This document shows positions 1-64,000 of a DNA stretch of 64,000 nt, one piece after another; the stretch's first letter is position 1; each line of letters begins with the position of its first letter. The notes under the pieces were generated by a model. That model did no database searches. It saw only the letters and a list, made by a program, of their open reading frames with translations, and was not told where the DNA came from. This stretch comes from a virus. Location: positions 1 to 64,000 of the IMG/VR virus record IMGVR_UViG_3300030419_005344. The stretch is one strand, 5' to 3'. The position numbers were made by a program, and so were the translations under genes.

Positions 1-820
1 CTTCAAGAGACAAGTTGTTATTGGAAACAAGCCGCAATCTGGAACCCTTCTTCACTGACAAGCCTCTGGGCATGCGCCCGGTGGGGGTTAGGTTGATTGT
101 TATAAAAGGCTTGGGGTTCTCAATTACGATATGTTCACAAGTAAAGTCGTCTTTACTCTGGATATCCCATAGTAAAAATCCCTTGTCGTTTGTCTCACCA
201 AAGTTCTGTTGAACAGTGGAGCCCGGATACCTTACCCGACCCTCGTCATCAAGGATCTGGTTTGTTTTATGAATGTCTCCAAGGAACACATAATCGTGCC
301 CCTCGAACACAGTAATCGGATGGTCGCCATGAGTCATCACCCAGCCTGTATCGGTCTTCACGCCGGACACAGAGCCGTGATATAGCGCAATGTTGATGCG
401 TTTGTTACTTGACGGCTTCACCCAGTTTTCTTCATCGAACACTGAAAGAACATTAAAAGCGATATTGCCGTTTACAATTGTTTCGCCGGCGTTCTTTAAC
501 AGGTTTAGATTTGGATGTCGTAGTGCATTGACTATAGGAGTCACCGCATCTTGCCTATTGTCATTCTTAAGATTACCGTCATGGTTTCCAAGAATAAGAT
601 AAGTTGGTGCGATGTCAGCAAGGTTCTTAAGGAACGATGTTGCTAAGTCAAAATACTCTGGTGATAGTTGAGTTTTTGTATGGGCTAAGTCGCCACAGTG
701 TACAATATAATCAACCTTCTCTTCTCTCAATCTATCATAAATGGATTCAAAAATCTCTCGATATTCTTTATGATAGTTATAGTTGCGGATATGCGTGTCC
801 GCGATGTGTGCAATCTTCAA
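1..820 (-). CDS. 47: SbcD/Mre11-like exonuclease subunit (T4 gp47-like), 3' end outside window
   Basis: The reading frame is open to the window edge, so about 273 N-terminal residues are visible. Calcineurin-like phosphoesterase motifs appear in order: IADTHI near the N-terminus, HCGDLAH, LGNHD, a YHG stretch and GHDYVFLGDIHK. This is the metal-binding pattern of SbcD and T4 gp47, the nuclease partner of the SbcC/gp46 ATPase in recombination and DNA end processing. I chose the TTG at 820 because a GGGGG ribosome site lies six bases upstream; an in-frame GTG at 832 has no ribosome site. A consensus-like promoter lies directly upstream, so the gene can start its own transcript. A gp46-like partner would be expected just outside the window, but this is inference. 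Confidence 0.9.
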   Translation of the reverse strand, partial: MKIAHIADTHIRNYNYHKEYREIFESIYDRLREEKVDYIVHCGDLAHTKTQLSPEYFDLATSFLKNLADIAPTYLILGNHDGNLKNDNRQDAVTPIVNALRHPNLNLLKNAGETIVNGNIAFNVLSVFDEENWVKPSSNKRINIALYHGSVSGVKTDTGWVMTHGDHPITVFEGHDYVFLGDIHKTNQILDDEGRVRYPGSTVQQNFGETNDKGFLLWDIQSKDDFTCEHIVIENPKPFITINLTPTGRMPRGLSVKKGSRLRLVSNNNLSLE

Positions 821-846
821 GTTTACCCCCACTTGAATATACTATT

Positions 847-875
847 AATATAACGCATACTTGACTTGATGTCAA
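847..875 (-). promoter_or_regulatory. Sigma70-type promoter before the SbcD-like gene
   Basis: On the minus strand, TTGACA (875-870) and TATATT (852-847) are separated by exactly 17 bases. This is a full -35 match and a five-of-six -10 match. It lies in the 58-base gap between two genes, so coding constraint does not explain it. Predicted transcription starts near 840, about 20 bases before the TTG start. A host-type promoter here fits early or middle expression of recombination genes. Confidence 0.7.
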
Positions 876-878
876 GGA

Positions 879-1379
879 TTATTTTTTAACAGTTGTTTTG
901 TCAAACTTACTGGCCAGAAAGGCCTGCAACTCTTTAGTAATATTGTAATCGCCAATAGGACCACTCTTGTCCGCGATTAATTTTGGCAATACTTTTAGAA
1001 AAGCCGCCTCCACTTGGTCGTCTACAATTTTTGAAACATTGTCATCAACATTTAGCTTATCTAATCCAGACTGTGTTTTAAAGCTGTCGTCCGCCTTGTA
1101 CAAGCTTTTAAGCAAATCGCGCATGTCTTTAGAATTTTCCACTACATCAACGACAGCTTGACCAAGAGGTCCAAGCATGCTGCCAATATACTTAAATGCT
1201 TGCTTGGCAGCAACACCACCTTTTCTTTTTAGTTCCACAGCTTTAAGAAGCTTTTTAAGGTCTTCAAAAGTTTCTACACCAATCGGGCCGGTTTCGCCAG
1301 CCTCCTTAGCTTGTTTTCTGGCTTCTTCTTCCCACCCTTCGTTAAGGTAGTTGCGCCAGTTTTCAAGCAAGAGTTTCAT
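879..1379 (-). CDS. Small protein with NWRNYLNE N-terminal tag
   Basis: A 166-residue protein of unknown function. It begins MKLLLENWRNYLNEGWEEEA, a short amphipathic N-terminus unlike the MKITK tag of its five upstream neighbours but similar in length and position. The L-N-E-G step matches the L/I-x-E then A/G cleavage rule of T4 prohead protease, so this may be a removable targeting peptide (inference). The rest is Lys- and Asp-rich and probably mostly helical, with one apolar Gly-containing stretch (IGSMLGPLGQAVVDVV) in the middle. Its ATG overlaps the upstream stop as ATGA, so it is translationally coupled and last in the small-gene array. No known domain was recognised. Confidence 0.75.
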   Translation of the reverse strand: MKLLLENWRNYLNEGWEEEARKQAKEAGETGPIGVETFEDLKKLLKAVELKRKGGVAAKQAFKYIGSMLGPLGQAVVDVVENSKDMRDLLKSLYKADDSFKTQSGLDKLNVDDNVSKIVDDQVEAAFLKVLPKLIADKSGPIGDYNITKELQAFLASKFDKTTVKK

Positions 1380-1687
1380 TTAATATCGTCTTCGTCCCTG
1401 TAGCCCATACCACGACGGGCGCCTGCTGCGCCTATTAGCGTAAGAGCGGCAGGAGCTAACAATTCCTTGCCCATCTTCATGCTAGCTTGAGCGATTAACT
1501 TAAGCGCCTCTATGGTTTCTGGGTCGAGCATTGAGGCCAGCATAGCTGGGTCGTCCTCGTTTAGCTCCTGCTCCTCAAGTTGAGCTTGAACTTCCTCGCC
1601 GAACATTTCGCCGGCCTCTTCATTGGTAAGGGTTACTTCTAACTCTTCCTTGATAATCTGCTTTAGTTGTGCTTTTGTGATTTTCAT
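1376..1687 (-). CDS. MKITK-tagged small protein 1
   Basis: A 103-residue acidic protein of unknown function. The first 16 residues are MKITKAQLKQIIKEEL, the shared tag of this five-gene array. After the tag comes a Glu/Gln-rich linker, then an Ala/Leu-rich helical segment around residues 60-88 (ASMKMGKELLAPAALTLIGA) that could be membrane-associated, then a charged tail ending DEDDIK. It overlaps both neighbours by four bases, so translation is coupled. The apolar segment and the tag suggest a virion-delivered or membrane-interacting protein, but nothing identifies a function. Confidence 0.75.
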   Translation of the reverse strand: MKITKAQLKQIIKEELEVTLTNEEAGEMFGEEVQAQLEEQELNEDDPAMLASMLDPETIEALKLIAQASMKMGKELLAPAALTLIGAAGARRGMGYRDEDDIK

Positions 1688-2430
1688 TTGCTTCTCCCTG
1701 CCTTGCTGGCCTCTACAGCACCAAGCTGAGCGAGTGCAGCTTTCTTCGTTTTATGTGGCTTTTTAGATAGTCGGCGACCGGACTTTGAAGTGACATAGTA
1801 ACCATTATCAACCTTTTCTATTTTCTCGTGAACAACTACTTCTGTTTGTGCTAAATCTCTAATCTTATCCAAATCGCGCTCTATGAGTGCGCGGTCCTCT
1901 TTTCCTAGGTGCAAGATGTTGGAGGATATGCTATTGGTCAGACCAAAAATCTCGTCCATTGCGTCTTCTTCCATGCCCTCTGCTTTAATGCAGTTGCGGT
2001 AAGTCTTGCCGTACATTGTCTTTGTCTTACGAGTTGGGTGAGTCTTATAGCCTTTCTGACATCGCTCGTCCAATTCTTCTTCTTGCATCACCTCACCAGA
2101 AACAAGGAAGTAGTCTCTGGCTTTGTTAAGATAGTCGGCAGCAATGGTCACTTTACTCATCCACCAAGAAGGCAAGTCGCCGTGATGTGTCTGGAGGCCC
2201 TGTAGAATCTCTGACGCGTCCTCAATAGAAGTCTTCAGTTTTCTTACTGCCGAAGATGTATCTTCGTGGCCGTCCTCTTTCAAGGTAGCATCGTACTCTT
2301 CCAAAAGAATTTTCTTAAGAGTTGTAAGCTTATACTTGTTAGCAACCCGGGCAGGGTTTTTAACACCATAAACATACTCGGAGGCTGTCTCGCGAATAAT
2401 ATCTTCTAGTTGCTTCTTGGAGAGCTTCAC
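1684..2430 (-). CDS. MKITK-tagged protein 2 with CxxGYxT/GKxYxNC motif
   Basis: A 248-residue protein, the longest of the tagged set. The tag is the most diverged copy (MKLSKKQLEDIIRETASEYV). It uses a GTG start inside a GTGA overlap with the upstream stop. Two segments look constrained: LPSWWMSKVTIAADYLNKAR near residue 85, and a Cys pair spaced by basic residues near 125-150 (CQKGYKTH, then GKTYRNCIKAEG), which might bind a metal or nucleic acid. The C-terminus is Lys/Arg-rich (SKSGRRLSKKPHKTKKAALA), suggesting DNA binding. I do not recognise the family; the assignment to the tag group rests on the N-terminus and gene position. Confidence 0.75.
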   Translation of the reverse strand: MKLSKKQLEDIIRETASEYVYGVKNPARVANKYKLTTLKKILLEEYDATLKEDGHEDTSSAVRKLKTSIEDASEILQGLQTHHGDLPSWWMSKVTIAADYLNKARDYFLVSGEVMQEEELDERCQKGYKTHPTRKTKTMYGKTYRNCIKAEGMEEDAMDEIFGLTNSISSNILHLGKEDRALIERDLDKIRDLAQTEVVVHEKIEKVDNGYYVTSKSGRRLSKKPHKTKKAALAQLGAVEASKAGRSK

Positions 2431-2696
2431 TCTTGCTCCTCCAAGTAATCAGCAAGTATGCGAGCAGCTAGTGATACCTGTGTTAGAAACTCTCTTGGGA
2501 GCCCGTCAGCAGACGCAGCACCATACAAAGCCTTTAGTGTGGCAAAGTGGTCGTGACCCGGTGCGTCAGGAGTCTGCGGGGTTGTAAGCGTCGGAAATCC
2601 TGAACCTCCAGATGTGGCCATCGGAATGCGACCCGAAGCCTCACTGGCTAGTTCTTCTTTAATAATTTCTTTTAATCTGCCTTTGGTAATTTTCAT
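2427..2696 (-). CDS. MKITK-tagged small protein 3
   Basis: An 89-residue protein of unknown function. It starts MKITKGRLKEIIKEELASEA and continues with a Gly/Ser/Thr/Pro-rich low-complexity stretch (about residues 22-48), then a predicted helical C-terminal half (FLTQVSLAARILADYLEEQE). Both ends abut or overlap tagged neighbours, so it belongs to the same transcript. After the tag it shares no obvious sequence with the others, which is what makes the tag stand out. Confidence 0.75.
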   Translation of the reverse strand: MKITKGRLKEIIKEELASEASGRIPMATSGGSGFPTLTTPQTPDAPGHDHFATLKALYGAASADGLPREFLTQVSLAARILADYLEEQE

Positions 2697-2698
2697 CG

Positions 2699-3151
2699 TT
2701 ATCGTTTCCTGAAGCGTCCGCCGCGCATGCCCAAGTTTAGATCAATCTTGTCTCCACCTTCAAGGAAACCGGGAAGGGCCATAGCAAACGCTCTTGAAGA
2801 ACTGCCGCCACCCGCTACAAAATCATCAAGTGCGCGGACGACTTCAGCCTCATCCTTTTCAAGCGCTCGACGAAGTTGACTGCTGCCGCTCCCGCCTGCG
2901 CCTCCGGCGATTTGAAGATTGTTAGAAACGGCTTTGGCCTCCGGACCCTCACTGTGGCGGGCGACTGCCTTAGCAAACTCTGGGTATTCAATCGCGAGTT
3001 GAGCGGTCTCGGCTAGACCGGGGCTAAACATGCTTAAAAGCTTCATAGCCGCGTTCTTCATGAAGCTCTCTTGCATTGGGGCCTCTTCTTCCATAGTTGC
3101 TTCAAGCTCTTCCTTGATGATTTGCTTGAGTTGTGTTTTAGTTAGTTTCAT
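2699..3151 (-). CDS. MKITK-tagged protein 4
   Basis: About 150 residues. The frame is open further upstream, but I chose the ATG at 3151. It puts the tag (MKLTKTQLKQIIKEELEATM) at the N-terminus as in its neighbours, has an AGGAAG ribosome site about nine bases upstream, and avoids overlapping the preceding gene. After the tag come an acidic linker, a helical region with many Ala and Glu residues, a Gly/Ser-rich segment (IAGGAGGSGSSQLRRALEKD) and a basic end (GMRGGRFRKR). Function unknown. The basic Gly/Arg tail could contact nucleic acid. Confidence 0.75.
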   Translation of the reverse strand: MKLTKTQLKQIIKEELEATMEEEAPMQESFMKNAAMKLLSMFSPGLAETAQLAIEYPEFAKAVARHSEGPEAKAVSNNLQIAGGAGGSGSSQLRRALEKDEAEVVRALDDFVAGGGSSSRAFAMALPGFLEGGDKIDLNLGMRGGRFRKR

Positions 3152-3155
3152 AGTT

Positions 3156-3353
3156 TTATCTTCCTGCCTCAATCGACATGATCATTTCTTTAAGCACTTT
3201 CACAACATATGCATCACCGCGCAACTCTTGTAAATCAAGCACCGCGTTGACAAGATTGTCTTCGCTCTCCGACTCTGCGGCGCTACGGTACATGTAGTTC
3301 TCTTCAAGCTCTTCCTTGATGAGGTTTTTTAACTGTGTTTTTGTAATTTTCAT
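3156..3353 (-). CDS. MKITK-tagged small protein 5 (first of the array)
   Basis: A 65-residue acidic protein starting MKITKTQLKNLIKEELEENY. The remainder is a Ser/Glu-rich stretch followed by a predicted helix (LVNAVLDLQELRGDAYVVKV). It is the first tagged gene to be transcribed, 12 bases after the primase stop. A copy of the recurrent ACTATTTATT element sits 35 bases upstream inside the primase 3' end, so the array may have its own late promoter there. Function unknown. Confidence 0.7.
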   Translation of the reverse strand: MKITKTQLKNLIKEELEENYMYRSAAESESEDNLVNAVLDLQELRGDAYVVKVLKEMIMSIEAGR

Positions 3354-3365
3354 TTATCAGGTTCC

Positions 3366-4295
3366 TTAAATGGCAAAAAGCCTTTGCAATAAATAGTTAT
3401 CTTTTTCCACAATCGCCGCATTGTCTTTACGGCTTTGGAAGTCTTCTTTAGACATATCTCCAACATCCTCAACGCCAGATGTATCAACTTCATAAACTTC
3501 TACTCCGTATCTTTGCAATAAGCGAATGATGGAGCGCGTTTTCTTGGATGCATCTTCATCCAAAGCCAGATACACCCTGTTGCCATTTTTAACAATGGCT
3601 TGAAAAAGAGCAGAACCCTCGCGCAGCGTTGATCCAAGAAGAGGAATACCATTACCAGCCTTTATCGCGTCGAAAACACCTTCCACTATAACTAGGTCTT
3701 CGTCCCAATTTACATACAATTCGTTAAAGATAATGTCGCGAGAAGCCGGAGGGTTCTTGTACTTGGGCCACTCAAAGCCGTATGAGCGCGCCACATAATA
3801 ATTAGCATACCCATTCTCGTTGAAGGAAGGGATAACCACACGGCCTGCATACTCTCCATCCTTGCAGAAGCCTATTTTCCACTTAAGGATATCGTCCTTG
3901 GCGACCCCACGCTCTGTAAGGTACCGCAGGGCAGGCCACGAGCCCGCAGGAGGCGTCCTAGACGCTAGGCTAACGAACCCCTCGGGTAAATCGATGCGCT
4001 GCTCTACGGGGGCGTCAGGCTCTGCAAACAGGAAATCAAAGTCGGTAATCTCAACTCGGTCATCATACTTGGACCACTCATCCCGTTGCTCGCGTGTCCC
4101 AAACTTACGGACAAGGTAGCCTAGGTCTCGACCTGACTTGTCACAAATCCAACACTTGAATACAGACTTGTCCACATTCACAGACATCTTCATCTTGTGA
4201 TGATTACAGAATGGACAACGAAAAAGCTGCTCATGACCGGACTGATAAGACCTGCCAAGAACAGCTTTTATTATTTTGAGTTTTTCGCCTCGCAT
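3366..4295 (-). CDS. DNA primase, zinc finger plus Toprim domain
   Basis: A 309-residue primase. The N-terminus carries a four-cysteine zinc finger (FRCPFCNHHK at about 25-34, then FKCWICDKSG at about 46-55) that contacts template DNA in DnaG-type enzymes. The middle holds a Toprim fold, with the acidic EG motif in DLVIVEGVFDAI near residue 200 and the DxD-like motif in VYLALDEDA near residue 240, where Mg2+ is bound. It would make RNA primers for lagging-strand synthesis. It overlaps the 3' end of the RuvC-like gene by 25 bases, with GGGGGT four bases before its ATG. The helicase that would load it is not in the window. Confidence 0.88.
   Translation of the reverse strand: MRGEKLKIIKAVLGRSYQSGHEQLFRCPFCNHHKMKMSVNVDKSVFKCWICDKSGRDLGYLVRKFGTREQRDEWSKYDDRVEITDFDFLFAEPDAPVEQRIDLPEGFVSLASRTPPAGSWPALRYLTERGVAKDDILKWKIGFCKDGEYAGRVVIPSFNENGYANYYVARSYGFEWPKYKNPPASRDIIFNELYVNWDEDLVIVEGVFDAIKAGNGIPLLGSTLREGSALFQAIVKNGNRVYLALDEDASKKTRSIIRLLQRYGVEVYEVDTSGVEDVGDMSKEDFQSRKDNAAIVEKDNYLLQRLFAI
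3388..3397 (-). promoter_or_regulatory. Recurrent ACTATTTATT element (before tagged gene array)
   Basis: Minus-strand ACTATTTATT (AATAAATAGT on plus) lies in the last codons of the primase gene, 35 bases before the first tagged gene. Exact copies occur at 8180, 14341 and 28550, with a variant at 28084, each shortly before a gene. A late-promoter -10-like element read by the gp55-like sigma is one explanation. The short distances leave the role open. Confidence 0.4.
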
Positions 4296-4798
4296 ATGAC
4301 CCCCGCTTTTGCAATCACAATCGAGTCTGCTTTGTCGTATGACTCGGGCTTTGGATTGCCGTTACGAGTATAATCTATCACGAAACTAGGCTCGTTGTCA
4401 AGTAAAAATTTTAGGACAACCTGTTTAGCCTTTTGCCCCCTCGGTATTTTGATGCCACAAAGTTTTCGGGCAGACGTAGCCGCGATGTATTCTGGCTTGA
4501 GTTTATACTTATCAAAAACCAACCAAGAGACGATGCCATTAAAACGAGAGAGAGTGGAGAGAGTTTTTGCCGAAGAGAAGCCGGACCTGAATGACTGGAG
4601 CGACTGCTCAATATAGACTGCTTTAATTTCTTTGCCATACTCTTTCCTTATTATATCTAATCCTTCTTGAACGTGTATAACCTTTTCAAAAAAGTCTTTG
4701 TATTTTCTTGTGTCCCAAGCACCATTAAGAACTATTTTGTCTCCGTCAATAAGAGTATAGCCCGTGATGCTTGTGGATATGTCTAATCCTAATATCAT
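4271..4798 (-). CDS. RuvC-like Holliday junction resolvase
   Basis: A 175-residue RNase H-fold nuclease. The first acidic residue sits in ILGLDISTSITGY (D6), the second in AVYIEQSLQSF near residue 70, and the C-terminal acidic pair in YDKADSIVIA near residue 155. This is the spacing expected for RuvC-like enzymes, which resolve four-way junctions before packaging. Classical T4 uses endonuclease VII (gp49) instead. The ATG at 4798 has no recognisable ribosome site. A TTGACA/TATAAT-like promoter ends only a few bases upstream, so the mRNA may be leaderless. The gene overlaps the primase, suggesting joint expression. Confidence 0.82.
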   Translation of the reverse strand: MILGLDISTSITGYTLIDGDKIVLNGAWDTRKYKDFFEKVIHVQEGLDIIRKEYGKEIKAVYIEQSLQSFRSGFSSAKTLSTLSRFNGIVSWLVFDKYKLKPEYIAATSARKLCGIKIPRGQKAKQVVLKFLLDNEPSFVIDYTRNGNPKPESYDKADSIVIAKAGVICEAKNSK

Positions 4799-4803
4799 AT
4801 CTA

Positions 4804-4834
4804 TTATATATCAAGTTTAAGCTTAAATGTCAAG
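4804..4834 (-). promoter_or_regulatory. Consensus-like promoter before ruvC-like gene, with palindromic spacer
   Basis: Minus-strand TTGACA (4834-4829) is followed after 17 bases by TATATA (4811-4806) or after 19 bases by TATAAT (4809-4804). The spacer contains the 12-base palindrome TTTAAGCTTAAA (4817-4828), which could be an operator. The whole element lies in the last codons and stop codon of the upstream structural gene. The predicted start falls at or next to the ruvC ATG (4798). Confidence 0.55.
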
Positions 4835-6081
4835 TCTCTTTCTTCAGTTTTCTTGACTGGCTTAGCAACAGAAGCAACGCCGATAAGCTTTTTGTTTTCG
4901 TCATAGATACCAATCTTTGTGATATAGGTGGTTTTCTTTAGGCTTCCAGTTGGGTCGGTATACGAAGCAGAGTGAATATTCTTGATATTTAGTGCTTGTT
5001 CGCCAAAGAATGTTGAACTTGTAACTGGGTTGTATGCTACTTGTCCGTACTCGATGTAAGTTGGGTTGTTTGTGTAGTTTAATTCGCCCCGGTTTGCATT
5101 GGCAAGCATTGTGACAGTTGGGATTTTGTGGGTGCCTGCGAAGTCTAGGCTGAAGGAGCCACTCTGAAGAAATCCTTGTGTTGTGTCGCGTTCCAAAGAT
5201 GGACTGTTAGCTTGTGGCAACCCAATGCCGAAAGAAAGCCATGAGTTCTTTAAGTCTACATTTGCTACTGTAGTGTTGGTTCTTTCGGTGTATTCTTTAG
5301 CTGTTACCGTTTCGTCTGCTGCTAATCTAACAGAAGAAGTTAAAACAATGGCGCCCTCATTGTATAATACAACACCAACTGTGGTGCCGTCTGTCACCAA
5401 GCCACTATCAGAGTTTCCATTCATTATTAGAGCGCCATCGTATCTTGAGTCTCTGCAATGACCGACAAGCGTTCCTGTAATAAACATTTTTAAGTTTACA
5501 GTCCCTTTCTTAATCTCTGACCCATAGAAAACAGAGGGGATATAAATAACATTGGTATCTGCCGAAGACCCCGATGGGAAGTTGTAATGTGAGCCCAATC
5601 GTTTTGCAAAGTCCAAACTGTTGCGTAGGGCAGCACCGTCTTTATTTGTATCATTAAACCCGGCAGTATCAGCATACAACTTCCTTGTTATGCTGGAAGA
5701 CATCATATAAGAGCCGGTTATGATATCACCATCTGCATAGTCGTTGATAAACTGACTTCTTGTAAGGCCTTTGAATGCGACTTTCTGTAGGCCTTTCTCC
5801 ACAAACGGATAGATTGTTCCATTGTCTATAACGTTTTGCGTGCCAACTGATGATGATAAACCAATAATTCGGCCAGTAGAAGTAGAGGCTCGGTCAACAT
5901 TGAGTTCAAATAAGCTCACATTACCAACAGGAACCCCGTTCACGTTTGTTACATTTGAACCGGGCTCTGTTGACTTGTTTTGGTAGAAAACACTACCTGA
6001 ATATATGTAAAACGAGCTGCTGGGGTATGTTCTTAGTTGATTGTAAAATACATCCCCGGGGCCAAACTTATAGAGAGGCAT
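4804..6081 (-). CDS. Virion appendage protein, paralogue of the next upstream gene
   Basis: A 425-residue probable structural protein of the tail region, rich in Ser, Thr, Asn and Gly. It shares several blocks with the 369-residue product upstream: IPSVFYGSEIKKGTVNLKMF against IPFSRLLAKDEIKKGSFSLE, VGVVLYNEGAIVLTSS against VGLVYYQAGIAVVSGS, and C-terminal endings TKIGIYDENKKLIGVASVAK against TTVGLYSADNELLAVAKLSE. The two are therefore tandem paralogues. An AGGAGGT ribosome site precedes the ATG by six bases. It is likely a surface appendage or tail fibre component, last in the structural block. The last codons also contain the promoter for the next gene. Confidence 0.75.
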   Translation of the reverse strand: MPLYKFGPGDVFYNQLRTYPSSSFYIYSGSVFYQNKSTEPGSNVTNVNGVPVGNVSLFELNVDRASTSTGRIIGLSSSVGTQNVIDNGTIYPFVEKGLQKVAFKGLTRSQFINDYADGDIITGSYMMSSSITRKLYADTAGFNDTNKDGAALRNSLDFAKRLGSHYNFPSGSSADTNVIYIPSVFYGSEIKKGTVNLKMFITGTLVGHCRDSRYDGALIMNGNSDSGLVTDGTTVGVVLYNEGAIVLTSSVRLAADETVTAKEYTERTNTTVANVDLKNSWLSFGIGLPQANSPSLERDTTQGFLQSGSFSLDFAGTHKIPTVTMLANANRGELNYTNNPTYIEYGQVAYNPVTSSTFFGEQALNIKNIHSASYTDPTGSLKKTTYITKIGIYDENKKLIGVASVAKPVKKTEERDLTFKLKLDI

Positions 6082-6092
6082 GCTCGCACCTC

Positions 6093-7202
6093 CTAGTAGT
6101 CAAGCCTCACTCGGAGTGTTAGTTCGTTCGTGGGGTCTTTACGAAGCGGCTCGGACAACTTAGCAACCGCAAGCAACTCGTTATCTGCGGAGTATAGGCC
6201 AACAGTGGTAAAGTATGCAACCGGCGTGTCAGAGGGGCGAACCTTGACTCGGATTTCACTACCAGATAGATAAGTTGGGTTTGAGCTATAGTTAAAGTCT
6301 GTGTGGCTTGCACGACAGAAGTAAATCGTTGAGTTAAGCTCGGTTGTGTTGTTGAACGAAATGTTGTAAATGCGCTGGCGTAGGCCGGTGCTCATCACGT
6401 CAATTGTAGACGCGGTTGCAGCAGCAAAACCAACAAGGCCGAGACCGGAGCCAAGCTCCACGCCATTATCAGGGTCGCCATCTAGGTTCTTAAGTACACC
6501 GCCACTACTAGTGGTGTTAAAAATAGAACCAGAAACAACGGCAATGCCTGCTTGGTAATAAACCAAACCAACACTTGGTCTTGCGCCGGTTGAAGAATCT
6601 TCCCCGTTGACCAAAGATGTGTTGCCGGTTGAAGTTGTGGCAAACAAGACGCCATACTCACCTGCTGGCGAGTCAACAAAGTATCCATCTGAACCTGAAG
6701 CGTCGGTTAGTTTGACCCTTTTCCTAAATAAGGTCCCGTCGAATGCATGGTTTCCACTAACAGCCAACTCTAGCGAAAAGGATCCTTTCTTAATCTCGTC
6801 TTTTGCGAGGAGACGGCTAAAAGGAATAACATAAACATCATGCATTGTTGCATTCGTCTCAGGGATAACAAACTTTTTGATTGAACCCGTATCGTCATAC
6901 CCAACAAGATACTGTGCCATTTGATTATAAATGTTTAGCTTTTTAGCCTTTTGTGAAGTCACACTAGCGTAAATCTGTGACTGGTCGGAAATGCCAAGCG
7001 TGGTATCAAAAATTTGATTCGCCGAAGAAGAAAGAAAAGGATAATCGTAAACACTAGTAAACATGCCATGACCATAGGTCTTAATATTGTTTTCTGCGTA
7101 AGTGCCAGATACAATTGACCCCGTAATCGGAATAGCCTCGTGCAGAAGCGTTCTAGTGTTTGCTAAATCATTGCTCTGAAAGTTCTTAAATGTTGTAGCC
7201 AT
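6093..7202 (-). CDS. Virion appendage protein (paralogue pair)
   Basis: A 369-residue probable structural protein, paralogous to the 425-residue protein 11 bases downstream. It has the same block order: an EIKKG block mid-protein, a VGLVYYQAG block, and the ending VGLYSADNELLAVAKLSEPL then ELTLRVRLDY. Composition is typical of beta-rich phage fibres, and no enzyme motif was seen. The ATG has an AAGGATT ribosome site. It probably assembles on the baseplate or tail with its paralogue, but which part is unknown. Confidence 0.75.
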   Translation of the reverse strand: MATTFKNFQSNDLANTRTLLHEAIPITGSIVSGTYAENNIKTYGHGMFTSVYDYPFLSSSANQIFDTTLGISDQSQIYASVTSQKAKKLNIYNQMAQYLVGYDDTGSIKKFVIPETNATMHDVYVIPFSRLLAKDEIKKGSFSLELAVSGNHAFDGTLFRKRVKLTDASGSDGYFVDSPAGEYGVLFATTSTGNTSLVNGEDSSTGARPSVGLVYYQAGIAVVSGSIFNTTSSGGVLKNLDGDPDNGVELGSGLGLVGFAAATASTIDVMSTGLRQRIYNISFNNTTELNSTIYFCRASHTDFNYSSNPTYLSGSEIRVKVRPSDTPVAYFTTVGLYSADNELLAVAKLSEPLRKDPTNELTLRVRLDY

Positions 7203-7218
7203 TGTTAATCCTTATCCT

Positions 7219-8154
7219 TTAGGTAGTTTTCTTGCAGAATTTAACCGGAATATCGATGCGGTAACCTGTATTGACACCAGTAACTCTAATATTTGAAGTA
7301 ATAACTTTAAAATTCTGGCTTGCTGTTTTAGAGGTGGAGATTGTCTTCGTGGTTCCAATCGTATCAAAAAGGTAATCGCTCGTGTTCAACTCAAGTGATG
7401 CGCCCACCTTCATCACGAGGCGGGTGCCGCGGGGGCCGGCGATTGTCTGGTTGGCAGAGTCGGTTGTGTCCTTAATCATGCCGACATACTCTCTATCTGT
7501 ACCCCTAGAAAGATAGTAAGATGCTATGTTGTCATCATCAACAAAAGAAATAGAAGCGCGGGTGGCGTCTTGATTTGACACAATGTAGCCTAGGCGGTTA
7601 TCCATCTCAATCAAATACTGAGTCTCAAGCAGAAGGGGATCGATATTCCTACCGGGAGAGATGGCAGTCGTATCAAGGCCTTGGTCAACACGAATACGGT
7701 TACCGTTGGAGCCCGGACTTTCGCCAAAAAGCACTCCAGCAACAGAATCACCGGAAGCATTAACCTCTAGCTCTGTCTGCGTGTCGGAATCTACAGCAAC
7801 CAAGAACGCGTTTTCTGTAGAGTGTTTCGCGGTGGCGGTTGTATCAAAAACTTCATTTAGCTTTAGTACAGGAAGGTAAAGCAAGTTATTTCTTGGGATA
7901 GAAACAAGCTTGGACTTCATTGATGCTGCATTATCCGTAAACGCTTCAAGAACAGGACTCTGTAGAATCTCCAAGTCGTAGTATGCGGAGCCGCTGGCGT
8001 TGTTCTTATCGTATAGTTCGTAATTAATTTCATCGTCTCCAAGTGCGAACTTTACAATCTTGAAGCTGCCGTCGCCGCGAGCAAGTCTCATGCGGCCGGT
8101 GTCTGTTAGTACGGCGTCAAGAATAATGTCGCCAGAGTTGTCTAAAAATCCCAT
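7219..8154 (-). CDS. Virion protein with LDxxLTxxGR N-terminal motif
   Basis: A 311-residue probable structural protein. The N-terminus MGFLDNSGDIILDAVLTDTG followed by RMRLARG carries the pattern LD-x2-LT-x2-GR-x2-L-x2-G, also found at the N-terminus of the 348-residue protein at 14358-15404. The next segment (FKIVKFALGDDEINYELY) is well ordered, and the C-terminus is beta-rich and ends in a conserved-looking KFCKK. A GGGAGAG ribosome site precedes the ATG, and a copy of the ACTATTTATT element lies 26 bases upstream of the start. Role inferred from position among tail genes. No enzyme motif. Confidence 0.75.
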   Translation of the reverse strand: MGFLDNSGDIILDAVLTDTGRMRLARGDGSFKIVKFALGDDEINYELYDKNNASGSAYYDLEILQSPVLEAFTDNAASMKSKLVSIPRNNLLYLPVLKLNEVFDTTATAKHSTENAFLVAVDSDTQTELEVNASGDSVAGVLFGESPGSNGNRIRVDQGLDTTAISPGRNIDPLLLETQYLIEMDNRLGYIVSNQDATRASISFVDDDNIASYYLSRGTDREYVGMIKDTTDSANQTIAGPRGTRLVMKVGASLELNTSDYLFDTIGTTKTISTSKTASQNFKVITSNIRVTGVNTGYRIDIPVKFCKKTT

Positions 8155-8179
8155 TCGATTTCTCTCCCAAAGATATCAT

Positions 8180-8189
8180 AATAAATAGT
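8180..8189 (-). promoter_or_regulatory. Recurrent ACTATTTATT element
   Basis: An exact minus-strand ACTATTTATT lies in the 52-base gap between two structural genes, 26 bases upstream of the ATG at 8154. Being intergenic, it is free of coding constraint. It is a candidate late-promoter element or RNA-level signal. Confidence 0.45.
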
Positions 8190-8206
8190 GTAGTAAAAAG
8201 GTTTTG

Positions 8207-10570
8207 TCACGATTCTATTTCGCCCTGTAGCCTCTTAGTCTTGAAGTTAACATTTAAATCTACCTTTTTACCAGTTGATTTTGATGTAAACCTTATTTTA
8301 AACTTCTTGCCGAATAAGGGCTCTGCTTGGTTGCCCAAGACTATGTTTTTGTTGCCTGCTGCGGGTTGAACGACCCCTCCATCCACCAAACCAGAAGCTT
8401 CTTCGTTTAGGAAAACTTGAGCAATTCTAGGTATAATTTGAATTATTTTTCTAGCAGACTTAGTTGTTGTCTTAGGATTCGGAGATGTTAAGTCATAATG
8501 ACGAATTATAGGGTAACCTGCGCCTCCATCATTATATAGTTCTATCTCGTAAATAGCGCTTGGATTTGATATGCCGCCATGCACATCAATTGTTCTAAAC
8601 ATGTAATAATATTTTATATTTGGAGACTGAGCTATTTCTGCTGTTGCCGAGCTACCTTGAAGACCGCGAGAAGGGCTGGTGGTGACCGTAATGTATAATT
8701 TTGTTGCGAAGTCCTCAATTGTGACAGGAGGCTTATCCATTCTATAAATCTGAAACGATGCGGCTGAGTCGTCGGATTTAAAGGTTATAAGTCCGTCGTT
8801 TCTGTTCTGATTTACAGCAACTTGATCATAAGCGGCCTGTTCTTCGTCGCTTAAGGCTATAGGTATCACGTCCTCGTTGCCAGTTGATGTCGTGAAAAAC
8901 ATTTTTAGTTTGTTTCTGTCACTCACAATTGGAAAGAACCTAATCTCTGGCTGAAGGGGCGGATTGTCAAGAATTCGGCCCGTTGAGGCAAAGAGGGGGA
9001 ACTCAACAAGTTTTATAGTTGGAACCATATGCACGTCGATAGTGGCGGTTCGGTGGCCACCAAAAGTAACCGTACCACCTTCTGAAACGGCGGCATCGGG
9101 CTCTTGTGTTCGTATATTGGTATATATATATCGCTCGCCAACTATCATCTGGTATGCCGTGACGATATAAGAATACTCTTGATCAAACTTTACTTGGGTA
9201 TCAACAAATTTAAACTCTTTGTCCTCATTTAGAAATTCCTCAACCTCGGCCGAGTTCATAAAGTGATAAGTTTGTATTGGTGCCTGTACGGGATTTTGAA
9301 TGGGTCCTTCTAATTTCTGTATTTTATACATGACTGTTTCAGAGTAGCTTTCTTTGCCATTAAAAATACCTCTGATTCTTTTTCTCTTGTCTTCGGCTAT
9401 TGATTCCAGACCCTGCTTAAAGGTATCAAGAAAAACACCAAACATCAGAGTGTTGGCAGTACCAACTGCTATAGACCCGTTAAACGTGCCGGCCTCAAGA
9501 TAAGATCCGGCCTCTGCTCCTATAAAATAAAAGTTTGATGGAGTCGGGTATCCAGTAAGGTCAAACGCATACGCCGGTGCGTCTTCATCAGTCCATTCTA
9601 GAAGGTCCACCACCTTAACAGGAATAGAAGAGTTTTGTATTAACTCCTCTCCAGCAGGTTCGACAACTGACGTGGTAAATCTTATATTTTGTGTCCTTAC
9701 AGATGGGGCGACCTCAACATCGTCTGTATCGGTGACACCCTCAACATCTCTAGTTAAGGCAATTCCCATTGAGGTATCTTTACAGAGCTTGACAAACTCT
9801 ATATTCTTATCTAGTGGAATATTAATATCCACATACATTGGAAAAAGATATTTGCTACCCTCATAGTCTGCTAATAAGGGCATATTTTCTATCGGCACTA
9901 TTTGATTCTGAAATTTGCGTCTTTCACTTAATCTGCCCCTATTGAACCTTAGAGCTTTACTTAGTGTGGCGGATTTTCCTCCCCTAACGACTGGCAAGAT
10001 ATCAACATCTAATATTTCATCGCCCGCAACATCGGTACCTATCACGGAAGAAGCATCAAACATAGAATACAGATTTTGTATTACTTCATGATTCCTAACA
10101 GGTGCCAACAATTCCTCGTAATTTGAATCATAGTAGTTGTATACGTATTTTACACCAGCCGGCGCCGATGGTGAGTCACCCTCCATGTTTAACACTTCCT
10201 CTACTATAAGGGGGCTTTCAAAGGATGCCACAAAATACTCATGTTCGCCCGTTGGCACAATGGTGCGAACCTTTTCTTCCCAAGATTCTCGTGTGGTGTT
10301 GTTCGGATCCTCTCTCTCAGATATAGTAATTGTTTGCTTTCTGCTAAGTTCCAAGCCGTAGCCAACCCTTATTGGATAAAGCGAGTTCACCGGAGTCGTT
10401 ATTGATCCCAGCGCGATGTCAGAGTCCTCAGATGTATCAGCAAACTGTGTTCCTTCGGTGGTGGTGGCCCAAGAGCCAAATTGCATCCTTAGGGTATCTG
10501 CCGCGGTGGGAGTGGGCGAAAAGTCCTGAACAACGGAGGGCAGGATTATAGTTGTTTTTTTGGTAGACAT
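8207..10570 (-). CDS. Large virion protein with fibronectin-like segments
   Basis: A 787-residue probable tail or baseplate protein. Its C-terminal half contains repeated beta-sandwich-like stretches, such as YYYMFRTIDVHGGISNPSAI near residue 660 and YSYIVTAYQMIVGERYIYT near 460, that look like fibronectin type III strands. The N-terminal part has no domain I recognise. The C-terminus is Lys-rich (KIRFTSKSTGKKVDLNVNFK). It starts in a TAATG overlap with the stop of the 1,251-residue gene, so the two are translationally coupled and probably needed together. Function inferred only from context and composition. Confidence 0.72.
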   Translation of the reverse strand: MSTKKTTIILPSVVQDFSPTPTAADTLRMQFGSWATTTEGTQFADTSEDSDIALGSITTPVNSLYPIRVGYGLELSRKQTITISEREDPNNTTRESWEEKVRTIVPTGEHEYFVASFESPLIVEEVLNMEGDSPSAPAGVKYVYNYYDSNYEELLAPVRNHEVIQNLYSMFDASSVIGTDVAGDEILDVDILPVVRGGKSATLSKALRFNRGRLSERRKFQNQIVPIENMPLLADYEGSKYLFPMYVDINIPLDKNIEFVKLCKDTSMGIALTRDVEGVTDTDDVEVAPSVRTQNIRFTTSVVEPAGEELIQNSSIPVKVVDLLEWTDEDAPAYAFDLTGYPTPSNFYFIGAEAGSYLEAGTFNGSIAVGTANTLMFGVFLDTFKQGLESIAEDKRKRIRGIFNGKESYSETVMYKIQKLEGPIQNPVQAPIQTYHFMNSAEVEEFLNEDKEFKFVDTQVKFDQEYSYIVTAYQMIVGERYIYTNIRTQEPDAAVSEGGTVTFGGHRTATIDVHMVPTIKLVEFPLFASTGRILDNPPLQPEIRFFPIVSDRNKLKMFFTTSTGNEDVIPIALSDEEQAAYDQVAVNQNRNDGLITFKSDDSAASFQIYRMDKPPVTIEDFATKLYITVTTSPSRGLQGSSATAEIAQSPNIKYYYMFRTIDVHGGISNPSAIYEIELYNDGGAGYPIIRHYDLTSPNPKTTTKSARKIIQIIPRIAQVFLNEEASGLVDGGVVQPAAGNKNIVLGNQAEPLFGKKFKIRFTSKSTGKKVDLNVNFKTKRLQGEIES

Positions 10571-13500
10571 TAGTAGCCGCCCCTAGTTCCGCCACCGCCA
10601 CCAGATGAGCCGCGAGGGCGGCGCATACTACGTGTGCCACGAGTCATCGCACGGCCGTTGCGAGGTGTGGGACGACGGCCGGCCGCTTGGCGAGTGACTT
10701 GCGATGTTCCACCCTCTTCTCTAGAACGTCTCCCGGACGCAAAAGATGTACCAACTCTAGAGATTGTTTTAGGCTGCTGCATATAAACTGTGTTCGTAAA
10801 CTCGGGCATTATATCTCCAAGCAGCGTGCTCCTTCTTATAAGTAGTCTTAACATCTGGCGTCCTGTTGAATTTAAGTTGGTGTATTCTACTAGTCGATTT
10901 GCCACTGAGCGTTCCTCTTCGGTGGTCGGCCCAAGAGTGTCGTCAGTTTCCTGAACAATCTCCGGCTCGTCTCCTGTGTCCGGGTTGTCTCCTACTAGCT
11001 CTCGCTCAGTGTCTCTGGCTATCAGGAGAAAATTTAAGTTATACTCGGGCAATTTTAACTTTCTACTCTTCTTAAACATCTCAAACCTATATGGCCTCAT
11101 TCGGCATATAAATGTTTTCCCAGATGATACAATCCCATCGTACCTCTGCTTTGTCAAGCGTTTATAAATCGGGTTTAGTATTTCTGTGTTTCCAAAACGG
11201 TTTTGTTCAAATCCCACCAGCACTTCTATTACGTTCATATGTGAATAATTAAAGTATTTCAAACCCGTATAAGATGGAGATTTTACAAGATCAGCGCCTT
11301 CAGACTCTACAATATCAAACCAATTTTTATTAGTTTTTCTGTCTGCGCCCAGTAAAATTGATTTAATTTGGTTTGGAATGCGTGACATGAACTGTTGTTT
11401 TTTAGCCTCTGCGTTTTCGGTTTTATTAAAATTTTCTAAACGCTTATCGATAATGTTTCTTTCGTTTGTAGGGTCTAGAAAAGACACGCCTAATTCTTTT
11501 CTGTTGTCTATTGACAAATTATCTCCCTCGGCGCCCAGAGAAGCGTTGATAAAAATGTTCGATACAGAAGAGTAGTCATCCTTTTGTTCTGATGTATCCT
11601 CAACAGTCTCATCTATTTCGAGATCCAATAATTCTAGTTTTTCCGTAGCAAAATTAGAGTTCTCACCAAGTATGGTTTTTGGATCAATCCCAAACACATC
11701 CTCATCATCTTGATTATTTTCTGAACCGAGAAAAATGTTTTCTTGTTTTACTGCCAGCGCGTGTGTCGCAGGAGATACTATTGATACGCCCAGCGTAGAC
11801 GAAAACACGCTGTTAGCAACATTAATTTGTAAGTCTTCGGTATCTATTTTTGCCACTGTCGGCTTATACGTTGCATCAAAAGCTACCGGGGGCACCACTG
11901 AAACAAACTCTGGTTCGTTAATTTCGGGGGCAACTTTAGCGCTAAGATCTTTTAGGTTGTCCCTAACCGTAGTCGAGGCTGCGAGACTAGAGATCATGGT
12001 GTTGTACTGTTTGGTATTCCAAAGCTTCCTTCCCTTTCTAAGCATCCTTAGTCTCTGGTTCCCGAACATTATTTGAGCGGGCGTCAAGTAAGAATAGTAT
12101 GCATCCTGAAGGTTGATGTACTTTGTGAAATCTCTAGCAGCTAGAGATTCTGTTTTATCGCCCTTGCGACGTGAGCGCTCTTCTTCTTCAAGCGGGTTTT
12201 GATTAAAATACTTTTGATTTTCCAAGAAAAGTCGATTTGATAATTGCGTGGTGGATAGCACTCTAAGGCCCACATTATTTCTTCTTCTTACATTTAAGAA
12301 ATCATAACCAACAGAGTTTTGCATGTTGCTGTCGTGAATCTTTTTAAACTTTTTGTTAACTTCTATCAGAGTTCTCGGAGCCTTTCCTTTAAAAGCTGAT
12401 GTTCTAGCGTTAAAGTCTACCTCATCTACCATTACTTCATTCGTCCCTGAACTAACGACCGTAGAAGATATTTTGCCTTCAAAGTCCTCCATTATCTGCA
12501 AAACAGTTTCTATGCCCATAACCGTTCCTGATGTTGGGGACACTAGACTTTCCATCAACAAAACAGCTCTAACCAAGTCTTCTTCTTCAACATTGGTCAT
12601 AGAGCGAACTGAATCTGCATATGTAGCTACAGCGTTAAGCCAAGGAGCAGAAGCTATGCTTGACTGAACCGCCTGTCTTCTCTCGCGCCTATTGCCTGTT
12701 AATTGCTCATTGGTGGGCACCGGAAACCGTCTCTCCATTCTTTCCACAAACCTGCGAGAAAACTGGCCGGTGCTTTGATCGAAATTGCCATGCTTTCTTG
12801 CCATCTGATGATACCTTTTAAACTGATCTATTGCTCTAAGCAGTCTTTTTCTCTGCCTTTGCGCGAAAGCTATGGTGCCATCTTGAAGGCTTATCGAGAC
12901 GCTGTAACAATATTTACCATCGGTTTTGCGAGCCATCTCAAAGTCTGAAACAGTAAAGGTTCGAAGGCCTTCACCTACATTGTCATCTAACTCAATTTCC
13001 CTGATGCCGCCTATTGTAACTTCTTCCGAATCTTCTAGAGCAGGATTGATTGCTCTGGTTAAACGTCGAGGAGCGATACGAGGACCCCTACGCTGGCGGG
13101 ACTGTGCGACTGTTTCGTTGCGGTCTTCGTAGTCAACTAGTATGTTTTCGTTCCTACTAAGTCCTCTGCGTACTCTGTTTCTTGTGACTGTTATGTCTGA
13201 GATTCTTGTGTTGTTCATCATGAATCGCTTTGCTCGGGGGTCGGCGTTTACAAAACATGAGCCAAACTGTGTTTTTTCTGCAATAATTTTAAAGAAATCT
13301 ACGTGGAATAAGAATCTTACTTCGTTCACCTCATTAAAGGCGTATTCAGGTTCGGAAACATAAACATCTTTTTTGATTATTCTGTTACCTTGAGCACTCT
13401 TGTTTTGTAGTTTTTTTCTACGGCGCTTGGTGTAAGGCTTGAGTAACAACTCTGCCTCCTTAACACTTTCAAGACTACGGTAGTCTTTCACGACTAAGTT

Positions 13501-14325
13501 TGGCACTTCCTGCTGGGTTAAGATAGGATGAGGCAATTCTGAATGAAACGCGCCAGCCATAAGGCCTGTGCCCTCATGAAAGTGTACAGGACCAGCCCAC
13601 ACCTTGTCGTCTGGCAACAATGCCACCGAGGCTCTGACAGGGACGCTCCCGGCTTTAATAATGTTTTGGCTATCTACAATGCCTTGCAGAACTTCACGGC
13701 GCCCTCTAATTTGAGGAGTCTTTTCAAGCCTATACTCATGCAGATTTATAAATGTAGATGCAAACAACGATAAGTTACGTGGATTGTAGTTAGGTATTTC
13801 AAAAACTACTTCATAAGTTACGCAATACACGTTTCGATTGTCAATCATATCTTGCTTTTGTGTTGCAATCGATTCACCATCTTTACGAACGCTAAGAACT
13901 TTTTGCATAATTTTGTTGTTTCTTTTAAGCGTCTTTAATACTTTAGGTGTAAAACCGCCGTCTTGCAACCTTTCTATTGCTCTAGAGCCTCGGGCTAACA
14001 CAACGTTAATCTTCAAGCTGTCCAACATGCTTGGGTTATTGAACCAAGTTGGATTGCCATCTTGGCGTACAATGTCCCTGATGGTTATTTCTGCTTTTAC
14101 TTGTAAGCCTTTCGGTTGCCCTGCGGCGTCGTCAAAACGTTGCCTACCGCGACGAGGGCGACGTTTGCCGTACTCGTTGGTCTCCAAGACATCGTTGCTT
14201 TCCTCATCATAAGATACGCCGTTCCGAGCGCCAGCAATGTTCGTAGGCAACAACTCGACAGAGCTTATGTAAGCCTTCGGCAATGCTGCCCTAAAAACGC
14301 CTGCAAAATCAACTTTGTTACTCAT
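10570..14325 (-). CDS. Very large virion protein with Arg/Gly-rich C-terminus
   Basis: A 1,251-residue probable structural protein. It contains many basic clusters (KRRPRRGRQRFDD near residue 55, KPYTKRRRKKLQNKS near 300) and ends in a strongly basic, Gly-rich tail (roughly residues 1209-1251, including RRPRGSSGGGGGTRGGY) that is probably disordered and could bind nucleic acid or an acidic partner. The rest is mixed alpha/beta with no recognised catalytic motif. An AGGA site lies eight bases before the ATG, and an ACTATTTATT element lies 16 bases upstream of the start. It sits between tail proteins, so a baseplate or tail-associated role is likely. Confidence 0.72.
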   Translation of the reverse strand: MSNKVDFAGVFRAALPKAYISSVELLPTNIAGARNGVSYDEESNDVLETNEYGKRRPRRGRQRFDDAAGQPKGLQVKAEITIRDIVRQDGNPTWFNNPSMLDSLKINVVLARGSRAIERLQDGGFTPKVLKTLKRNNKIMQKVLSVRKDGESIATQKQDMIDNRNVYCVTYEVVFEIPNYNPRNLSLFASTFINLHEYRLEKTPQIRGRREVLQGIVDSQNIIKAGSVPVRASVALLPDDKVWAGPVHFHEGTGLMAGAFHSELPHPILTQQEVPNLVVKDYRSLESVKEAELLLKPYTKRRRKKLQNKSAQGNRIIKKDVYVSEPEYAFNEVNEVRFLFHVDFFKIIAEKTQFGSCFVNADPRAKRFMMNNTRISDITVTRNRVRRGLSRNENILVDYEDRNETVAQSRQRRGPRIAPRRLTRAINPALEDSEEVTIGGIREIELDDNVGEGLRTFTVSDFEMARKTDGKYCYSVSISLQDGTIAFAQRQRKRLLRAIDQFKRYHQMARKHGNFDQSTGQFSRRFVERMERRFPVPTNEQLTGNRRERRQAVQSSIASAPWLNAVATYADSVRSMTNVEEEDLVRAVLLMESLVSPTSGTVMGIETVLQIMEDFEGKISSTVVSSGTNEVMVDEVDFNARTSAFKGKAPRTLIEVNKKFKKIHDSNMQNSVGYDFLNVRRRNNVGLRVLSTTQLSNRLFLENQKYFNQNPLEEEERSRRKGDKTESLAARDFTKYINLQDAYYSYLTPAQIMFGNQRLRMLRKGRKLWNTKQYNTMISSLAASTTVRDNLKDLSAKVAPEINEPEFVSVVPPVAFDATYKPTVAKIDTEDLQINVANSVFSSTLGVSIVSPATHALAVKQENIFLGSENNQDDEDVFGIDPKTILGENSNFATEKLELLDLEIDETVEDTSEQKDDYSSVSNIFINASLGAEGDNLSIDNRKELGVSFLDPTNERNIIDKRLENFNKTENAEAKKQQFMSRIPNQIKSILLGADRKTNKNWFDIVESEGADLVKSPSYTGLKYFNYSHMNVIEVLVGFEQNRFGNTEILNPIYKRLTKQRYDGIVSSGKTFICRMRPYRFEMFKKSRKLKLPEYNLNFLLIARDTERELVGDNPDTGDEPEIVQETDDTLGPTTEEERSVANRLVEYTNLNSTGRQMLRLLIRRSTLLGDIMPEFTNTVYMQQPKTISRVGTSFASGRRSREEGGTSQVTRQAAGRRPTPRNGRAMTRGTRSMRRPRGSSGGGGGTRGGY

Positions 14326-14340
14326 TCATTTGTTCCTGTA

Positions 14341-14350
14341 AATAAATAGT
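14341..14350 (-). promoter_or_regulatory. Recurrent ACTATTTATT element
   Basis: An exact minus-strand ACTATTTATT lies in the 32-base gap between the 348- and 1,251-residue genes, 16 bases upstream of the ATG at 14325. The short distance would leave a leader of only about 10 bases if this were a -10 box. Confidence 0.45.
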
Positions 14351-14357
14351 GCCCGGG

Positions 14358-15404
14358 TTAATAATCAGGACAATCTTCATCCAATGCATCAGAGGCGTAT
14401 ATTGGTTCTACTATAACATCGCTGAGGTCCGGACAATTTAGATTAATATCAGTAAACAAACTCTTTCCTTTTCTCGCCAACTTGGAAACAGATTTACATA
14501 TAATTGTCTCGCTTATTTCTGAGTCTACATTTATATCGAAGTAATAAGAAACAAAGGTTGGGTCGAGGGCCGGAGTGGCGCCGTTAATGCGACCTGCTTT
14601 GACTTCAGCCTCTTCTTTGTCAAGCAAGATATTGTTTTCTACCATCTCAAGAGGTTTGACGAAATTAAGAGGAACTTTAATCTGCTCTCCGTTTACGTCA
14701 AATTCATCGGTTATTTCATACACTTCAATGTCAAAATTGTGAAAATCAAAAGGAGCGTTGATTTCCTCAGCCACAATAATAATTTGTTCAGGGCCCACCA
14801 AGACCTCATTACCATCGGAGTATAAAGTGCCGGGTGTCAACGCAGGATCAACCTCAAAGCGTTTTTCGGGCGTATTCGGCGGCGCTACAGTTATTTTGTA
14901 TTCGACATCCATCTCAATCTGTGGTATCTTAAGGAGCTGATGAGACAGAGCACTAGATGCGGCACCTGTTTTGGTGGCGCGAACGCTCCCGGTCGAGTTA
15001 AATTCAAGGTCTTTAATCTCGCCTTCCAAGAACTGCATTCGAATGGCTGGAGTCTTGGTGGAGTCTAGGGCTGATGTGCCTAGCGAGAATGGCATAACGG
15101 TCATTTTTTCGTATGTGCTTAATCTTATTCTATCGGCGATGTCTCCTACACCGTCAAACAAGTATTCATCCCTGCCGCTAAAAATGCCTTGAGATCTTAG
15201 CAGCGGCGTCTCATCTTGAATCCTGCCCTCGGCGTCATTCTTGCTTTCAGTTGAACTAGAATCACCATATTTCGGGTCATAAAGAACGTTATCATCCATA
15301 AAAGAATAGAATGTTGGCTTAAGCAGCCCTTTTGATAACAAGTGACGACCATAGTTTGTAAGTTTTATATCCAAAACTTCCTCTTTAGGATTAAAGAATT
15401 TCAT
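14358..15404 (-). CDS. Virion protein with LDxxLTxxGR N-terminal motif (second copy)
   Basis: A 348-residue probable structural protein. It begins MKFFNPKEEVLDIKLTNYGR then HLLSKG, which shares the LD-x2-LT-x2-GR-x2-L-x2-G pattern with the 311-residue protein at 7219-8154. Downstream it is acidic and beta-rich, with FYSFMDDNVLYDPKYGD following the motif and an acidic C-terminus (ALDEDCPDY). The ATG lies in a TAATG overlap with the stop of the 3,109-residue gene, with a GGAGATGATGA ribosome site. The shared N-terminus suggests both proteins dock on the same kind of partner. No enzyme function seen. Confidence 0.75.
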   Translation of the reverse strand: MKFFNPKEEVLDIKLTNYGRHLLSKGLLKPTFYSFMDDNVLYDPKYGDSSSTESKNDAEGRIQDETPLLRSQGIFSGRDEYLFDGVGDIADRIRLSTYEKMTVMPFSLGTSALDSTKTPAIRMQFLEGEIKDLEFNSTGSVRATKTGAASSALSHQLLKIPQIEMDVEYKITVAPPNTPEKRFEVDPALTPGTLYSDGNEVLVGPEQIIIVAEEINAPFDFHNFDIEVYEITDEFDVNGEQIKVPLNFVKPLEMVENNILLDKEEAEVKAGRINGATPALDPTFVSYYFDINVDSEISETIICKSVSKLARKGKSLFTDINLNCPDLSDVIVEPIYASDALDEDCPDY

Positions 15405-18400
15405 TATTCATCATCTCCTATGTTGACATCAATTGGGCGCCTTTCTTTTCCCTTAAGTCTCTCGGAAAGCTCCACATTAGCTGCATCACGTTTCTTTTTC
15501 TTGATTAACAGATTCTTCTTTGTAGGTGTAAAAGAAACCTCTGCGTCAATAGAGGCAAGCTCCACCATTGAGAAAAAGTCATAAGGCCAGTTATATGTAT
15601 AGAGGGGGATTTCAGCCTCTTGTTCACTGCCTATTTGCTTATAATAGTTGCCGGGTGCTCGCTGCTTAACTTTAAACACCATCCATTGAAGTTCTTGAGG
15701 TAACTCTGCGTCCGGGACAGGCTTATCATCTAAGACTGCCTCCGTAACCTCGCCAAAGGAAAAATCGAGAAGTTCATTCTTAACTAACTTATGACGAACA
15801 GTAGCCAAAGCAGGCTCTGCTATCGTGCCCAATTTTGGAGGCAAGTTTTGCCATATGTGTGACAAATCATTTTTTGTAAACTTGTGAGCAAACTCAAAAA
15901 CATACATGGCAACTGCGTCTACCTCGTTGTTAACAAAGTCAAAAGTAGGAGGGAAAACATATTTGTTTAACATCTTTTCAAGGCGAAGAATGCTTTTACT
16001 GTCTTTGGCCACTGCCGCCGGAGTTGTTCCAAAACGAGGGTCGGTACCGGATATTTTAAGGAATCTTCTTTCGCCTTCAACCTCAACAAATGGCACGGCC
16101 ACAATAGCCTCAAAAACTTTTTTAATGTTAGGAAGTTCTCCCACTCGGACCGGCTCTGTCGAAAACCCACACACATCGACCAACGACAAAGGAGCGTTGG
16201 TGGTCTTGATGCTTTCCACTGAGGCCGCGGTGCCGATGGTCATATTTTGTGGTAACCTGTATCCAGTTAGAGCTTTGTTGATATTAGAACGTTCTGTCGT
16301 GTTTGTGGTTGGGAATCCTTCTGCAAGATCAACCTTTACGGCATTACTAACATCGAACATACCACCAACGTCGAAAGCGACACTAGCGGACGGATGGTTG
16401 TTAATAAAGTCAGTGGGAATATCTGTTACTTGTATGTACACGCCCTGATCTGATTTGGGAATTCTACCAAATTGGTGCCACATTCCATATGGTATTAGGT
16501 CGTTTGTTGCACTGGTGGCGGCGGTGCCGGTGTAGGTCGTTATATCGTCTTCTGTTAAGTAGCCAAAATCAAGCATTGGGGTTTCAAATTTAGTCTGAAT
16601 TCTCCACTTGGTGTCGTTCTTAAGTGCTGAGGTGTCTTCTGGATTGATAAGTTTGCTGAATATGTTTAAGGATGCGTCAAGTTGCATCGCCCATTGGTTA
16701 GCCCATGGGCCGCCCATAGGGCCAACACCCGAGCCGAGCGAAATATTATGATATGTTGAACCTTGTATCCCCTTTAGGGCCTCTTGGTCAAATCTCCAGC
16801 GCACAACATAAGTCCCTTCCCCTCCGATTCTTGAGTCATTTTTGTTGGAGGAACCAGCCAACATTGCTGAGCCGGATGGAAATTCTGTGATTGCTAGCGA
16901 ATGCAGGTCATCAATTCTAATAACTCTGGTTGCGTTGGTGTCCGCCAACAATCCTCCGGCGCCGGCATCGAATGATTTATATGGATAATAAATTAAATCA
17001 ATCCAACTTTCACCATCATAATAGGGGGGTGTATGAGACATATATCTCCCGACTGCTGGCGAAGCTTCGAAGGCTCCTGTCATTGCGATAGTCGTCTGGT
17101 CGGCGGCGCCTGTTGCACAAACCACAGGTGGACCAAAGGCGGAGGGCCTATTATACATTGAGAAATTTGATCTTGAACCCGAGGTGTATTGTGGCAATTT
17201 AAAGTCACCCCAATCGCCCTTGGTAGCCACTACCGTGTCGGTTGCGTATGTTCTATACATTTTGATTCTCAGCCCGTAGGGTTGACCCGGAGTAACTGGC
17301 TTAAAGTCCACTTGTGGTGCAGATACAATCTCGGCTGGCTTTCCGCCTTTAATAAAGAATTCAAGCGACGATGCCAAGAAGTTATGAACCATATTCGTGT
17401 ATCTTTTTGATGAAAGGTTCCGGGCCCATGAGGCTGTCGAGGCTATTCGGCAAAACGATGAGGGCTCATCATCAATTATGTTCTTGCCATAGATGTATTT
17501 TGTTGGCTCCAAAAGAGATTCAAATGGGACTCTGTAGTCCCAAGCGCCATTGTGACTGATAAACTCCCCGGCTGTTTGGTCACCATAGCCGCTGGCTGAG
17601 GCTGTGCTAGAATTGGAGAAGATGCCCGCAGAAGCCAGCGTTTGTTGTGCCGCTGAAGAAAAATTTAATATGTTTTTAAATTCAACTGAGCCTGTCATTA
17701 CTGGGTAGTCAACAGCGACGCCTGATTTAATTGTATTATACATGATACCGGGCGCAAAAAACGGCTTTAGTATGGTCCTGAACGCGATATCTTCCGTGCC
17801 TGTTAAGAAGGTGTTTGGACCTATAGACGCGGAAAATTCTTGAGCTATTTGTATGGTTCTTTCAGCCGGATAGAAGCCATCATAAGGGACAAACTTTTTA
17901 ATTGCCTTGCAGCGTAGTTTAATCGAGTCAGGCTTAAGAATCCCCCCTTCTTTGCCAGCGTCATCTCGCACAACTTCAAAATATTTCATAAAATCAGAAT
18001 TAGTAAATATTTTGAAGAAATTCTCTTCACTACTATTTTGCGGTAGAGAAGAGTTGGCAGGCGTTCCTGCTATTGACAAAAACTTGGTGTTTTCAGTTAA
18101 GAAGTCGCCACCATTATCATCATAAAAATCGATATGCTCACTAATTCTAAATTCAGGAATTATCGAGCGACCTCCTGCCGTGGGTTTGATGTCGGCAAAA
18201 AACTTATCGTAATCGTCGTAAAAAGGCTTAGCTTCTGTTTTAACAAAAACACTAGAGGTGCCTTCATACTTACCTGCCAATGTTGGAGCATCCCAGAAGG
18301 CTTCGCCGCGGCCAATGGATGCTACGGCTATAATATGGTCCCCGATGGCCCCGAGGCTGCCCCCCCCGGCGGCCGTTACAGTTCTAAATTTCTCGCCATA

Positions 18401-21400
18401 ACCAACGACGGATCCCGTGAAGGGCATAACATGCTTTCTAGAATACAGTATGCCAGATCTTAAATTAGATTCTGGGGCTGTGTGTGCAAATTGTGTATAT
18501 ATGTTTTGAAGCTGTCCGGGCTTGTAGTTAGCGCCATTGTTGGCGACGTACCCTCCAGTTATCGCGTTAAGGAAACCCGCACCAATAACGGTTGTTTCGA
18601 ACCCATCCAAGGCCCATGCACTTTGGTTTACAGCTAGGCCCATGCTACTTGTTGGCTTCTTGGATTCCCCCTTCGTTGTTCTATCAGCACGAGTGTCGCG
18701 CCAGAAATTGTTTTCATAACCTGTTCTACCGCGAACCTTTTCTGTGTATGCAAAATCTTGCGGAGGGTAAACAGTCTCACGATACTGTAGCTTGTTGATT
18801 TGCAAGATAGGCTGTTCTTCATCTAGCAGACCATCATACATGCTAAAGTTGTTAATTATCTGCTTGTAGCTTGTTCTGGCTGTTGCTTGTTTTAAACGCC
18901 GTTCATCAACAACATTGTTTTTAAACTCAATATTGTCAAACGTAACTACATCATTAACAAACGGCACCCTAACAACTACATCTGTTGATTTTAATGTTTT
19001 GCTGTTTTGCTGATCGTTTCTTATTTCTAAATTATAAACAACCGGATAATATCTGTCAGATACGACAGATTGCGTTGTTAAGAGGGTTGTTCTGTCGCCA
19101 CTTTGTTTAAAAGAGGTTCCAGCATCATTAAGAGTGTCTGTTTGATTAGCAAGCCTATCTATCGTATGAGTGTAAAGGTTACTTTTACGGTAGTGTCTTG
19201 CTAGCTGCGATTGGCCGACGCGAACTTGTTTCCAAGTTGGATAATTATAGGGACCGTTTCTATAGTGTATGATACCATTTAGAGCGCCGGCGTTTGTAGC
19301 ATTATTGTTTGTCATATTTTGAATAAATGAGTTATTGTTTGCTACAGCCACAGCGAGGTGTCCGATATCACCATAATTAATATAATTCTTTATATCATCT
19401 GTTAAGGCAAACCCCATTTGTTGGGTCTCGACATTAAATTTATCAATAATGTTTGTGTTCATGCCAACAAAATTATTTGGTACAAAAGAGCCAGCATCAT
19501 AAGAACCGTTTTTTTGCCGTATCTGTCTGGTTGTGCTAATCCCGGAGCCGTTTTCGCTTGCACTTTGAAAATTAACTGCCGACACATATCTAAATCCAAC
19601 GGAACTTGACTCTCTTGCCAGCCCATCATACGGGAAGTAGCCGTACACATTGTTGGCGGCACCAAGGGCAGCGTTAAATCTATCGGTTGAGGCAGTGACC
19701 CAAGAATACTGGAAATCAGATTGTGGAATCATGTGCTGAACAAAGTAATTGTCAAATACCGCTCCTGTTACAGGAGTTTCTTCGTTGTTGCTGTAACCCT
19801 TAAGGCGACGAAGTGGGTTTCTGTTAACTTTGTGGAAGCTAGCCGTAACATCTGTGTAGTTAAGGGCAGACGGTAAGGAGCCAGAGCGTAGGCCAAACCT
19901 CGCACTATGTTCCGTAAGAAGCGTTCTAAGAGGCGTTCTAACGGTTGTGTTTCTGTAATTTAGATTGTTGTATGGGCTTAGTTCGGCCGCTTCGTAGTCT
20001 AAACCGGGGCCACCTTGGTTATCGGCGGCTGTATCAGGGCCGCCGGGAGCAGAGAACCTACTAACAATGACGTGCTCTGTACGGCGTCTCACAGGCTTAG
20101 CGTAATCTATAAGGCCTTCAAAATAGCCTAGCGGGAGCGTGGTTACTGATGCCGTTGAGAACCCCTCATTTTTAACAAACGCAGCATTGTTTTGAGTTCT
20201 GCCTGTAGTGTTAACTATTTCGTATCTCTTATCAAAGTTGCCCATCGCAACCGTGCCAAGGGAGCCGGTTCTGTGTTTAACGTTTTTGATGTTGAGGGGG
20301 CGCTTAGCTGTTTCGTCTCTGCGGTAGTTGGGGCGCGTAGAGATGCCGTTTATAAGCCCAGAATCGGCAGCAAGAAAAACAGTACGGTTCGTTGGCGAAA
20401 AGAGGCCATAAGCTTCGGGACGGGTCGAGCGTGTATCTGACCCTTCGTTCAAATCTGTGTGCCTATGCCTATTGCCCCCAACATGTTGGTTGGTAAACGG
20501 CCCCTGCATTGGGACTTCGTAGTCATCACCGTAAGAATCATTATGATAGCCCGAGAATTCCATACCTGTTTCGGCATCGGGACCACTCGTGCCGGCGCCG
20601 CCAAGAGCAGACTGCCAGTTTTGCCCAAACCCATCTGCCGGAGATACAGAAGAACTATATGCTACAAAGGGGGTCAAATACTTAGTGCCCGCTACATCAT
20701 CACCAGCGTTGGAAATATTGTCACTATAAACGCCCGGTACCGACCTCTTATGCTGCTTTATAGTTGGCCGGAGTTCTTCGCTCGACGCGTCTGGAGTGGC
20801 AAGCTTTGCAACGCGAAGGCTTTCACTGCTAACAGAACTTTTTGGTATGACTGCAAAAACACCATCCGGTTTGTGGCCTCTTGGGTAGTTGTACCCACCG
20901 CCGATGTCAGGAACAACCCCCACAGATAGCTTAGATTGCCTTGTGAAGCGTCTTGTGGCGTAAGTGGACCCTTCGTATACCCCAGAGGCTCCGGCGCCGT
21001 CATTGAGCGAGTCAGCGCTTGCAGAGTTGAATAGCTGGATGATGGTGAGGATGTCTTGTCTTGCTGTGTCGATGAGCGCGGGCGTATCAAAAGCTGTGTT
21101 GCTTCTTTCTGCTCGCTCTTTCCACCAAGTAGAATGTTCAGTTTGAGAGTTTGTTATAGGCGCGTGACCAAACTGCCAGTTGTACTCTAGTTCTCTAATG
21201 CCCTTGACTCTGCCTTCTAACTTGGCCTCGTCGCCACCAAAGCGGTCGTTGCCCTTGTAGTCTAGTTGTGGGTACTTGTGCTGGTATTTGGAGCGGTTAA
21301 GAACATAATCTTCAACCACAGTGCGAATCTCGTCGGAAACATCGGCAGAAGCAGGAACAAACTGCTGTAGGAAAATGTTAAGCGAGGAATCAATCCACTT

Positions 21401-24400
21401 ATAATAATCAATAAATTTGTCGAGGTCAGGGTTGTTCTCAATCTTCTGAAAGAAAAGTTCTCTTAAAAGCCTTAAACTCTTGTACTCACCACGATACTTG
21501 TGAACTACTTCACCGATAAGGTTGTTAAATTCAACAATAGACGAGAACATATTAATCATTTCTTGCGAAACGATACCGTACATGCTCTTTTCAAAGGTGT
21601 AATAAGTCTGCGAAATAGACGCATCTCTTGGGTAAAGTTCATCGTCTCTGGATAGGACGCTTACATCGTCGCTGCTATTAACAACTTCGGGTAGTCTTTG
21701 TTGTGCTGACTGAACGAACTGTTTAGAGATAACGTCCGTTGAACTGTAGGCACTGGCGCCAAACTGACCTCGGCCTGCAAACTGTTTATTAACATTTGTA
21801 AGTACATTCTCTTGCGGATATCTGCTGGTTAGTCCTGTTGAACCAGATGATGCATCTTGGACCGAGAAGCGGCCAGTGGCATCTGTGCCCGTAACTTGTG
21901 AATAGTCCCAGTTAAGAGCAAGAGAAACAGACTCTGGAATGGTTGTTTTAATCGCCGGGTTTAGACTTGCGTCGTCAGAGTCGTTGTAAAACAATAAGTT
22001 TCTGCTAGGGTTTCTTGTTCCATAATTTTCGGGGTCAAGGGCGTGTGACTTGATAACATCGTCATCTAAAAAGGTTGTATATACTCGCAACGAAGACGCT
22101 AAAATATCAGTCTGATGGTCCACTGTCCCTGTATAGTTTGTTCTTTGTGATCCGATGAAATAGCGATAAGGTAAACTTGGCCCCAAGTTGGAGGATATTG
22201 ATGAAGTTGTTAAAACAAAACTATTTCTTACGACTCCATTTTCTACATTATAACCAACAAAGCTGACTTCTTGATCTCCGGAAACATCACCAGAATTAAT
22301 AGAACCCGTGGTGTATGGCCAGTTTTTTGATTTAACTCTTATCGCCAGATTCCATTTCTGGTTATCATAAATGTTTGAATAGATATCGCTTGTGAGTGGA
22401 TTTGTAAATAAGTTAGAATCAAGAACAAAATAAGCATCATTTGAGTTTTGCTGTGTCCGAACAGCATAAGCAACAAGCCAAGGCGCGTTGGCTGGGTTAT
22501 TACTGAATGATGCGTCAAAGATTGCTGGGTCTGCTGATGCTGATGCTTTTCCGAAGATAGATGCTGTAACAAAAGGTGTATCAAAGTATTGTGAGTTAGC
22601 AAACTCAAACTTTCTTGGGAATATAATTTCTAGTTCTGCGGTTTGAGCAAAAGCGCTGTCTGGTGAGGATGCCGAGAAGAAAGAAATGCCGGATGTTTCA
22701 CCAGTGTTGGCTCTCTGATAAACAACCCCATCAAACCTATCAGGGTGGTTAAAGTCAACATAGTTCTTTCTAATAACTCTGTCTTGTCTTGTCTCTTGGA
22801 TGTCAAAGGTTTGATTGCTTGCATATGCGTTGAATCTAATAACATCTTCACCAATACCGTAGCAACGGATAAGGTTTCTAAATGCTTTTTCTGTGCCCTT
22901 TGACTTGTAAAGGTAAGTAAGGTTGTTGTAGATGTTTTTGTAAATAAGGTTCTTGGTATCGTTAATATCAAGAGTGTAGCTTTCGGTGTCGCTTCTGTTA
23001 GCGAATCTTTGGAGAAGGTCAGCGTCCACAAAGATTTCTGGGACTGCTAGGCCTCGGGAGCTTAGCAAGTTCCTCATAAACGGTATAGGCTTATCGCTAC
23101 CACTTAAGTATGTGTTGTTGGCTAGGTCTGGAAGGGACTGAATCTGTAGGTTGAGTGTGTCCATATAGGAGCCAAGGATCTGTGTTAGTCTACTTAACTC
23201 GCCGTTTCCGCTCTGGTCTTCTTCGTCAACAATCCAGCCGGGAAGTGTATCAATAATGGCTGCTTGGTTTTCAAAGTCGTGAACACTGCCAGAAGACTCT
23301 AGTCTGTCTACTAGTGCAACAACATCCGGGTGGCTTGCATAAATAATTGGGTCTTTGAACTCTGATGTGGCTGCGGAGGCAGAAACGATAGCAGAGCCAA
23401 CCGTTCGGTGTGCAGTGGCTGTAAGACCGTCACTAGTGTCTGTGCCATAGTTTAAAATAGTCCCGTTTGTAATGCGGCCAGAATAATCCAAAACAGTAGC
23501 GTCAGTTGTTTCTTCCCCTGTGATGCCCTCATTAAACTTGTAGTATACGCCGAGTTCTGCGTTTGCTATTTCGTTGTTTGTGCCACCGCGGACTTGCGTC
23601 CAATAGTTTTGCTGTATTTCTTTTTCTGTTCTCTCGGCTTTCCAGTATCTAAACTCGTCATAACCACACTTGGCAGTTTTGCCATAACCATCCATGTCTG
23701 TACCGATGCTAGTACCAGATGGGTTGGTTAGCAGAGCACCGATTCGGGCACGAAGAGCGCCAGTAACCTCATTTAAGGCTAGTGTGCTGGATGTAGTGGT
23801 AGTGAGAGACCCATTTAAGTAGGACTTGACGCTTAACCCAGTAGAGCCTGAACTCATGGCGAAAGCATAGTGTTTCCAAGTTGTGCCGTCATTAAAGTCA
23901 GCCAGCGTGGCAGTGGCATCAATAATCTTTAATTCTTGTATACCTACTGTCCCAGAGTATGCGTTAAGATAAACAGCATCAAGTTCGCTAGATCCCACTG
24001 AAGCCGAACCATAAATAGTTAACCGGCCATATTGAGCAGAGCTGGATGGCTCTCCATTCCACAGGTCAAAGAACGCAATTCTGTCAGTTTGTGTGAGTGC
24101 GGTGGTGCCTCCTTGAAGCCAAAACTCAACGGTTACGCCCTTATTTGGAAGATTATATGCTAGGTTACTTTCTCTTGAGCCAACTCTGCCCAATGCAAGT
24201 GTGCCATCAGTTTGGTAAATATCAGCATCATAATAATTGGAGCCGGTAAACTGTAGGTGAAATGAGCCAGTTGTCATCCCGCCCTTTATAGAGTTTGGGC
24301 CACCGAAAAAAGTAAGGTGTGATTTAACCGTAGGGTTGCCAAATGCGTTAGTACCGCCGGTGGCTGTAGCCCGGTTATCTATACGAAAAATACCATTCGT

Positions 24401-24733
24401 CCGTGGATAATCATTCTCTAAAATATGGAGGTCAAGATAGTTGGACTCGTTGTTGTAGCGAGTTATCTCCTCTTCGGAACCATCATAAGGGTACTGTGAG
24501 ATAATTCTGTTTACTGAGTCAGCATAATATTGTCTAGCTGAACCATAGACCGCGAAGTTTCCGGGGTCAGAATAATCTACTTGAGGAATAAACCGATTGA
24601 TTCTTTCAATCTGCTCTCTGACATTATCAGCAGATTCAAGTTCGGGTGCGTTCTTAACAACCTCTTCTTCTAGGTTAGTTGATACAAGCACATCATTTAG
24701 TTTTTCTGAATCAAATAGCTTTTTGATACTCAT
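15404..24733 (-). CDS. Giant 3,109-residue virion protein with LamG-like domain
   Basis: The longest gene here, with no internal frameshift. After an acidic N-terminus (about residues 1-60) comes a concanavalin/LamG-like region at about residues 130-400, with strands such as KGVTVEFWLQGG, WKHYAFAMSSG, the Trp-containing YDEFRYWKAERTEKEIQQNY and VYYKFNEG. This fold commonly binds glycans or calcium. Near residue 590 is a helical segment (LYKSKGTEKAFRNLIRCYGI). The remainder is long, beta-rich and Ser/Thr/Asn-rich with no catalytic motif recognised. Position between the gp6-like cluster and tail appendage genes, plus the lectin-like region, suggests a baseplate-attached structural or receptor-contacting protein. 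Confidence 0.78.
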   Translation of the reverse strand: MSIKKLFDSEKLNDVLVSTNLEEEVVKNAPELESADNVREQIERINRFIPQVDYSDPGNFAVYGSARQYYADSVNRIISQYPYDGSEEEITRYNNESNYLDLHILENDYPRTNGIFRIDNRATATGGTNAFGNPTVKSHLTFFGGPNSIKGGMTTGSFHLQFTGSNYYDADIYQTDGTLALGRVGSRESNLAYNLPNKGVTVEFWLQGGTTALTQTDRIAFFDLWNGEPSSSAQYGRLTIYGSASVGSSELDAVYLNAYSGTVGIQELKIIDATATLADFNDGTTWKHYAFAMSSGSTGLSVKSYLNGSLTTTTSSTLALNEVTGALRARIGALLTNPSGTSIGTDMDGYGKTAKCGYDEFRYWKAERTEKEIQQNYWTQVRGGTNNEIANAELGVYYKFNEGITGEETTDATVLDYSGRITNGTILNYGTDTSDGLTATAHRTVGSAIVSASAATSEFKDPIIYASHPDVVALVDRLESSGSVHDFENQAAIIDTLPGWIVDEEDQSGNGELSRLTQILGSYMDTLNLQIQSLPDLANNTYLSGSDKPIPFMRNLLSSRGLAVPEIFVDADLLQRFANRSDTESYTLDINDTKNLIYKNIYNNLTYLYKSKGTEKAFRNLIRCYGIGEDVIRFNAYASNQTFDIQETRQDRVIRKNYVDFNHPDRFDGVVYQRANTGETSGISFFSASSPDSAFAQTAELEIIFPRKFEFANSQYFDTPFVTASIFGKASASADPAIFDASFSNNPANAPWLVAYAVRTQQNSNDAYFVLDSNLFTNPLTSDIYSNIYDNQKWNLAIRVKSKNWPYTTGSINSGDVSGDQEVSFVGYNVENGVVRNSFVLTTSSISSNLGPSLPYRYFIGSQRTNYTGTVDHQTDILASSLRVYTTFLDDDVIKSHALDPENYGTRNPSRNLLFYNDSDDASLNPAIKTTIPESVSLALNWDYSQVTGTDATGRFSVQDASSGSTGLTSRYPQENVLTNVNKQFAGRGQFGASAYSSTDVISKQFVQSAQQRLPEVVNSSDDVSVLSRDDELYPRDASISQTYYTFEKSMYGIVSQEMINMFSSIVEFNNLIGEVVHKYRGEYKSLRLLRELFFQKIENNPDLDKFIDYYKWIDSSLNIFLQQFVPASADVSDEIRTVVEDYVLNRSKYQHKYPQLDYKGNDRFGGDEAKLEGRVKGIRELEYNWQFGHAPITNSQTEHSTWWKERAERSNTAFDTPALIDTARQDILTIIQLFNSASADSLNDGAGASGVYEGSTYATRRFTRQSKLSVGVVPDIGGGYNYPRGHKPDGVFAVIPKSSVSSESLRVAKLATPDASSEELRPTIKQHKRSVPGVYSDNISNAGDDVAGTKYLTPFVAYSSSVSPADGFGQNWQSALGGAGTSGPDAETGMEFSGYHNDSYGDDYEVPMQGPFTNQHVGGNRHRHTDLNEGSDTRSTRPEAYGLFSPTNRTVFLAADSGLINGISTRPNYRRDETAKRPLNIKNVKHRTGSLGTVAMGNFDKRYEIVNTTGRTQNNAAFVKNEGFSTASVTTLPLGYFEGLIDYAKPVRRRTEHVIVSRFSAPGGPDTAADNQGGPGLDYEAAELSPYNNLNYRNTTVRTPLRTLLTEHSARFGLRSGSLPSALNYTDVTASFHKVNRNPLRRLKGYSNNEETPVTGAVFDNYFVQHMIPQSDFQYSWVTASTDRFNAALGAANNVYGYFPYDGLARESSSVGFRYVSAVNFQSASENGSGISTTRQIRQKNGSYDAGSFVPNNFVGMNTNIIDKFNVETQQMGFALTDDIKNYINYGDIGHLAVAVANNNSFIQNMTNNNATNAGALNGIIHYRNGPYNYPTWKQVRVGQSQLARHYRKSNLYTHTIDRLANQTDTLNDAGTSFKQSGDRTTLLTTQSVVSDRYYPVVYNLEIRNDQQNSKTLKSTDVVVRVPFVNDVVTFDNIEFKNNVVDERRLKQATARTSYKQIINNFSMYDGLLDEEQPILQINKLQYRETVYPPQDFAYTEKVRGRTGYENNFWRDTRADRTTKGESKKPTSSMGLAVNQSAWALDGFETTVIGAGFLNAITGGYVANNGANYKPGQLQNIYTQFAHTAPESNLRSGILYSRKHVMPFTGSVVGYGEKFRTVTAAGGGSLGAIGDHIIAVASIGRGEAFWDAPTLAGKYEGTSSVFVKTEAKPFYDDYDKFFADIKPTAGGRSIIPEFRISEHIDFYDDNGGDFLTENTKFLSIAGTPANSSLPQNSSEENFFKIFTNSDFMKYFEVVRDDAGKEGGILKPDSIKLRCKAIKKFVPYDGFYPAERTIQIAQEFSASIGPNTFLTGTEDIAFRTILKPFFAPGIMYNTIKSGVAVDYPVMTGSVEFKNILNFSSAAQQTLASAGIFSNSSTASASGYGDQTAGEFISHNGAWDYRVPFESLLEPTKYIYGKNIIDDEPSSFCRIASTASWARNLSSKRYTNMVHNFLASSLEFFIKGGKPAEIVSAPQVDFKPVTPGQPYGLRIKMYRTYATDTVVATKGDWGDFKLPQYTSGSRSNFSMYNRPSAFGPPVVCATGAADQTTIAMTGAFEASPAVGRYMSHTPPYYDGESWIDLIYYPYKSFDAGAGGLLADTNATRVIRIDDLHSLAITEFPSGSAMLAGSSNKNDSRIGGEGTYVVRWRFDQEALKGIQGSTYHNISLGSGVGPMGGPWANQWAMQLDASLNIFSKLINPEDTSALKNDTKWRIQTKFETPMLDFGYLTEDDITTYTGTAATSATNDLIPYGMWHQFGRIPKSDQGVYIQVTDIPTDFINNHPSASVAFDVGGMFDVSNAVKVDLAEGFPTTNTTERSNINKALTGYRLPQNMTIGTAASVESIKTTNAPLSLVDVCGFSTEPVRVGELPNIKKVFEAIVAVPFVEVEGERRFLKISGTDPRFGTTPAAVAKDSKSILRLEKMLNKYVFPPTFDFVNNEVDAVAMYVFEFAHKFTKNDLSHIWQNLPPKLGTIAEPALATVRHKLVKNELLDFSFGEVTEAVLDDKPVPDAELPQELQWMVFKVKQRAPGNYYKQIGSEQEAEIPLYTYNWPYDFFSMVELASIDAEVSFTPTKKNLLIKKKKRDAANVELSERLKGKERRPIDVNIGDDE

Positions 24734-24744
24734 CCGTAACTGCC

Positions 24745-26271
24745 TTATTCAACTTTAAACTTGAAGATTTCTGGCTGCTCAACCCAACTTCCAATGTCCT
24801 CGTTATAAAATGCCAATTTTATTCCGTGCATGTATCCGCGTTCGAACAGTCCCATATCTAAATCAAAGTAAGAGCCGGAAACATCATATGACATAAACGT
24901 GTAGTACGGTGTACTGCCCGTTCCATGCGGTATGACTTTGAGTTCGTCGATAATTCTAAAGACTTCAAATGAGCCACTTTCTACTACCTCAACTTCCGGC
25001 GTGCTTACTGCCTTAGTGTAAATAGTTGGTGTCCAATCTTTTTGGCGGCTATAAACCCTAAAACGTGCTGTCTCGTCTGGACGATACTTTTGACGCAGAT
25101 TGGTTATAGAGACAAAGTATTCATTGGCTGGGGCATTGTACATGTTTTTTAGAACTTTTGGCTCAATAGAGCCAGTGCCATACTGCACCCCTGTGCTCGC
25201 ATCGGCAACCGAGTTGTCTAGTTTGAACCACACGTCGTTAACAGCCGGAAGCGGCGTAGATGCTGCGGTCATAGCAAACGAGGCTGAGTATATGCCCTTG
25301 GAAACGTGGCCGCCTGTTACGGCAAATACGCCCGTTGATAGAACATGTGTGCCGTCTGCCACAAGCCGAATTGCTGAACCGTTCGGGGAACCTGCACTCG
25401 ATGAGAATATACTAACTCCAATGTTGCCTGTCCCAACGTCAGGTATGTTGCGGAGGCGTCCTCTAAAGTAATTGTAAAAATAGATAGTGTTTAAGTTTTC
25501 TGCTGCTGTAGCTAGTGAGCTACTGTAAAAGAAATTTCCTCTATCATCCTCAATTGAGGAATCCCACCGAGCCTCGATATTTGGCCTCTTGTAGAAAAAC
25601 TCTGTGCCTCTTGCAAAAAACTTCTTAGTGTAGTAAGAACGTGATGCGCTAGAATATTCACTCGATAAGAATACTCCAACCCCTTCGTCTTCTTTTTGTC
25701 CAAGGTTGGAGGAGGACAGCCACTGCTCAACAAGCGGAGTGATGTTTAGTTCAATATCCTCTGTTCCTCCATCAAAGGAAGCTGTGAAAGAAGAGGAGAT
25801 GTCGGAAAAGTAATCACCACCGGTAGAGGCCCATGCGTGGTCGCCGGCCGAGCGGGAAGCAATTCTGTTAACCCAGTTGGATGCGCCTATATCTTTGTAG
25901 CCTTCCATATCAAGGCCTGTGCCCTCCGTCCAGCCTCCTGATACAGCAGAAACATCCATCGTGTAAGACTTGGGAAGTGTTTGGCTGTGTGGTGCGTTGT
26001 AAAGTCTTAAGTAAAAATCAACACTACCGCTAGCAGGAATGACACCAGCGTCCCTGTCCGCCTTAATAGAGTTGGTGGATGCTGTACAATCAAACTTAAT
26101 AAGAAATCTGGATTCTTCCGCAGATGACGAGTTTGCCTGTCCAAAAATAGAAAATACTTCGAGGATATCGGATGCCCCCATGTTGGAACCAGTTCCACGA
26201 GTTTCAAGATTTTCTTTGAAAGCATTCGTTATAGTATTGTCTTTCTTAGCATAGTATCTCTTGATAGCCAT
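24745..26271 (-). CDS. Virion protein with DNRLRE-like region
   Basis: A 508-residue probable structural protein. It begins MAIKRYYAKKDNTITNAFKE, then GSNMGASDILEVFSI. Residues from about 55 to 235 resemble a DNRLRE/CBM-type beta-sandwich: SVDFYLRLYNAP, then SGGWTEGTG, SNWVNR, and the closing pattern DIELNITPLVEQWLSS typical of that domain (inference from pattern only). The C-terminus is Tyr/Phe-rich and ends FKFKVE. It starts in a TAATG overlap with the stop of the gp6-like gene, so it is coupled to baseplate assembly. It may be a fibre or decoration protein. Confidence 0.72.
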   Translation of the reverse strand: MAIKRYYAKKDNTITNAFKENLETRGTGSNMGASDILEVFSIFGQANSSSAEESRFLIKFDCTASTNSIKADRDAGVIPASGSVDFYLRLYNAPHSQTLPKSYTMDVSAVSGGWTEGTGLDMEGYKDIGASNWVNRIASRSAGDHAWASTGGDYFSDISSSFTASFDGGTEDIELNITPLVEQWLSSSNLGQKEDEGVGVFLSSEYSSASRSYYTKKFFARGTEFFYKRPNIEARWDSSIEDDRGNFFYSSSLATAAENLNTIYFYNYFRGRLRNIPDVGTGNIGVSIFSSSAGSPNGSAIRLVADGTHVLSTGVFAVTGGHVSKGIYSASFAMTAASTPLPAVNDVWFKLDNSVADASTGVQYGTGSIEPKVLKNMYNAPANEYFVSITNLRQKYRPDETARFRVYSRQKDWTPTIYTKAVSTPEVEVVESGSFEVFRIIDELKVIPHGTGSTPYYTFMSYDVSGSYFDLDMGLFERGYMHGIKLAFYNEDIGSWVEQPEIFKFKVE

Positions 26272-28067
26272 TACTTAACAGTTCCTTTAATATCAATTAG
26301 CGGAAACTTAATCTCCAAGATAACATTGTCTGGCACCGACAAATACCGTCCGTCAAGCGACATATATTGTTCTATATTGAGACTAGAAGAGGAGTAGTCG
26401 CCACCTGTCTTGCTGACTAGACTAACTCTAGATGTGTCCACAACTCCTCGGACCTTGTTCAGTGCTGTATATACGTCGGTAACATAAAATCTTTCACCAA
26501 TAAACATAGAAGCCGCGAATCTTTCCCTTAGGGCACGGATGCATGAATCTAGAACTTCAAATCTGTTGACCTCTTCGCTAGATACCACTTCAAAGTCGAT
26601 GCCTATATTCACTATTTTAGCGTCTAGGATATCAACAGTGTCATTGATCATGCGATAACGATTTAGGTGAACTTTTAAGTTTTCTTTTAGTGCGTTGTTG
26701 GATTGAGCCAATTTGCCAAAAGAATCCTCAGAAACAATGTAAATATTTAGATTTCTTTTTAGTGAGTCTTGGTCCTTGATCACACGGGCCCGCTTTACAT
26801 CTCCAAACTTAGCTGGCATCATGTAAGTTAAAGCTTCATAATCTTGTGATGTAACGGCCCTGTTTTGGCTAGCAAAGGCGTTCATGGCCTGTAGTCTAAT
26901 TTCTTCTCTTGAAGGCAACGAATTAGAGCCTACTAATGGCTCCTCGTTGTAGCACTCAATACTTGATATAACCTGAGTTGCTTGAGAAGTTGTAGCGATT
27001 GTTGGGTCGTTGAACTCAAATATCGGATTAATAATTCTAGTAATGGAACCGACAGCGGCGTTTGTGTTGAGGGAGGTGTTTCTTCTTTTGGTTATGGTCA
27101 GAGTAGTGTTGGCAGGGCCAATGCCTAATTTATCATTGCCGACTAGGTTAGAGGGATCAAAGGAAGCATCCGTAGTGTAATCCTTGGCTGCTCTTTGTAA
27201 AACAACATTAGCTGGGTCTGCAACTGTCTGTGTGCCAGTTTCAGTATCAGAGCCGTGGCCAAATGTTAAAGTTACCCCATTTGAGTCGTAGTCAACAACA
27301 AATCTTCTAGCAGTCACAAAAGGCCTCATAAGAGATGGGGCATTTTGTCTTGTGTTCTCATCGCGGTTTGGTACTGACTTATACACCACGTCTTGTGTTA
27401 AATGTTCTACTTGGAAATACTCATGGCCCTCGGAATCAAAAACGCTGACTATCTCTACCAAGCTAGAGTCGTTTAGCCTAACTTTTTTAAACTTTTCAAA
27501 TGCGCCAACAGTAACTGATTCCGTATCGAACACACCAGAAATTACTTGCCCCTCTGCTTTAATAGCATAGCTCGTAGGATTTCCTGTTGTTGCATCTGTG
27601 TTAGCAGCAACAACATCATTTGAGGGGTCATCAAAGCGAACGTCCTCGGTTAGAATAAATGAAGCTCCGTCTGTAGAGCTTAATACTGTATTAGACTTTA
27701 ATATAGGCATAAATCTGGTATCTGGACCGAGACCTGTTGAGTTGGCCGGCACTATCGCGTACATAGAAACAACACCAGTGGTTGATGTCGAGCCTCTAAA
27801 CTTATAACCCATTTGAGAAGCTAGTCTGATTATTGTATCATAATCCGTGGCCGTATCAATAAAGGACTCGTTAACTTGATAGTCCAAATAAAAAGACATG
27901 ATATCGCCAACATAAGCAACTGTGTCAATCATGAGAGAACCAAAAGAAGCTTCACTAAAATCTTTTAATGTATTAGGGTAGTATCTTTTAGCATAGTTAA
28001 CCAAGTCCTCTCGTATGGACTGGAAATCTCTGCTTGTGTATTTAATAGGTACGTTTCGTCTGGCCAT
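26271..28067 (-). CDS. 6: Baseplate wedge protein, gp6/baseplate-J-like
   Basis: A 598-residue protein. The N-terminus (IKYTSRDFQSIREDLVNYAK, then FSEASFGSLMIDTVAYVGD and YQVNESFIDTA) is the hallmark of T4 gp6 and baseplate J proteins, which form the wedge ring that opens on contraction. The C-terminal half has the expected repeats: SREEIRLQAMNAFASQNRAV and TSQDYEALTYMMPAKFGDVK. It follows a gp25-like gene, the same order as in many contractile-tail phages. A GGAG site lies nine bases before the ATG, and a variant of the ACTATTTATT element lies 17 bases upstream. Typical length for the family is about 600 residues. Confidence 0.9.
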   Translation of the reverse strand: MARRNVPIKYTSRDFQSIREDLVNYAKRYYPNTLKDFSEASFGSLMIDTVAYVGDIMSFYLDYQVNESFIDTATDYDTIIRLASQMGYKFRGSTSTTGVVSMYAIVPANSTGLGPDTRFMPILKSNTVLSSTDGASFILTEDVRFDDPSNDVVAANTDATTGNPTSYAIKAEGQVISGVFDTESVTVGAFEKFKKVRLNDSSLVEIVSVFDSEGHEYFQVEHLTQDVVYKSVPNRDENTRQNAPSLMRPFVTARRFVVDYDSNGVTLTFGHGSDTETGTQTVADPANVVLQRAAKDYTTDASFDPSNLVGNDKLGIGPANTTLTITKRRNTSLNTNAAVGSITRIINPIFEFNDPTIATTSQATQVISSIECYNEEPLVGSNSLPSREEIRLQAMNAFASQNRAVTSQDYEALTYMMPAKFGDVKRARVIKDQDSLKRNLNIYIVSEDSFGKLAQSNNALKENLKVHLNRYRMINDTVDILDAKIVNIGIDFEVVSSEEVNRFEVLDSCIRALRERFAASMFIGERFYVTDVYTALNKVRGVVDTSRVSLVSKTGGDYSSSSLNIEQYMSLDGRYLSVPDNVILEIKFPLIDIKGTVK

Positions 28068-28083
28068 TTATAGACTCTCCATT

Positions 28084-28093
28084 GTTAAATAGT
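28084..28093 (-). promoter_or_regulatory. Recurrent element, variant ACTATTTAAC
   Basis: Minus-strand ACTATTTAAC lies in the 74-base gap between the gp25-like and gp6-like genes, 17 bases upstream of the ATG at 28067. It differs from the exact copies only in the last two bases. The same gap holds a 14-base near-palindrome (28113-28126). Confidence 0.35.
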
Positions 28094-28141
28094 ATCAAGT
28101 ATAACATTTGAGCGCTAAGTTTAGCGGTGGGTGTCCATTGC

Positions 28142-28534
28142 TTATAGCGTGGTCGCAGTTGCCACGTCAACTGTTAAATCAGAAACTAAATTAGCTGCTG
28201 GGACTGAATACTTTATGGATACAATTAAGCTTGCTGCGTCTGTTTCGGACACAAACACGTTTAGTTGCAGTAAATCAATATAGGGTAAATATTTCGCAAC
28301 CTGCTTCTGTATGGCGTCCCTAACTATATCAACTGTATCGTTGGTGGCTGGCTCAAACAAAAACCGACGTATTCCGGCTCCAAATTCCGGTATCATAATT
28401 CTTTCACCCGGATTTGTTAAAATAACCATTTTTAAATTTTGAGCAGCCATAGCTGCTATATCTTTGTTGAGTGAATAAGCGCCATCAGTCGTGTTCACAT
28501 TTAGTGGCAGCGCCACAGATAATCCCTCAGCCAT
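28142..28534 (-). CDS. 25: Baseplate wedge protein, GPW/gp25 family
   Basis: A 130-residue protein, the normal size for gp25. The family core is visible: the stretch NLKMVILTNPGERIMIPEFG followed by AGIRRFLFEP, where the NPGER and P-x-FG turn are typical of gp25/GPW proteins. In T4 gp25 nucleates the sheath at the baseplate wedge and partners gp6 and gp53. The gp6-like gene follows directly. An AAGGAG ribosome site and an ACTATTTATT element both precede the start. Assignment is firm from the motif and synteny. Confidence 0.92.
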   Translation of the reverse strand: MAEGLSVALPLNVNTTDGAYSLNKDIAAMAAQNLKMVILTNPGERIMIPEFGAGIRRFLFEPATNDTVDIVRDAIQKQVAKYLPYIDLLQLNVFVSETDAASLIVSIKYSVPAANLVSDLTVDVATATTL

Positions 28535-28549
28535 CTTGCTTCTCCTTTT

Positions 28550-28559
28550 AATAAATAGT
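28550..28559 (-). promoter_or_regulatory. Recurrent ACTATTTATT element
   Basis: An exact minus-strand ACTATTTATT sits in the 27-base gap after the stop of the 2,501-residue gene, 16 bases upstream of the gp25-like ATG and just before its AAGGAG site. Confidence 0.45.
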
Positions 28560-28561
28560 CA

Positions 28562-31500
28562 CTAACACTCGTCCCCATCCACATTATATGGATTACCCTT
28601 GACTCGCAGGCCGCGCTCCCACCACCGTAGGCCGTCTTCAAAGTTTATCTTAGGCCTAATCAAGTCCCTCAAGCTATCAGCTTGGTTTGGAGGAGAGCGG
28701 TCATTAGACACATCGAAATCAATGGCCTGTGCTGCCTCATAAAAACTTTCAAACACTTGACGTGCTGTTTGCCTAGATCTTTCAAAAGACTTAGTGGGGC
28801 TGTGATTCCATTTGCGGAACTTCTTGCCTTTCCTGCCTCCGGGAAGCTCCCATAAGTCCCCTCCCTCGTTAGGATACCCAACGTTTCCGATGGCATCTGT
28901 AAAAGATAAAGTAGAATACATCGCCAGCAACGAAATAAACCTAGGCAAAGGAAACGCGTACTTGAATAACATTCTATATTCTGGCTTTTTGACTAATTCC
29001 TGTATTAAACAAACTACATCATATTTATTCGGGTCAAATAAGCTAAATTTTTGATCTGGGATGGGAAGTTCTGCCGACACTAGTGGAATCAAATATCTAG
29101 TGTTTCCTTTTCTGTTTTTGGTCTTGTAAGCCTTGTTGTTCAGGGAAAACTCAGAACTAACAGTGCTCATAACATTCTCAAAAACACCGTTATCTTCTTG
29201 CTTTGGTTGGTAACAAATTCGCAACCCAAAGCTCCAGCCTGTAATTTCAATTTCGTGGCGGTGTCCGTCATCGTCCTCGTTTAGTTGTGCTCTTTGAATT
29301 TCGCCGTTTACTATTTCGTGGAAATGCTCGTTTCCTCGACTATCGACATATGTATCGGTCACGCCATTACCGTTCTCATCAATCTCGTATTCATGGGTAT
29401 GATTTTCTATTTTAGTAGTTTCGCCGGTCGGAGGAGGGTTCCCCCAAATATCAGAAATAAGACCTTCGGTTCCGCGAGCGCTTAAGTTCTGAATGTAGTC
29501 GTCCCAATCATCAATATTAACAATTTCATACAGATTGTCTGCACGGTTTACTGGTATTTCAACAAAACCTTCATCTTTTTCGTGAATTCTAATGTACTTT
29601 TCTAACACAAACGGCCAATAATCGTCGCTAGAAGCACTCTCAATCACATAATCACTCGGGTTACTAGGATCTGACGTTACATTATAAGGTCCTCCGCTAT
29701 TAACGGCGCCGCGGATCCAATCAGGACTTAACACAAACAGATGGTCAACATTGTCAACTACCGGAACGACAGCCTTGGCAAATTTATCTCTTAAAAGGTT
29801 GAACTCTTCTCTAATGTATCTTCTTAAGAATACTGTAGCCTCTTGTTCTGTCTCGGATATCATTTTTATAAATGCTCTATCCTTTGCCAGCTTGGCGTCT
29901 CTTTTATTAAATCTTGAGCTTCCTGCACCGATCCCTGCTGCCGAGGCGCCGGGGGAGGTGGAAAAGAAGTTATCAAAAATTCCTTTACCTTTGATAGCAG
30001 CATCCGATAAACTTTCCAACTCTCCATCAAAATCTAAATAAAATTGCCTGACTCTCTCAGTGATAACGTTGAAAGCTTCTATCTCCTCTTGTGACATATC
30101 TTCTTCAGTTATTATGCCAGAGGCTAGCTTTCTTTTTGTATTATTAACTGCCTGTTCTAGGAATCTGTAATAATATGTATCATCTCCGGCGCCTGTGCGT
30201 CGAGCGCCATCCTCAAACAAGCCTTGCTTCATTCTTTCGGCCACAAACTGCAACATTAAGTCATCATAGTTAGCCTCCGAGAAACCAAACGCTGTAAAAG
30301 CTGGCACGGTGCGAAGAAACACATCAAGAGCATAAATTCTAATAATCGCCCTCATAGCACCCTCTATATTGGCAGCATCAAAGTTGGTAAATATCTTGTC
30401 GTATGGAGCTTCTTGCGAACAAAGCGGGTCTTGTTGCAGTCTCTGGTCGTCCACTAGTTGTGACTGCATGTCACTCATCAGGTCATTTAGGTCCTCTAAA
30501 CTATATATGGCTTTAGAGTATGGCTCACAGCCAGACGGCTCTGGCACCAACGTGTCGCACAAATCCATCCACCCTTTATACTTTCGTTCCTGTACGTAAA
30601 ACGGTGGAGGCACCTTATCAGGAAAAAGCCTTGCTAGCGGACCACCATAAATCTGAGGGTCAAGCTCTATAATTTTCGGCTCTTTCTCTGGGTCGTAGCC
30701 GAATTTAAATGCTCTTGATAATTCGCTGAAGTCGGCCAACTCTTCTGTTGTAGGCTTTGGCTCTTTTGTTAAGGCTGACCCGATTGCGGCTCCGAGGAGG
30801 GCGCCTCCTCCTGTCGCCGCTACAGCGATGGCCGCGCCGGCGATTGCTCCGGCTTGTTTATCCGTTAGTAGGCCATCATCCTCCGGTTGGGCTGCTGGTG
30901 AGTCGCTTGAGATTTTTTGTTTCTTGCCGGTGGCGATAATTGTTGAAATACGTGTCATAAACCCGGAGGATATTTCATCAAAAGTATTCTTAGCAAAATA
31001 GTTTCTAAACCTTGTTTTTCCGGCCTCGCGATAAAGTGCTTGAGTGTCGCTAGCCGCATTGGCAAGAACATTTGTAAAATATCTATAAACAGCTTGTATC
31101 TCATGTGCATCTTCGGGCGGAGGGCTACCATCACGGTATCTTGGTTCGCCATTAGCCGGAGATGTAATGGCATCTAGCAAGTCAGCCACGTCGCCCGGGG
31201 GTGTAGAGTTAACTGTAAACTCATATCGAGGATAGATGTACATCTCCTGCCCGGTTTGGTAAATGGACTGCGGTGGAGCGTCGGCGCCGAGCTTTCTTAA
31301 TTCAGAGGGTGTCAGGCCCTTTTCTTTGGAAGCACGAACAGTCTCTACAACCTTAACTTGATACTTGTTTTCTTTCATTAGTGTATTGGAACCTGTATCA
31401 AACAAATTGTAATCATATTCTATCGTGAACTCAAACGGCGATGTCCCTTCTTCTGGGTCGTCTGGGTATGAAGCATACTTAAGAATAATGTCAGCAGATG

Positions 31501-34500
31501 ACGTGTCTGGTAATTCTAGGAGTTTGTGTTTGTTTTTAGGGCCGTAATAATCGATAAAGATTTCACCCTCGGTTCCCCATTGACCACCAATATCTTTTTC
31601 GAGGGCTTTACCCGTCTTACCGGTGCCGCCCAGAACTTGCTTTCCAAGCAGCACTTCGCGAGCCAAATCTTCTGGGGAGTTTTTCTTTGTAGTCTTCCGG
31701 AAGTCATTGGTGGCCGAAGATGAATCTTCATCCTCCCAATCCTTTTGAAAAAACAGTGGCTTTGTGATGCCCAAGAGCAAGTCTTGCTCAAGGACGCTTC
31801 TTTTGCCGGAGCGGTCTTTGCCAGATTTCTTCTGGCCGTATGCATCTAGCCACTTATTAACATACTTTCTTCTTTCTCCAATTCTTTTATTATTTACTCT
31901 TAACACCCTATCGTGCTCATCTAGCGCGGCCTGCATACTTGGAAAGCCCTTGGGTTTTGTTGTGGTACTAAATGTGAGGTTCCTATTCATCTCTTTGTAT
32001 TGCTTGGCCAAATATGCTGCAACTGTTGGCGGGTAGCCGCCATGAGCATACCCTTGGCCAAAAGACTGTTTACCAGATTTACCACCTTCTTCGCCCTTCA
32101 GATTCTCTCCGTGTATATTAATGGGAAATTTTTTAGCCCCAGTTCCGGGTGTGTCTTCAGGCTTTTTAATCGCGTTGTCGCAGTGATAATCAAAGAAACC
32201 CAAGTCAGCAGCGAGGGGGGCGCCGAAGTGTTCAACATACCACTGGTGTTGCTTAAACGGGCGGCCCATTGTGTCAGACATGATAGCATTAAGAAAGCCG
32301 CCGCGTCCTGACTTATTAATCGGACCCCACAAATCTCTCAGATGTTGTTTTTCTATATTCTCCATCATGGCCTTGGAAATATTTTGGTCCAAAGTTTTTT
32401 GCAAGGGATGTTCTTTAGGGAAGAAACCGTCATCTGGACAGTCACCAGACGAGGTTATGGGTGGAAAATCAGAAAACGGACCATTCTGTAGTGCGTTAGC
32501 CAAGTCTTGTAAATCTTGGAGTGCTTTGTCCTTAAGGTCGTCAAGCTGTTCGCGACACTCTTCAGGCGTTAATCCCTTTTGCCCAAGAAGTTCACATTTT
32601 AAGTCATCGATTCTGTTTTTTGTTTCTTCATCACAAGGGTTTGGGGGATTATCAAGTGACACCGTGGGCACCGACTCAATAATAGCATCCAAGTTTGGAA
32701 TAAATGGTGCCAAACTCTTAAAGAAACCAGCAATAGCATTTGGATCCGAGAACACCTCTCGAATACAAGGAGACGGAGATGTTCTAGCAACTTCAATGGC
32801 CATCTTAATTGTTTCTTCGCTGGTGTTGCCTTGTAGTAATTGAATCACTTGACCTTGAGTTAACATCATGGACAAGTCATCAATAAAGTCTCCCATTTCA
32901 GAACCAGACATTGTTTCAAGGCAAGTTGCTTCCGGACCGCCAACTGCACCAAATAGGTTTTTTAGCGCATCGTTCAAGTCTTCTTGTGTGGCATCTGGGC
33001 ACAGGTTGTCCTTCAAAAGGTCCCTAAAGTGGTTGTTGCCGCTGAAGAGGTCTAGTAAGTTGGCTCCCAAGGTTGCTAGCGCGTCACATGCGATAGAAAA
33101 TATCTTTTCTAAAATTAATTTCATAATTTTCATCAATATAGCAATTGCTGTTGACCTAATAGCCTCTAGTACGGCTTCCAGCAGCCTAGCAAATAAGTCA
33201 AACGGCTTTTCTATAGTGTCAAAATCAGGGAAAGTTAAATCCCAGTCCCAATTACATAAATCAAACTCTAGAGTATTCATAAAAGAGTCTAATCTAGGCT
33301 CGGCAAAAATTAATGGCGTTTGTCGGCAGGGCAGCTTCTTAAGCATTTGTGCAATAATTGGGGCGCCCGGGAGACGATTCATCGCCTCTAGTAACTCGTC
33401 AGCCCCTAGAGATTTAAGCATTGAGCTACGAAGAGCGTCAAAGGCTGCTTTTTGTGCATTGCCTAGTGCAGCCCCATATTGATTTCCAGAACCCTGACTA
33501 ACACGTCCTTGGTTAAAGGTAAATTCCCCTCCAGAATAATCCATACCAAACAAACCTTGGTCGCGACCGGTTGCTTGCGGGGCGCCCTCACGGGCTTCGA
33601 TACGGGCGGCCTTTTCTTCTTCAAGCAACTCCGATGCTGCCGAATAGTCTCTTAAGTTCATGCCCCCGGCTAGCTGTCTATCAACTATGTCTTGTGCCTC
33701 TTCTTCGCTGATAAAGCCTCCGGGATTATCTTCTGGGTTGGTCAACAAAATGGCTTCGTTCACAACAGCGTCATATAAGTCTTGTCTAGTGACCTGCTCA
33801 GTGCTATTCAAGGGACTTACGGAAAACCCAGCTCCAGTATAACTACCGGGGTTATATGCTCCGCCAAACTCGGCCGTCTCCCAAGGTGCCGGAATGCTTC
33901 CAAAGTCTTGCTCTAGCTGGCCTATGATTTTAAGCTGCTGTTCGGGCGACAAGCCCAAAAACGTCCTAGAAAGAGCGGCGTCTTCCATAGAATTAAATGC
34001 AGCTTCTGCCAAAGCTTGTGTGGCAGATTGCTCTCCGAGGCCTTGTGCCACACAATCAATCGCGGTCATAACGAGCCCAAGCCACCCACAAAAACCCAGA
34101 CGGTCGTTTAGTCGTTCAAAAAACTTTTCATTAGGATCATAGTTTGGCGGTAGTTTATAGGCGGCCAACTGACCCGATTTCCTAACATCATCTTGTTTTT
34201 CTGGTGATAACTTTCCAAAGGCCGTCTGTGCTGGAAACATTTCTTCTAGAACTATATCTAGGTATGGGTCTTGAACTGACAATTTTCTTTTTAGAGTCTG
34301 CAAAACTCTTTGACTTTCATCATTAAGGCGGCCGGAAAAATCTCTTAGCTCTTCCAATTCCTTGTCCAGCCCCTCTCTGGAGTAGCAACTAAACCTAGAA
34401 AAGTTCTGCAATATGAGGTCGGGTACCCCGTATATTAAATCTTCTGTTTCTTCAAAAAACTTATCCACTGAATCGCCTGTAACGGCCGAGTTAAGCAAAC

Positions 34501-36067
34501 AACCAAGCGCTGTTGGGTCGTTAAAAATAGTGTTGTCGTTTGCCCCATACCTAACCTCAATCGGAGGATATGTATTTTTTGTAACCACTTCCAGCCATGG
34601 CGTGGCCGTTCGAGCTGTTAAATCATTATCTATTTCCGGTAGAACCCCAATATAGTGCAGAGTTCTAGTCCTGTTAAATGGACTTCTCTTAACGTACTTG
34701 TTAAAGGTGCTCTTAAACTTGCCCTTCTTCCCCACTCTAACAATCGGGCATCCGGGCAAATTCATTTGAAACTGTTCAATTCGAATATTGTCGTCACCAG
34801 TTTCCTTAAATTTTATCACAATCTTTTCAGGCACTTTAGCTGGTTTCAGCCTACTAAGACTAAAGCCCAACTCTTCAAGCATAGCTCTTAATTCTTCAAT
34901 AAATAAGCCTATCTTTTCTCCCTCTTTCATTAAATCAATCGTGCTGGCTTTCGTGCCAGCAGGCGTAATCTCTAGAAGGCTACCCCCTTCAGAACTTCGC
35001 CATCTTTTAAGCTCATTGTTATAGACACGGAATGCATTTCCAACTCTTCGGGCCATGCCAACGATTTCAGTGCCCTCAAAGGATACCTCTAGGTTTGTTA
35101 TGAATTCAGTCTCTGGCTCGGATACTAGCCTATCTGGTACGCGGTATAGTTGTTCGACCGGAACAGAAATAAGAACTCTTGTTCTTGCCTTAAGTTGTAT
35201 TGGGATGCTAAAATTAAACTCGGCGTATTTTGTCAACTCTTTAATGCAGTCTATTTCTTGTGTTTCTAAATTATAACCAGCCTTTTCCGGAACTGCGGAG
35301 CCACCAAAGGCGGCTGCAACAGCAGCAGTTCCTCCAAGAAGTGCTGCCAATCCGATGGCGGCGCCTCCGGTCAAGGTGGCCCCAACTGCCATGGCGGCGC
35401 CGGCGGGGCCTGCGCCTGCGATTGCGCCGGCTAAAGCTACTTGTCCCAACATGGTTTTGGGAGGCTGTGGCACATACATGTACGCTGTAGCTGTGTCAGC
35501 CTTATTAAAGTAATCAAGCATAAGCTTGATACCTCGATTTATCTGCTCATTTTGAAAAGCTTTTGATTTTAGTTCATCAGAAGTTGGTCCCGGCTCTTGA
35601 GACGAACCTATCGCAGAAGAGAACGCTAGTGGTGGCGCATTAAACGTAAATACAATATTCTGTGTACAATTTTTGCCATCAAAAAAGACCTCTCCGTCTT
35701 CCATCATGCGGTAGTCTGGAACGTAAGCGTATGGGTTTGGGCGACATAGGGGGCACGGCTCTGCGTCTTCCGGGGGTGATAGAGGGTCGCACTCTAAAAA
35801 CTTAAATTCCTCTATCTTTAACTCGCTATCATATAAATCAGCATAGTCAGCCAGTGGGCCGTCCTCTGCCAGATTTGGTCCAGTTGAACGACCAACGGGG
35901 TCATCAACCCCATTACCAAAGGCGTTTTGGGCATCCTGATTTATTCTTTCGCGGCGGGAGCGACGGTCTCTTCCGGGGCCTTGTGTGGACTCTGTGTCTA
36001 CTGCGTACTCTTCCAGACTTGAGCGACCGTCTTCTCTAGTAATTTTGCCTTTTTCGTACTTAGCCAT
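28562..36067 (-). CDS. Giant 2,501-residue virion protein with Gly-zipper and HxH segments
   Basis: A probable baseplate or tail protein. Near residue 105 is a Cys-containing motif (CPLCRPNPYAYVPDYR). Two Ala/Gly-rich apolar stretches, at about residues 206-260 (LAGAIAGAGPAGAAMAVGAT onward) and about 1731-1768 (QAGAIAGAAIAVAATGGGAL onward), look like glycine-zipper membrane segments. Near residues 2220-2275 three HxH pairs occur in HTHEYEIDENGNG, HFHEI and HRHEI, a pattern that binds iron in T4 gp37 needles. Long acidic helical stretches lie between. No enzyme domain was recognised. It lies between the hub genes and gp25. An AGGACAAAC site precedes the ATG. Confidence 0.75.
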   Translation of the reverse strand: MAKYEKGKITREDGRSSLEEYAVDTESTQGPGRDRRSRRERINQDAQNAFGNGVDDPVGRSTGPNLAEDGPLADYADLYDSELKIEEFKFLECDPLSPPEDAEPCPLCRPNPYAYVPDYRMMEDGEVFFDGKNCTQNIVFTFNAPPLAFSSAIGSSQEPGPTSDELKSKAFQNEQINRGIKLMLDYFNKADTATAYMYVPQPPKTMLGQVALAGAIAGAGPAGAAMAVGATLTGGAAIGLAALLGGTAAVAAAFGGSAVPEKAGYNLETQEIDCIKELTKYAEFNFSIPIQLKARTRVLISVPVEQLYRVPDRLVSEPETEFITNLEVSFEGTEIVGMARRVGNAFRVYNNELKRWRSSEGGSLLEITPAGTKASTIDLMKEGEKIGLFIEELRAMLEELGFSLSRLKPAKVPEKIVIKFKETGDDNIRIEQFQMNLPGCPIVRVGKKGKFKSTFNKYVKRSPFNRTRTLHYIGVLPEIDNDLTARTATPWLEVVTKNTYPPIEVRYGANDNTIFNDPTALGCLLNSAVTGDSVDKFFEETEDLIYGVPDLILQNFSRFSCYSREGLDKELEELRDFSGRLNDESQRVLQTLKRKLSVQDPYLDIVLEEMFPAQTAFGKLSPEKQDDVRKSGQLAAYKLPPNYDPNEKFFERLNDRLGFCGWLGLVMTAIDCVAQGLGEQSATQALAEAAFNSMEDAALSRTFLGLSPEQQLKIIGQLEQDFGSIPAPWETAEFGGAYNPGSYTGAGFSVSPLNSTEQVTRQDLYDAVVNEAILLTNPEDNPGGFISEEEAQDIVDRQLAGGMNLRDYSAASELLEEEKAARIEAREGAPQATGRDQGLFGMDYSGGEFTFNQGRVSQGSGNQYGAALGNAQKAAFDALRSSMLKSLGADELLEAMNRLPGAPIIAQMLKKLPCRQTPLIFAEPRLDSFMNTLEFDLCNWDWDLTFPDFDTIEKPFDLFARLLEAVLEAIRSTAIAILMKIMKLILEKIFSIACDALATLGANLLDLFSGNNHFRDLLKDNLCPDATQEDLNDALKNLFGAVGGPEATCLETMSGSEMGDFIDDLSMMLTQGQVIQLLQGNTSEETIKMAIEVARTSPSPCIREVFSDPNAIAGFFKSLAPFIPNLDAIIESVPTVSLDNPPNPCDEETKNRIDDLKCELLGQKGLTPEECREQLDDLKDKALQDLQDLANALQNGPFSDFPPITSSGDCPDDGFFPKEHPLQKTLDQNISKAMMENIEKQHLRDLWGPINKSGRGGFLNAIMSDTMGRPFKQHQWYVEHFGAPLAADLGFFDYHCDNAIKKPEDTPGTGAKKFPINIHGENLKGEEGGKSGKQSFGQGYAHGGYPPTVAAYLAKQYKEMNRNLTFSTTTKPKGFPSMQAALDEHDRVLRVNNKRIGERRKYVNKWLDAYGQKKSGKDRSGKRSVLEQDLLLGITKPLFFQKDWEDEDSSSATNDFRKTTKKNSPEDLAREVLLGKQVLGGTGKTGKALEKDIGGQWGTEGEIFIDYYGPKNKHKLLELPDTSSADIILKYASYPDDPEEGTSPFEFTIEYDYNLFDTGSNTLMKENKYQVKVVETVRASKEKGLTPSELRKLGADAPPQSIYQTGQEMYIYPRYEFTVNSTPPGDVADLLDAITSPANGEPRYRDGSPPPEDAHEIQAVYRYFTNVLANAASDTQALYREAGKTRFRNYFAKNTFDEISSGFMTRISTIIATGKKQKISSDSPAAQPEDDGLLTDKQAGAIAGAAIAVAATGGGALLGAAIGSALTKEPKPTTEELADFSELSRAFKFGYDPEKEPKIIELDPQIYGGPLARLFPDKVPPPFYVQERKYKGWMDLCDTLVPEPSGCEPYSKAIYSLEDLNDLMSDMQSQLVDDQRLQQDPLCSQEAPYDKIFTNFDAANIEGAMRAIIRIYALDVFLRTVPAFTAFGFSEANYDDLMLQFVAERMKQGLFEDGARRTGAGDDTYYYRFLEQAVNNTKRKLASGIITEEDMSQEEIEAFNVITERVRQFYLDFDGELESLSDAAIKGKGIFDNFFSTSPGASAAGIGAGSSRFNKRDAKLAKDRAFIKMISETEQEATVFLRRYIREEFNLLRDKFAKAVVPVVDNVDHLFVLSPDWIRGAVNSGGPYNVTSDPSNPSDYVIESASSDDYWPFVLEKYIRIHEKDEGFVEIPVNRADNLYEIVNIDDWDDYIQNLSARGTEGLISDIWGNPPPTGETTKIENHTHEYEIDENGNGVTDTYVDSRGNEHFHEIVNGEIQRAQLNEDDDGHRHEIEITGWSFGLRICYQPKQEDNGVFENVMSTVSSEFSLNNKAYKTKNRKGNTRYLIPLVSAELPIPDQKFSLFDPNKYDVVCLIQELVKKPEYRMLFKYAFPLPRFISLLAMYSTLSFTDAIGNVGYPNEGGDLWELPGGRKGKKFRKWNHSPTKSFERSRQTARQVFESFYEAAQAIDFDVSNDRSPPNQADSLRDLIRPKINFEDGLRWWERGLRVKGNPYNVDGDEC

Positions 36068-36068
36068 G

Positions 36069-37082
36069 TCAGTTTGTCCTATTATACTTGCTGTTTATGT
36101 AGTGTTTTCCGCCCAATTCTAAGAAGTTCATTCTCTTAGCGGTTATGGTTTGTTGCTGGTCGATTAGTTTTGTCATTTGTTTTGAAGTAAGAGACATATA
36201 GCCACTGACGCTTGATATATCAGTCACGCCGGGGAAAGTGGTAATAGGTCCTGTAGGGCCGACGCCGAGTTTCGGGCTCAAAACAGCGTTCGATAAAAGC
36301 GGTGTAATCATTAGAAGGCCAGCAGATATAGAGTTTAGCAATAAAACATTCTTAGTTAAGGCCTCCAAATAGTGTACCAAGTTTTCACCTTTTGGAATAG
36401 GCTGTAAATAAGAGGGCTTAAACGCAAAGGGATTAATCTTAAGTATCTTGTCTACCTCTTGCTCTAGTCCAGTCGGGCCGTCGCGGTTGCCCGCTATGAG
36501 GTCGATTCCATAAGTAACCCTAATTGGGGCTCCCAATGAGTTTAAGCCGGGTGGGTTCTTACCGGTAACAAGCTTTATTCCTTTTCTCGCCAAAATACGA
36601 ACAGAGTCTGCCTTTACGGCGATTGCTGAATCTTGTATTGAAGAGCCCACTGAACCGTCGGCAATGTCAAAATATTTGTCTATATCAGCGCGTTGAGAGA
36701 TATAAATTCTTGCGGCGTCTCCGGGCTTGTCATTATTCATGGAGCCGAAGTGTTTATCGGCGTACCCAAAATTCTCCTCTTCAGTGATGACGCCGTTTCT
36801 GTTTTTCTTAGCCGGCCTATAGTTTTCACTTGGGGACCAGCCCTGAAGCCCTACTACAATGTCGATTGCTCCGGAACGAGTATGTCCTTTTCCGCCATAG
36901 CCAGAACCAACGCCTGAATTACGGTCTCGGCCCAATATTATTCTAGCGTTATTCTGCCCTTTTATTTCGGTTTCGCTAGCAGCGGTGATGTAATTTGGTA
37001 CAACTTCTCTTAAATTTGAGCCATCAAACCCAGTGTATGCCGGGTCTAGTGAGTCTTCTCTTGCTGATATTTTCTTTGCCAT
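36069..37082 (-). CDS. Baseplate hub-region structural protein
   Basis: A 337-residue protein. The middle contains a regular beta-rich stretch (SAIAVKADSVRILARKGIKL, then VTGKNPPG) of the kind seen in spike or hub proteins, preceded by GHTRSGAIDIVVGLQGW. The C-terminus has a helical segment ending LGGKHYINSKYNRTN. It starts in a TAATG overlap with the M15-containing gene and is followed closely by the 2,501-residue gene, placing it in the hub/spike group. I assign a hub-associated role from context and composition; no T4 counterpart is certain. Confidence 0.65.
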   Translation of the reverse strand: MAKKISAREDSLDPAYTGFDGSNLREVVPNYITAASETEIKGQNNARIILGRDRNSGVGSGYGGKGHTRSGAIDIVVGLQGWSPSENYRPAKKNRNGVITEEENFGYADKHFGSMNNDKPGDAARIYISQRADIDKYFDIADGSVGSSIQDSAIAVKADSVRILARKGIKLVTGKNPPGLNSLGAPIRVTYGIDLIAGNRDGPTGLEQEVDKILKINPFAFKPSYLQPIPKGENLVHYLEALTKNVLLLNSISAGLLMITPLLSNAVLSPKLGVGPTGPITTFPGVTDISSVSGYMSLTSKQMTKLIDQQQTITAKRMNFLELGGKHYINSKYNRTN

Positions 37083-38269
37083 TATTCACCCTGTGTTTCT
37101 GTGCTTTCAGATGTTGTGGAGCTACTAGCTTGTGTTACTTTAACATGAAAGTGATCAGATTCCCTGAGAACAGAAATCTCAATGCCAGCAGCAGTAAGGT
37201 CAGGTAGAGCTAAATTGTTGAGTATTTCATCAATCCCCGTAGTAAAGCGTAAATCAACCGCCTTTGATTCTCCGTCCACAACAACATGACTTGAACCGCC
37301 GCCTCCAGCGTATTTGTTTTTCCAATATTGGGTTGCTTCGGCGACTCCTGCCGAGGTGACCTTTTGTGTTGCCGGATCATAATTGTTTTGAAATATAGTA
37401 TTGAGTTCGGCGGCCATCTCTTTGTCGCTGTACAGACCCGATAGATAAGAAGTGCTTTGGTTGCCTACATTTGGGCTAGCCCAGTTTCCAGCCATAGTGT
37501 TTACTTGAGATTCTGGACTTCTATAGCCGCTAGTTACTGTTGGTTTTGGATAGCCGTTGTTGGATGCTATGTTGCCTATAATTTGTAAAAAGCTCTTTAC
37601 CTCGGCTGTAACGTTAGGATCAACACCACTTTTAGTCTGTATTGTTGGAATGTCCGTAAAGCTATTAGAGCCTGTCTCGGCATCATTTATTAAACTTGGT
37701 CCTATCGGGCCTCCGGAATTGTGGGCTTCTCGTGCGCCGGCGTTTGGCCCAAAACAAGTCTCAATATCTAGCTGCCCGAGCGCTTCAATTCCCGTTACCA
37801 CACCAAAAGTTTTACTCGGGTCGTCAAACCTTATATGCACGATAGAGCCGATTGGGGCTACTGCCATGCCTAACGCATTGTTTGACATCATCGCGGCGTA
37901 GGATGCAGGGTAACAAAAATTACAGATATTTATATACTCTTCTTTGGAGGACGCAGCAAAAGGATTTGGCTTGTCAAGGTCTAATTCTGGTATCATGCAG
38001 CGATAAACCAGTGAGTCACCACTATTTTCTTGTGATATGTTATCAACAACATTACCGTCTGGGGTGAAAACCTGAAGTACAATCCCACGAAACGTATTGA
38101 CGCCCTCAAAAATGTTAGGCGATACTATGTTCCGGAAGGTCCTTCGGTACACAGCCATAGAGTCATCGGTAATGTTGTCCGGGCGGGCGATCGGAGTACC
38201 AGAACGAGGAGTTAGATTAGGATTTAAAGCACCGGGCATTAAATTTCTATATCTTGATATATCAGCCAC
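37082..38269 (-). CDS. Hub-like protein with C-terminal M15-type peptidase domain
   Basis: A 395-residue protein from a GTG start inside a TAGTG overlap, with a GGAGGGG site. Residues about 50-165 look like an OB-fold-type hub domain (FRGIVLQVFTPDG, then IGSIVHIRFDDPSKTFGVVT). The C-terminal part carries the VanY/D-Ala-D-Ala carboxypeptidase signature: SGYRSPESQ (247-255), SSHVVVDGESKAVDLRF (H328, D339) and SDHFHV (H373, H375). These would be zinc ligands of a peptidoglycan peptidase acting when the tail penetrates the wall, a role played by lysozyme in T4 gp5. The H-to-D spacing is longer than usual, so catalysis is likely but unproven. Confidence 0.78.
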   Translation of the reverse strand: MADISRYRNLMPGALNPNLTPRSGTPIARPDNITDDSMAVYRRTFRNIVSPNIFEGVNTFRGIVLQVFTPDGNVVDNISQENSGDSLVYRCMIPELDLDKPNPFAASSKEEYINICNFCYPASYAAMMSNNALGMAVAPIGSIVHIRFDDPSKTFGVVTGIEALGQLDIETCFGPNAGAREAHNSGGPIGPSLINDAETGSNSFTDIPTIQTKSGVDPNVTAEVKSFLQIIGNIASNNGYPKPTVTSGYRSPESQVNTMAGNWASPNVGNQSTSYLSGLYSDKEMAAELNTIFQNNYDPATQKVTSAGVAEATQYWKNKYAGGGGSSHVVVDGESKAVDLRFTTGIDEILNNLALPDLTAAGIEISVLRESDHFHVKVTQASSSTTSESTETQGE

Positions 38270-38556
38270 TACGACCCCTCCTGCTGCAACATATCAAAGA
38301 TATCAGCACGGTCGTCGTCACTCAGACCGGTGTCTCCTAGCTGCTGTTTGTGGATAAGGCCAGATACCTTGACTAGTTGCTCGTTGCTTCTCTGAAGCGT
38401 CTCAACATATTTAGCAGCCACCGAACCGACTTGGGTGTGCCGCTCCTCGTCTTTAGACAAGTAGCGCATCACGTCGTCCAGAAGCTCTCTGGTGACTTCT
38501 CTGTCGTCTTGTATGTTCTTGATGGCTGTCTCAAGGTAATGGTCCAGTTGTTTCAT
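38269..38556 (-). CDS. Small helical phage protein
   Basis: A 95-residue protein. I chose the ATG at 38556 (MKQLDHYLETAIKNI) because it overlaps the sigma stop as ATGA; a longer frame upstream lies inside the sigma gene. It is nearly all predicted helix, charged, with possible coiled-coil segments (VAAKYVETLQRSNEQLVKVS). It ends in a GTG overlap with the hub gene. A terminase small subunit or assembly factor would fit the size, but nothing in the sequence identifies it. Confidence 0.65.
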   Translation of the reverse strand: MKQLDHYLETAIKNIQDDREVTRELLDDVMRYLSKDEERHTQVGSVAAKYVETLQRSNEQLVKVSGLIHKQQLGDTGLSDDDRADIFDMLQQEGS

Positions 38557-39257
38557 AACTCGCCCTTGTCCCACTTCTTCCTAAACACCGCATATTTAAC
38601 TCGCATTTTGTTTAGGTTGTTTACCACCTGCTTTGTGTTCAAGCCGGTTATCTCTCTCATGTATAAATAAATAGCTTTCTTATTAAAAATTTCTATATCT
38701 TCGGCACTTTCAAAGAGAATCCGGACGGCATTTAATACCTTCTCCTCATTCTCTTTCATTTTTTCATGCTCCCAAGTATCAATCTCGTTCTTGAGAAAAT
38801 TAAAAAACTCTTCGTGCTCTCGCTGTCTGGGGTAGGGATTGGCAGTTGATAAATACTTAAGCTCAAGTTCCTTTGGTAGTTGTTCAACAATTTCAAGCTC
38901 TGTTCTACGCTTCTTGTTTTGCTTCTTGGTCTGGGCGATAAACCAGTTCTTTGTAATGACCGAAAAGTAAGAAAAGGCCTTTGCTTTCTCTGGATTGTAC
39001 TTGGGCAAAATTGTCACGAGCCAAACCTTACACTCCTCTTGTAGAGACGATATGTTTGGAAGAGTGGTAAACTTATAGGTATAAACTATCTTGTCTACCA
39101 TCTCGCTAAATACAGGACCTATAAATTCATTGTATAGATAAGACCTTTCCCGGATATCTTCCGAGGCAACATACTTAATTATAGCGTTCTCGTGCTCTTT
39201 GGTAAAATACTGCTTACCCTTTCTTCTACGTCTCTTAGGCTTCGGCATCGGCATCAT
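38553..39257 (-). CDS. 55: Late sigma factor, gp55-like
   Basis: A 234-residue protein with a sigma70 region 2-like core: LPKYNPEKAKAFSYFSVITK followed by NWFIAQTKKQNKKRRTELE, the part that contacts the -10 element and RNA polymerase. The N-terminus is very basic (PKPKRRRRKGK). It lacks the long regions of host sigma factors, as does T4 gp55, which directs late transcription with the sliding clamp. The ATG at 39257 has a GAGGAGGT ribosome site. It sits just upstream of the virion genes it would activate. The recurring ACTATTTATT element is a candidate target. Confidence 0.85.
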   Translation of the reverse strand: MMPMPKPKRRRRKGKQYFTKEHENAIIKYVASEDIRERSYLYNEFIGPVFSEMVDKIVYTYKFTTLPNISSLQEECKVWLVTILPKYNPEKAKAFSYFSVITKNWFIAQTKKQNKKRRTELEIVEQLPKELELKYLSTANPYPRQREHEEFFNFLKNEIDTWEHEKMKENEEKVLNAVRILFESAEDIEIFNKKAIYLYMREITGLNTKQVVNNLNKMRVKYAVFRKKWDKGEL

Positions 39258-39570
39258 CAGGCACCTCCTCGGTTAAATCGGCCTCTGCTTCTTCATCAAA
39301 CAGGCCGTATATTTCCACGAAGTCCTCAAGCGTATCAGTGAGAGCTGTGGAGTGTTGCATCAAAGACCCCAAAGTAGCGTCACCATAAAACACCTCTAAT
39401 TCATGCACCCCCTTAAGGTGCTCATCAAAAGAAATAATCTCCTCTGTAAGAACCTTTATGTTTTGAGAAACATCATAAAGTTCCAAAACAACCTTCCTAC
39501 AATACCAAATCAAGAAAGCATTAAGGCCAACAGATAAAGCAAACAGCATTATAGCAATCCAATCAGTCAT
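39235..39570 (-). CDS. One-TM acidic protein of unknown function
   Basis: A 111-residue protein with an N-terminal membrane helix (DWIAIMLFALSVGLNAFLIW, about residues 3-22) followed by a helical, possibly coiled-coil region and a very acidic C-terminus (EEAEADLTEEVPDDADAEA). The charge pattern suggests the C-terminus stays in the cytoplasm. It overlaps both neighbours, including 23 bases of the sigma gene, so it is part of the same transcript. Function unknown. Confidence 0.65.
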   Translation of the reverse strand: MTDWIAIMLFALSVGLNAFLIWYCRKVVLELYDVSQNIKVLTEEIISFDEHLKGVHELEVFYGDATLGSLMQHSTALTDTLEDFVEIYGLFDEEAEADLTEEVPDDADAEA

Positions 39571-39817
39571 TCTTTAGCCCCTTTGACATGTCTTGTTTAG
39601 CCTCTCGAATTTCTTTCTTAGCATCCTCAATAAACTCTTTCACCACTTCACCTGCTTTCTGCTTGTTTGGTTTTGCAGAAACACGAAAAGGCAAAGAGGG
39701 TATTCTTTTTAAAGAACCCTCTTCGCCACATTCGCAATCAGTTAATTTGTCAGAAATTGAGTGAGATACTTCGAAAGATTTGCCACAGACATCGCATCTA
39801 TAAGTATAACGTGGCAA
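39563..39817 (-). CDS. FmdB-type zinc-ribbon protein
   Basis: An 84-residue protein. The longer frame starts upstream, but I chose the TTG at 39817. It gives MPRYTYRCDVCGKSFEVSHS, the usual start of this family, with a GGAGG ribosome site six bases upstream and the previous stop two bases away. The zinc ribbon has CDVCGK and, about 20 residues on, CECGEEG. The rest is Lys/Glu-rich and probably helical. FmdB-like ribbons are putative regulators in bacteria. Here it lies just upstream of the late sigma gene, so a role in late transcription is possible but inferred only from position. Confidence 0.75.
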   Translation of the reverse strand: MPRYTYRCDVCGKSFEVSHSISDKLTDCECGEEGSLKRIPSLPFRVSAKPNKQKAGEVVKEFIEDAKKEIREAKQDMSKGLKND

Positions 39818-39818
39818 G

Positions 39819-40019
39819 TCATTCCTCCCCAGAATCCTCAAAATCTTCTCTCATTTTTACAAGAGGTGCATTCATGACCACCAAACCGTGCTCCGAGAGC
39901 CGGAACTTAAAACCCTTAAGCACAGGAACAATGTCTGATTGTTCCAGTAACGACTTTTGCAGCGCCATCATTAGGGCGCCTAGGGCTTGGTCACTTAAGT
40001 GCATATCTTTACTACTCAT
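39819..40019 (-). CDS. Small conserved-looking phage protein
   Basis: A 66-residue protein with an N-terminal helical half (LSDQALGALMMALQKSLLEQ) and a C-terminal strand-like segment (GLVVMNAPLVK), ending in acidic residues. An AAGGAG site lies before the ATG. The stop of the sugar dehydrogenase gene overlaps its start by eight bases, so this gene physically links the glycan island to the phage late genes. Function unknown. Confidence 0.65.
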   Translation of the reverse strand: MSSKDMHLSDQALGALMMALQKSLLEQSDIVPVLKGFKFRLSEHGLVVMNAPLVKMREDFEDSGEE

Positions 40020-40854
40020 TTTTATCTCCTTTTGTTACGGCTCCTTCTATTTTGAGCCAGTCTTTTTCTTCTCTAACTTCTAAGTTTTTTTGCCACGCTG
40101 CCTGTAGCATTGTTGGCTTTATGTTGTTTGTATGGCAGTAATACATTAACGCATTTAAGTCTTTTGCAAAACATTTTCCACCAAAGCCATGATACCCATC
40201 AGGGCCCGGGACTTTAAGATGGCTTCGGCCTATTCTGCTATCTAATAAAGCCAAAGCTGTAACAGTGTCATAATCTGCCCCGATAGCGTTGCAAATTTGC
40301 TTCATTTCGTTAGCAAAAGACACCTTAGTGGCTAGAAAGGTGTTAATGTAATACTTAACTATTTCGGCTGTTTCCCAATCTGTTGTTTCATATTGCTTAT
40401 CAGGTAACATCCAGCGCATCATGTCAACGCACTTTTGTGTATCGTTTTCTTGCCCACCAAATATCACGCGATTACACAACCTAAAGTCTTCTACCGAATT
40501 TGCCTCGGTTAAGAACTCTGGGCTGAACACTATCCTCATCTCTGGGTGTCGTTCGTTAATCACCCTACACGTCCCGGGCACGACGGTTGATTTTAAAATT
40601 ACCAAATTATTATTGTAACTTTGGTTAATTTTGTCCATAACATCAAAAACAATAGACAAATCAGGGTGACCATCCAAGTGCATAGGGGTGGGTACAGCGA
40701 CAAAAACATATTCACACTGTTCAGTGATATCCGAGATAGCTTTACAGTCTGTGAGTTCAGGGTTAGTGTCATACCGTAGTGTTTTGTAAGTAAATCTTAT
40801 ATTTTGATATATGGCGTTTCCTACAAAACCATTTCCAATTATGCCTACTTTCAT
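40012..40854 (-). CDS. UDP-glucose/GDP-mannose dehydrogenase family, short form
   Basis: A 280-residue oxidoreductase. It has the NAD-binding GNGFVG (7-12), the central helical domain with SPEFLTEANSVEDF (E117), K177 in FLATKVSF, and the catalytic cysteine in GFGGKCFAKD (C228). These are the residues that oxidise a sugar 6-OH to a uronic acid in two steps. Family members are usually 390-450 residues. This one stops right after the central domain and lacks the C-terminal sugar-nucleotide-binding domain, so activity or substrate may differ. The downstream overlap shows co-transcription with phage genes. Likely product: a UDP- or GDP-uronic acid (inference). Confidence 0.82.
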   Translation of the reverse strand: MKVGIIGNGFVGNAIYQNIRFTYKTLRYDTNPELTDCKAISDITEQCEYVFVAVPTPMHLDGHPDLSIVFDVMDKINQSYNNNLVILKSTVVPGTCRVINERHPEMRIVFSPEFLTEANSVEDFRLCNRVIFGGQENDTQKCVDMMRWMLPDKQYETTDWETAEIVKYYINTFLATKVSFANEMKQICNAIGADYDTVTALALLDSRIGRSHLKVPGPDGYHGFGGKCFAKDLNALMYYCHTNNIKPTMLQAAWQKNLEVREEKDWLKIEGAVTKGDKNE

Positions 40855-41669
40855 TTAAAACACCTAGTTAATCCTTCTAAAATTCCAATCTTAGCAGTCC
40901 AGCCTAGCTTACGAAGCTTACTGGTGTCGGCCTCTGTGTGTCGTACATCTCCGGGCCGGACGGGTGCATGGTCCCAAGACACTTTTAGATTTTCATTAAC
41001 AAATTCTTTAATATTGTTTAGAGATACAACATCTCCGGAGCCCACATCGTATACGGCGCCGTTAAAATTTTTGTTGTGTGATGCGCAAAACAAGTTTGCT
41101 GACACCACATCATCAACATGAATATAGTCTCTTGTTTGTTCGCCGTCGCCGTCGATGCGAAGTGGCCTATCTTGTCGGATCATTTCCATCCAAGCAGATA
41201 TAACTGTTGAGTACGCCCCTCCAAAAGGCTGGTCTTCCGAGTAAACATTAAAATATCTTAAACAAACTGTGTCCAAGCCGTACAACTGGGAATACAATTT
41301 ACATTCCATCTCACTCATGAGTTTATGGAGGCCGTAAGGTGAGGTAGGTCCTTGGCCGTCACCAGTTGTTGCGGCCGATGATGAAAACACGAACTTTTTG
41401 ACACCGTGCGAGCGACACCAATTAAGCAAAACAGAGGTAGCATAAACATTGTGTTTTAGAGTATAGCATGGGTTTTCAACGGAATATTCAACTCTTGGAA
41501 GTGCAGCCAAATGAAACACCGTGTCTACCTCGATGTCATCAGGTAAGCAATCAATTACATCTTGACCATCTTTAAGGTCAATGCCTAATTTTGGTCCTAC
41601 AAGAGATTCAAATAAGTGTGACCCAATAAAACCTTTGTGTCCTGTGACAAGATACTTATACTTTTTCAT
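40851..41669 (-). CDS. NAD-dependent sugar-nucleotide epimerase/dehydratase
   Basis: A 272-residue extended SDR. The Rossmann motif is [12 protein letters not shown], the serine motif [11 protein letters not shown], the Tyr/Lys pair [11 protein letters not shown], and the substrate motif [20 protein letters not shown] with [11 protein letters not shown]. This fits a UDP-sugar 4-epimerase or uronate-modifying enzyme. Lying next to the sugar dehydrogenase, it could act on the uronic acid product, but the exact substrate cannot be read. An AAGGTG site precedes the ATG. GC content matches the phage core rather than the AT-rich island upstream. Confidence 0.82.
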
Positions 41670-42630
41670 TCTGCACCTTTTTTAAGTCTGCCTCGTACAT
41701 CATTCCTGCAAGCTCTTTAAATCTTACCTTTGGAGTCCACCCTAGCTTGCCTTGGGCCTTCCTTGCGTCTCCTAACAACAACGGCACCTCGTGGGGCCTA
41801 AACAGCCGCTCGTCTTGCTCAACATACTCGCCTATATCAAGCTCTGCGCATTCGAACACAACCTCTAAAAACTCTCTCACTGTGTGTGTCTCGCCAGTAG
41901 CGATAACATAATCATCAGGCTTAGGCTGTTGAAGCATAAGCCACATCATTTCAACGTAATCACCGGCAAATCCCCAATCGCGTTTGGCATCTAGGTTGCC
42001 AAGATAAAGTTTATCTTGCAGCCCAAGTTTAATCCGGGCAGCGGCCATGGTAATCTTGCGTGTAACAAAAGTCTCGCCCCTACGAGGGGACTCGTGGTTG
42101 AATAAGATTCCACACGATGCGTGCAACCCGTATGACTCTCTGTAGTTCCTTACAAGGTGATGCGCGTACACTTTGGCGCAAGCGTATGGTGAAGCCGGCT
42201 GAAGTGCTGTGGACTCGTCCTGCGGGCTCTCAGGGTTATCTCCAAACATCTCTGATGATGAGGCCTGATAAAAGCGTGCGTTTGGAACGATATGTCGCAT
42301 TGCTTCTAAAAGTCGCAGTGTACCCATCACAATTGTGTCTGTTGTACTCTCTGGGACCTCAAAGGAAACGCGAACGTGTGATTGTGCGGCAAGATTATAT
42401 ATTTCGTCGGGCTTGTACTCGTTTAACAATCTCCACATACATCCAGTATCATTCAGTTCAAAATACCGCATGCTAAAATTTGGATGGTCAAAAATGTGAT
42501 CTAACCGTTCTGTACAGATGGTGGATGTTCTTCGCTTAAGTCCAACAACCTTGTAGCCCTTGTCTAGCAGTAACTCTGCTAAATAAGAACCATCTTGTCC
42601 TGTTACACCAGTTATCATTGCCGTTTTCAA
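41656..42630 (-). CDS. gmd: GDP-mannose 4,6-dehydratase
   Basis: A 324-residue protein from a TTG start at 42630. The TTG sits in a TTGA overlap with the fcl stop and has GAGG six bases upstream, and it gives the usual N-terminus with [14 protein letters not shown]. Family signatures are clear: [71 protein letters not shown] and [18 protein letters not shown]. It converts GDP-mannose to GDP-4-keto-6-deoxymannose, the substrate of the GDP-fucose synthase encoded just upstream. Confident assignment. Confidence 0.95.
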
Positions 42631-43535
42631 GAGACACCTCTTATGTCCGGATACTTTAACATAACCCATTTACAAGTTTTAGTCAAGCCTTTTTCTAAAG
42701 AAGTATACCATTTTTTATCCCAACCCAAATCTAAAAGCTTCTGGTTAGAGCTTGGCTTTCTGTGTTGCCCGGACGGCATTTGTGTATTCCATCGTATTTC
42801 TCCGTCATATTTCATAATAGAACAGATCATCTCTACAACTTCTTTAATAGAATATTCCTCGGTGTTTCCAATATTAATTGGTTCTGGCTCATCATAACTT
42901 TCTAATAGAAACATTAGTATTTTGACAATATCTTCAGAATATGTAAACTCTCTTAACGGAGAGCCGTCGCCCCAGCACTCCACAAAAGGTTTGTTGTTTA
43001 GCTTTGCTTCCCATACTTTTCTTATAATCGCTGGTATGACATGGCTGTTTTCTAAATCGAAGTTGTCGTTTTCTCCGTAAAGATTGTTTGGTATAGCTGT
43101 GATAAAGTTGCACCCATATTGTTGCCTGTACGCACGGGACATAACGTCAACCATCCTCTTAGAATAAGCATAACCAAAATTAGATGAATGAGGAGGCCCA
43201 AGATGTAATTGATCTTCGGTTAAAGGATATGTGACATACGGAGAGTCTGGATATACGCACGTTGACAGAAGAGAAACAACTTTTTTAGCGCTTGAAGAAT
43301 AAGCTTGGTGCAATAGTTTTTGATTAATAGTAGAATTGATGGTATAGAATTGACACACTTCGTCTGTATTAGCTTTAACACCTCCAACTTTAGCAGCCAG
43401 ATGAACAATATTTTTTCCTTGCATATCATAAAAATTATTATGAAATTCTTCTCTTGTAGGATAATCAGCATCAGGTATTAATGTTTTAAAAGCTGAACCA
43501 ACCATTCCTGTCCCACCAGTGACTAATAAACCCAT
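42627..43535 (-). CDS. fcl: GDP-L-fucose synthase
   Basis: A 302-residue extended SDR. Motifs: [53 protein letters not shown] (Tyr and Lys of the active site), [25 protein letters not shown] and [19 protein letters not shown]. It epimerises and reduces the gmd product to GDP-L-fucose (or a close 6-deoxyhexose). It is coupled to gmd through a TTGA overlap. From this gene upward the DNA is visibly more AT-rich. A TTGACT/TATGTT promoter-like pair lies near its 3' end, upstream of gmd. Confidence 0.92.
42658..42686 (-). promoter_or_regulatory. Possible sigma70-type promoter before gmd
   Basis: Minus-strand TTGACT (42686-42681) and TATGTT (42663-42658) are separated by 17 bases, near the end of the fcl coding sequence and about 28 bases before the gmd TTG start. 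One mismatch in the -35 and two in the -10. Coding sequence could produce this by chance. Confidence 0.35.
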
Positions 43536-43536
43536 A

Positions 43537-44250
43537 TTACCATGAGTGGCTTCGAACCACTATCCTTTCATTGCCGGGTTGTACATTTCCACCCTTGTGA
43601 ATCACATCAGAATCAAATATTATTAGAGTGCCTGCTGGACCTGTAATTGGCACTAGCTCGTACTCAATCTCAGGATAATGATTCTGGGGTTCATCCCAAA
43701 AATCACAACGGCCGGCATCTCCATAAAAACGACCGAATCTCCACTTTGTAATATTATTAGGGTTTGGTTCCATAGATCTTAATCTCTTTGTCATGTGGTG
43801 AGATCCCGGTGAGACCGTAAGAGGCCCACACTGTTCACACACGTCCGTGACGTTTAAGAAAAATTTAAATCTCTGCAACCTATCAAAATGAGCCCATCCT
43901 TGCGGGCCTACCCCTTGATCACTTATATAATCATATGTAGAAAAAATATCTCTTTGAAATCCGACATTTAATTGTTGGTACCCTGTGGCAACCTCATACA
44001 TCCACTCAGAGTTTCTAAAAAATGATGTTACTGTAGGTGTCTCAGTCAAATCCCAACTGCTTGGATTGTCACTCCGGATAGCTTTGCCGAATGAATAATT
44101 TGCCTCTCTTTTTTCAAAGATAGACAAAAGTTCTGATTTTATTAGGGACACATCTTTAGTATAACCTGCTATCCTAGCTACACCATATTTGTTTAGTGTC
44201 TGGACCACTTCGTGTGGATGAGCCTGTGTATTTAGATCAAATCTTTCCAA
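43537..44250 (-). CDS. Phytanoyl-CoA dioxygenase-like Fe(II)/2-oxoglutarate oxygenase
   Basis: A 237-residue protein from a TTG start with AGGAG seven bases upstream. The metal triad is visible: HFD in GWAHFDRLQRFKFFLNV, and the distal histidine in IFDSDVIHKGGNVQPGNERI, with R for 2-oxoglutarate nearby. PhyH-family enzymes hydroxylate small molecules, including sugars or lipids. In this cluster it may hydroxylate a sugar nucleotide or a glycan substituent. The substrate is not determinable. It lies two bases from fcl. Confidence 0.8.
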   Translation of the reverse strand: MERFDLNTQAHPHEVVQTLNKYGVARIAGYTKDVSLIKSELLSIFEKREANYSFGKAIRSDNPSSWDLTETPTVTSFFRNSEWMYEVATGYQQLNVGFQRDIFSTYDYISDQGVGPQGWAHFDRLQRFKFFLNVTDVCEQCGPLTVSPGSHHMTKRLRSMEPNPNNITKWRFGRFYGDAGRCDFWDEPQNHYPEIEYELVPITGPAGTLIIFDSDVIHKGGNVQPGNERIVVRSHSW

Positions 44251-44252
44251 TT

Positions 44253-45209
44253 CTATGCTCCTACTAAACTCATGGCCAGTTGTAGTTCTCTCTGGTCATT
44301 TGAAATTGGTAACTGATTAATAATATCACTGCCTATTGGAATGCTTGCACTTTTCATATATTGCTTAAAGCTTGATATAATAATTCTGTGTGAGTCCTCT
44401 ACAGGAATTTGTTTTTCTTTTTCTAAGTATTTTGATATGGGGTTAGAACAATTTAGTCTATTAAATATTTCATCAAATAAAGTGTCCTTCTCTAATACAG
44501 GATGAACTTTTGGGTCTGTAAGAGTAACTGCACCAGATAAATCTCTGTGCAATCTTATCAGGGAAATACAATCTAAATTTGTTTTTCTATACCCCTCACA
44601 TGTCGCGACCAAAGTAAATATCTTATCCCAAAATCTGATTGGGGCTAGGCTAGCTGGACTATTAACGCTGTCGCAGATTATATCGATTGCCTTGGCCCAA
44701 ACAGACATGCGTGTTAAAATATGTGGATTAACATACACAGATGGAACAAAAACACTTTCTATTCTGCGTAAAGTGTCTTCTTCGTTTTTATCTTTTTTAA
44801 TCCACTCCGGGGTACCGTATTGCCAGTTTATCATGCTGGGAGACAACATTTGGATTACTTGTCCTTGAGCACATGAATATTCTGGGTTTTCAATCAGAAA
44901 CTTTTCTGCTACTTTTATACCTGTTGGGGACGCAAAATCATCATCATTATTCCAATATATAAATGAATATTCATTATATAATTTACAAATATCCTTCCAC
45001 ATTTCGTAAAAGTGAAATTGTGAAGCAGGATAGTGGTGAACCTCTTTAATTTTATCGTGTTTTGGTGCCGGGGACCAAAAATCTTCAGATTGATCCACTA
45101 GAATCACGTCTAAATCTTCCGAGTAGGACTCTAAAAATTTTAATTGTTTACTGAGTGTATGTTTTCTGTTGAAGAAAGTTATAACCAGCAGAGTTTTATT
45201 GTTTTTCAT
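44253..45209 (-). CDS. GT-A glycosyltransferase (GT2-like)
   Basis: A 318-residue putative glycosyltransferase. The start TLLVITFFNRKHTLSKQLKF is the nucleotide-binding beginning of family 2-like enzymes, and the metal motif appears as FIYWNNDDDFASPTGIKVAE. The rest resembles the diverged GT2-like group also represented at 50051-51040 (same DDD placement), so the two may add related sugars. No membrane segment; probably cytoplasmic. Overlaps the rmlB-like gene by 14 bases. Confidence 0.75.
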   Translation of the reverse strand: MKNNKTLLVITFFNRKHTLSKQLKFLESYSEDLDVILVDQSEDFWSPAPKHDKIKEVHHYPASQFHFYEMWKDICKLYNEYSFIYWNNDDDFASPTGIKVAEKFLIENPEYSCAQGQVIQMLSPSMINWQYGTPEWIKKDKNEEDTLRRIESVFVPSVYVNPHILTRMSVWAKAIDIICDSVNSPASLAPIRFWDKIFTLVATCEGYRKTNLDCISLIRLHRDLSGAVTLTDPKVHPVLEKDTLFDEIFNRLNCSNPISKYLEKEKQIPVEDSHRIIISSFKQYMKSASIPIGSDIINQLPISNDQRELQLAMSLVGA

Positions 45210-46122
45210 AATATCTGATCGTATCTAAAATGGCCGCTTTAAAATTAGTTGGTTTTATATTAGGACATAAGTCCAAGAATTTATTAGCATTGATTGAGTA
45301 TCTAAAATCATGGCCCGGTCGGTCTTCAACAAATTCTACATTTGAATCAAACTCTTTATCCAATAGTTCTAGAATTTCGGAAATAACTTCAAGATTTTCT
45401 TTTTCATTACTTAGCGATAAGTTATATGTCTCGTTATTTTTACCCTTCTCAAAGACCTCTAGAATACACTTGGCACAGTCTTTAACATAGAACCAGTCCC
45501 TAATATTCCTACCGTCTCCATAGATTGGAACCTTTTGTTCGTCCGACAGTCTTTTCAATATTTTTGGAATAAGCTTTTCCTCGTCCTGTCTCGGCCCAAA
45601 ATTATTACTCATTCGAACTATTTTATATTTTACACCATGTGTAGTTTGAAAAGATTTGACTAGATGCTCTGCGGCTGTTTTTGTTGCAGAATATGGATTT
45701 CTGGGGCTAAGGGTATCGGTTTCGCTGAATGAGTCCTCAACGGTAGAACCATAAACTTCATCCGTAGAGATTTGAAACATGTTACAGCCTGTCTTGCGGC
45801 ATGCCTCAAGAAGCGAATATACGCCATTAATGTTGGAATGTAAAAAGTTTTCAGCCGAATCGATTGAGCGATCAACGTGAGATTCCGCTGCAAAATTAAT
45901 AACCCAATCAATGTTATGCTTATTAATGATATCAACCATCTTATCATGATTAGCAATGTCACATTTGTAAAACTTTATTTTATTAATAAATGTGCTCATG
46001 TTTTTTTCTTTTCCAGCATATGTCATTTTATCAACACCAACAATTGTATGTCCTTGTTCTAGGAATACATCAACCGCATGACTGCCAATAAACCCTGCAC
46101 AACCAGTTATCATTAAATTCAT
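45196..46122 (-). CDS. rmlB: dTDP-glucose 4,6-dehydratase
   Basis: About 308 residues. I chose the ATG at 46122, directly after the upstream stop, which gives MNLMITGCAGFIGSHAVDVF; longer starts lie inside the previous gene. Signatures of RmlB: AAESHVDRSIDSAENF, ISTDEVYGSTVED, SPRNPYSATKTAAEHLVKSF, RMSNNFGPRQDEEKLIPKIL, and VEDRPGHDFRYSINANK. It converts dTDP-glucose to dTDP-4-keto-6-deoxyglucose. The thymidylyltransferase that makes the substrate is two genes upstream, so the pathway starts within this operon. The keto-sugar could go to the reductase or the aminotransferase nearby. Confidence 0.9.
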   Translation of the reverse strand: MNLMITGCAGFIGSHAVDVFLEQGHTIVGVDKMTYAGKEKNMSTFINKIKFYKCDIANHDKMVDIINKHNIDWVINFAAESHVDRSIDSAENFLHSNINGVYSLLEACRKTGCNMFQISTDEVYGSTVEDSFSETDTLSPRNPYSATKTAAEHLVKSFQTTHGVKYKIVRMSNNFGPRQDEEKLIPKILKRLSDEQKVPIYGDGRNIRDWFYVKDCAKCILEVFEKGKNNETYNLSLSNEKENLEVISEILELLDKEFDSNVEFVEDRPGHDFRYSINANKFLDLCPNIKPTNFKAAILDTIRYYEKQ

Positions 46123-46123
46123 T

Positions 46124-46939
46124 TTATTTCCCATAGTTAGTAACACACCAAGTTAAAGCATCGCTGGCTGGTCTTGGATTAAAACCTGTTGATTTTAGTT
46201 TTTTAATATCTAAAATTGTATTTACTCTCTTGTTGACCAAGCCACTTAAAAATTCTTCATATGTGGCTGTGCTAACTTCTAGTGACGGCTTAATATTCTC
46301 TTTTATAGCTAATGCAATATCATGTGGTGTTAGTGTGCCCTCGTTAGCGCAATTATATATACCCGTGGCATTTATGTTAATTAAGTGCTGCATCATGAGA
46401 GCAAAATCTTCAATACAAGTAACTGAGTTGGCTTCTTCTATTGCTGCTATCTTATCCATCTTCACAAATTTAGTGATCATATTTGTAGGGTGTACTTTTT
46501 TAGTGATCATTTGTCGAGGTCTTAAAATTAGGTAATTTTCATATCCATAATTAATAATGAAATCATCTGCCCACATTTTTGTTCTTGTGTACCACACTTT
46601 AGGATCTGGTTCGGCTTGTTCGTCGCGTGGAACTTGATTACCATCAAACAAACAACCACTACTTATGTGAACATATTTTATTTTCTGATTGAAACAACAT
46701 GTTAGCAGGTTAATAGCACCCTTTGTATTAACGTTATAAGAGTGCATTTTATCTTCTTCACATTTTTCTAGATTTGAAATAGCTGCACAATTTATAACTA
46801 CATCGGGATTTTCCCTATTTATAATTTCGCAAACTTTGTCACTATTTGTGACATCACACTGTGTTCTAGGAATTATCGTGCTATCTTCATCTTCAATGAT
46901 TGATGCGACTTTTCCAGAACCAAAGATTAATTTTTTCAT
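46124..46939 (-). CDS. RmlD-like dTDP-4-keto sugar reductase / SDR
   Basis: A 271-residue short-chain dehydrogenase of the extended type. It has LIFGSGKVASIIEDED at the N-terminus, DVVINCAAISNLEKCEEDK, the active-site pair in PKVWYTRTKMWADDF (Tyr and Lys), and HPTNMITKFVKM. It resembles RmlD, which reduces dTDP-4-keto-6-deoxyhexose, but the usual RmlD cofactor motif GxxGQ is replaced by GSGKVA, so the exact step is uncertain. It sits between rmlA and rmlB and has a GGAG ribosome site. Confidence 0.78.
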   Translation of the reverse strand: MKKLIFGSGKVASIIEDEDSTIIPRTQCDVTNSDKVCEIINRENPDVVINCAAISNLEKCEEDKMHSYNVNTKGAINLLTCCFNQKIKYVHISSGCLFDGNQVPRDEQAEPDPKVWYTRTKMWADDFIINYGYENYLILRPRQMITKKVHPTNMITKFVKMDKIAAIEEANSVTCIEDFALMMQHLININATGIYNCANEGTLTPHDIALAIKENIKPSLEVSTATYEEFLSGLVNKRVNTILDIKKLKSTGFNPRPASDALTWCVTNYGK

Positions 46940-46941
46940 TT

Positions 46942-47661
46942 TTACTCCAATATACCAGATGTGATAAGACGATTGGCTTTATAATAAGACTTTAAAGTTC
47001 CTGCATCGGTCCACCACCCATCCATTATCTTATAAAACATTTGATTATTTTCGATATATGCATTGTTGATGTCTGTTATTTCATATTCCCCTCTAGCAGA
47101 CGGAACTAGTGTGCTAATAATATCAAAAACTTTGTTGTCATACATGTATATGCCTGTAATAGCATAATCACTTTTTGGAAGATCTGGCTTTTCTTCGATT
47201 TGTGAAACTCTGTCTCCGTCAAAAATCGCAACACCGTACCTTTCCGGATCCGGCACTTTCTTTAGTAATAACTGACAGGCACGGCCATCTTGTATAAAAT
47301 CACTGATATGATCAGTTAAGCAGTCTTCGAAAATGTTATCTCCTAGAATTACAATACATGTGTCAGAGCCAACAAAATTTTTACACAAAGATAAGGCGCC
47401 ACCGATCCCATCAGGCTTATCTTGGACTCGAAAAGTAAAATTACAGTTGTACTCTGAACCGGAGCCTAACAAGGAGATCATATCTCCCATATGCTCCGTG
47501 CCTGTGATAATCATAATGTCAGTAACACTAGCTTCCACAAGCTTTTTAACGTTATGAATAATCATTGGCTGATCCCCAATCGGGAGAAGATGTTTGTTTG
47601 TAACTTTTGTTAAAGGGTACAGTCTAGAACCTGTCCCTCCTGCTAATATAATGCCTTTCAT
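46942..47661 (-). CDS. rmlA: Glucose-1-phosphate thymidylyltransferase
   Basis: A 239-residue nucleotidyltransferase. The signature loop is IILAGGTGSRLYPLTKVTNK, followed by PIGDQPMIIHN, ILGDNIFED, VPDPERYGVAIFD, IEEKPDLPKSDYAITGIYMY, GEYEITDINNAYIENNQMF and GWWTDAGT. It makes dTDP-glucose from dTTP and glucose-1-phosphate, the first step of dTDP-deoxysugar synthesis completed by the rmlB gene in the same operon. It is slightly shorter than the roughly 290-residue RmlA enzymes, as in the short form found in archaea and phages. AGGAAAC ribosome site. Confidence 0.93.
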   Translation of the reverse strand: MKGIILAGGTGSRLYPLTKVTNKHLLPIGDQPMIIHNVKKLVEASVTDIMIITGTEHMGDMISLLGSGSEYNCNFTFRVQDKPDGIGGALSLCKNFVGSDTCIVILGDNIFEDCLTDHISDFIQDGRACQLLLKKVPDPERYGVAIFDGDRVSQIEEKPDLPKSDYAITGIYMYDNKVFDIISTLVPSARGEYEITDINNAYIENNQMFYKIMDGWWTDAGTLKSYYKANRLITSGILE

Positions 47662-48344
47662 TTTGTTTCCTCGTCAAGTTTAGCCCAATAGTGTCCCATG
47701 GTCATTTTTGTGCTGTTACTAGTGCTGGTTCTATCATTATCAACGTATTTCGATAACGGCATCACCCTAAAGTCGATACTTACTCTTGTCTTTCCGGTCT
47801 TATTTACCTTGTTTCCATGTTTCCAGTTGGCACCACTCCAAACATAATAACCACCGACGGCCGAGTTGAGTGGCACGTAATCCTCAAGCCCCTCTTGTGT
47901 CTCTGTCCATACAGTGCTTGTATCATGAGCGTCAGTTAATGGCAAATATATATTAATTTCTTCAGAAGAATGGTTGTAATCTTTATCTCTATGCCACTCT
48001 GCAACACCAAGATTGTTTGGCACTTGTGTTCTAAAAGTTGGAATTTTTTGGTATATAATTGGCTCACTAAACAAAGGTTGAATATTTTCTTGAATAAAAA
48101 GTTTATAAGTGCTATAAAAAATACTGTCTTTAGGCATATCATAAAATGTCTTATGAAAAATTGTAGACTGATCAGTCTCAAAAGTTAAAACATCAAAATC
48201 GCTGGCGTACACATTGTGTATTTGATTTAATTCTTTCGTTTTAAACCAGCTTGCTACTTCGCTAGACAAATTGTATTTTTTAACATCATACTCAAAAAAC
48301 ATTGGTTTTGTTAAGCCATAATCTAAATTTATTTTACCACCCAT
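47658..48344 (-). CDS. Fe(II)/2-oxoglutarate oxygenase, StrG-like
   Basis: A 228-residue protein. The iron triad is visible in VAEWHRDKDYNHSSEE (HxD), and the distal His and 2-oxoglutarate Arg in WKHGNKVNKTGKTRVSIDFR. The sequence resembles the StrG-type proteins found in aminoglycoside and sugar clusters, which suggests oxidation of an amino- or deoxysugar. Its location between the thymidylyltransferase and a sugar aminotransferase supports that. Substrate unknown. It overlaps the rmlA start by four bases. Confidence 0.72.
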   Translation of the reverse strand: MGGKINLDYGLTKPMFFEYDVKKYNLSSEVASWFKTKELNQIHNVYASDFDVLTFETDQSTIFHKTFYDMPKDSIFYSTYKLFIQENIQPLFSEPIIYQKIPTFRTQVPNNLGVAEWHRDKDYNHSSEEINIYLPLTDAHDTSTVWTETQEGLEDYVPLNSAVGGYYVWSGANWKHGNKVNKTGKTRVSIDFRVMPLSKYVDNDRTSTSNSTKMTMGHYWAKLDEETK

Positions 48345-49491
48345 TTTTCATGCACTCCACTATGTATTGTCTCTCTTCGTCAGAGATCCACCAACCAGCA
48401 GGAATACAGATCATCTCATTAACCAAGCTATCTAGGTTTTTTAGTTCTGTTTTATATTGCTGAACGCAAGAATGCTTGTCATTTCTTTCATGTACTCGGG
48501 AAACCATGATATTGCAGCTTTTCATTTTTGACATAAAATCATCCTGACGTTCTACTTTCAAAGTATAAATCCAAAAAGATGACTCGCAATCAGATGATCT
48601 ATCAAGCAGTGTTACACCCTTGATACCTTCAAGGTTTTTATCATAAAATGCTGCATTTTCTTTATGGCGACTTATTATCTTTCCTACATGTTTCAAGTTT
48701 GACAAACCAATGGTTGCGTTTATATCATTCATATGAAATTTGAATCCCCACTCAGGGATGTCATCCTCGCATCTGAAGTCTTTCCTGTTTGACTCCCTAT
48801 CAATCCCATACCACCTTAATAGCTTTGCTCTTTTATATTCTTCCTCATTAGGCAATATCAGAGCGCCGCCGTCAACAGATGTCAAGTGCTTAATCGCTTG
48901 AAAACTATAACATGCATAATTTCCGTGATTACCTAAATTAAGTCCTTTGTATTTAGATCCAAAACCATGAGCGCAATCTTCTATAATAAGAGGGGCAAAA
49001 CCATACAACTCAATTGATTTTTGTTGAATTTTCTTGAGTCTATCTAAATCAACCGGGTAACCTCCCCAGTGAACTACAATTATAATTTTAGTTTTTTCTG
49101 ATATTTTGTTCTCTAGATCATCTAGATCTAGATTACAAGTTTGAGGATCTGAGTCTACCCATTTTAAATTTAGGCCATTTGCCAAAGCGGGCCAGTTAGT
49201 TGCTGTACAAGTTAAAGCGGACGTTAGAACCTCATCCCCGTCTTGCACTCCGGGCCAGTTTTCTGATCTTGGTTTCCTCCTAATCATAGATACTGCAAGA
49301 TGTAATGCAGATGTAGCAGAGTTCAAAGCCACTAAATTGTTGCAACCCAAGTAATCTGAAAGTGCTTTTTCAAATTCTTTTACTTTTGGTCCTTCACCAA
49401 TGTACCCTGACAGTAGAACCTTTTCCACCTCTTTTGGGGTATCAGGGTGCATACTTACCTTAAACAAAGGTATTAAATCGTTATTTGACAT
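48334..49491 (-). CDS. DegT/DnrJ/EryC1 family sugar aminotransferase
   Basis: A 385-residue PLP-dependent enzyme. Family features: the N-terminal GYIGEGPKVKEFEKALSDYL, VALNSATSALHLAVSM, the PLP-contacting SALTCTATNWPALANG and PLIIEDCAHGFGSKYKG, and the Schiff-base lysine in YSFQAIKHLTSVDGGALIL. It transfers an amino group to a 4- or 3-keto sugar nucleotide. With rmlA and rmlB close by, the likely substrate is dTDP-4-keto-6-deoxyglucose, giving an amino-deoxysugar. GAGG ribosome site. Confidence 0.9.
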   Translation of the reverse strand: MSNNDLIPLFKVSMHPDTPKEVEKVLLSGYIGEGPKVKEFEKALSDYLGCNNLVALNSATSALHLAVSMIRRKPRSENWPGVQDGDEVLTSALTCTATNWPALANGLNLKWVDSDPQTCNLDLDDLENKISEKTKIIIVVHWGGYPVDLDRLKKIQQKSIELYGFAPLIIEDCAHGFGSKYKGLNLGNHGNYACYSFQAIKHLTSVDGGALILPNEEEYKRAKLLRWYGIDRESNRKDFRCEDDIPEWGFKFHMNDINATIGLSNLKHVGKIISRHKENAAFYDKNLEGIKGVTLLDRSSDCESSFWIYTLKVERQDDFMSKMKSCNIMVSRVHERNDKHSCVQQYKTELKNLDSLVNEMICIPAGWWISDEERQYIVECMKNGW

Positions 49492-49492
49492 T

Positions 49493-50050
49493 TTAATCCT
49501 CTCGTCTATGTGTGACTAACGTGATCGATGGATGGTTTTCTAACACCAAAATATTAAACCTGTTGTTGCTGTTTTCTGCTTTAATAACTGGTTGGATAAG
49601 AGATTTGTTAAATTTAGACATCCAATAAACATTATCTCTTGCGAATGAACCGCCTTCTAAAACACAAACACCATTTGGTGAAAGCTTTTGCATATAATGT
49701 TCAAAGGTGTGTTTATAAACATCTCCATTATTTGCTATATCAATATGTAAAATGTCAATTTGACCATCTTTAAATTCGTTTTCAGATCCAAAAAAGTCAC
49801 CTCTTCTTATTGAAACATTCTTATGTTTTTCAAATTTTTCAACAATGTCTGTGTAGCTTGCTGCGTTATATGGAAATTGTTCGAATATATCATAAGCAAG
49901 TATTTCGGTGTCTGGCGAGCACACATCCACCCAAGTGGTTAATGAGTATGCTTCCAGAATCCCAAACTCTACTACTTTTTTAGGACGCACAACATGGGCC
50001 AGTGCTCGGAATACATTATCATAATTGTTTTCTTTATAAGATGATTTCAT
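49493..50050 (-). CDS. Class I SAM-dependent methyltransferase
   Basis: A 185-residue Rossmann-like methyltransferase. The SAM-binding start is KKVVEFGILEAYSLTTWVD, followed by ILAYDIFEQFPYNAASYTD (acidic residue at the end of strand 2) and QIDILHIDIANNGDVYKHTF (acidic motif near the catalytic pocket). It resembles small methyltransferases encoded in O-antigen clusters and may methylate a sugar or an amino sugar. The acceptor is unknown. GGGGATT ribosome site. Confidence 0.68.
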   Translation of the reverse strand: MKSSYKENNYDNVFRALAHVVRPKKVVEFGILEAYSLTTWVDVCSPDTEILAYDIFEQFPYNAASYTDIVEKFEKHKNVSIRRGDFFGSENEFKDGQIDILHIDIANNGDVYKHTFEHYMQKLSPNGVCVLEGGSFARDNVYWMSKFNKSLIQPVIKAENSNNRFNILVLENHPSITLVTHRRED

Positions 50051-51040
50051 TTAAATCCCCATCTGCATGCAAGTAATCGCCTCGGCCACCATTTTAGTTG
50101 ATTCTTCCTTGGAGCATGGCATTTCTACCGTAGATAGTGGAAGCGGAGGCCCAAAATAACCACCGCCGCCATTTTGACTCCGCAAAGTAAAGTGATCTTT
50201 ATACAATTCAATAATCCACTCAACTGCTTCCGAATCAGACATGTTAGTCTGTTCAGACAAATAATGAGCAAACGTCGAACAGTGTTTTTGGTCAATATTG
50301 TTTTGCATCATAATATCTAACTTTAATCCATATCCGTCTATTTCTTCTTTGGCTATTTTCGGATTGAACATATTTCTATCAGCATCTGGCCTCTGATTTG
50401 ACGTTCTGATGTGTTGTACTACTGGTAAGGTTTTGATTTTTCCTCGGCAAGCAGATGCAAATAAATAAACTCTATCTAAAAAGTTTAATGGGCAAATACA
50501 AGGGTTGTCAATAAAATTTTGCATTATGTCTACAGCGTCTTCAGTTCGTACAACAGAATGCATACAACCTCTACTACAGTATACAACGGCGAACCTAATA
50601 CGGTCCAAAATGTCCATGGAGTCCCAGTCACAAAGTGCTCTGGCTCGAAATACATCAGGCTTTGGTGCAGGAAAAACAGAATTTGTGTTTGGTGTCCACT
50701 CTACTACTTCTCCATCGCATACTGAGTAGTCAGAATTATTCTCTAGAAAGTTAACACACCGCTCTATTGACTCCTGTGTCATGATATCATCGTCTGGACA
50801 GTTTAAAAGATAAGGAGTTTTAACCATCTTATAGGCATTTAGATAACTCATATGTTGGAATTCAGGGCCAGCATGAAAGTATTCTAAATCTCCCAAGTAC
50901 CCACCATAAGGGTTGACGCTAGCGTCATATATGATTTTGCGATACGGGCGCTCATCATAATATTTTACAATTGATTGTAGGTTAAAGTGCCTATCTCTAA
51001 CCGGGATCACCAACGTAAAAAGATCATTTAGATTTTTCAT
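50051..51040 (-). CDS. GT-A glycosyltransferase (TIGR00180-like)
   Basis: A 329-residue putative glycosyltransferase. The N-terminus LFTLVIPVRDRHFNLQSIVK is the typical nucleotide-binding beginning, and the metal motif is LLNCPDDDIMTQESIERCV. The middle segment DRIRFAVVYCSRGCMHSVVR and the central acidic region match the diverged GT2-like family of polysaccharide clusters. It parallels the gene at 44253-45209. The C-terminal part contains a Gly-rich loop (NGGGGYFGPPLP). No membrane helix. GGAGGT ribosome site. Confidence 0.75.
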   Translation of the reverse strand: MKNLNDLFTLVIPVRDRHFNLQSIVKYYDERPYRKIIYDASVNPYGGYLGDLEYFHAGPEFQHMSYLNAYKMVKTPYLLNCPDDDIMTQESIERCVNFLENNSDYSVCDGEVVEWTPNTNSVFPAPKPDVFRARALCDWDSMDILDRIRFAVVYCSRGCMHSVVRTEDAVDIMQNFIDNPCICPLNFLDRVYLFASACRGKIKTLPVVQHIRTSNQRPDADRNMFNPKIAKEEIDGYGLKLDIMMQNNIDQKHCSTFAHYLSEQTNMSDSEAVEWIIELYKDHFTLRSQNGGGGYFGPPLPLSTVEMPCSKEESTKMVAEAITCMQMGI

Positions 51041-51747
51041 TTAGGCACCTCCAATTCTGTATATCCTTTTTCGTTTCTTAGTTGATTAATTTTTTCCCAA
51101 ACAGATTCATTGAAAACATTTTCGGTTGGCAAAACGCAACGGACTAACAAACAATTATTTTCTTCAACCACAGCTTTCATTCTATCTTGAACCTGCTTAT
51201 ATCTGTTGTTATCAAGAGGTTCTGCTATGGCCACATGTCCTCCATGTTTTGTAGGTCGTGAATGCATCTTGTGATGATAATCACCGTCTGGGTCTTGCCC
51301 CAGTGATACAAATTTTGTGAAACCATTGTGGATCAACCACCGAAGTGCTGATTCATTGGAGCTTCTAGTTTCAAAGTAAACTATATCTGGGTTGAAAGGT
51401 AAATTAAATTTTCTGCTTGTGTGAATATTAAAAGGGTGTATATTCATAAACGGCTCAAGTTGTTTGGTTACAGTTTGATAATTAAATTGTGGACTAGGAT
51501 GCATGTTAACACCATTCACACTGTGTGGAAATTCTGGGAGTGCTAGATTATCTATTGATTCTAGTTCTTTTTTAGAAAAATCTTGAAAATAACAAGCATC
51601 GTTGACAACCCAAAAATCAGTTCTCTCAATAAGTTTTGGCGTAACATTAACACCGCAAGTGTAATATTTGTCTGAGTACCTTACCTTGCGGGCTGTTGGG
51701 CCAGCGGATACTAGAATAACAAACTTATCTTTGTTGTAATCTTTCAT
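51037..51747 (-). CDS. Rossmann-like protein, DUF115/Maf-like
   Basis: A 236-residue protein. The start VILVSAGPTARKVRYSDKYY has the GPT-type loop of DUF115/MptE-like and sialyltransferase-like folds, and a later segment (SSNESALRWLIHNGFTKFVSLGQD) has the pattern expected before the second nucleotide site. Maf-type members attach nonulosonic acids to flagellin in bacteria. This gene overlaps a CMP-sugar synthetase, so a role in transferring a nine-carbon sugar is attractive. The evidence is weak similarity plus context, so I leave the function open. Confidence 0.55.
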   Translation of the reverse strand: MKDYNKDKFVILVSAGPTARKVRYSDKYYTCGVNVTPKLIERTDFWVVNDACYFQDFSKKELESIDNLALPEFPHSVNGVNMHPSPQFNYQTVTKQLEPFMNIHPFNIHTSRKFNLPFNPDIVYFETRSSNESALRWLIHNGFTKFVSLGQDPDGDYHHKMHSRPTKHGGHVAIAEPLDNNRYKQVQDRMKAVVEENNCLLVRCVLPTENVFNESVWEKINQLRNEKGYTELEVPK

Positions 51748-52390
51748 TGTATATAAACTCTGCTATTTTAAAATCTAATTCTGTATCTACATCCGTTGAT
51801 TCCACATCATCTAAGAAAAACGGATAAAACTTATCTCCCACTATGTTCTTTCTAGAAAGCATACTTTTTCTAGTTATCAGATTAACTGCAAAATTTAAAG
51901 CATAATAGTTAGGTAAATCTTGAGATCTTGGATGATTGTTGGGGTCATAATTAACTGGCTGATCAGCGTGCCAGATGTATTCATGCACTTGATGTACTGT
52001 GGCTAATGAATCATATTCATTTGGGAGTGACATATATTTGTTTATGGACTTTTTAAGAGAGCTATCCAAAAGTAGTGGGCTAGTTACATGTGCGTACAGA
52101 ATATGCTCATCCTGTGTCATATTAGCTAAATACTCATACACCTCGTTCATAGGCACACTGTCAGAGGCGTAATATGGATCTCTTAAGTCTGTCTTAACAT
52201 CATACTTGCTAGCTAACGACAACATTTTTTCGCAATCACTGCTCACATAGATATTACTTATATTATCCATTCTTAGTAATTGCTGTATTTTAATTTCTAG
52301 CAAATTTGAATCAGCAAAAGGTCGAGAGTTTTTATTGACAACTCTTTTAGAGCCTTTTCTAACTGCTATAATCGCTGATAGATTATTCAT
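51725..52390 (-). CDS. CMP-sugar synthetase (NeuA-like cytidylyltransferase), copy 1
   Basis: About 221 residues from the ATG at 52390. A longer TTG start at 52405 would extend into the upstream gene and has no ribosome site. The nucleotide loop is LSAIIAVRKGSKRVVNKNSR, a diverged form of the GGSKR-x4-KN pattern, followed by YVSSDCEKMLSLASKY, DSVPMNEVYEYLANM, and DDVESTDVDTELDFKIAE, which carries the C-terminal acidic Mg2+ motif. It should activate a nonulosonic or related acid sugar with CTP. It differs clearly from the copy at 55429-56109, so the two may use different sugars. Confidence 0.8.
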   Translation of the reverse strand: MNNLSAIIAVRKGSKRVVNKNSRPFADSNLLEIKIQQLLRMDNISNIYVSSDCEKMLSLASKYDVKTDLRDPYYASDSVPMNEVYEYLANMTQDEHILYAHVTSPLLLDSSLKKSINKYMSLPNEYDSLATVHQVHEYIWHADQPVNYDPNNHPRSQDLPNYYALNFAVNLITRKSMLSRKNIVGDKFYPFFLDDVESTDVDTELDFKIAEFIYNERLQQR

Positions 52391-53288
52391 TAGTAAGCGC
52401 CTCAAAGCATTCTAATATGCCTTTGTCAATGTCAGTTTGGGGAGACCAGCCATGTTGAATTAGTTTTGAGTTGTTGCCACTAACCCCATGGGGATCCCCA
52501 GCATGTCCACCTATATTTTCTGCCTTTACAGATTTTTTAGATATTTTCAGTATTAATTGAATTAAGTTATTTAAAGTTATTTTGGAGCCCGAACATACGT
52601 TGTAAATTCCTTCTACTGATTTGTCTTCTAACGGTAGAAGCATTGCATTGATAACGTCATTTACATGTATCAGATCACGAAATCTTTCCAATGACCCTTT
52701 AACTTGAATAGTATCGCTCTTAATAGCTTGATTTAAAAAGATACTAACAAGACCTTGAGTTAGATTTTTTGTATCTTGATGTGGACCATAGCAATTAAAT
52801 ATCCTATAAATAACACAGCGCATGTCAGGATTTAGTTGATTATAAAAATTTATGTAATGCTCCCCACACATCTTACTTATGCCATATGGAGATACAGGTT
52901 GTAATAAATCTGTTTCTTCAGCGTTTTCATTTTCTCCATATACAGCCATACTTGAGGAATAAATCACAGTTTGTACATTGTTTAAGGCAGCAAATTTAGA
53001 AACATTAAGTGTCCCTAATGCATTACATTCTAAATCAAATTTAAGATTGTCTAGGGCACCAAGAGTGCCTACTTGTGCAGCAAGATGGTATATTACCTCA
53101 CATTTTGGTAATTTTAATACAGATTCATAGTTTGTTATGTCACATGAAACACATTCAAAATTGTCGTAATGATATTTTGTAAATTTCTGACTTAAATCGC
53201 ATAATACAATTCTGTGCCCAATTGACTTTAATTTATCAGCCAAATGTGTTCCTATGTAGCCAGCGCCGCCTGTGATCATTATATTCAT
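52383..53288 (-). CDS. NAD-dependent sugar-nucleotide epimerase
   Basis: A 301-residue extended SDR. Rossmann motif ITGGAGYIGTHLADKL; VIYHLAAQVGTLGALDNLKF; serine motif IYSSSMAVYGENENAEETD; active-site pair SPYGISKMCGEHYINF; and the substrate motif RIFNCYGPHQDTKNLTQGLV with ERFRDLIHVNDV. It is a UDP-glucose-4-epimerase-like enzyme. The specific epimerisation is not readable. The ATG overlaps the SDR gene stop as TAATG. Confidence 0.83.
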   Translation of the reverse strand: MNIMITGGAGYIGTHLADKLKSIGHRIVLCDLSQKFTKYHYDNFECVSCDITNYESVLKLPKCEVIYHLAAQVGTLGALDNLKFDLECNALGTLNVSKFAALNNVQTVIYSSSMAVYGENENAEETDLLQPVSPYGISKMCGEHYINFYNQLNPDMRCVIYRIFNCYGPHQDTKNLTQGLVSIFLNQAIKSDTIQVKGSLERFRDLIHVNDVINAMLLPLEDKSVEGIYNVCSGSKITLNNLIQLILKISKKSVKAENIGGHAGDPHGVSGNNSKLIQHGWSPQTDIDKGILECFEALTNE

Positions 53289-54007
53289 TATAACTGTCCA
53301 CCATTAATGTCTAACACACATCCTGTTATATACGAAGCAGCATCTGAACATAAAAACAACACTGGCAAAGACTGATCACGCGGTTCGGCCAATCTTCTCA
53401 GGGGAATATTGGCGGACAATTTTTGAATTTCTTTCTTTGTCATCGACTCTTTTAGCATATCTGTCTCAGTTTGACTAGGACAGGTGGCATTTATATTAAT
53501 ACCATATGGCGAGGACTCCTGTGATAGCTGCCTTGTAAGACCAAGGATTGCAGCTTTGCTAGCTGTATAATGTGCTCCACTTACAATACTTTTGTTTCGA
53601 CCTGCTATAGATGAAACATTTACAATCTTACCAAAATTATTTGTTTTCATTTTCTTAATAGCTAATTTACAGGTAATATAAAAAGATCTCAAATTAACTG
53701 ATAAAACTTCGTCCCACTCCTCTACATCAATATCTTCTACCTTTTTACAAAAGTTAATTGCTGCTACATTAACAAGAAAATCAAGTCTTTCTATTTTTGA
53801 AAAAGCCTTTTTTATTTCCTCGGCGTTTTGTATGTTACATTGTAGGTGATTTGCTTTTAATATTTTTTTGCATTGAGATTTAGATCTGGATATATAGTAT
53901 ACATTGGCTCCAGAGTCTAGAAAGTCTTCTACGATCCTTCGACCAATGCCTCGGGAACCGCCGACAACTAAAACAGTTTTATTTGTAAAATTGAATTTAA
54001 TGTTCAT
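53288..54007 (-). CDS. Short-chain dehydrogenase/reductase
   Basis: About 239 residues from the ATG at 54007; earlier frames lie in the cupin gene. Classical SDR: NKTVLVVGGSRGIGRRIVED, DFLVNVAAINFCKKVED, KIVNVSSIAGRNKS, active-site pair GAHYTASKAAILGLTRQ, and the C-terminal LCSDAASYITGCVLDINGGQ. It probably reduces or oxidises a sugar or keto intermediate. Three SDRs in the island (this one and those at 57731 and 58462) point to several redox steps. It overlaps the upstream cupin gene by 11 bases. Confidence 0.82.
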   Translation of the reverse strand: MNIKFNFTNKTVLVVGGSRGIGRRIVEDFLDSGANVYYISRSKSQCKKILKANHLQCNIQNAEEIKKAFSKIERLDFLVNVAAINFCKKVEDIDVEEWDEVLSVNLRSFYITCKLAIKKMKTNNFGKIVNVSSIAGRNKSIVSGAHYTASKAAILGLTRQLSQESSPYGININATCPSQTETDMLKESMTKKEIQKLSANIPLRRLAEPRDQSLPVLFLCSDAASYITGCVLDINGGQL

Positions 54008-54440
54008 TCTGCTCAATATCAGGGTAGACATGATTAACATCAGGTCGCGTAATAGCATACCTAACACCCGGATTAGTACCAACACATTTAATATGGTGCG
54101 GTACGCCCTTTGGCACTACAATAATATCATGTTTTTTAACTCTCTGAGTGCCTTGACCTTCGATCCACCACTCCCATTCTCCTGCTAGTATAACCCAGTT
54201 TTCGTCTGCATCAGGATGAAAATGTTTTCTGTTTCCCTCACCGGGCTGTTGTTGTATTACAACTCCTCCAAACAATTCGTTATAAGCTATTCTTACAGCC
54301 CAAGAGCCCATACCTAGTTCATCTCTTAGGTCTTCAAGGTTTATGGTTGTGATATTTTCAAATTGGTGGAAAGAACAAAGAGAGTCAGAATTTAGACCAT
54401 CTTCTTTCAAAACATTTTTTACATCATCATCGTTCTTCAT
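53997..54440 (-). CDS. Cupin-domain protein
   Basis: About 147 residues from the ATG at 54440 (MKNDDDVKNVLKEDGLNS). A longer TTG frame lies inside the upstream gene. The cupin core is visible in HFHPDADENWVILAGEWEWW (metal-binding HxH and E) and GVPHHIKCVG, with a histidine further on. Cupins in sugar clusters act as epimerases, isomerases or metal-dependent oxygenases; the reaction here is unknown. A TTGACT/TATACT promoter-like pair sits six bases before the ATG, so the transcript could be leaderless, but a weak AGGA lies about 13 bases upstream. Confidence 0.72.
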   Translation of the reverse strand: MKNDDDVKNVLKEDGLNSDSLCSFHQFENITTINLEDLRDELGMGSWAVRIAYNELFGGVVIQQQPGEGNRKHFHPDADENWVILAGEWEWWIEGQGTQRVKKHDIIVVPKGVPHHIKCVGTNPGVRYAITRPDVNHVYPDIEQNEH

Positions 54441-54442
54441 AT

Positions 54443-55420
54443 TTAAAGTATATCCTGTTTTTCTAACAAAGTCAAGGTATTTTCCCAATTTTTAAATTGT
54501 ACTGCCTTATCATCTATATAACAAACAGCCCGAGGCTTCTCGGCTGTTACTTTACTAATGTATTGTGATAAATTATGTTTATCAAGCCACTCCCAAATTA
54601 ATTGGACACCAGTCTTTCCATTAACAAGGCCTCGGTCACCGCGTGCTTTACAGGTATAAATTATGATTGTATATTGCTTTGCCAACATCTTGAGTGCTTC
54701 CTCGGCGCCATCCACCGGCTCATCATATATTGTACCATCATGATATCCCTTGGAACATTTATGGATAACTCCATCAAAATCTATTCCCATATTTACAAGT
54801 TCATCCGGATAACTATGTTTGCGTACCTTGCCGCCTCTCCAGTTAAGTTTTTCTAATTCTTCCGGTGTGTTTTTTCCAATTGGAGGACAAACATGGCCTG
54901 AACCATGTGTTAATTGATATGTTAATAATAACGTAAGTACTTCTGACGTATGGTAATAATCTGCCCCTAGGACCACTTGTGTAAGATTGTTAACATTTTC
55001 CACAATTGGAATTGATGTTATCATAGCGACTTCCATTCCATGATCATTACCCCACTGTAGCGCCCTAATAATATCGCGAGACTTACCAGAAGATGAGATA
55101 CCAAGAACAAGTGATTTTTTCATTTGCGTTTTGGTTCTTGCAGATGTGCGACTGGATAACCAACTTACCATCCACTGATCAAAACCAACGTCGTTAATCA
55201 AAGATGTAGCTACAACTCCGCTACCGGGACACATGGCATTCTTATTGCCATTTGATAACCTCGTAATATCTACTGCTGCATGATCAGCAACAGCGAGATT
55301 GCCTCCGTGCCCAAGCACATAAATTTCATTACACCGATTAAATTTTTCTTGCAGTTCTTTCCAAGAATCGGTGTTTACAGTATTGACAAATTTTTCACCT
55401 ATATTTTCAAAATTTAACAT
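54443..55420 (-). CDS. SIS-domain/HAD-domain fusion protein
   Basis: About 325 residues from the ATG at 55420, which has GAGGT just upstream. The N-terminal half (residues about 30-185) is a SIS sugar-phosphate domain like phosphoheptose isomerase GmhA: IYVLGHGGNLAVADHAAVD, then DVGFDQWMVSWLSS and LGISSSGKSRDIIRAL. The C-terminal half (from about 205) is a HAD-like domain with MGIDFDGVIHKCSKGYHDG and the late acidic motif VCYIDDKAVQF. The fusion could isomerise and dephosphorylate a sugar phosphate that feeds the sialic-acid-like pathway. Both activities are inferred from the motifs. Confidence 0.75.
   Translation of the reverse strand: MLNFENIGEKFVNTVNTDSWKELQEKFNRCNEIYVLGHGGNLAVADHAAVDITRLSNGNKNAMCPGSGVVATSLINDVGFDQWMVSWLSSRTSARTKTQMKKSLVLGISSSGKSRDIIRALQWGNDHGMEVAMITSIPIVENVNNLTQVVLGADYYHTSEVLTLLLTYQLTHGSGHVCPPIGKNTPEELEKLNWRGGKVRKHSYPDELVNMGIDFDGVIHKCSKGYHDGTIYDEPVDGAEEALKMLAKQYTIIIYTCKARGDRGLVNGKTGVQLIWEWLDKHNLSQYISKVTAEKPRAVCYIDDKAVQFKNWENTLTLLEKQDIL
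54447..54475 (-). promoter_or_regulatory. Possible promoter giving leaderless cupin mRNA
   Basis: Minus-strand TTGACT (54475-54470) and TATACT (54452-54447) are separated by 17 bases. Only six bases separate the -10 from the cupin ATG. Each box has one mismatch. It lies in the 3' end of the SIS-HAD gene, so coding chance is possible. Confidence 0.35.
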
Positions 55421-55428
55421 CCAACACC

Positions 55429-56109
55429 TCAAACAATATATCGGGCTGACCAAAGTTGTTCAGCTAATTCTATGTCATGAATATCATCAATATCAATTGA
55501 CCTTTCTCTTGGTATTAATATACCTTTAACGTTACCTTTGAAAAAGTTTTTATTTTGCAACAACTTATTCCACTTAGCCATATGAAAACCACCACTTGGC
55601 TTATAATACTTTTTAATAAATTTACTGTTAGTAAGACCAGCCTCTAAGTTATCAAATACTGGCATAACCCAGCCTTCTTTCATGACACACGCTAGCTGTA
55701 TAGTTTCCGGAATTTCAGTCATGCTTAAAACAGAGTCTACATCCTCATTGAGAGCGTCTACTCCTTTTTGTATATCTTTGGATGATATGAACGGACAAGT
55801 TGGGAGAAAGTAAGCAAAAATATCATATTGTTCGTCTGTGTTCTCCATCAGATTTAACATGGCGTTCAGGGCTGTTGCTTTAACCGTTGCGTGCTCTTGT
55901 GGCCTATGGTGCCTCTCAACGTTTAAATCTTGCACAGCACTAAAAATTTTATCACTATCAGTAGATATAAGAACCTTATCAAAACACCCAGAATTAACAA
56001 CTGCTTCTGTGGTCCACCTGATTAAAGGTTTTTCTCCGAGTGGATAAATATTCTTGTCTTTAAGCCTAGTAGAGCCGCCGCGAGCAGGGATCACTGCCAG
56101 TCTTTTCAT
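55429..56109 (-). CDS. neuA: CMP-sialic-acid-type synthetase (NeuA-like), copy 2
   Basis: A 226-residue cytidylyltransferase. The nucleotide loop LAVIPARGGSTRLKDKNIYP is close to textbook, followed by KVLISTDSDKIFSAVQD, FLPTCPFISSKDIQKGVDAL and the Mg2+-binding ERSIDIDDIHDIELAEQLW. It should activate a nonulosonic acid (sialic, legionaminic or pseudaminic type) as CMP-sugar. It lies in the same operon as the NeuB-type synthase and near the GT29-like transferase. GGAG ribosome site with an ATGA overlap. The exact sugar is not readable. Confidence 0.9.
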   Translation of the reverse strand: MKRLAVIPARGGSTRLKDKNIYPLGEKPLIRWTTEAVVNSGCFDKVLISTDSDKIFSAVQDLNVERHHRPQEHATVKATALNAMLNLMENTDEQYDIFAYFLPTCPFISSKDIQKGVDALNEDVDSVLSMTEIPETIQLACVMKEGWVMPVFDNLEAGLTNSKFIKKYYKPSGGFHMAKWNKLLQNKNFFKGNVKGILIPRERSIDIDDIHDIELAEQLWSARYIV

Positions 56110-57074
56110 TTCTTACTCCTAGTGAGGTATGGTGAGCCGCTAGAAATATCATCCATCATTTGTTCTAGCTCACGAAAATCATTGTCTGGTAATTGCTGCA
56201 ATGGCATTCTTTCCTGCCTACTCATAACTCCCATAACATCCATGGCAGATTTGATGCCAAGATGCCAACCAAACTTATCTTTAATTGTGTTAAAGGGCAA
56301 TTCTACTTTTTCTATGATATGATTACATTTTTCAGAATCACCATTTTTCCAAGCCTCATAAAAATCAACCTCAATAGATGGATTAAAGCCTCCAGTCCCT
56401 GATAGCCAACTGTGAACATGAGGAGTAAACTTCATCCATTGTTTCATGCCATATCCAGATGTAATAACAGCTAATCGATCACATAGTTTTCTTGAAACCT
56501 TATCTGTGTACTCATCCTTTTTAGCATCTTCTTTAATGGCAATCACATTATCTAGATCCGCAATTTTGTCTAAGAGTTCCAAAGACCAATCAATGCGTGG
56601 TGGCTGACCGGGGATGCCATTGTTAAGAGGCATTTCGTGAATTAAGATTCCAACGTTACAGTTTTCTGAAACTTCTTTGTAGTGATTATAAACTTGCTCT
56701 TCAAAATATACTTTCTCTCTAAATATCAGAGAAATAACGTCTGCACCAATCATTTCAGCGTGCTTGGCAAAATCAATAGATGTTTGCGTCGAGCAATGAA
56801 GCGGATCTGCCACAATTACAACACAATCGTCATCGTTATAGCTTTTCACAGTTCGGGTAACTACCTCATTCAATTGCATAATTTCAATGTCAGATAGGAT
56901 ACTAAATCTACTATTGTAGCCCATCACATAAAATACTTTTGCTCCACCCTCATATAAAAATTTAGTATACTGTTCAACAGCGGGCCAATCAACATGAGTG
57001 CCGTTCTCTGTAAAAGGAGTTATGATGGCAAATGCAGGTCCTTTTATTTTTTCTCTTATTTTATCTAAATTCAC
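56106..57074 (-). CDS. DapA/N-acetylneuraminate lyase-family protein, diverged
   Basis: A 322-residue protein of the class I aldolase TIM-barrel family, from a GTG start in a GTGA overlap with an AGAGGTGA site. The Schiff-base lysine is in DNVIAIKEDAKKDEYTDKVS (K181). Two normally conserved features are missing. The catalytic Tyr of the Y-N-x-P motif is replaced by His (LIHEMPLN, H146), and the usual GTTGE substrate loop reads GYNSRFSILSDIE. It may have a different substrate from DHDPS or sialic acid lyase. Context (NeuB, NeuA, SDRs) suggests a role in nine-carbon sugar chemistry. Confidence 0.75.
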   Translation of the reverse strand: MNLDKIREKIKGPAFAIITPFTENGTHVDWPAVEQYTKFLYEGGAKVFYVMGYNSRFSILSDIEIMQLNEVVTRTVKSYNDDDCVVIVADPLHCSTQTSIDFAKHAEMIGADVISLIFREKVYFEEQVYNHYKEVSENCNVGILIHEMPLNNGIPGQPPRIDWSLELLDKIADLDNVIAIKEDAKKDEYTDKVSRKLCDRLAVITSGYGMKQWMKFTPHVHSWLSGTGGFNPSIEVDFYEAWKNGDSEKCNHIIEKVELPFNTIKDKFGWHLGIKSAMDVMGVMSRQERMPLQQLPDNDFRELEQMMDDISSGSPYLTRSKK

Positions 57075-57379
57075 TTCTCACCTCTAAAAAAGTCTTCTGA
57101 GTTAATTGCTTTATCGCATATTAGCAAATCATAGTGTGGCTTTTCTCCCACACTTAAACCATGGTATTTACAACCCCATGACTTCAATTGATTTTCTGTT
57201 ACCTCTCTCCAATCAATGCCGCTTTGTGCGCCGCGAGCAGTATAATAGGTAATTTTATTACCTTCATCATATAATTTATTAATTTGTTCAATTCTGTTAA
57301 GATCAGGAACAGCATCAGGATACTTACGATCGCCCTTATAAAAACAGATTGTTTCATCCATATCGACATATATAATCAT
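57071..57379 (-). CDS. Small HAD-superfamily phosphatase
   Basis: A 102-residue HAD-like protein. The nucleophile motif is IIYVDMDETICFYKGDRKY, followed by ITYYTARGAQSGIDWREVTE and the C-terminal acidic motif PHYDLLICDKAINSEDFF. Such small HADs occur in capsule and nonulosonate clusters and probably dephosphorylate a sugar phosphate. Size is well below most HADs but the core motifs are all present. It starts in a TAATG overlap and ends in the GTGA overlap with the DapA-like gene. Confidence 0.78.
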   Translation of the reverse strand: MIIYVDMDETICFYKGDRKYPDAVPDLNRIEQINKLYDEGNKITYYTARGAQSGIDWREVTENQLKSWGCKYHGLSVGEKPHYDLLICDKAINSEDFFRGEK

Positions 57380-57729
57380 TAATCACCCTTCTTTATTCTG
57401 TAGCTATCAGAATCAAAATGTTGTGTTGAAAACTCAAATAACTCTGTATCTTCTAGGGCGTACATTTGATGCCGCAGGCCTCGATAAACATGAAATCTGT
57501 CTCCGGGTCCTAATTCTATTTCGTTAGCGTTATTTAAGTTATCTTCATCTGAATATTTTACTAGCATCCTACCAGATTGAATGTAAAATACTTCGTCCTT
57601 TAAAATGTGATAGTGCCATGAACAACGCTTACCTTTAACAAAGTAAAGCAATTTTCCACAATACTCTTCACAATTAACAATCCATTTTTCAAATCCCCAT
57701 CCTTTAGGGACAAAATTAATATTTTCCAT
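57379..57729 (-). CDS. Cupin-type sugar-phosphate isomerase-like protein
   Basis: About 116 residues from the ATG at 57729, immediately after the upstream stop; the longer frame has no good start. Cupin features: RCSWHYHILKDEVFYIQSGR (metal ligands HxH and E) and GPGDRFHVYRGLRHQMYALE, with a late H in FSTQHFDSDSYRI. It resembles small mannose-6-phosphate isomerase-like cupins found with NeuB and NeuA genes. AAGG ribosome site. Reaction inferred only. Confidence 0.72.
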   Translation of the reverse strand: MENINFVPKGWGFEKWIVNCEEYCGKLLYFVKGKRCSWHYHILKDEVFYIQSGRMLVKYSDEDNLNNANEIELGPGDRFHVYRGLRHQMYALEDTELFEFSTQHFDSDSYRIKKGD

Positions 57730-57730
57730 T

Positions 57731-58465
57731 TTATAAACCTTTGATTGACCAGCCACCATCTACTAATAGTGATTGCCCAGTGATATAAGAAGAGGCAGGA
57801 GACGCTAAAAATAACGTTGGCCCAATAAGATCAGAGGGAGTACCCCACTTGTTCAGTACAGTTCTACGAGCGCGAGCGTCCCTCTTGTCTAGATTAGTCC
57901 AGCTTTCACCCGTCATTTTTGTTTTAATGTATCCGGGTGCTATGGCATTGACTCTAATTTTCTTTGAACCCAGATCTAATGACATAGATCGAGTTAATCC
58001 TGCCAGAGCAGTCTTGGAAGCTACATATGCTGGGTTATTAGGGAACGCTAGGGAGGCGTTTAAACTTGTTATATTGATAACGCTTGGCGTTGAGGACTTT
58101 TCCAAGAGTGGCACTAATTTGGTTGTTAACTTAAATGGAACATCAATATTCACAGCGAATGTCTTGTGCCAAGATTCAAAGCAATATGAACCTTCTTGTG
58201 GTATAGTTATGCCGGCACAATTTAATAACACGTCTAGTTTTCCGTGAGTTTTTTCTACAAAATCATATATGGTTTTTAAAGATTTCAAATCAGTTAAATC
58301 TAAACTAAACCGGTGCGACAAAGCGTATTCATTTTCTGGAAATGATATGTCGGCGCCAATCACAATCGCCCCCGATTGGGAAAGCGCGTTGGCCAACTCA
58401 TAACCTATACCTCTTCCCGCGCCTGTTACAAGGCATATTTTGTTCTCAACAGAAAATATACTCAC
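57731..58465 (-). CDS. Short-chain dehydrogenase/reductase
   Basis: A 244-residue classical SDR from a GTG start in a GTGA overlap. Motifs: ICLVTGAGRGIGYELANALS, DVLLNCAGITIPQEG, SVINITSLNASLAFPNNPAY with the active-site pair PAYVASKTALAGLTRSMS, and the ending SSYITGQSLLVDGGW. It is paralogous to the SDRs at 53288 and 58462. Probably acts on a sugar or keto-acid intermediate of the nonulosonate pathway (inference from position). Confidence 0.82.
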   Translation of the reverse strand: MSIFSVENKICLVTGAGRGIGYELANALSQSGAIVIGADISFPENEYALSHRFSLDLTDLKSLKTIYDFVEKTHGKLDVLLNCAGITIPQEGSYCFESWHKTFAVNIDVPFKLTTKLVPLLEKSSTPSVINITSLNASLAFPNNPAYVASKTALAGLTRSMSLDLGSKKIRVNAIAPGYIKTKMTGESWTNLDKRDARARRTVLNKWGTPSDLIGPTLFLASPASSYITGQSLLVDGGWSIKGL

Positions 58466-59151
58466 TGCACAAACATCCTATTTAGTCTTACCTCTTCAGC
58501 TATCATATTACCATCATATTTTATGGTGTTAACAATATAATCAGAAATTTCATCTGGCTCCATAAAGGTATCGTAGTCTTGACCTTGCACCAGTTCTCCC
58601 ATTTTTGTCTTTATGGATCCCGGTGAAAAACTGTAAACTCTTATCCCATGTTCTTTTAGTTCTGAATATGCAGATCTGGTAAGACCTAATAACGCGTGTT
58701 TAGAGGCGCAGTAAACAGAAGTGTTAGCAAAACCAGCATATGCAGATGAAGACGCGATATTAACAATCCTGCCCCATTGCTTATTTTTCATATGTGGGAT
58801 AACACTTTTCATCATCACAAACGGGGCACGAACATTAACATTGAACGTTTCATTAAAAGTCTCCTCTGTTGTGTCTTCTATTTTCGATACTGGAAAGACG
58901 CCGGCGCAGTTAATTAAAATATCTGGCTTGACCTCTTCCGCCAGTCTTTTTATATCGGACGTGTTTTGAAGATCTAAACATTTAGATCCTAAACAAGATT
59001 TATTTGATTGTTCTATTTGCTTTAAAATGTTTGCATTACGCCCAGTTATAAAGACTTTAACACCGGAAGCAGTCAACTTGTTGATTATTGAACGACCAAG
59101 GCCGCCGGTGGCACCAGTAACTAATGCTACCTTATTATTTAGTGCTGTCAT
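58462..59151 (-). CDS. Short-chain dehydrogenase/reductase next to neuB
   Basis: About 229 residues from the ATG at 59151. The longer frame lies inside neuB, and the 17-base overlap with neuB is retained. Motifs: NKVALVTGATGGLGRSIINK, DILINCAGVFPVSKIED, RIVNIASSSAYAGFANTSVY with the active-site pair SVYCASKHALLGLTRSAYSE, and RVYSFSPGSIKTKMGEL. SDRs next to NeuB occur in legionaminic and related pathways as the PtmA-type reductase. The precise reaction is not known. No clear ribosome site, so translation may depend on coupling to neuB. Confidence 0.8.
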   Translation of the reverse strand: MTALNNKVALVTGATGGLGRSIINKLTASGVKVFITGRNANILKQIEQSNKSCLGSKCLDLQNTSDIKRLAEEVKPDILINCAGVFPVSKIEDTTEETFNETFNVNVRAPFVMMKSVIPHMKNKQWGRIVNIASSSAYAGFANTSVYCASKHALLGLTRSAYSELKEHGIRVYSFSPGSIKTKMGELVQGQDYDTFMEPDEISDYIVNTIKYDGNMIAEEVRLNRMFVQ

Positions 59152-59998
59152 TGTAGTTTTGGAACCAATAAGGTGTAGACAGTTTTTCACGGGCGGGCAT
59201 CTCAGAGTCATAGATTCTCTTAACACCATCCCCAAGGGCAGCGGATATGGTTCTAATGTCTCGGACCAACATGTTTAATCCAGATAGGCCCAAAGATGCT
59301 GATTGGTCGGAACCGTACATTGAGCGATCAACTGTGATATGGCGCTCAATACTAGTAGCACCGAGGGCGGTGGCTGCTAAAGAAATTTGCACCCCTCTCT
59401 CATGACCGCTGTAACCAACTTTTACTCCATATCTTTCGCGTAGTGTAGCCATAACATTTAGGTTTGCCTCTTCATTGTTCATTGGGTACGAAGAGTTACA
59501 ATGCATCAATTCAAAGGGGCAATCATGTGATCTAAAAATCTGTACTGCCGCATCAATTTCTTCTAAAGTACTCATACCAGTTGAAATAAACGTGTATTTT
59601 CCTTCCTCAGCAATCTTGTGTAGAAGCGGAGTAACTCTAAGCATTGGCGAAGCAACCTTATTATATTTATGATTATACTGTCTCATAAATTCTTGACTCT
59701 CAAGATCCCAACAAGATACAAACCATTCGATTCCTACTTCTTTACAGTGTGAATCAATTTCATCATACTCTTCTTTAGAGAATTCAAGACCTAATTTTTG
59801 TTCTCGATTAGTTTTACCAAAAGGACTCTCTCTAGGTCTATCTAGATCCTCTGGAGTGTAGACAAGTTCCACACTTCTCTTTTGAAATTTAACGGCATCG
59901 CAGCCAGCAGACTTTGCCTCGTCAATTAATCTTTTCGCTAATTCAATGCTTCCGTTATGATTGATGCCTATTTCGGCAATCACTAAAACATCACTCAT
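59135..59998 (-). CDS. neuB: NeuB-type nonulosonic acid synthase, catalytic domain only
   Basis: A 287-residue synthase that condenses phosphoenolpyruvate with an N-acyl amino sugar to give a nonulosonic acid. TIM-barrel signatures: VIAEIGINHNGSIELAKRLI, CDAVKFQKRSVEL, FISTGMSTLEEIDAAVQIF, ELMHCNSSYPMNNEEANLNV, VGYSGHERGVQISLAATALG and ERHITVDRSMYGSDQSASL. NeuB enzymes normally continue with an antifreeze-like SAF domain to about 340-350 residues; here the frame stops after the barrel. That domain helps close the active site in characterised enzymes, so activity may depend on a partner. Strong GAGGT ribosome site and the best promoter in the window just upstream. Confidence 0.9.
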   Translation of the reverse strand: MSDVLVIAEIGINHNGSIELAKRLIDEAKSAGCDAVKFQKRSVELVYTPEDLDRPRESPFGKTNREQKLGLEFSKEEYDEIDSHCKEVGIEWFVSCWDLESQEFMRQYNHKYNKVASPMLRVTPLLHKIAEEGKYTFISTGMSTLEEIDAAVQIFRSHDCPFELMHCNSSYPMNNEEANLNVMATLRERYGVKVGYSGHERGVQISLAATALGATSIERHITVDRSMYGSDQSASLGLSGLNMLVRDIRTISAALGDGVKRIYDSEMPAREKLSTPYWFQNYNDSTK

Positions 59999-60021
59999 TT
60001 TAACCTCTTTGTGCTATTTGT

Positions 60022-60040
60022 GAGCAAATTTAAATTGCTC
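60022..60040 (-). promoter_or_regulatory. Inverted repeat in neuB 5' leader
   Basis: GAGCAA (60022-60027) and TTGCTC (60035-60040) form a six-base-pair stem with a seven-base loop, a few bases after the predicted start of the neuB transcript. It could be a 5' mRNA-stabilising hairpin or an operator. It has no T-run and therefore does not look like a terminator. Confidence 0.45.
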
Positions 60041-60054
60041 TTTGTTATACTACT

Positions 60055-60083
60055 ATTATAGCACCAAAAGTAAGCCTTGTCAA
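60055..60083 (-). promoter_or_regulatory. Perfect sigma70 consensus promoter for the neuB operon
   Basis: Minus-strand TTGACA (60083-60078) and TATAAT (60060-60055) are both exact consensus and separated by exactly 17 bases. The element is intergenic, between the GT29-like gene and neuB. Predicted start near 60048, giving a leader of about 50 bases containing an inverted repeat and a good ribosome site. It implies strong expression by unmodified host RNA polymerase. Confidence 0.82.
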
Positions 60084-60084
60084 A

Positions 60085-60729
60085 TCATATTTTTGAATTT
60101 ATTACGTTTAATAATTTACTTGTCATTAATCTAGATATTAGCTTTTGTTCTTCAGTAGCATTGTGACATGGACTACATTCTTTTGGTCTGTCTTGGTAAT
60201 AATGAGTCCTTGGCACAGGTTCCAAATCAAAACCAAAAAGATTAGGTTGAATACCGGCTTTTACACTTAAGAGCACCGCAATGGTTCCTACTTGTAAATT
60301 TTGTGTTGAATTATATAAAAAGTATTTTTTCAATTCTGGAATGGAATTATATTCGAACAAATACAAATCGTTACTGTTGTGCGTATTGGAGCGTCTGTTA
60401 AGCCACGGCCCAAGATCCGGTGCTGTATATAAGATTTTGCTGTCTCTTAGGTCTCTAACAAAATTTGGAGGTGAATTAGAATACCCCATTTTCTTTATAT
60501 CATTATTGTTAAAGACGTGATTGTTCACCACTCTCAAGGTTGTTTTACCACCAACATCCTGTTCATACCCATCTGTAGGGGAACGATTAAACCTAATCAC
60601 TTCGTCATGCGAATCAATCAAATTTCCCAGTTTAGAATTTAATAAATTACCGCTAGCGCCTACAATAGCCACTTTTCCTTGTAGAGATAAAAGCGGGGAG
60701 ACGTAGGGAATTTTATAATTAGTCTTCAT
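60085..60729 (-). CDS. Sialyltransferase, GT29 (eukaryotic-type sialylmotifs)
   Basis: A 214-residue protein carrying all four sialylmotifs of family GT29. Motif L spans residues 20-68 ([20 protein letters not shown], then [20 protein letters not shown] and GGKTT). Motif S spans 145-168 ([15 protein letters not shown] to LFGFD). Motif III is THYYQD (H176). Motif VS is HNATEE (H189, E194), the catalytic H-x4-E. Motif L reads closely to animal ST6Gal/ST3Gal sequences. The two cysteines that form the structural disulphide in animal enzymes are replaced (V20 and G159), and there is no membrane anchor, consistent with a cytoplasmic enzyme. It would transfer a CMP-activated nonulosonic acid to a glycan. 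Family match is strong by eye; donor and acceptor are unknown. Confidence 0.85.
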
Positions 60730-60779
60730 GCGTTTTGCATTCCTTTATTAGCTTTTAGTTTTGTAACTTGAAAATATTT

Positions 60780-61589
60780 TTACAATAATAAAGTTATTGA
60801 CTTATAAAGATTGTCGTTTGAAAACCATTCCCAATATTCTTGATTGTCATATGAAGGCAAGTCAGCCGAAGTGGCATTCATTTCTTCTAACATTCTATAC
60901 CAGTTTTTATTCTGTAGTGGCATTCTAGAGGGCAGCTTCAAGTGGTCACTAATAACAATCGGCCATGAGTTCATTGCCATGGCTTCCCACATTCTTATAG
61001 TGCTAGGGCCTGTTCCGCGAGGACATAGACTATACTTCGTGTCCCCTAGAATTTCTACATATCGGCGGCGATTCTCCTCTTGTCTAGTCGGACTAGATTC
61101 AAAATGCCAGCCGCCCGTATCCACAACATAGCAATCAGCCCTTTTGCTAAAAATATCAAAAATTTTCTGCCTCACCGGATGGGTTGTGAAGGCGCCCACA
61201 AAACTAAAAGTGTATCTTCTTTCATCCCATGGCTTTATCAGTGACGTATCATAACTACAGGCATAGTGTGGTATTGGTAAATATGAATCAAAAACTGTTG
61301 CGTGTGGTGTAAAAACCGTGTGCCCGTTAAAGTTTAAATTTTTAACTTGTATATGCTGGCAAACAAAAAATAACTTTCTTCCTTTTAGATCGTGACATAC
61401 TTTGTTAATTACGGCCTGTACCCAGCCAACTCCTCTGTGGTTTATATTCCAAGCTAAAGGCATCGCAACATAAACATGATCTGTATATATCTGATTTTTA
61501 TTGTCTAAAAGTTGATTATAAATTGTTTCCTCTGTTTTTACAGGGTCATCAACAACATCAAAATTTTGTACTTCATATATTTGTAGCAT
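60780..61589 (-). CDS. Exostosin-like glycosyltransferase (GT47-like)
   Basis: A 269-residue protein. The C-terminal signature YSLCPRGTGPSTIRMWEAMA followed by MNSWPIVISD is the nucleotide-sugar-binding part of exostosin-family enzymes. The middle SFVGAFTTHPVRQKIFDIFS is also typical. Such enzymes add glucuronic acid, GlcNAc, galactose or xylose; the sugar here is unknown. It starts in a TAATG overlap with the upstream gene and has an AAGG site. No membrane helix. Confidence 0.82.
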   Translation of the reverse strand: MLQIYEVQNFDVVDDPVKTEETIYNQLLDNKNQIYTDHVYVAMPLAWNINHRGVGWVQAVINKVCHDLKGRKLFFVCQHIQVKNLNFNGHTVFTPHATVFDSYLPIPHYACSYDTSLIKPWDERRYTFSFVGAFTTHPVRQKIFDIFSKRADCYVVDTGGWHFESSPTRQEENRRRYVEILGDTKYSLCPRGTGPSTIRMWEAMAMNSWPIVISDHLKLPSRMPLQNKNWYRMLEEMNATSADLPSYDNQEYWEWFSNDNLYKSITLLL

Positions 61590-62416
61590 TATAGCCTTTT
61601 ATATTTATCTATTAAAATTTTAGAATTACCTTGAAACTGCAAATTGTGAAGCCTTACTTTCTTATCGTGCCTTAGATTGTATCCATACGGCTTATTATCT
61701 ATAAATTCTATCTCTTTTACACCATTAGAAAATTTATATTCATCATCGTAATAGTTCGCTGGATTGTTTATACTGTGGTCGAAACTTGTGCCATCCGGTA
61801 GTAGGTTGGTAATTATCATGGCCTTGTTTCTTCTAGTAAAGTGCCACAACGCTGTCATGTCACACACACCACCGGGTAGATTATTATTTTTGTGATAATT
61901 CCACTTTTCCAAAAGCTTTCGAAATTCAAATGAATCATTGTACATTTCTATTAAATAATTACAAAACTTATCTAACATGCCCAACGACCAATATGATACT
62001 TCACCAGTAGCAGCTTGTCTAAAATATGGTTGTTTTTTGGGGATAGCCAAAGCTAGATTTGGTTTTCCAATTGCACTATAAACATCAGACAGATTAGAAA
62101 ATATTAAATTGTCTGAGTCTCCGTAAAATATATCATCACACTTCATCATTTTGGCAGCATTCCTAACTGCAATCCAGCGAATAAAACACCATTCTTCAAA
62201 TTTTTGACCTCCGGTGTGCATATGTTTATACAACTTTAGAAACTTTTCTATGTCTTGGTAACACTCGTTGATGTGAATATGCCTTACGTTATTAAGATTA
62301 CCAAGATGTTCATTGTCGTTATCACCAATAAGCACAACGTCATTTTTCCTTGAAGCTTGTTCAATTGTGGTCTTTAGGTAGGGTTGAAACCCGGCGTGGA
62401 AGAAAAATGTCTTCAT
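61589..62416 (-). CDS. GT-A-type glycosyltransferase-like protein
   Basis: A 275-residue protein. A DxD-type metal motif occurs in CDDIFYGDSDNLIFSNLSD, preceded by the Trp-containing EEWCFIRWIAVRNAAKMMKC. A later segment (LPGGVCDMTALWHFTRRNK) could hold the acceptor site. It does not match a family I can name, but the arrangement fits retaining or inverting GT-A enzymes of polysaccharide clusters. It overlaps the FkbM-type gene by four bases. Confidence 0.62.
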   Translation of the reverse strand: MKTFFFHAGFQPYLKTTIEQASRKNDVVLIGDNDNEHLGNLNNVRHIHINECYQDIEKFLKLYKHMHTGGQKFEEWCFIRWIAVRNAAKMMKCDDIFYGDSDNLIFSNLSDVYSAIGKPNLALAIPKKQPYFRQAATGEVSYWSLGMLDKFCNYLIEMYNDSFEFRKLLEKWNYHKNNNLPGGVCDMTALWHFTRRNKAMIITNLLPDGTSFDHSINNPANYYDDEYKFSNGVKEIEFIDNKPYGYNLRHDKKVRLHNLQFQGNSKILIDKYKRL

Positions 62417-63033
62417 CTTGTTAAAGTAACCTCAGCTAGTTTTTTATATTTTGATTTTTCATACATTTCGACAAAACCAAATGATTTAATAAGTTCAATG
62501 CATCTAATTGTGTCTTCTATTGTCTTACCCGAACAAAAATGATGAAATTCAACACAAATCTGCCTAACAGATTCCGGTATGTATTTTAAGTTTTCTATGA
62601 CACTGTACTCTGAGCCCTCTATATCCATCTTAATGACAGAAATATTATCATATGTCTTAAACAGAGTAGGCAAATCAATTGTTTCTGCTAGGTGATGTTC
62701 ATATTTTGAGACTGAATTGTGATCGGGCAATTCTGACTCCGACACATGATCTGGATTTGTGTTACAGAACAACCTTATGATATCATCATTTGCGTGTGTA
62801 AGGGCTTTTTTTAGCAAATAAAAATTGTGTAAATTTGTTTGAGATTCAATAAACTTGTGACTTTTTGGGGTTGGGTCTATGCCAACCACGTTGCAAGAAA
62901 GCCTTTCTATAAGTTCCAAGTCAAAACTAATATCTTCACCAACGCCAGCAGATATTATGGTTGAGCCGCGAGGAATAAGGTCCAGATTTACAAGCCAACC
63001 TCCATAATCAGTGCCAAGCAATTCAATTGCCAT
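62413..63033 (-). CDS. FkbM-family methyltransferase
   Basis: A 206-residue SAM-dependent methyltransferase. SAM-binding: STIISAGVGEDISFDLELIE and CNVVGIDPTPKSHKFIE. FkbM signature: ISVIKMDIEGSEYSVIENLK. Members O-methylate sugars and related compounds, so this probably caps or modifies the glycan. GGAGCT ribosome site. Overlaps both neighbours. Confidence 0.85.
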   Translation of the reverse strand: MAIELLGTDYGGWLVNLDLIPRGSTIISAGVGEDISFDLELIERLSCNVVGIDPTPKSHKFIESQTNLHNFYLLKKALTHANDDIIRLFCNTNPDHVSESELPDHNSVSKYEHHLAETIDLPTLFKTYDNISVIKMDIEGSEYSVIENLKYIPESVRQICVEFHHFCSGKTIEDTIRCIELIKSFGFVEMYEKSKYKKLAEVTLTR

Positions 63034-63838
63034 TCAAAAGCTCCAACAAAATTTTATAATTTTTGTTTTCAGTTTGTAAAAAAAGTGCCTTTATTTTGTC
63101 CACCAAAAATTGTCCAAAATTTTCATACTCTAACTCTCGGCTTGTGTGAACATGAAAGTTAACTGCTGGCCTGTTACCAAACCAAACTCTATCATCCTTA
63201 ACGTGCAACTTGTCTAGCCTGCTTTTTGTAGAGTGATTGTTAAACCTCCACCATCCTATGTTATAGTTGATTGGCAGATTTAAAGAAACATAATTTCTTT
63301 GAACGAACTCCAGCGGCTGCTGTTCAAAATAAAAACCATACTTTTTGTAATCTACTGACAACTGATGCCATGTATCAAGAAAATGTTTATTTTTTATGTG
63401 AAACATCCCACCGTTATACAAGCCGTGTTGAGCTTCAACCTGCCAGTTGTTTGTCATGTGTTGGCATATTGCAGCGTCGATATTTTTATTGTTGAACAAC
63501 TCAAGCACCTCATTTTCCAGAGGGTTAACAAACACCATATCAGAGTCTAAAAATAATACCTGCCCATACTCTTCAAGTGACTTATAACAAGCGTCAAACT
63601 TAGTCATCATCACTTTCATCCAATTATCTTTTTTAACTTCGTCGTTAATATTATGGTCACAATCATCAGTATCTATAACGTTTAGGCAAGTTGTGTTTTT
63701 TAAATTATAAAATTTATCATACGCAACTTTGTCACATGATAAAAACCAATGACACTTGTGATATTGTTCAAAGCTAGTTTTTAACAAAATAAATTCTGAT
63801 ATAGTTTTTTGAGTCACAACTGACGCTACTGGTATCAT
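63023..63838 (-). CDS. GT-A glycosyltransferase-like protein with DxD motif
   Basis: A 271-residue protein. The metal motif lies in GQVLFLDSDMVFVNPLENEV, and the acceptor-side segments YNGGMFHIKNKHFLDTWHQL and FGNRPAVNFHVHTSREL resemble nucleotide-diphospho-sugar transferases of the GT8/GT77 type. The N-terminus is ASVVTQKTISEFILLKTSF. The sugar is unknown. ATGA overlap with the partial upstream gene. Confidence 0.68.
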   Translation of the reverse strand: MIPVASVVTQKTISEFILLKTSFEQYHKCHWFLSCDKVAYDKFYNLKNTTCLNVIDTDDCDHNINDEVKKDNWMKVMMTKFDACYKSLEEYGQVLFLDSDMVFVNPLENEVLELFNNKNIDAAICQHMTNNWQVEAQHGLYNGGMFHIKNKHFLDTWHQLSVDYKKYGFYFEQQPLEFVQRNYVSLNLPINYNIGWWRFNNHSTKSRLDKLHVKDDRVWFGNRPAVNFHVHTSRELEYENFGQFLVDKIKALFLQTENKNYKILLELLNGN

Positions 63839-64000
63839 AAAATTACCGAAGACTGTTGCTCTGTCGTAGAGTTTCTATACATTTTAAAAATTTCTCTTTC
63901 TTCGTCTTCTTTCCAGCTAAAGTTTTCTGGGTTTGTTGAAATTCCAGTAGGATTAAAATAGTATAAGCCAAGAATCGAGCTAATCTTCTTAAACCTGCTT
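63835..64000 (-). CDS. 3' end of an upstream gene, partial
   Basis: The frame is open to the window edge and ends with TGA at 63835-63837, sharing ATGA with the next gene. The visible 54 residues (beginning SRFKKISSILGLYYFNPTGI and ending QQSSVIL) contain no recognisable motif. It is probably another gene of the glycan island, since spacing and direction are the same. Its function cannot be read from this piece. Confidence 0.6.
   Translation of the reverse strand, partial: SRFKKISSILGLYYFNPTGISTNPENFSWKEDEEREIFKMYRNSTTEQQSSVIL

Follow-up and report, generated by a model that had tools for sequence, protein, structure and literature searches.

The tagged gene array

Neighbouring genes whose products begin with the same short peptide but show no recognisable similarity beyond it raise the question of what that peptide is for. 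We addressed this question in a stretch of viral DNA of 64,000 nucleotides (the window). The window, part of a 69,711-base virus record, is one fragment of a marine myovirus related to phage T4. Among the open reading frames of the window, five neighbouring minus-strand genes at 1376-3353 encode the common N-terminus MK(I/L)(T/S)KxQLKxII(K/R)E(E)L, which we call the T1 tag. The next gene downstream of them, at 879-1379, has a tag that differs from theirs (MKLLLENWRNYLNE) and belongs to a second type, T2 (ENWRKYLxE); a third type, T3 (RxDPRYFMDE), occurs in related phages. The array is flanked by a RuvC-primase pair on one side and by a gp46/47-like nuclease running off the contig on the other. 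The features of the window are listed below.

2..832, minus strand: gp46/47 (SbcCD)-like nuclease, N-terminal part, truncated at the contig end; downstream flank of the tagged array
879..1379, minus strand: T2-tagged protein, 166 aa; MKLLLENWRNYLNE followed by GWEEEA...; tag codons 1338-1379
1376..1687, minus strand: T1-tagged protein, 103 aa; MKITKAQLKQIIKE followed by ELEVTLTNEEAGEMFGEE...; tag codons 1640-1687
1684..2430, minus strand: divergent T1-tagged protein, 248 aa; GTG start; MKLSKKQLEDIIRE followed by TASEYV...; tag codons 2383-2430
2427..2696, minus strand: T1-tagged protein, 89 aa; MKITKGRLKEIIKE followed by ELASEA...; tag codons 2649-2696
2699..3151, minus strand: T1-tagged protein, 150 aa; ATG at 3151; MKLTKTQLKQIIKE followed by ELEATMEEEA...; tag codons 3104-3151
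3156..3353, minus strand: T1-tagged protein, 65 aa; MKITKTQLKNLIKE followed by ELEEN...; tag codons 3306-3353
3366..4295, minus strand: DNA primase (DnaG/gp61-like; phrog_47, E 4.8e-39); upstream flank of the tagged array
4271..4798, minus strand: RuvC-like Holliday junction resolvase (phrog_827, E 7.5e-10)
26271..28067, minus strand: T4 gp6-like baseplate wedge protein (phrog_219)
28142..28534, minus strand: T4 gp25-like baseplate wedge protein (phrog_261/phrog_43)
38553..39257, minus strand: T4 gp55-like late sigma factor (phrog_234, E 1.6e-5)

A profile built from residues 2-16 of about 300 tagged proteins gave the five T1 genes, from 3156-3353 to 1376-1687, scores of 44, 50, 40, 16.6 and 50 bits, the next best score among the 59 genes of the window being -32 bits; it is important to consider that this comparison is partly circular, as the window proteins belong to the training set, although the gap is decisive. 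Beyond residue 22, no two of the five T1 cargos matched each other by BLAST better than E = 3. Both results agree with an earlier note on this DNA, which had described five consecutive genes with a common N-terminal tag and complete divergence after it. What did not hold was the uniformity of that five-member family: the 1684-2430 product is a divergent member with 6-8 of the 16 tag residues in common, retaining I-x-E at residues 12-14, and the adjacent 879-1379 carries another tag. Nor did the tag prove to be amphipathic, as had been claimed, since the hydrophobic moment of T1 is 0.27 and the shuffle mean 0.23. The exact tag DNA pattern was observed three times in the window against zero expected by chance, and third codon positions often differ between the five T1 genes where the tag residues are identical, which indicates that the peptide is what is kept.

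Comparison of the window cargos with Pfam and PHROG assigned no function to them, the C-terminal part of the 1684-2430 product matching phrog_3684. A full-length search of phage records with this 248-aa protein gave weak cyanophage matches only, and relatives of the 150-aa protein (2699-3151) were sought in viral contigs, with none confirmed. The T2-tagged 879-1379 product has a 38% identical ortholog, T2-tagged as well, in another locus (L196). In a close relative of the window (L194), the gp46/47-like nuclease and the tagged array occur in the same order and the array occupies the same position. The L194 ortholog of 1684-2430 is 82% identical across residues 1-154 and retains I-x-E at 12-14; the cargo family of 3156-3353 (LVNAVLDxQExRGDAYxVKVLxEM) is T1-tagged there too, and residues 1-50 of the 1376-1687 product resemble an L194 T1 protein that diverges beyond them. 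Because most of the other cargos differ between L194 and the window, we conclude that tagged arrays change fast.

Elsewhere in the window, a row of nucleotide-sugar epimerase and UDP-glucose dehydrogenase genes (40012-43535) sits in a long, sugar-related-looking gene block that reaches the window end, and two very large baseplate-region proteins of 3,109 and 2,501 aa, without a PHROG match, are encoded at 15404-24733 and 28562-36067.

Distribution of the tags

The exact degenerate tag DNA was found at no fewer than 120 loci in viral contigs and in none of 84,980 bacterial and archaeal genomes, and a loose pattern gave 328 tagged ORFs among the matches listed. Among 2,441 distinct proteins from these loci and from whole stretches of related genomes, with gene starts called by a simple script, we identified 343 T1, 70 T2, and 18 T3 proteins; the search of phage proteomes for the N-terminal motif that the earlier note had proposed thus returned at least 431 tagged proteins in related phages. 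Their cargos form 343 clusters (about 340 families), 288 of them singletons, counts that depend on BLAST, which may split distant relatives. The loci were sampled by tag, and the co-occurrence rates given below describe tag-bearing contigs only.

Conservation of the T1 tag ends by residue 22. The earlier note had held that copies of the motif inside unrelated proteins would speak against a tag; in related phage proteins, 10 of 391,770 internal 16-residue windows scored above 25 bits as T1-like, and most of these start with a Met of their own and are probably missed gene starts. A tblastn search of phage records with a 22-aa consensus tag gave no match, the query probably being too short, and no paper describing the T1 tag was found in the open-access literature.

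A putative cleavage motif within the tags

All six tags of the window contain (L/I)-x-E, the motif behind which gp21, the prohead protease of T4, cleaves (PMC9026906). In a set of 256 T1 proteins in which residues 10 onward were left free, E14 is found in 97%, a figure that is somewhat inflated because each locus was fetched through one match with E14 fixed. In the same set, (I/L)xE ends at residue 14 in 94.5%, a value somewhat inflated for the same reason, and at residue 22 in 25%, the background at residues 40-80 being 1.3% per position; at position 12 of T1, I accounts for 96% and V for only 3%. As for T2, (L/I)xE ends six residues past the Trp, which corresponds to residue 14, in 47 of 101 candidates, at a background of about 1%. 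Furthermore, the gp23 of tag-bearing phages retains NQAKELLRE followed by A, S or G just before the shell domain, in the place of the FLTE-A site of T4, and for this reason an L-x-E specificity is plausible in these phages. These patterns make a tag cleavage point after residue 14 and/or about residue 22 the more likely arrangement. The earlier note had expected a cut after (L/I)-x-E at residues 16-17; the motif is there, and it ends at residue 14.

Within tagged cargo, (L/I)xE is rarer than in untagged proteins (ratio 0.77), which is what protease-exposed proteins would show, but this depletion is not specific because (V/M)xE is nearly as depleted (ratio 0.80). The idea that T2 mimics the gp23 prodomain helix (LLSKWEKTGLLEG) was rejected, as a scan with the T2 profile did not single out gp23.

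Exchange of tags between homologous cargos

Homologous cargos were found behind different tags. A T2 protein (L172:2947-3327) and a T1 protein (L075:960-1385) have cargos that are 67% identical, and the corresponding value is 38% for another T1/T2 pair (L008:4676-5431 and L030:2114-2833) and 53% for a T3/T1 pair (L056:895-1326 and L072:5458-5943). In this last pair the similarity starts at L-x-E followed by E(D/N)SPMEILG, with L-x-E in both proteins. Because homologous cargo swaps tags in this way, the tags appear to do the same job and (L/I)xE appears to be their boundary; we regard this exchange as the strongest sequence evidence for a common function and for (L/I)xE as a functional boundary. 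Where both homologs carry T1, conservation is higher in the tag (75%) than in the cargo (58%).

Association with head genes and a 24-bp element

Peptidase_S77 was detected in 20 and Gp23 in 18 of the 35 tag-bearing contigs longer than 50 kb, among the matches listed, and 13 of the 14 tag-bearing contigs of at least 100 kb encode both. The fourteenth, which is protease-negative, ends at its terminase gene; together with seven other protease-negative contigs, it carries the baseplate protein of the window at 44-79% identity. Since such contigs end at the head module or carry this baseplate protein, truncation is the simplest explanation for the missing protease genes. A tail-sheath query gave no match in the protease-negative contigs, and six of them, 51-62 kb long, were not recognised by any of the probes. 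The window itself, whose gp6-like protein has homologs of 44-79% identity in eight other tag-bearing contigs, has no S77 gene and stops short of the head module.

Tagged genes are often located within the head operon or adjacent to it. Some clusters are found immediately upstream of terminase and portal, and the slot directly after gp21 holds either type of tagged protein, T2 in some phages, T1 in others. In many cases the genes that come next are a conserved one encoding a related N-terminus (MKKSELKKLIKPLVKECIHEVLIEEG) and one that is bS21-like. Not all clusters are placed in this way, which counts against a capsid function: in one genome (G010) the tagged genes, 25 in number and the most in any genome, cluster far from the head genes. 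The T4 late promoter TATAAATA was not found upstream of tagged genes, nor was it found at core head genes. Several loci (L125, L131, L161, L177 and others) have a bS21-like ribosomal protein gene between gp21 and fibre-like genes; Bacteroidetes phages have been reported to carry bS21 genes close to their head genes, in that case on the opposite strand (PMC9723584). At about 125-139 kb of G010 (L188) there is also a large family of small proteins starting with MK(I/V)GDLV, many copies of which are adjacent; these are probably paralogs rather than bearers of a tag.

In one sublineage, tagged genes are preceded by a 24-bp sequence, ACTAAGTATGAATGGATTAGCAAC. It occurs in 58 copies in 30 loci (L033, L065, L051, L012, and 26 others), of which fewer are independent as some loci overlap on the same contig, and 54 of the 58 adjoin a T1, T2 or T3 gene. 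The shuffled consensus gave no matches, and the element is absent from the window. Because it is read in different frames or lies outside genes, it is kept as DNA or RNA, and may represent a repeat at gene boundaries or a regulatory site.

Cargo proteins

Most tagged cargo belongs to no recognised family, and small acidic proteins without recognised enzyme domains predominate. Single members match the L,D-transpeptidase, NUDIX, guanylate kinase, GNAT, protein kinase, zeta-toxin-like AAA, and pentapeptide-repeat families, domains that are compatible with a host-directed role. Some cargo, the guanylate-kinase-like proteins among it, has no obvious use inside a head, which counts against capsid targeting. 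A C-terminal motif common to cargos was seen in two cases only.

Interpretation and alternative explanations

We consider it likely that the T1 N-terminus is a capsid-targeting propeptide comparable to the capsid-targeting sequence (CTS) of T4 internal proteins and used on a far larger scale. The data suggest that the tag steers cargo into the new head and is removed by the phage's own protease. Late in infection, cargo would be docked by its tag on the core scaffold of a T4-like prohead under assembly. Cleavage behind (L/I)xE by the S77 protease of gp21 type, at residue 14, about residue 22 or both, would then release the cargo inside the head. T1, T2, and T3 would then be alternative address labels for one route, hence the exchangeability of unrelated cargo. 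More speculatively, and by analogy with T4, some cargo may leave the head together with the DNA and be injected into the host. The earlier note had already proposed T4-like capsid targeting, and the protease and gp23 in the same phages, the (L/I)xE motif, the tagged genes in head operons, and the tag exchange speak for it; the T4 aromatic residues are the part of the likeness that T1 does not have.

Special attention has to be given to other functions that the same N-terminus could serve. Docking to the head scaffold or shell might be an end in itself, for assembly or as a minor structural component, with the tag perhaps cut and the protein not delivered. The head-operon position, including the slot after gp21, and the predominance of small acidic cargo without enzyme domains would suit such proteins, but several cargos are enzymes and the very fast turnover between relatives as close as L194 and the window is better suited to arms-race cargo, so that we find this explanation unlikely. 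Binding to some other partner, such as a polymerase, a membrane, or a replication or translation complex, with (I/L)xE as part of a helix and not a cleavage site, is improbable in our judgement. Tagged arrays do often lie between replication genes (primase, gp46/47) and some cargo is nucleotide-metabolism-like; however, a mere helix would not account well for the near-invariance of I at position 12, V being so rare there, and of E14, and T1 is exchanged with T2, the bearer of the T4 CTS pattern, and associated with the protease operon.

We give hardly any credence to the remaining explanation, in which the common 5' end is a translation or DNA element (a start enhancer or a recombination hot spot) or a relic of duplication, with no role for the peptide. 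The 24-bp element before many tagged genes of one sublineage and the skewed codon use at some tag positions could be read in this way, but the tag shows synonymous codon variation both inside the window and from phage to phage, its residue conservation reaches position 16 and continues past it, and between T1-T1 homologs the tag exceeds the cargo in conservation.

Returning to the capsid-targeting propeptide, a wider proposal can be made tentatively, as a possibility that we hold with some doubt: a T4-like clade may possess a modular delivery system in which interchangeable, protease-cut head-entry tags sit on hundreds of unrelated cargos in fast-changing arrays, the 24-bp repeat may aid exchange in one sublineage, and the tag would reveal the injected set. 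If this is true, a signature of 14-22 residues would turn hundreds of unassigned phage genes into predicted virion cargo, the tagged proteins would be candidate injected effectors or anti-defence proteins, and there would be new swappable packaging tags beyond the single CTS of T4. It would also become directly testable, with an isolate in hand, whether evolution uses the CTS generally to load T4-like heads, as has been proposed (PMC9026906).

Comparison with known systems

The internal proteins of T4 have a common CTS and are divergent afterwards, with residues 4 and 7 needed for targeting and 8 and 10 for cleavage (PMC9026906, PMC3012670). Like IPI, IPII, IPIII, and Alt, whose CTS is cut by gp21, the proteins described here carry a short N-terminal peptide on otherwise divergent sequences, with an (L/I)xE motif in the tags and an S77 protease in the same genomes. 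The T2 pattern, W-x-x-(Y/F)-(L/I)-x-E, shares its register with MKTYQEFIAE of a T4 internal protein, whereas neither T1 nor T3 clearly resembles the CTS in sequence. We classify T1 outside the T4 CTS family because it lacks the aromatics at residues 4 and 7 that, with I/L at 8 and E at 10, make up the CTS pattern.

In the giant phages phiKZ and SPN3US, the N-terminal regions of head and ejection proteins are thought to target them and are cut after Glu by a gp21 homolog (PMC5694885). A targeting N-terminus and cleavage after Glu, both predicted here from sequence and context, are common ground; the propeptides of those phages, however, are mostly longer than 100 residues with S/A-x-E sites, and the tags reported here comprise 14-22 residues and have (L/I)xE as their motif.

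Tags diverged from T1 were found in two further phages. Flavobacterium phage immuto (vB_FspM_immuto_2-6A, L169), which was isolated on Flavobacterium sp. LMO8, has T1-like N-termini (MKKSQLRQIIKEALD and MKKSELVKLIKEELN), two such genes adjoining the primase, and the uncultured huge phage LR756508 has about ten T1-like N-terminal variants near its head genes. Immuto has further shared N-termini that end near (L/I)xE, such as FDLKKFLVENKLTxNSxxLxE in three proteins, and the gene directly preceding its protease gene encodes a protein with FIAEAR, as in T4 ipII, close to the N-terminus. In LR756508, an intein-like sequence, CLKKHSAQALTVDGFKYISNVEVGESIVTI, seemingly interrupts the gp21-type protease (L171:16669-18204) behind GELDHP.

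The earlier note had considered a tag-and-cargo system of this sort uncharacterised. Its kind is known from the T4 internal proteins; unlike T4, with its handful of such proteins, these phages have three tags that can replace one another, as many as 25 tagged genes in a single genome, and some 340 cargo clusters, and it is this scale, together with the tags themselves, that appears to be new.

Follow-up and report, generated by a model that had tools for sequence, protein, structure and literature searches.

The window, a stretch of 64,000 nucleotides forming positions 1 to 64,000 of an IMG/VR virus record that is 69,711 bp in full, carries on its minus strand (60085-60729) an open reading frame of 214 amino acids with an ATG start that, judged by its sequence, is a genuine member of the bacterial and phage branch of glycosyltransferase family 29 (GT29); the plus-strand translation of the same interval is full of stops. 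We consider it highly probable, from sequence and predicted structure, that this protein is a true GT29 enzyme of the cytoplasm which transfers an ulosonic acid from the CMP form made by the adjacent gene cassette, within a phage-directed glycan synthesis. GT29 was long regarded as an animal sialyltransferase family and was later traced to bacteria, and to our knowledge little has been established about what it does outside eukaryotes.

A first-pass annotation of the DNA had proposed GT29 membership and named a profile search as the check. That search gives a significant match to Pfam family PF00777 (Glyco_transf_29; E=3.2e-27, score 96 bits where the cut-off is 23), in which residues 21-205 align with profile positions 58-271 of 272, and together with the fold and the catalytic residues described below it bears out the membership. 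PF00777 is also the sole Pfam family matched by the aligned phage and bacterial relatives (40/40), and a chance match is excluded. Comparison of the 214-residue protein with PDB sequences using phmmer finds ST6Gal1 (9e-14) and ST3Gal1 (8e-12), mainly through motif L; a profile built from the 40 relatives finds pig ST3Gal1 at 2.9e-33 over chain residues 93-295, which indicates that motifs S, III, and VS are aligned as well. No PHROGs family matches the protein. The bacterial sialyltransferases of families GT42, GT38, GT52, and GT80 use CMP-sialic acid; identity with any of these was rejected, as there is no Pfam match but PF00777 and they do not appear among the significant fold matches. A hydropathy scan of the protein reaches a maximum of 1.29 against a threshold of 1.6 for a transmembrane segment, in agreement with the earlier reading that a membrane anchor is absent.

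Foldseek comparison of the AlphaFold2 model of the protein (mean pLDDT 94.5, pTM 0.91) with the PDB returns animal GT29 chains for all of the first 30 matches (E 1.6e-11 to 7e-8, TM 0.54-0.70 against the model, some 20-23% of the structurally aligned residues identical), and the next matches, at 9e-3, have unrelated folds, indicating that the GT29 fold, a variant GT-A arrangement, is present in the predicted structure, as the first-pass assignment implied. Residues were mapped onto human ST3Gal1, in which H299 is the catalytic acid and H316 the base (PMC6884586). Motif L then lies at approximately residues 20-66, motif S at approximately 145-167, motif III at H176-Y177, and motif VS at H189-x4-E194. 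H299, Y300, H316, E321, and N170 of ST3Gal1 correspond to H176, Y177, H189, E194, and N48, and the disulphide cysteines of the family, C142 and C281, to V20 and G159, confirming the four sialylmotifs, the H189-E194 pair, and the two cysteine replacements that had been read from the letters beforehand. All 36 phage and all 11 bacterial alignment rows have H189, E194, Y177, N48, and G148, and H176 is kept in 35 of the 36 and 10 of the 11. Three of the residues through which ST3Gal1 touches the sugar are changed (Y191 to N69, S268 to Q146, and T269 to V147), so that Neu5Ac is not to be assumed as donor; N147 is replaced by A25, and ST6Gal1 likewise departs from ST3Gal1 at N147 and Y191. Flagellar members of the Maf/MptE-like (DUF115) proteins are thought to transfer nonulosonates. 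A weak fold likeness of the GT29 protein to Maf/MptE-like proteins was observed in PDB 5mu5 and BFVD A0A6J7XC21.

The gene lies in a glycan island of 27 kb that adjoins structural genes. To one side are baseplate wedge proteins (gp6-like and gp25-like subunits, 26271..28534, minus strand; phrog_219 2.4e-20, phrog_261 1.2e-20), a primase, a RuvC-like resolvase, and a late sigma factor, and to the other, at 67-69.7 kb, PhoH-like and PD-(D/E)XK-like proteins named from sequence; phage genes thus flank the island on both sides, consistent with the phage location first proposed. Comparison of baseplate and primase places Microcystis phage Mel-JY01, Flavobacterium phages immuto, and the 484-kb LR756508 nearest, none of them reaching 40% identity. 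The GC content is 0.364 in the island (43.5-64 kb) and 0.440 in positions 1-40000, which suggests acquisition. Besides sugar-nucleotide genes the island contains methyltransferases and several transferases that are soluble; a hydropathy scan of its open reading frames found no integral or polytopic membrane protein, and no O-antigen flippase, polymerase, initiating transferase, exporter, or ligase is encoded in it, although the record is a fragment and exporters could be encoded elsewhere or supplied by the host.

All features of the island given here are on the minus strand. Directly upstream of the GT29 gene is a GT47 (exostosin/RXYLT1-like) glycosyltransferase gene (60780..61589; PF03016 5.9e-13, PF24785 6.6e-11), GT47 being, like GT29, a family best known from eukaryotes. 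Beyond it are a putative glycosyltransferase (61589..62416; no Pfam match, 29% identity to the protein at L003 9176-9988, whose gene directly precedes GT29 in phage L003), an FkbM methyltransferase (62413..63033; PF05050 2.3e-8), and a nucleotide-diphospho-sugar transferase (63023..63838; PF03407 4.7e-6). Beside GT29, as the first-pass annotation had it, and directly downstream of it, is a NeuB-family ulosonate synthase of 287 amino acids (59135..59998; PF03102 3.3e-70, PDB 6ncs 8e-41), which aligns with positions 1-273 of the 329 of TIGR03569, below the trusted cut-off, and has no C-terminal SAF domain. Between the GT29 stop and neuB, at 60055..60083, the sequence TTGACA-17-TATAAT, with a TG preceding the -10 element, fits the sigma-70 promoter consensus exactly; it is the sole exact extended consensus in the window, where shuffles lead one to expect 0.02. 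This putative promoter suggests that the ulosonate genes form a separate transcription unit, and because it separates the two genes a transcript shared by GT29 and neuB is not certain.

Downstream of neuB follow two SDR oxidoreductases (58462..59151, start codon inferred, PF00106 4.9e-47; 57731..58465, NCBIfam SDR models), a cupin protein (57379..57759; PF07883 9.5e-8) with a 75% homologue adjoining NeuB in phage L003, a small HAD-like phosphatase candidate of 102 amino acids (57071..57379; phrog_1238 9.6e-26, HAD motif read from sequence) that recurs in phage GT29 cassettes, an enzyme of the DHDPS/N-acetylneuraminate lyase superfamily (56106..57074; PF00701 1.1e-21, below the cut-off of each NCBIfam model matched), and a CMP-ulosonate synthetase of the NeuA/PseF/KdsB family (55429..56109; PF02348 1.6e-25, PDB NeuA 9ftb 1.5e-25), the further-downstream CMP-sugar synthetase noted at first reading. 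Next to it is a fusion of a SIS (GmhA-like) domain with a C-terminal HAD-like segment (54443..55453; weak PF01380/PF13344, TIGR00441 2.6e-7), of which phage L019 has a 68% homologue. The rest of the island (40012..54488; names mostly from sequence of the translated reading frames) encodes UDP-sugar dehydrogenase-, GMD-, Fcl-, RmlA/B/D-like and DegT (PF01041 5.9e-76) enzymes, glycosyltransferases, a methyltransferase, and a cupin, and includes a second cytidylyltransferase of the PseF/NeuA type (51725..52405; TIGR03584 5.6e-21). The NeuB and NeuA families of the Neu5Ac pathway are present in the record, and a NeuC/UDP-GlcNAc 2-epimerase (PF02350) is absent from its 69,711 bp, which are a fragment and for which the host could supply ManNAc. 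The sialic acid donor assumed at first is weakened by the lack of this epimerase in the record and by the KdsA-like synthase that replaces NeuB in several relatives.

An IMG/VR search with the single GT29 protein found nothing, and alignment-based patterns were needed; scans with these found about 80 viral loci with GT29. In 50,697 phage records tblastn gave a match in LR756508 only, which carries four GT29 genes around neuB and a HAD gene. Among 39 strong viral loci, which include near-copies without phylogenetic independence and so provide counts and not independent events, NeuB is found in 23/39, a KdsA-like synthase in 11/39, and one or the other in 33/39, with a CMP-sugar synthetase in 34/39 and HAD and DHDPS proteins in 16/39 each, against a background of 3 NeuB and 4 KdsA homologues in the 50,697 phage records. 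The partner gene of GT29 in the strong loci is usually at most 50 bp away or overlapping, often by a few bases. These counts leave out 37 weak GT29-like viral loci (hmm below 100 bits), which were kept out of the linkage claim because NeuB is present in only 7 of the 37 and these may be different proteins that share the GT29 fold. Virus assignments of individual contigs in IMG/VR were spot-checked, and phrog_2 and phrog_219 are partly useful as phage hallmarks, as the contigs are fragments and phrog_2 also occurs in bacterial genomes. A polytopic membrane protein is near GT29 in 1 of the approximately 80 viral loci.

Several further features of these loci were observed. Arrays of four or five GT29 genes occur in single phage loci (L002 12213-17034, L029 5319-10178). 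A DHDPS-family enzyme recurs in KdsA-type and several NeuB-type cassettes, and its presence is explained by no step known to us in the synthesis of Kdo or sialate. NeuB lacks a SAF domain in the window (59135-59998) and in L003 (10637-11509), which belongs to the window branch, and is 617-629 amino acids long at L041 10624-12477 and L007 9653-11542, the L041 protein having SAF and a xylose-isomerase-like C-terminal domain. In L106 (Marine virus AG-345-L05) NeuB and HAD genes adjoin a protein (13136-13810) that is not GT29 by profile and is possibly another type of ulosonate transferase.

The donor-synthesis genes beside GT29 are exchanged between cassettes. KdsA proteins of GT29 cassettes match Kdo-8-phosphate synthase models, and the three tested reach the cut-off of NF003543 and fall below that of TIGR01362; placing the NeuB or KdsA label on the GT29 tree requires six changes. 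In the pair L041 and L051 the DNA shows 83% identity up to and including the end of GT29, no relationship after it, and similarity once more further on, so that the breakpoint coincides with the GT29 stop (L041 10624-14218 versus L051 10594-12286). The exchanged stretch of L041, about 3.6 kb, holds the fusion of NeuB with a xylose-isomerase-like domain, a DHDPS gene, and another gene, and that of L051, about 1.7 kb, DHDPS and KdsA genes, while across the swap the GT29 proteins are 89% and the CMP-sugar synthetases 86% identical. The records of L049 and L051 carry a terminase-like gene (phrog_2, which we take to be the large terminase family, at 1e-24 to 1e-25, and weak support from PF03237), in line with their being phages; the L041 record has only a weak partial match. 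The simplest reading, which we infer from this comparison, is that either the transferase tolerates different ulosonic acids or the product changes. A wider reading, possible but somewhat unlikely, is that many phages carry a modular, membrane-free ulosonylation system in which a conserved GT29 and CMP-ulosonate synthetase would be combined with swappable C9 (NeuB) or C8 (KdsA) donor modules, altering the acidic sugar on virions or on the infected cell, and that a swap at the GT29 stop would give the transferase another ulosonic acid.

Family, fold, catalytic residues, the absent anchor, phage context, and tight linkage to ulosonate-synthesis genes are computed, and we infer the activity, identity of the donor, order of steps, and acceptor. 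Given the chemistry of GT29 and its adjacency to donor synthesis, the protein is very likely a CMP-ulosonate transferase; what points to inverting transfer from a CMP-ulosonate donor is the genomic linkage to genes of CMP-ulosonate synthesis. Within the infected bacterium the enzyme would act in the cytoplasm, through the inverting GT29 mechanism, in which H189 would serve as the base that deprotonates the acceptor hydroxyl and H176 would help the CMP leaving group. The sugar moved from its CMP form would be a C9 nonulosonate, perhaps the C8 sugar Kdo in some relatives, made by NeuB-type condensation with PEP, HAD-like dephosphorylation, and NeuA activation in turn. GT29 would be one among several soluble transferases building the phage-directed glycan, and its probable acceptor is either a protein of the virion or a precursor of the host's surface glycan.

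The description of the system as of eukaryotic type, if taken to mean origin, is not upheld by the relatives. A first contig scan for bacterial relatives found none, and a closer alignment yielded two, in the Opitutales MAG L083 (52% identity by BLAST) and in Pelagibacteraceae L084 (34%), both in chromosomal glycan loci; one bacterial chromosomal relative has NeuB, NeuA, and DHDPS genes around GT29. Wider surveys gave GT29 matches in 2/385, 5/289, 6/347, and 3/177 genomes, some of them weak or fragmentary. The closest partner of the window protein on the GT29 tree is L083 (SH-aLRT 98), and phage L003 joins the two next (95); a clade of three SAR11-order proteins lies within the phage group, and two animal sequences, imposed as the outgroup with branch support 66, fall outside the phage-bacterial group. 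Recent capture of an animal or algal sialyltransferase gene by the phage might be entertained, as GT29 is best known from animals and eukaryotic viruses carry it (a herpesvirus, PMC3462797; a coccolithovirus, PMC5371807), but the nearest relatives are bacterial (52%) and phage (47%) and the length and absent cysteines fit bacterial GT29; we regard such capture as extremely improbable and reject it on the tree. Loss of transfer activity, with the GT29 fold retained for binding a CMP-sugar or for regulation, would account for the changes at S268/T269 and N147, yet the catalytic motif is kept, the catalytic histidine and glutamate are invariant across the 47 phage and bacterial rows, ST6Gal1 itself also differs at N147 and Y191, and the gene is tightly linked to donor synthesis, making a loss of activity quite improbable.

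For an active transferase the main alternatives concern the acceptor. GT29 may modify lipopolysaccharide or capsule precursors of the host on the cytoplasmic face, to be exported by host machinery, so that the host surface would be changed, for example excluding competing phages or releasing progeny, and the cassette would have been captured from an O-antigen cluster of a bacterium. The chromosomal glycan loci of the Pelagibacteraceae and Opitutales relatives, the lower GC content of the island, and its Rml-, Fcl-, and GMD-like genes, which are typical of O-antigen clusters, are consistent with this reading, whereas polymerase, flippase, initiating transferase, and ligase genes are absent from the island and nearly absent near the other phage copies, an argument limited by the fact that the host would merely have to supply this machinery. 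We treat host-surface modification as a plausible alternative, somewhat short of even odds. Glycosylation of phage structural proteins in the cytoplasm, by which the virion would coat itself, comes close to an even prospect: the island lacks membrane proteins and adjoins structural genes and GT29 is soluble and without an anchor, although an acceptor site or glycosylated virion protein is only putative and host-supplied export is possible. The two kinds of acceptor are almost equally probable; a virion protein is slightly favoured over a host surface-glycan precursor because the island has no flippase, polymerase, exporter, or ligase, all of which the host could supply.

The phage copies of GT29 sit on donor-synthesis genes, which makes their function testable. 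Animal GT29 enzymes are hard to make in bacteria, and the phage proteins are small, soluble relatives of them. Natural swaps of donor modules beside nearly identical GT29 proteins offer ready pairs for mapping donor specificity, and if the sugar decorates virions, the phage would encode its own acidic coat.

Among known systems the closest are the 23 bacterial GT29 proteins without disulphide or anchor described by Petit et al. (2018; PMC5811610), to which no function was given there. Like the window protein they have motifs L, S, III, and VS, no anchor, and no L/S cysteine pair, whereas the present protein is encoded by a phage, in whose 27-kb glycan island no gene for a membrane protein lies. 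The cytoplasmic character proposed at first reading thus stands, but neither the missing disulphide nor the missing anchor is a new adaptation, and a phage-specific disulphide loss is ruled out by these proteins and by the bacterial alignment rows. With animal GT29 (ST3Gal1, ST6Gal1, ST8SiaIII, ST6GalNAc2) the phage protein has in common the fold (TM at most 0.70), the catalytic histidine, and H-x4-E, as well as the HY of motif III with ST3Gal1; in contrast to them it has no stem, is shorter at 214 amino acids, has changed donor-sugar contacts, and lacks both the invariant L-S disulphide (C142-C281 in hST3Gal1) and the type II anchor. GT29 is also virus-encoded in chelonid herpesvirus 5, where it is a host-like type II membrane protein (PMC3462797), coccolithovirus (PMC5371807), the mimivirus ChoanoV1, and squirrelpox virus, but no neuB/neuA cassette is reported for these in the literature examined. 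The suggestion that a phage GT29 might be undescribed holds for the open-access literature, in which no paper on one was found, and not for databases: BFVD lists automatically named phage GT29 and giant-virus GT29 proteins, and UniProt A0A6J5NLG3, 'Glycosyl transferase family 29 [uncultured Caudovirales phage]', an automatic name, is a fold match at E 7e-8 with 492 amino acids versus 214 here. With no such paper, no PHROGs family, and GT29 already known from eukaryotic viruses, the protein adds a new branch, from phages, to a family already known, and what we would call new is the recurrent GT29 cassette with its donor-module swap.
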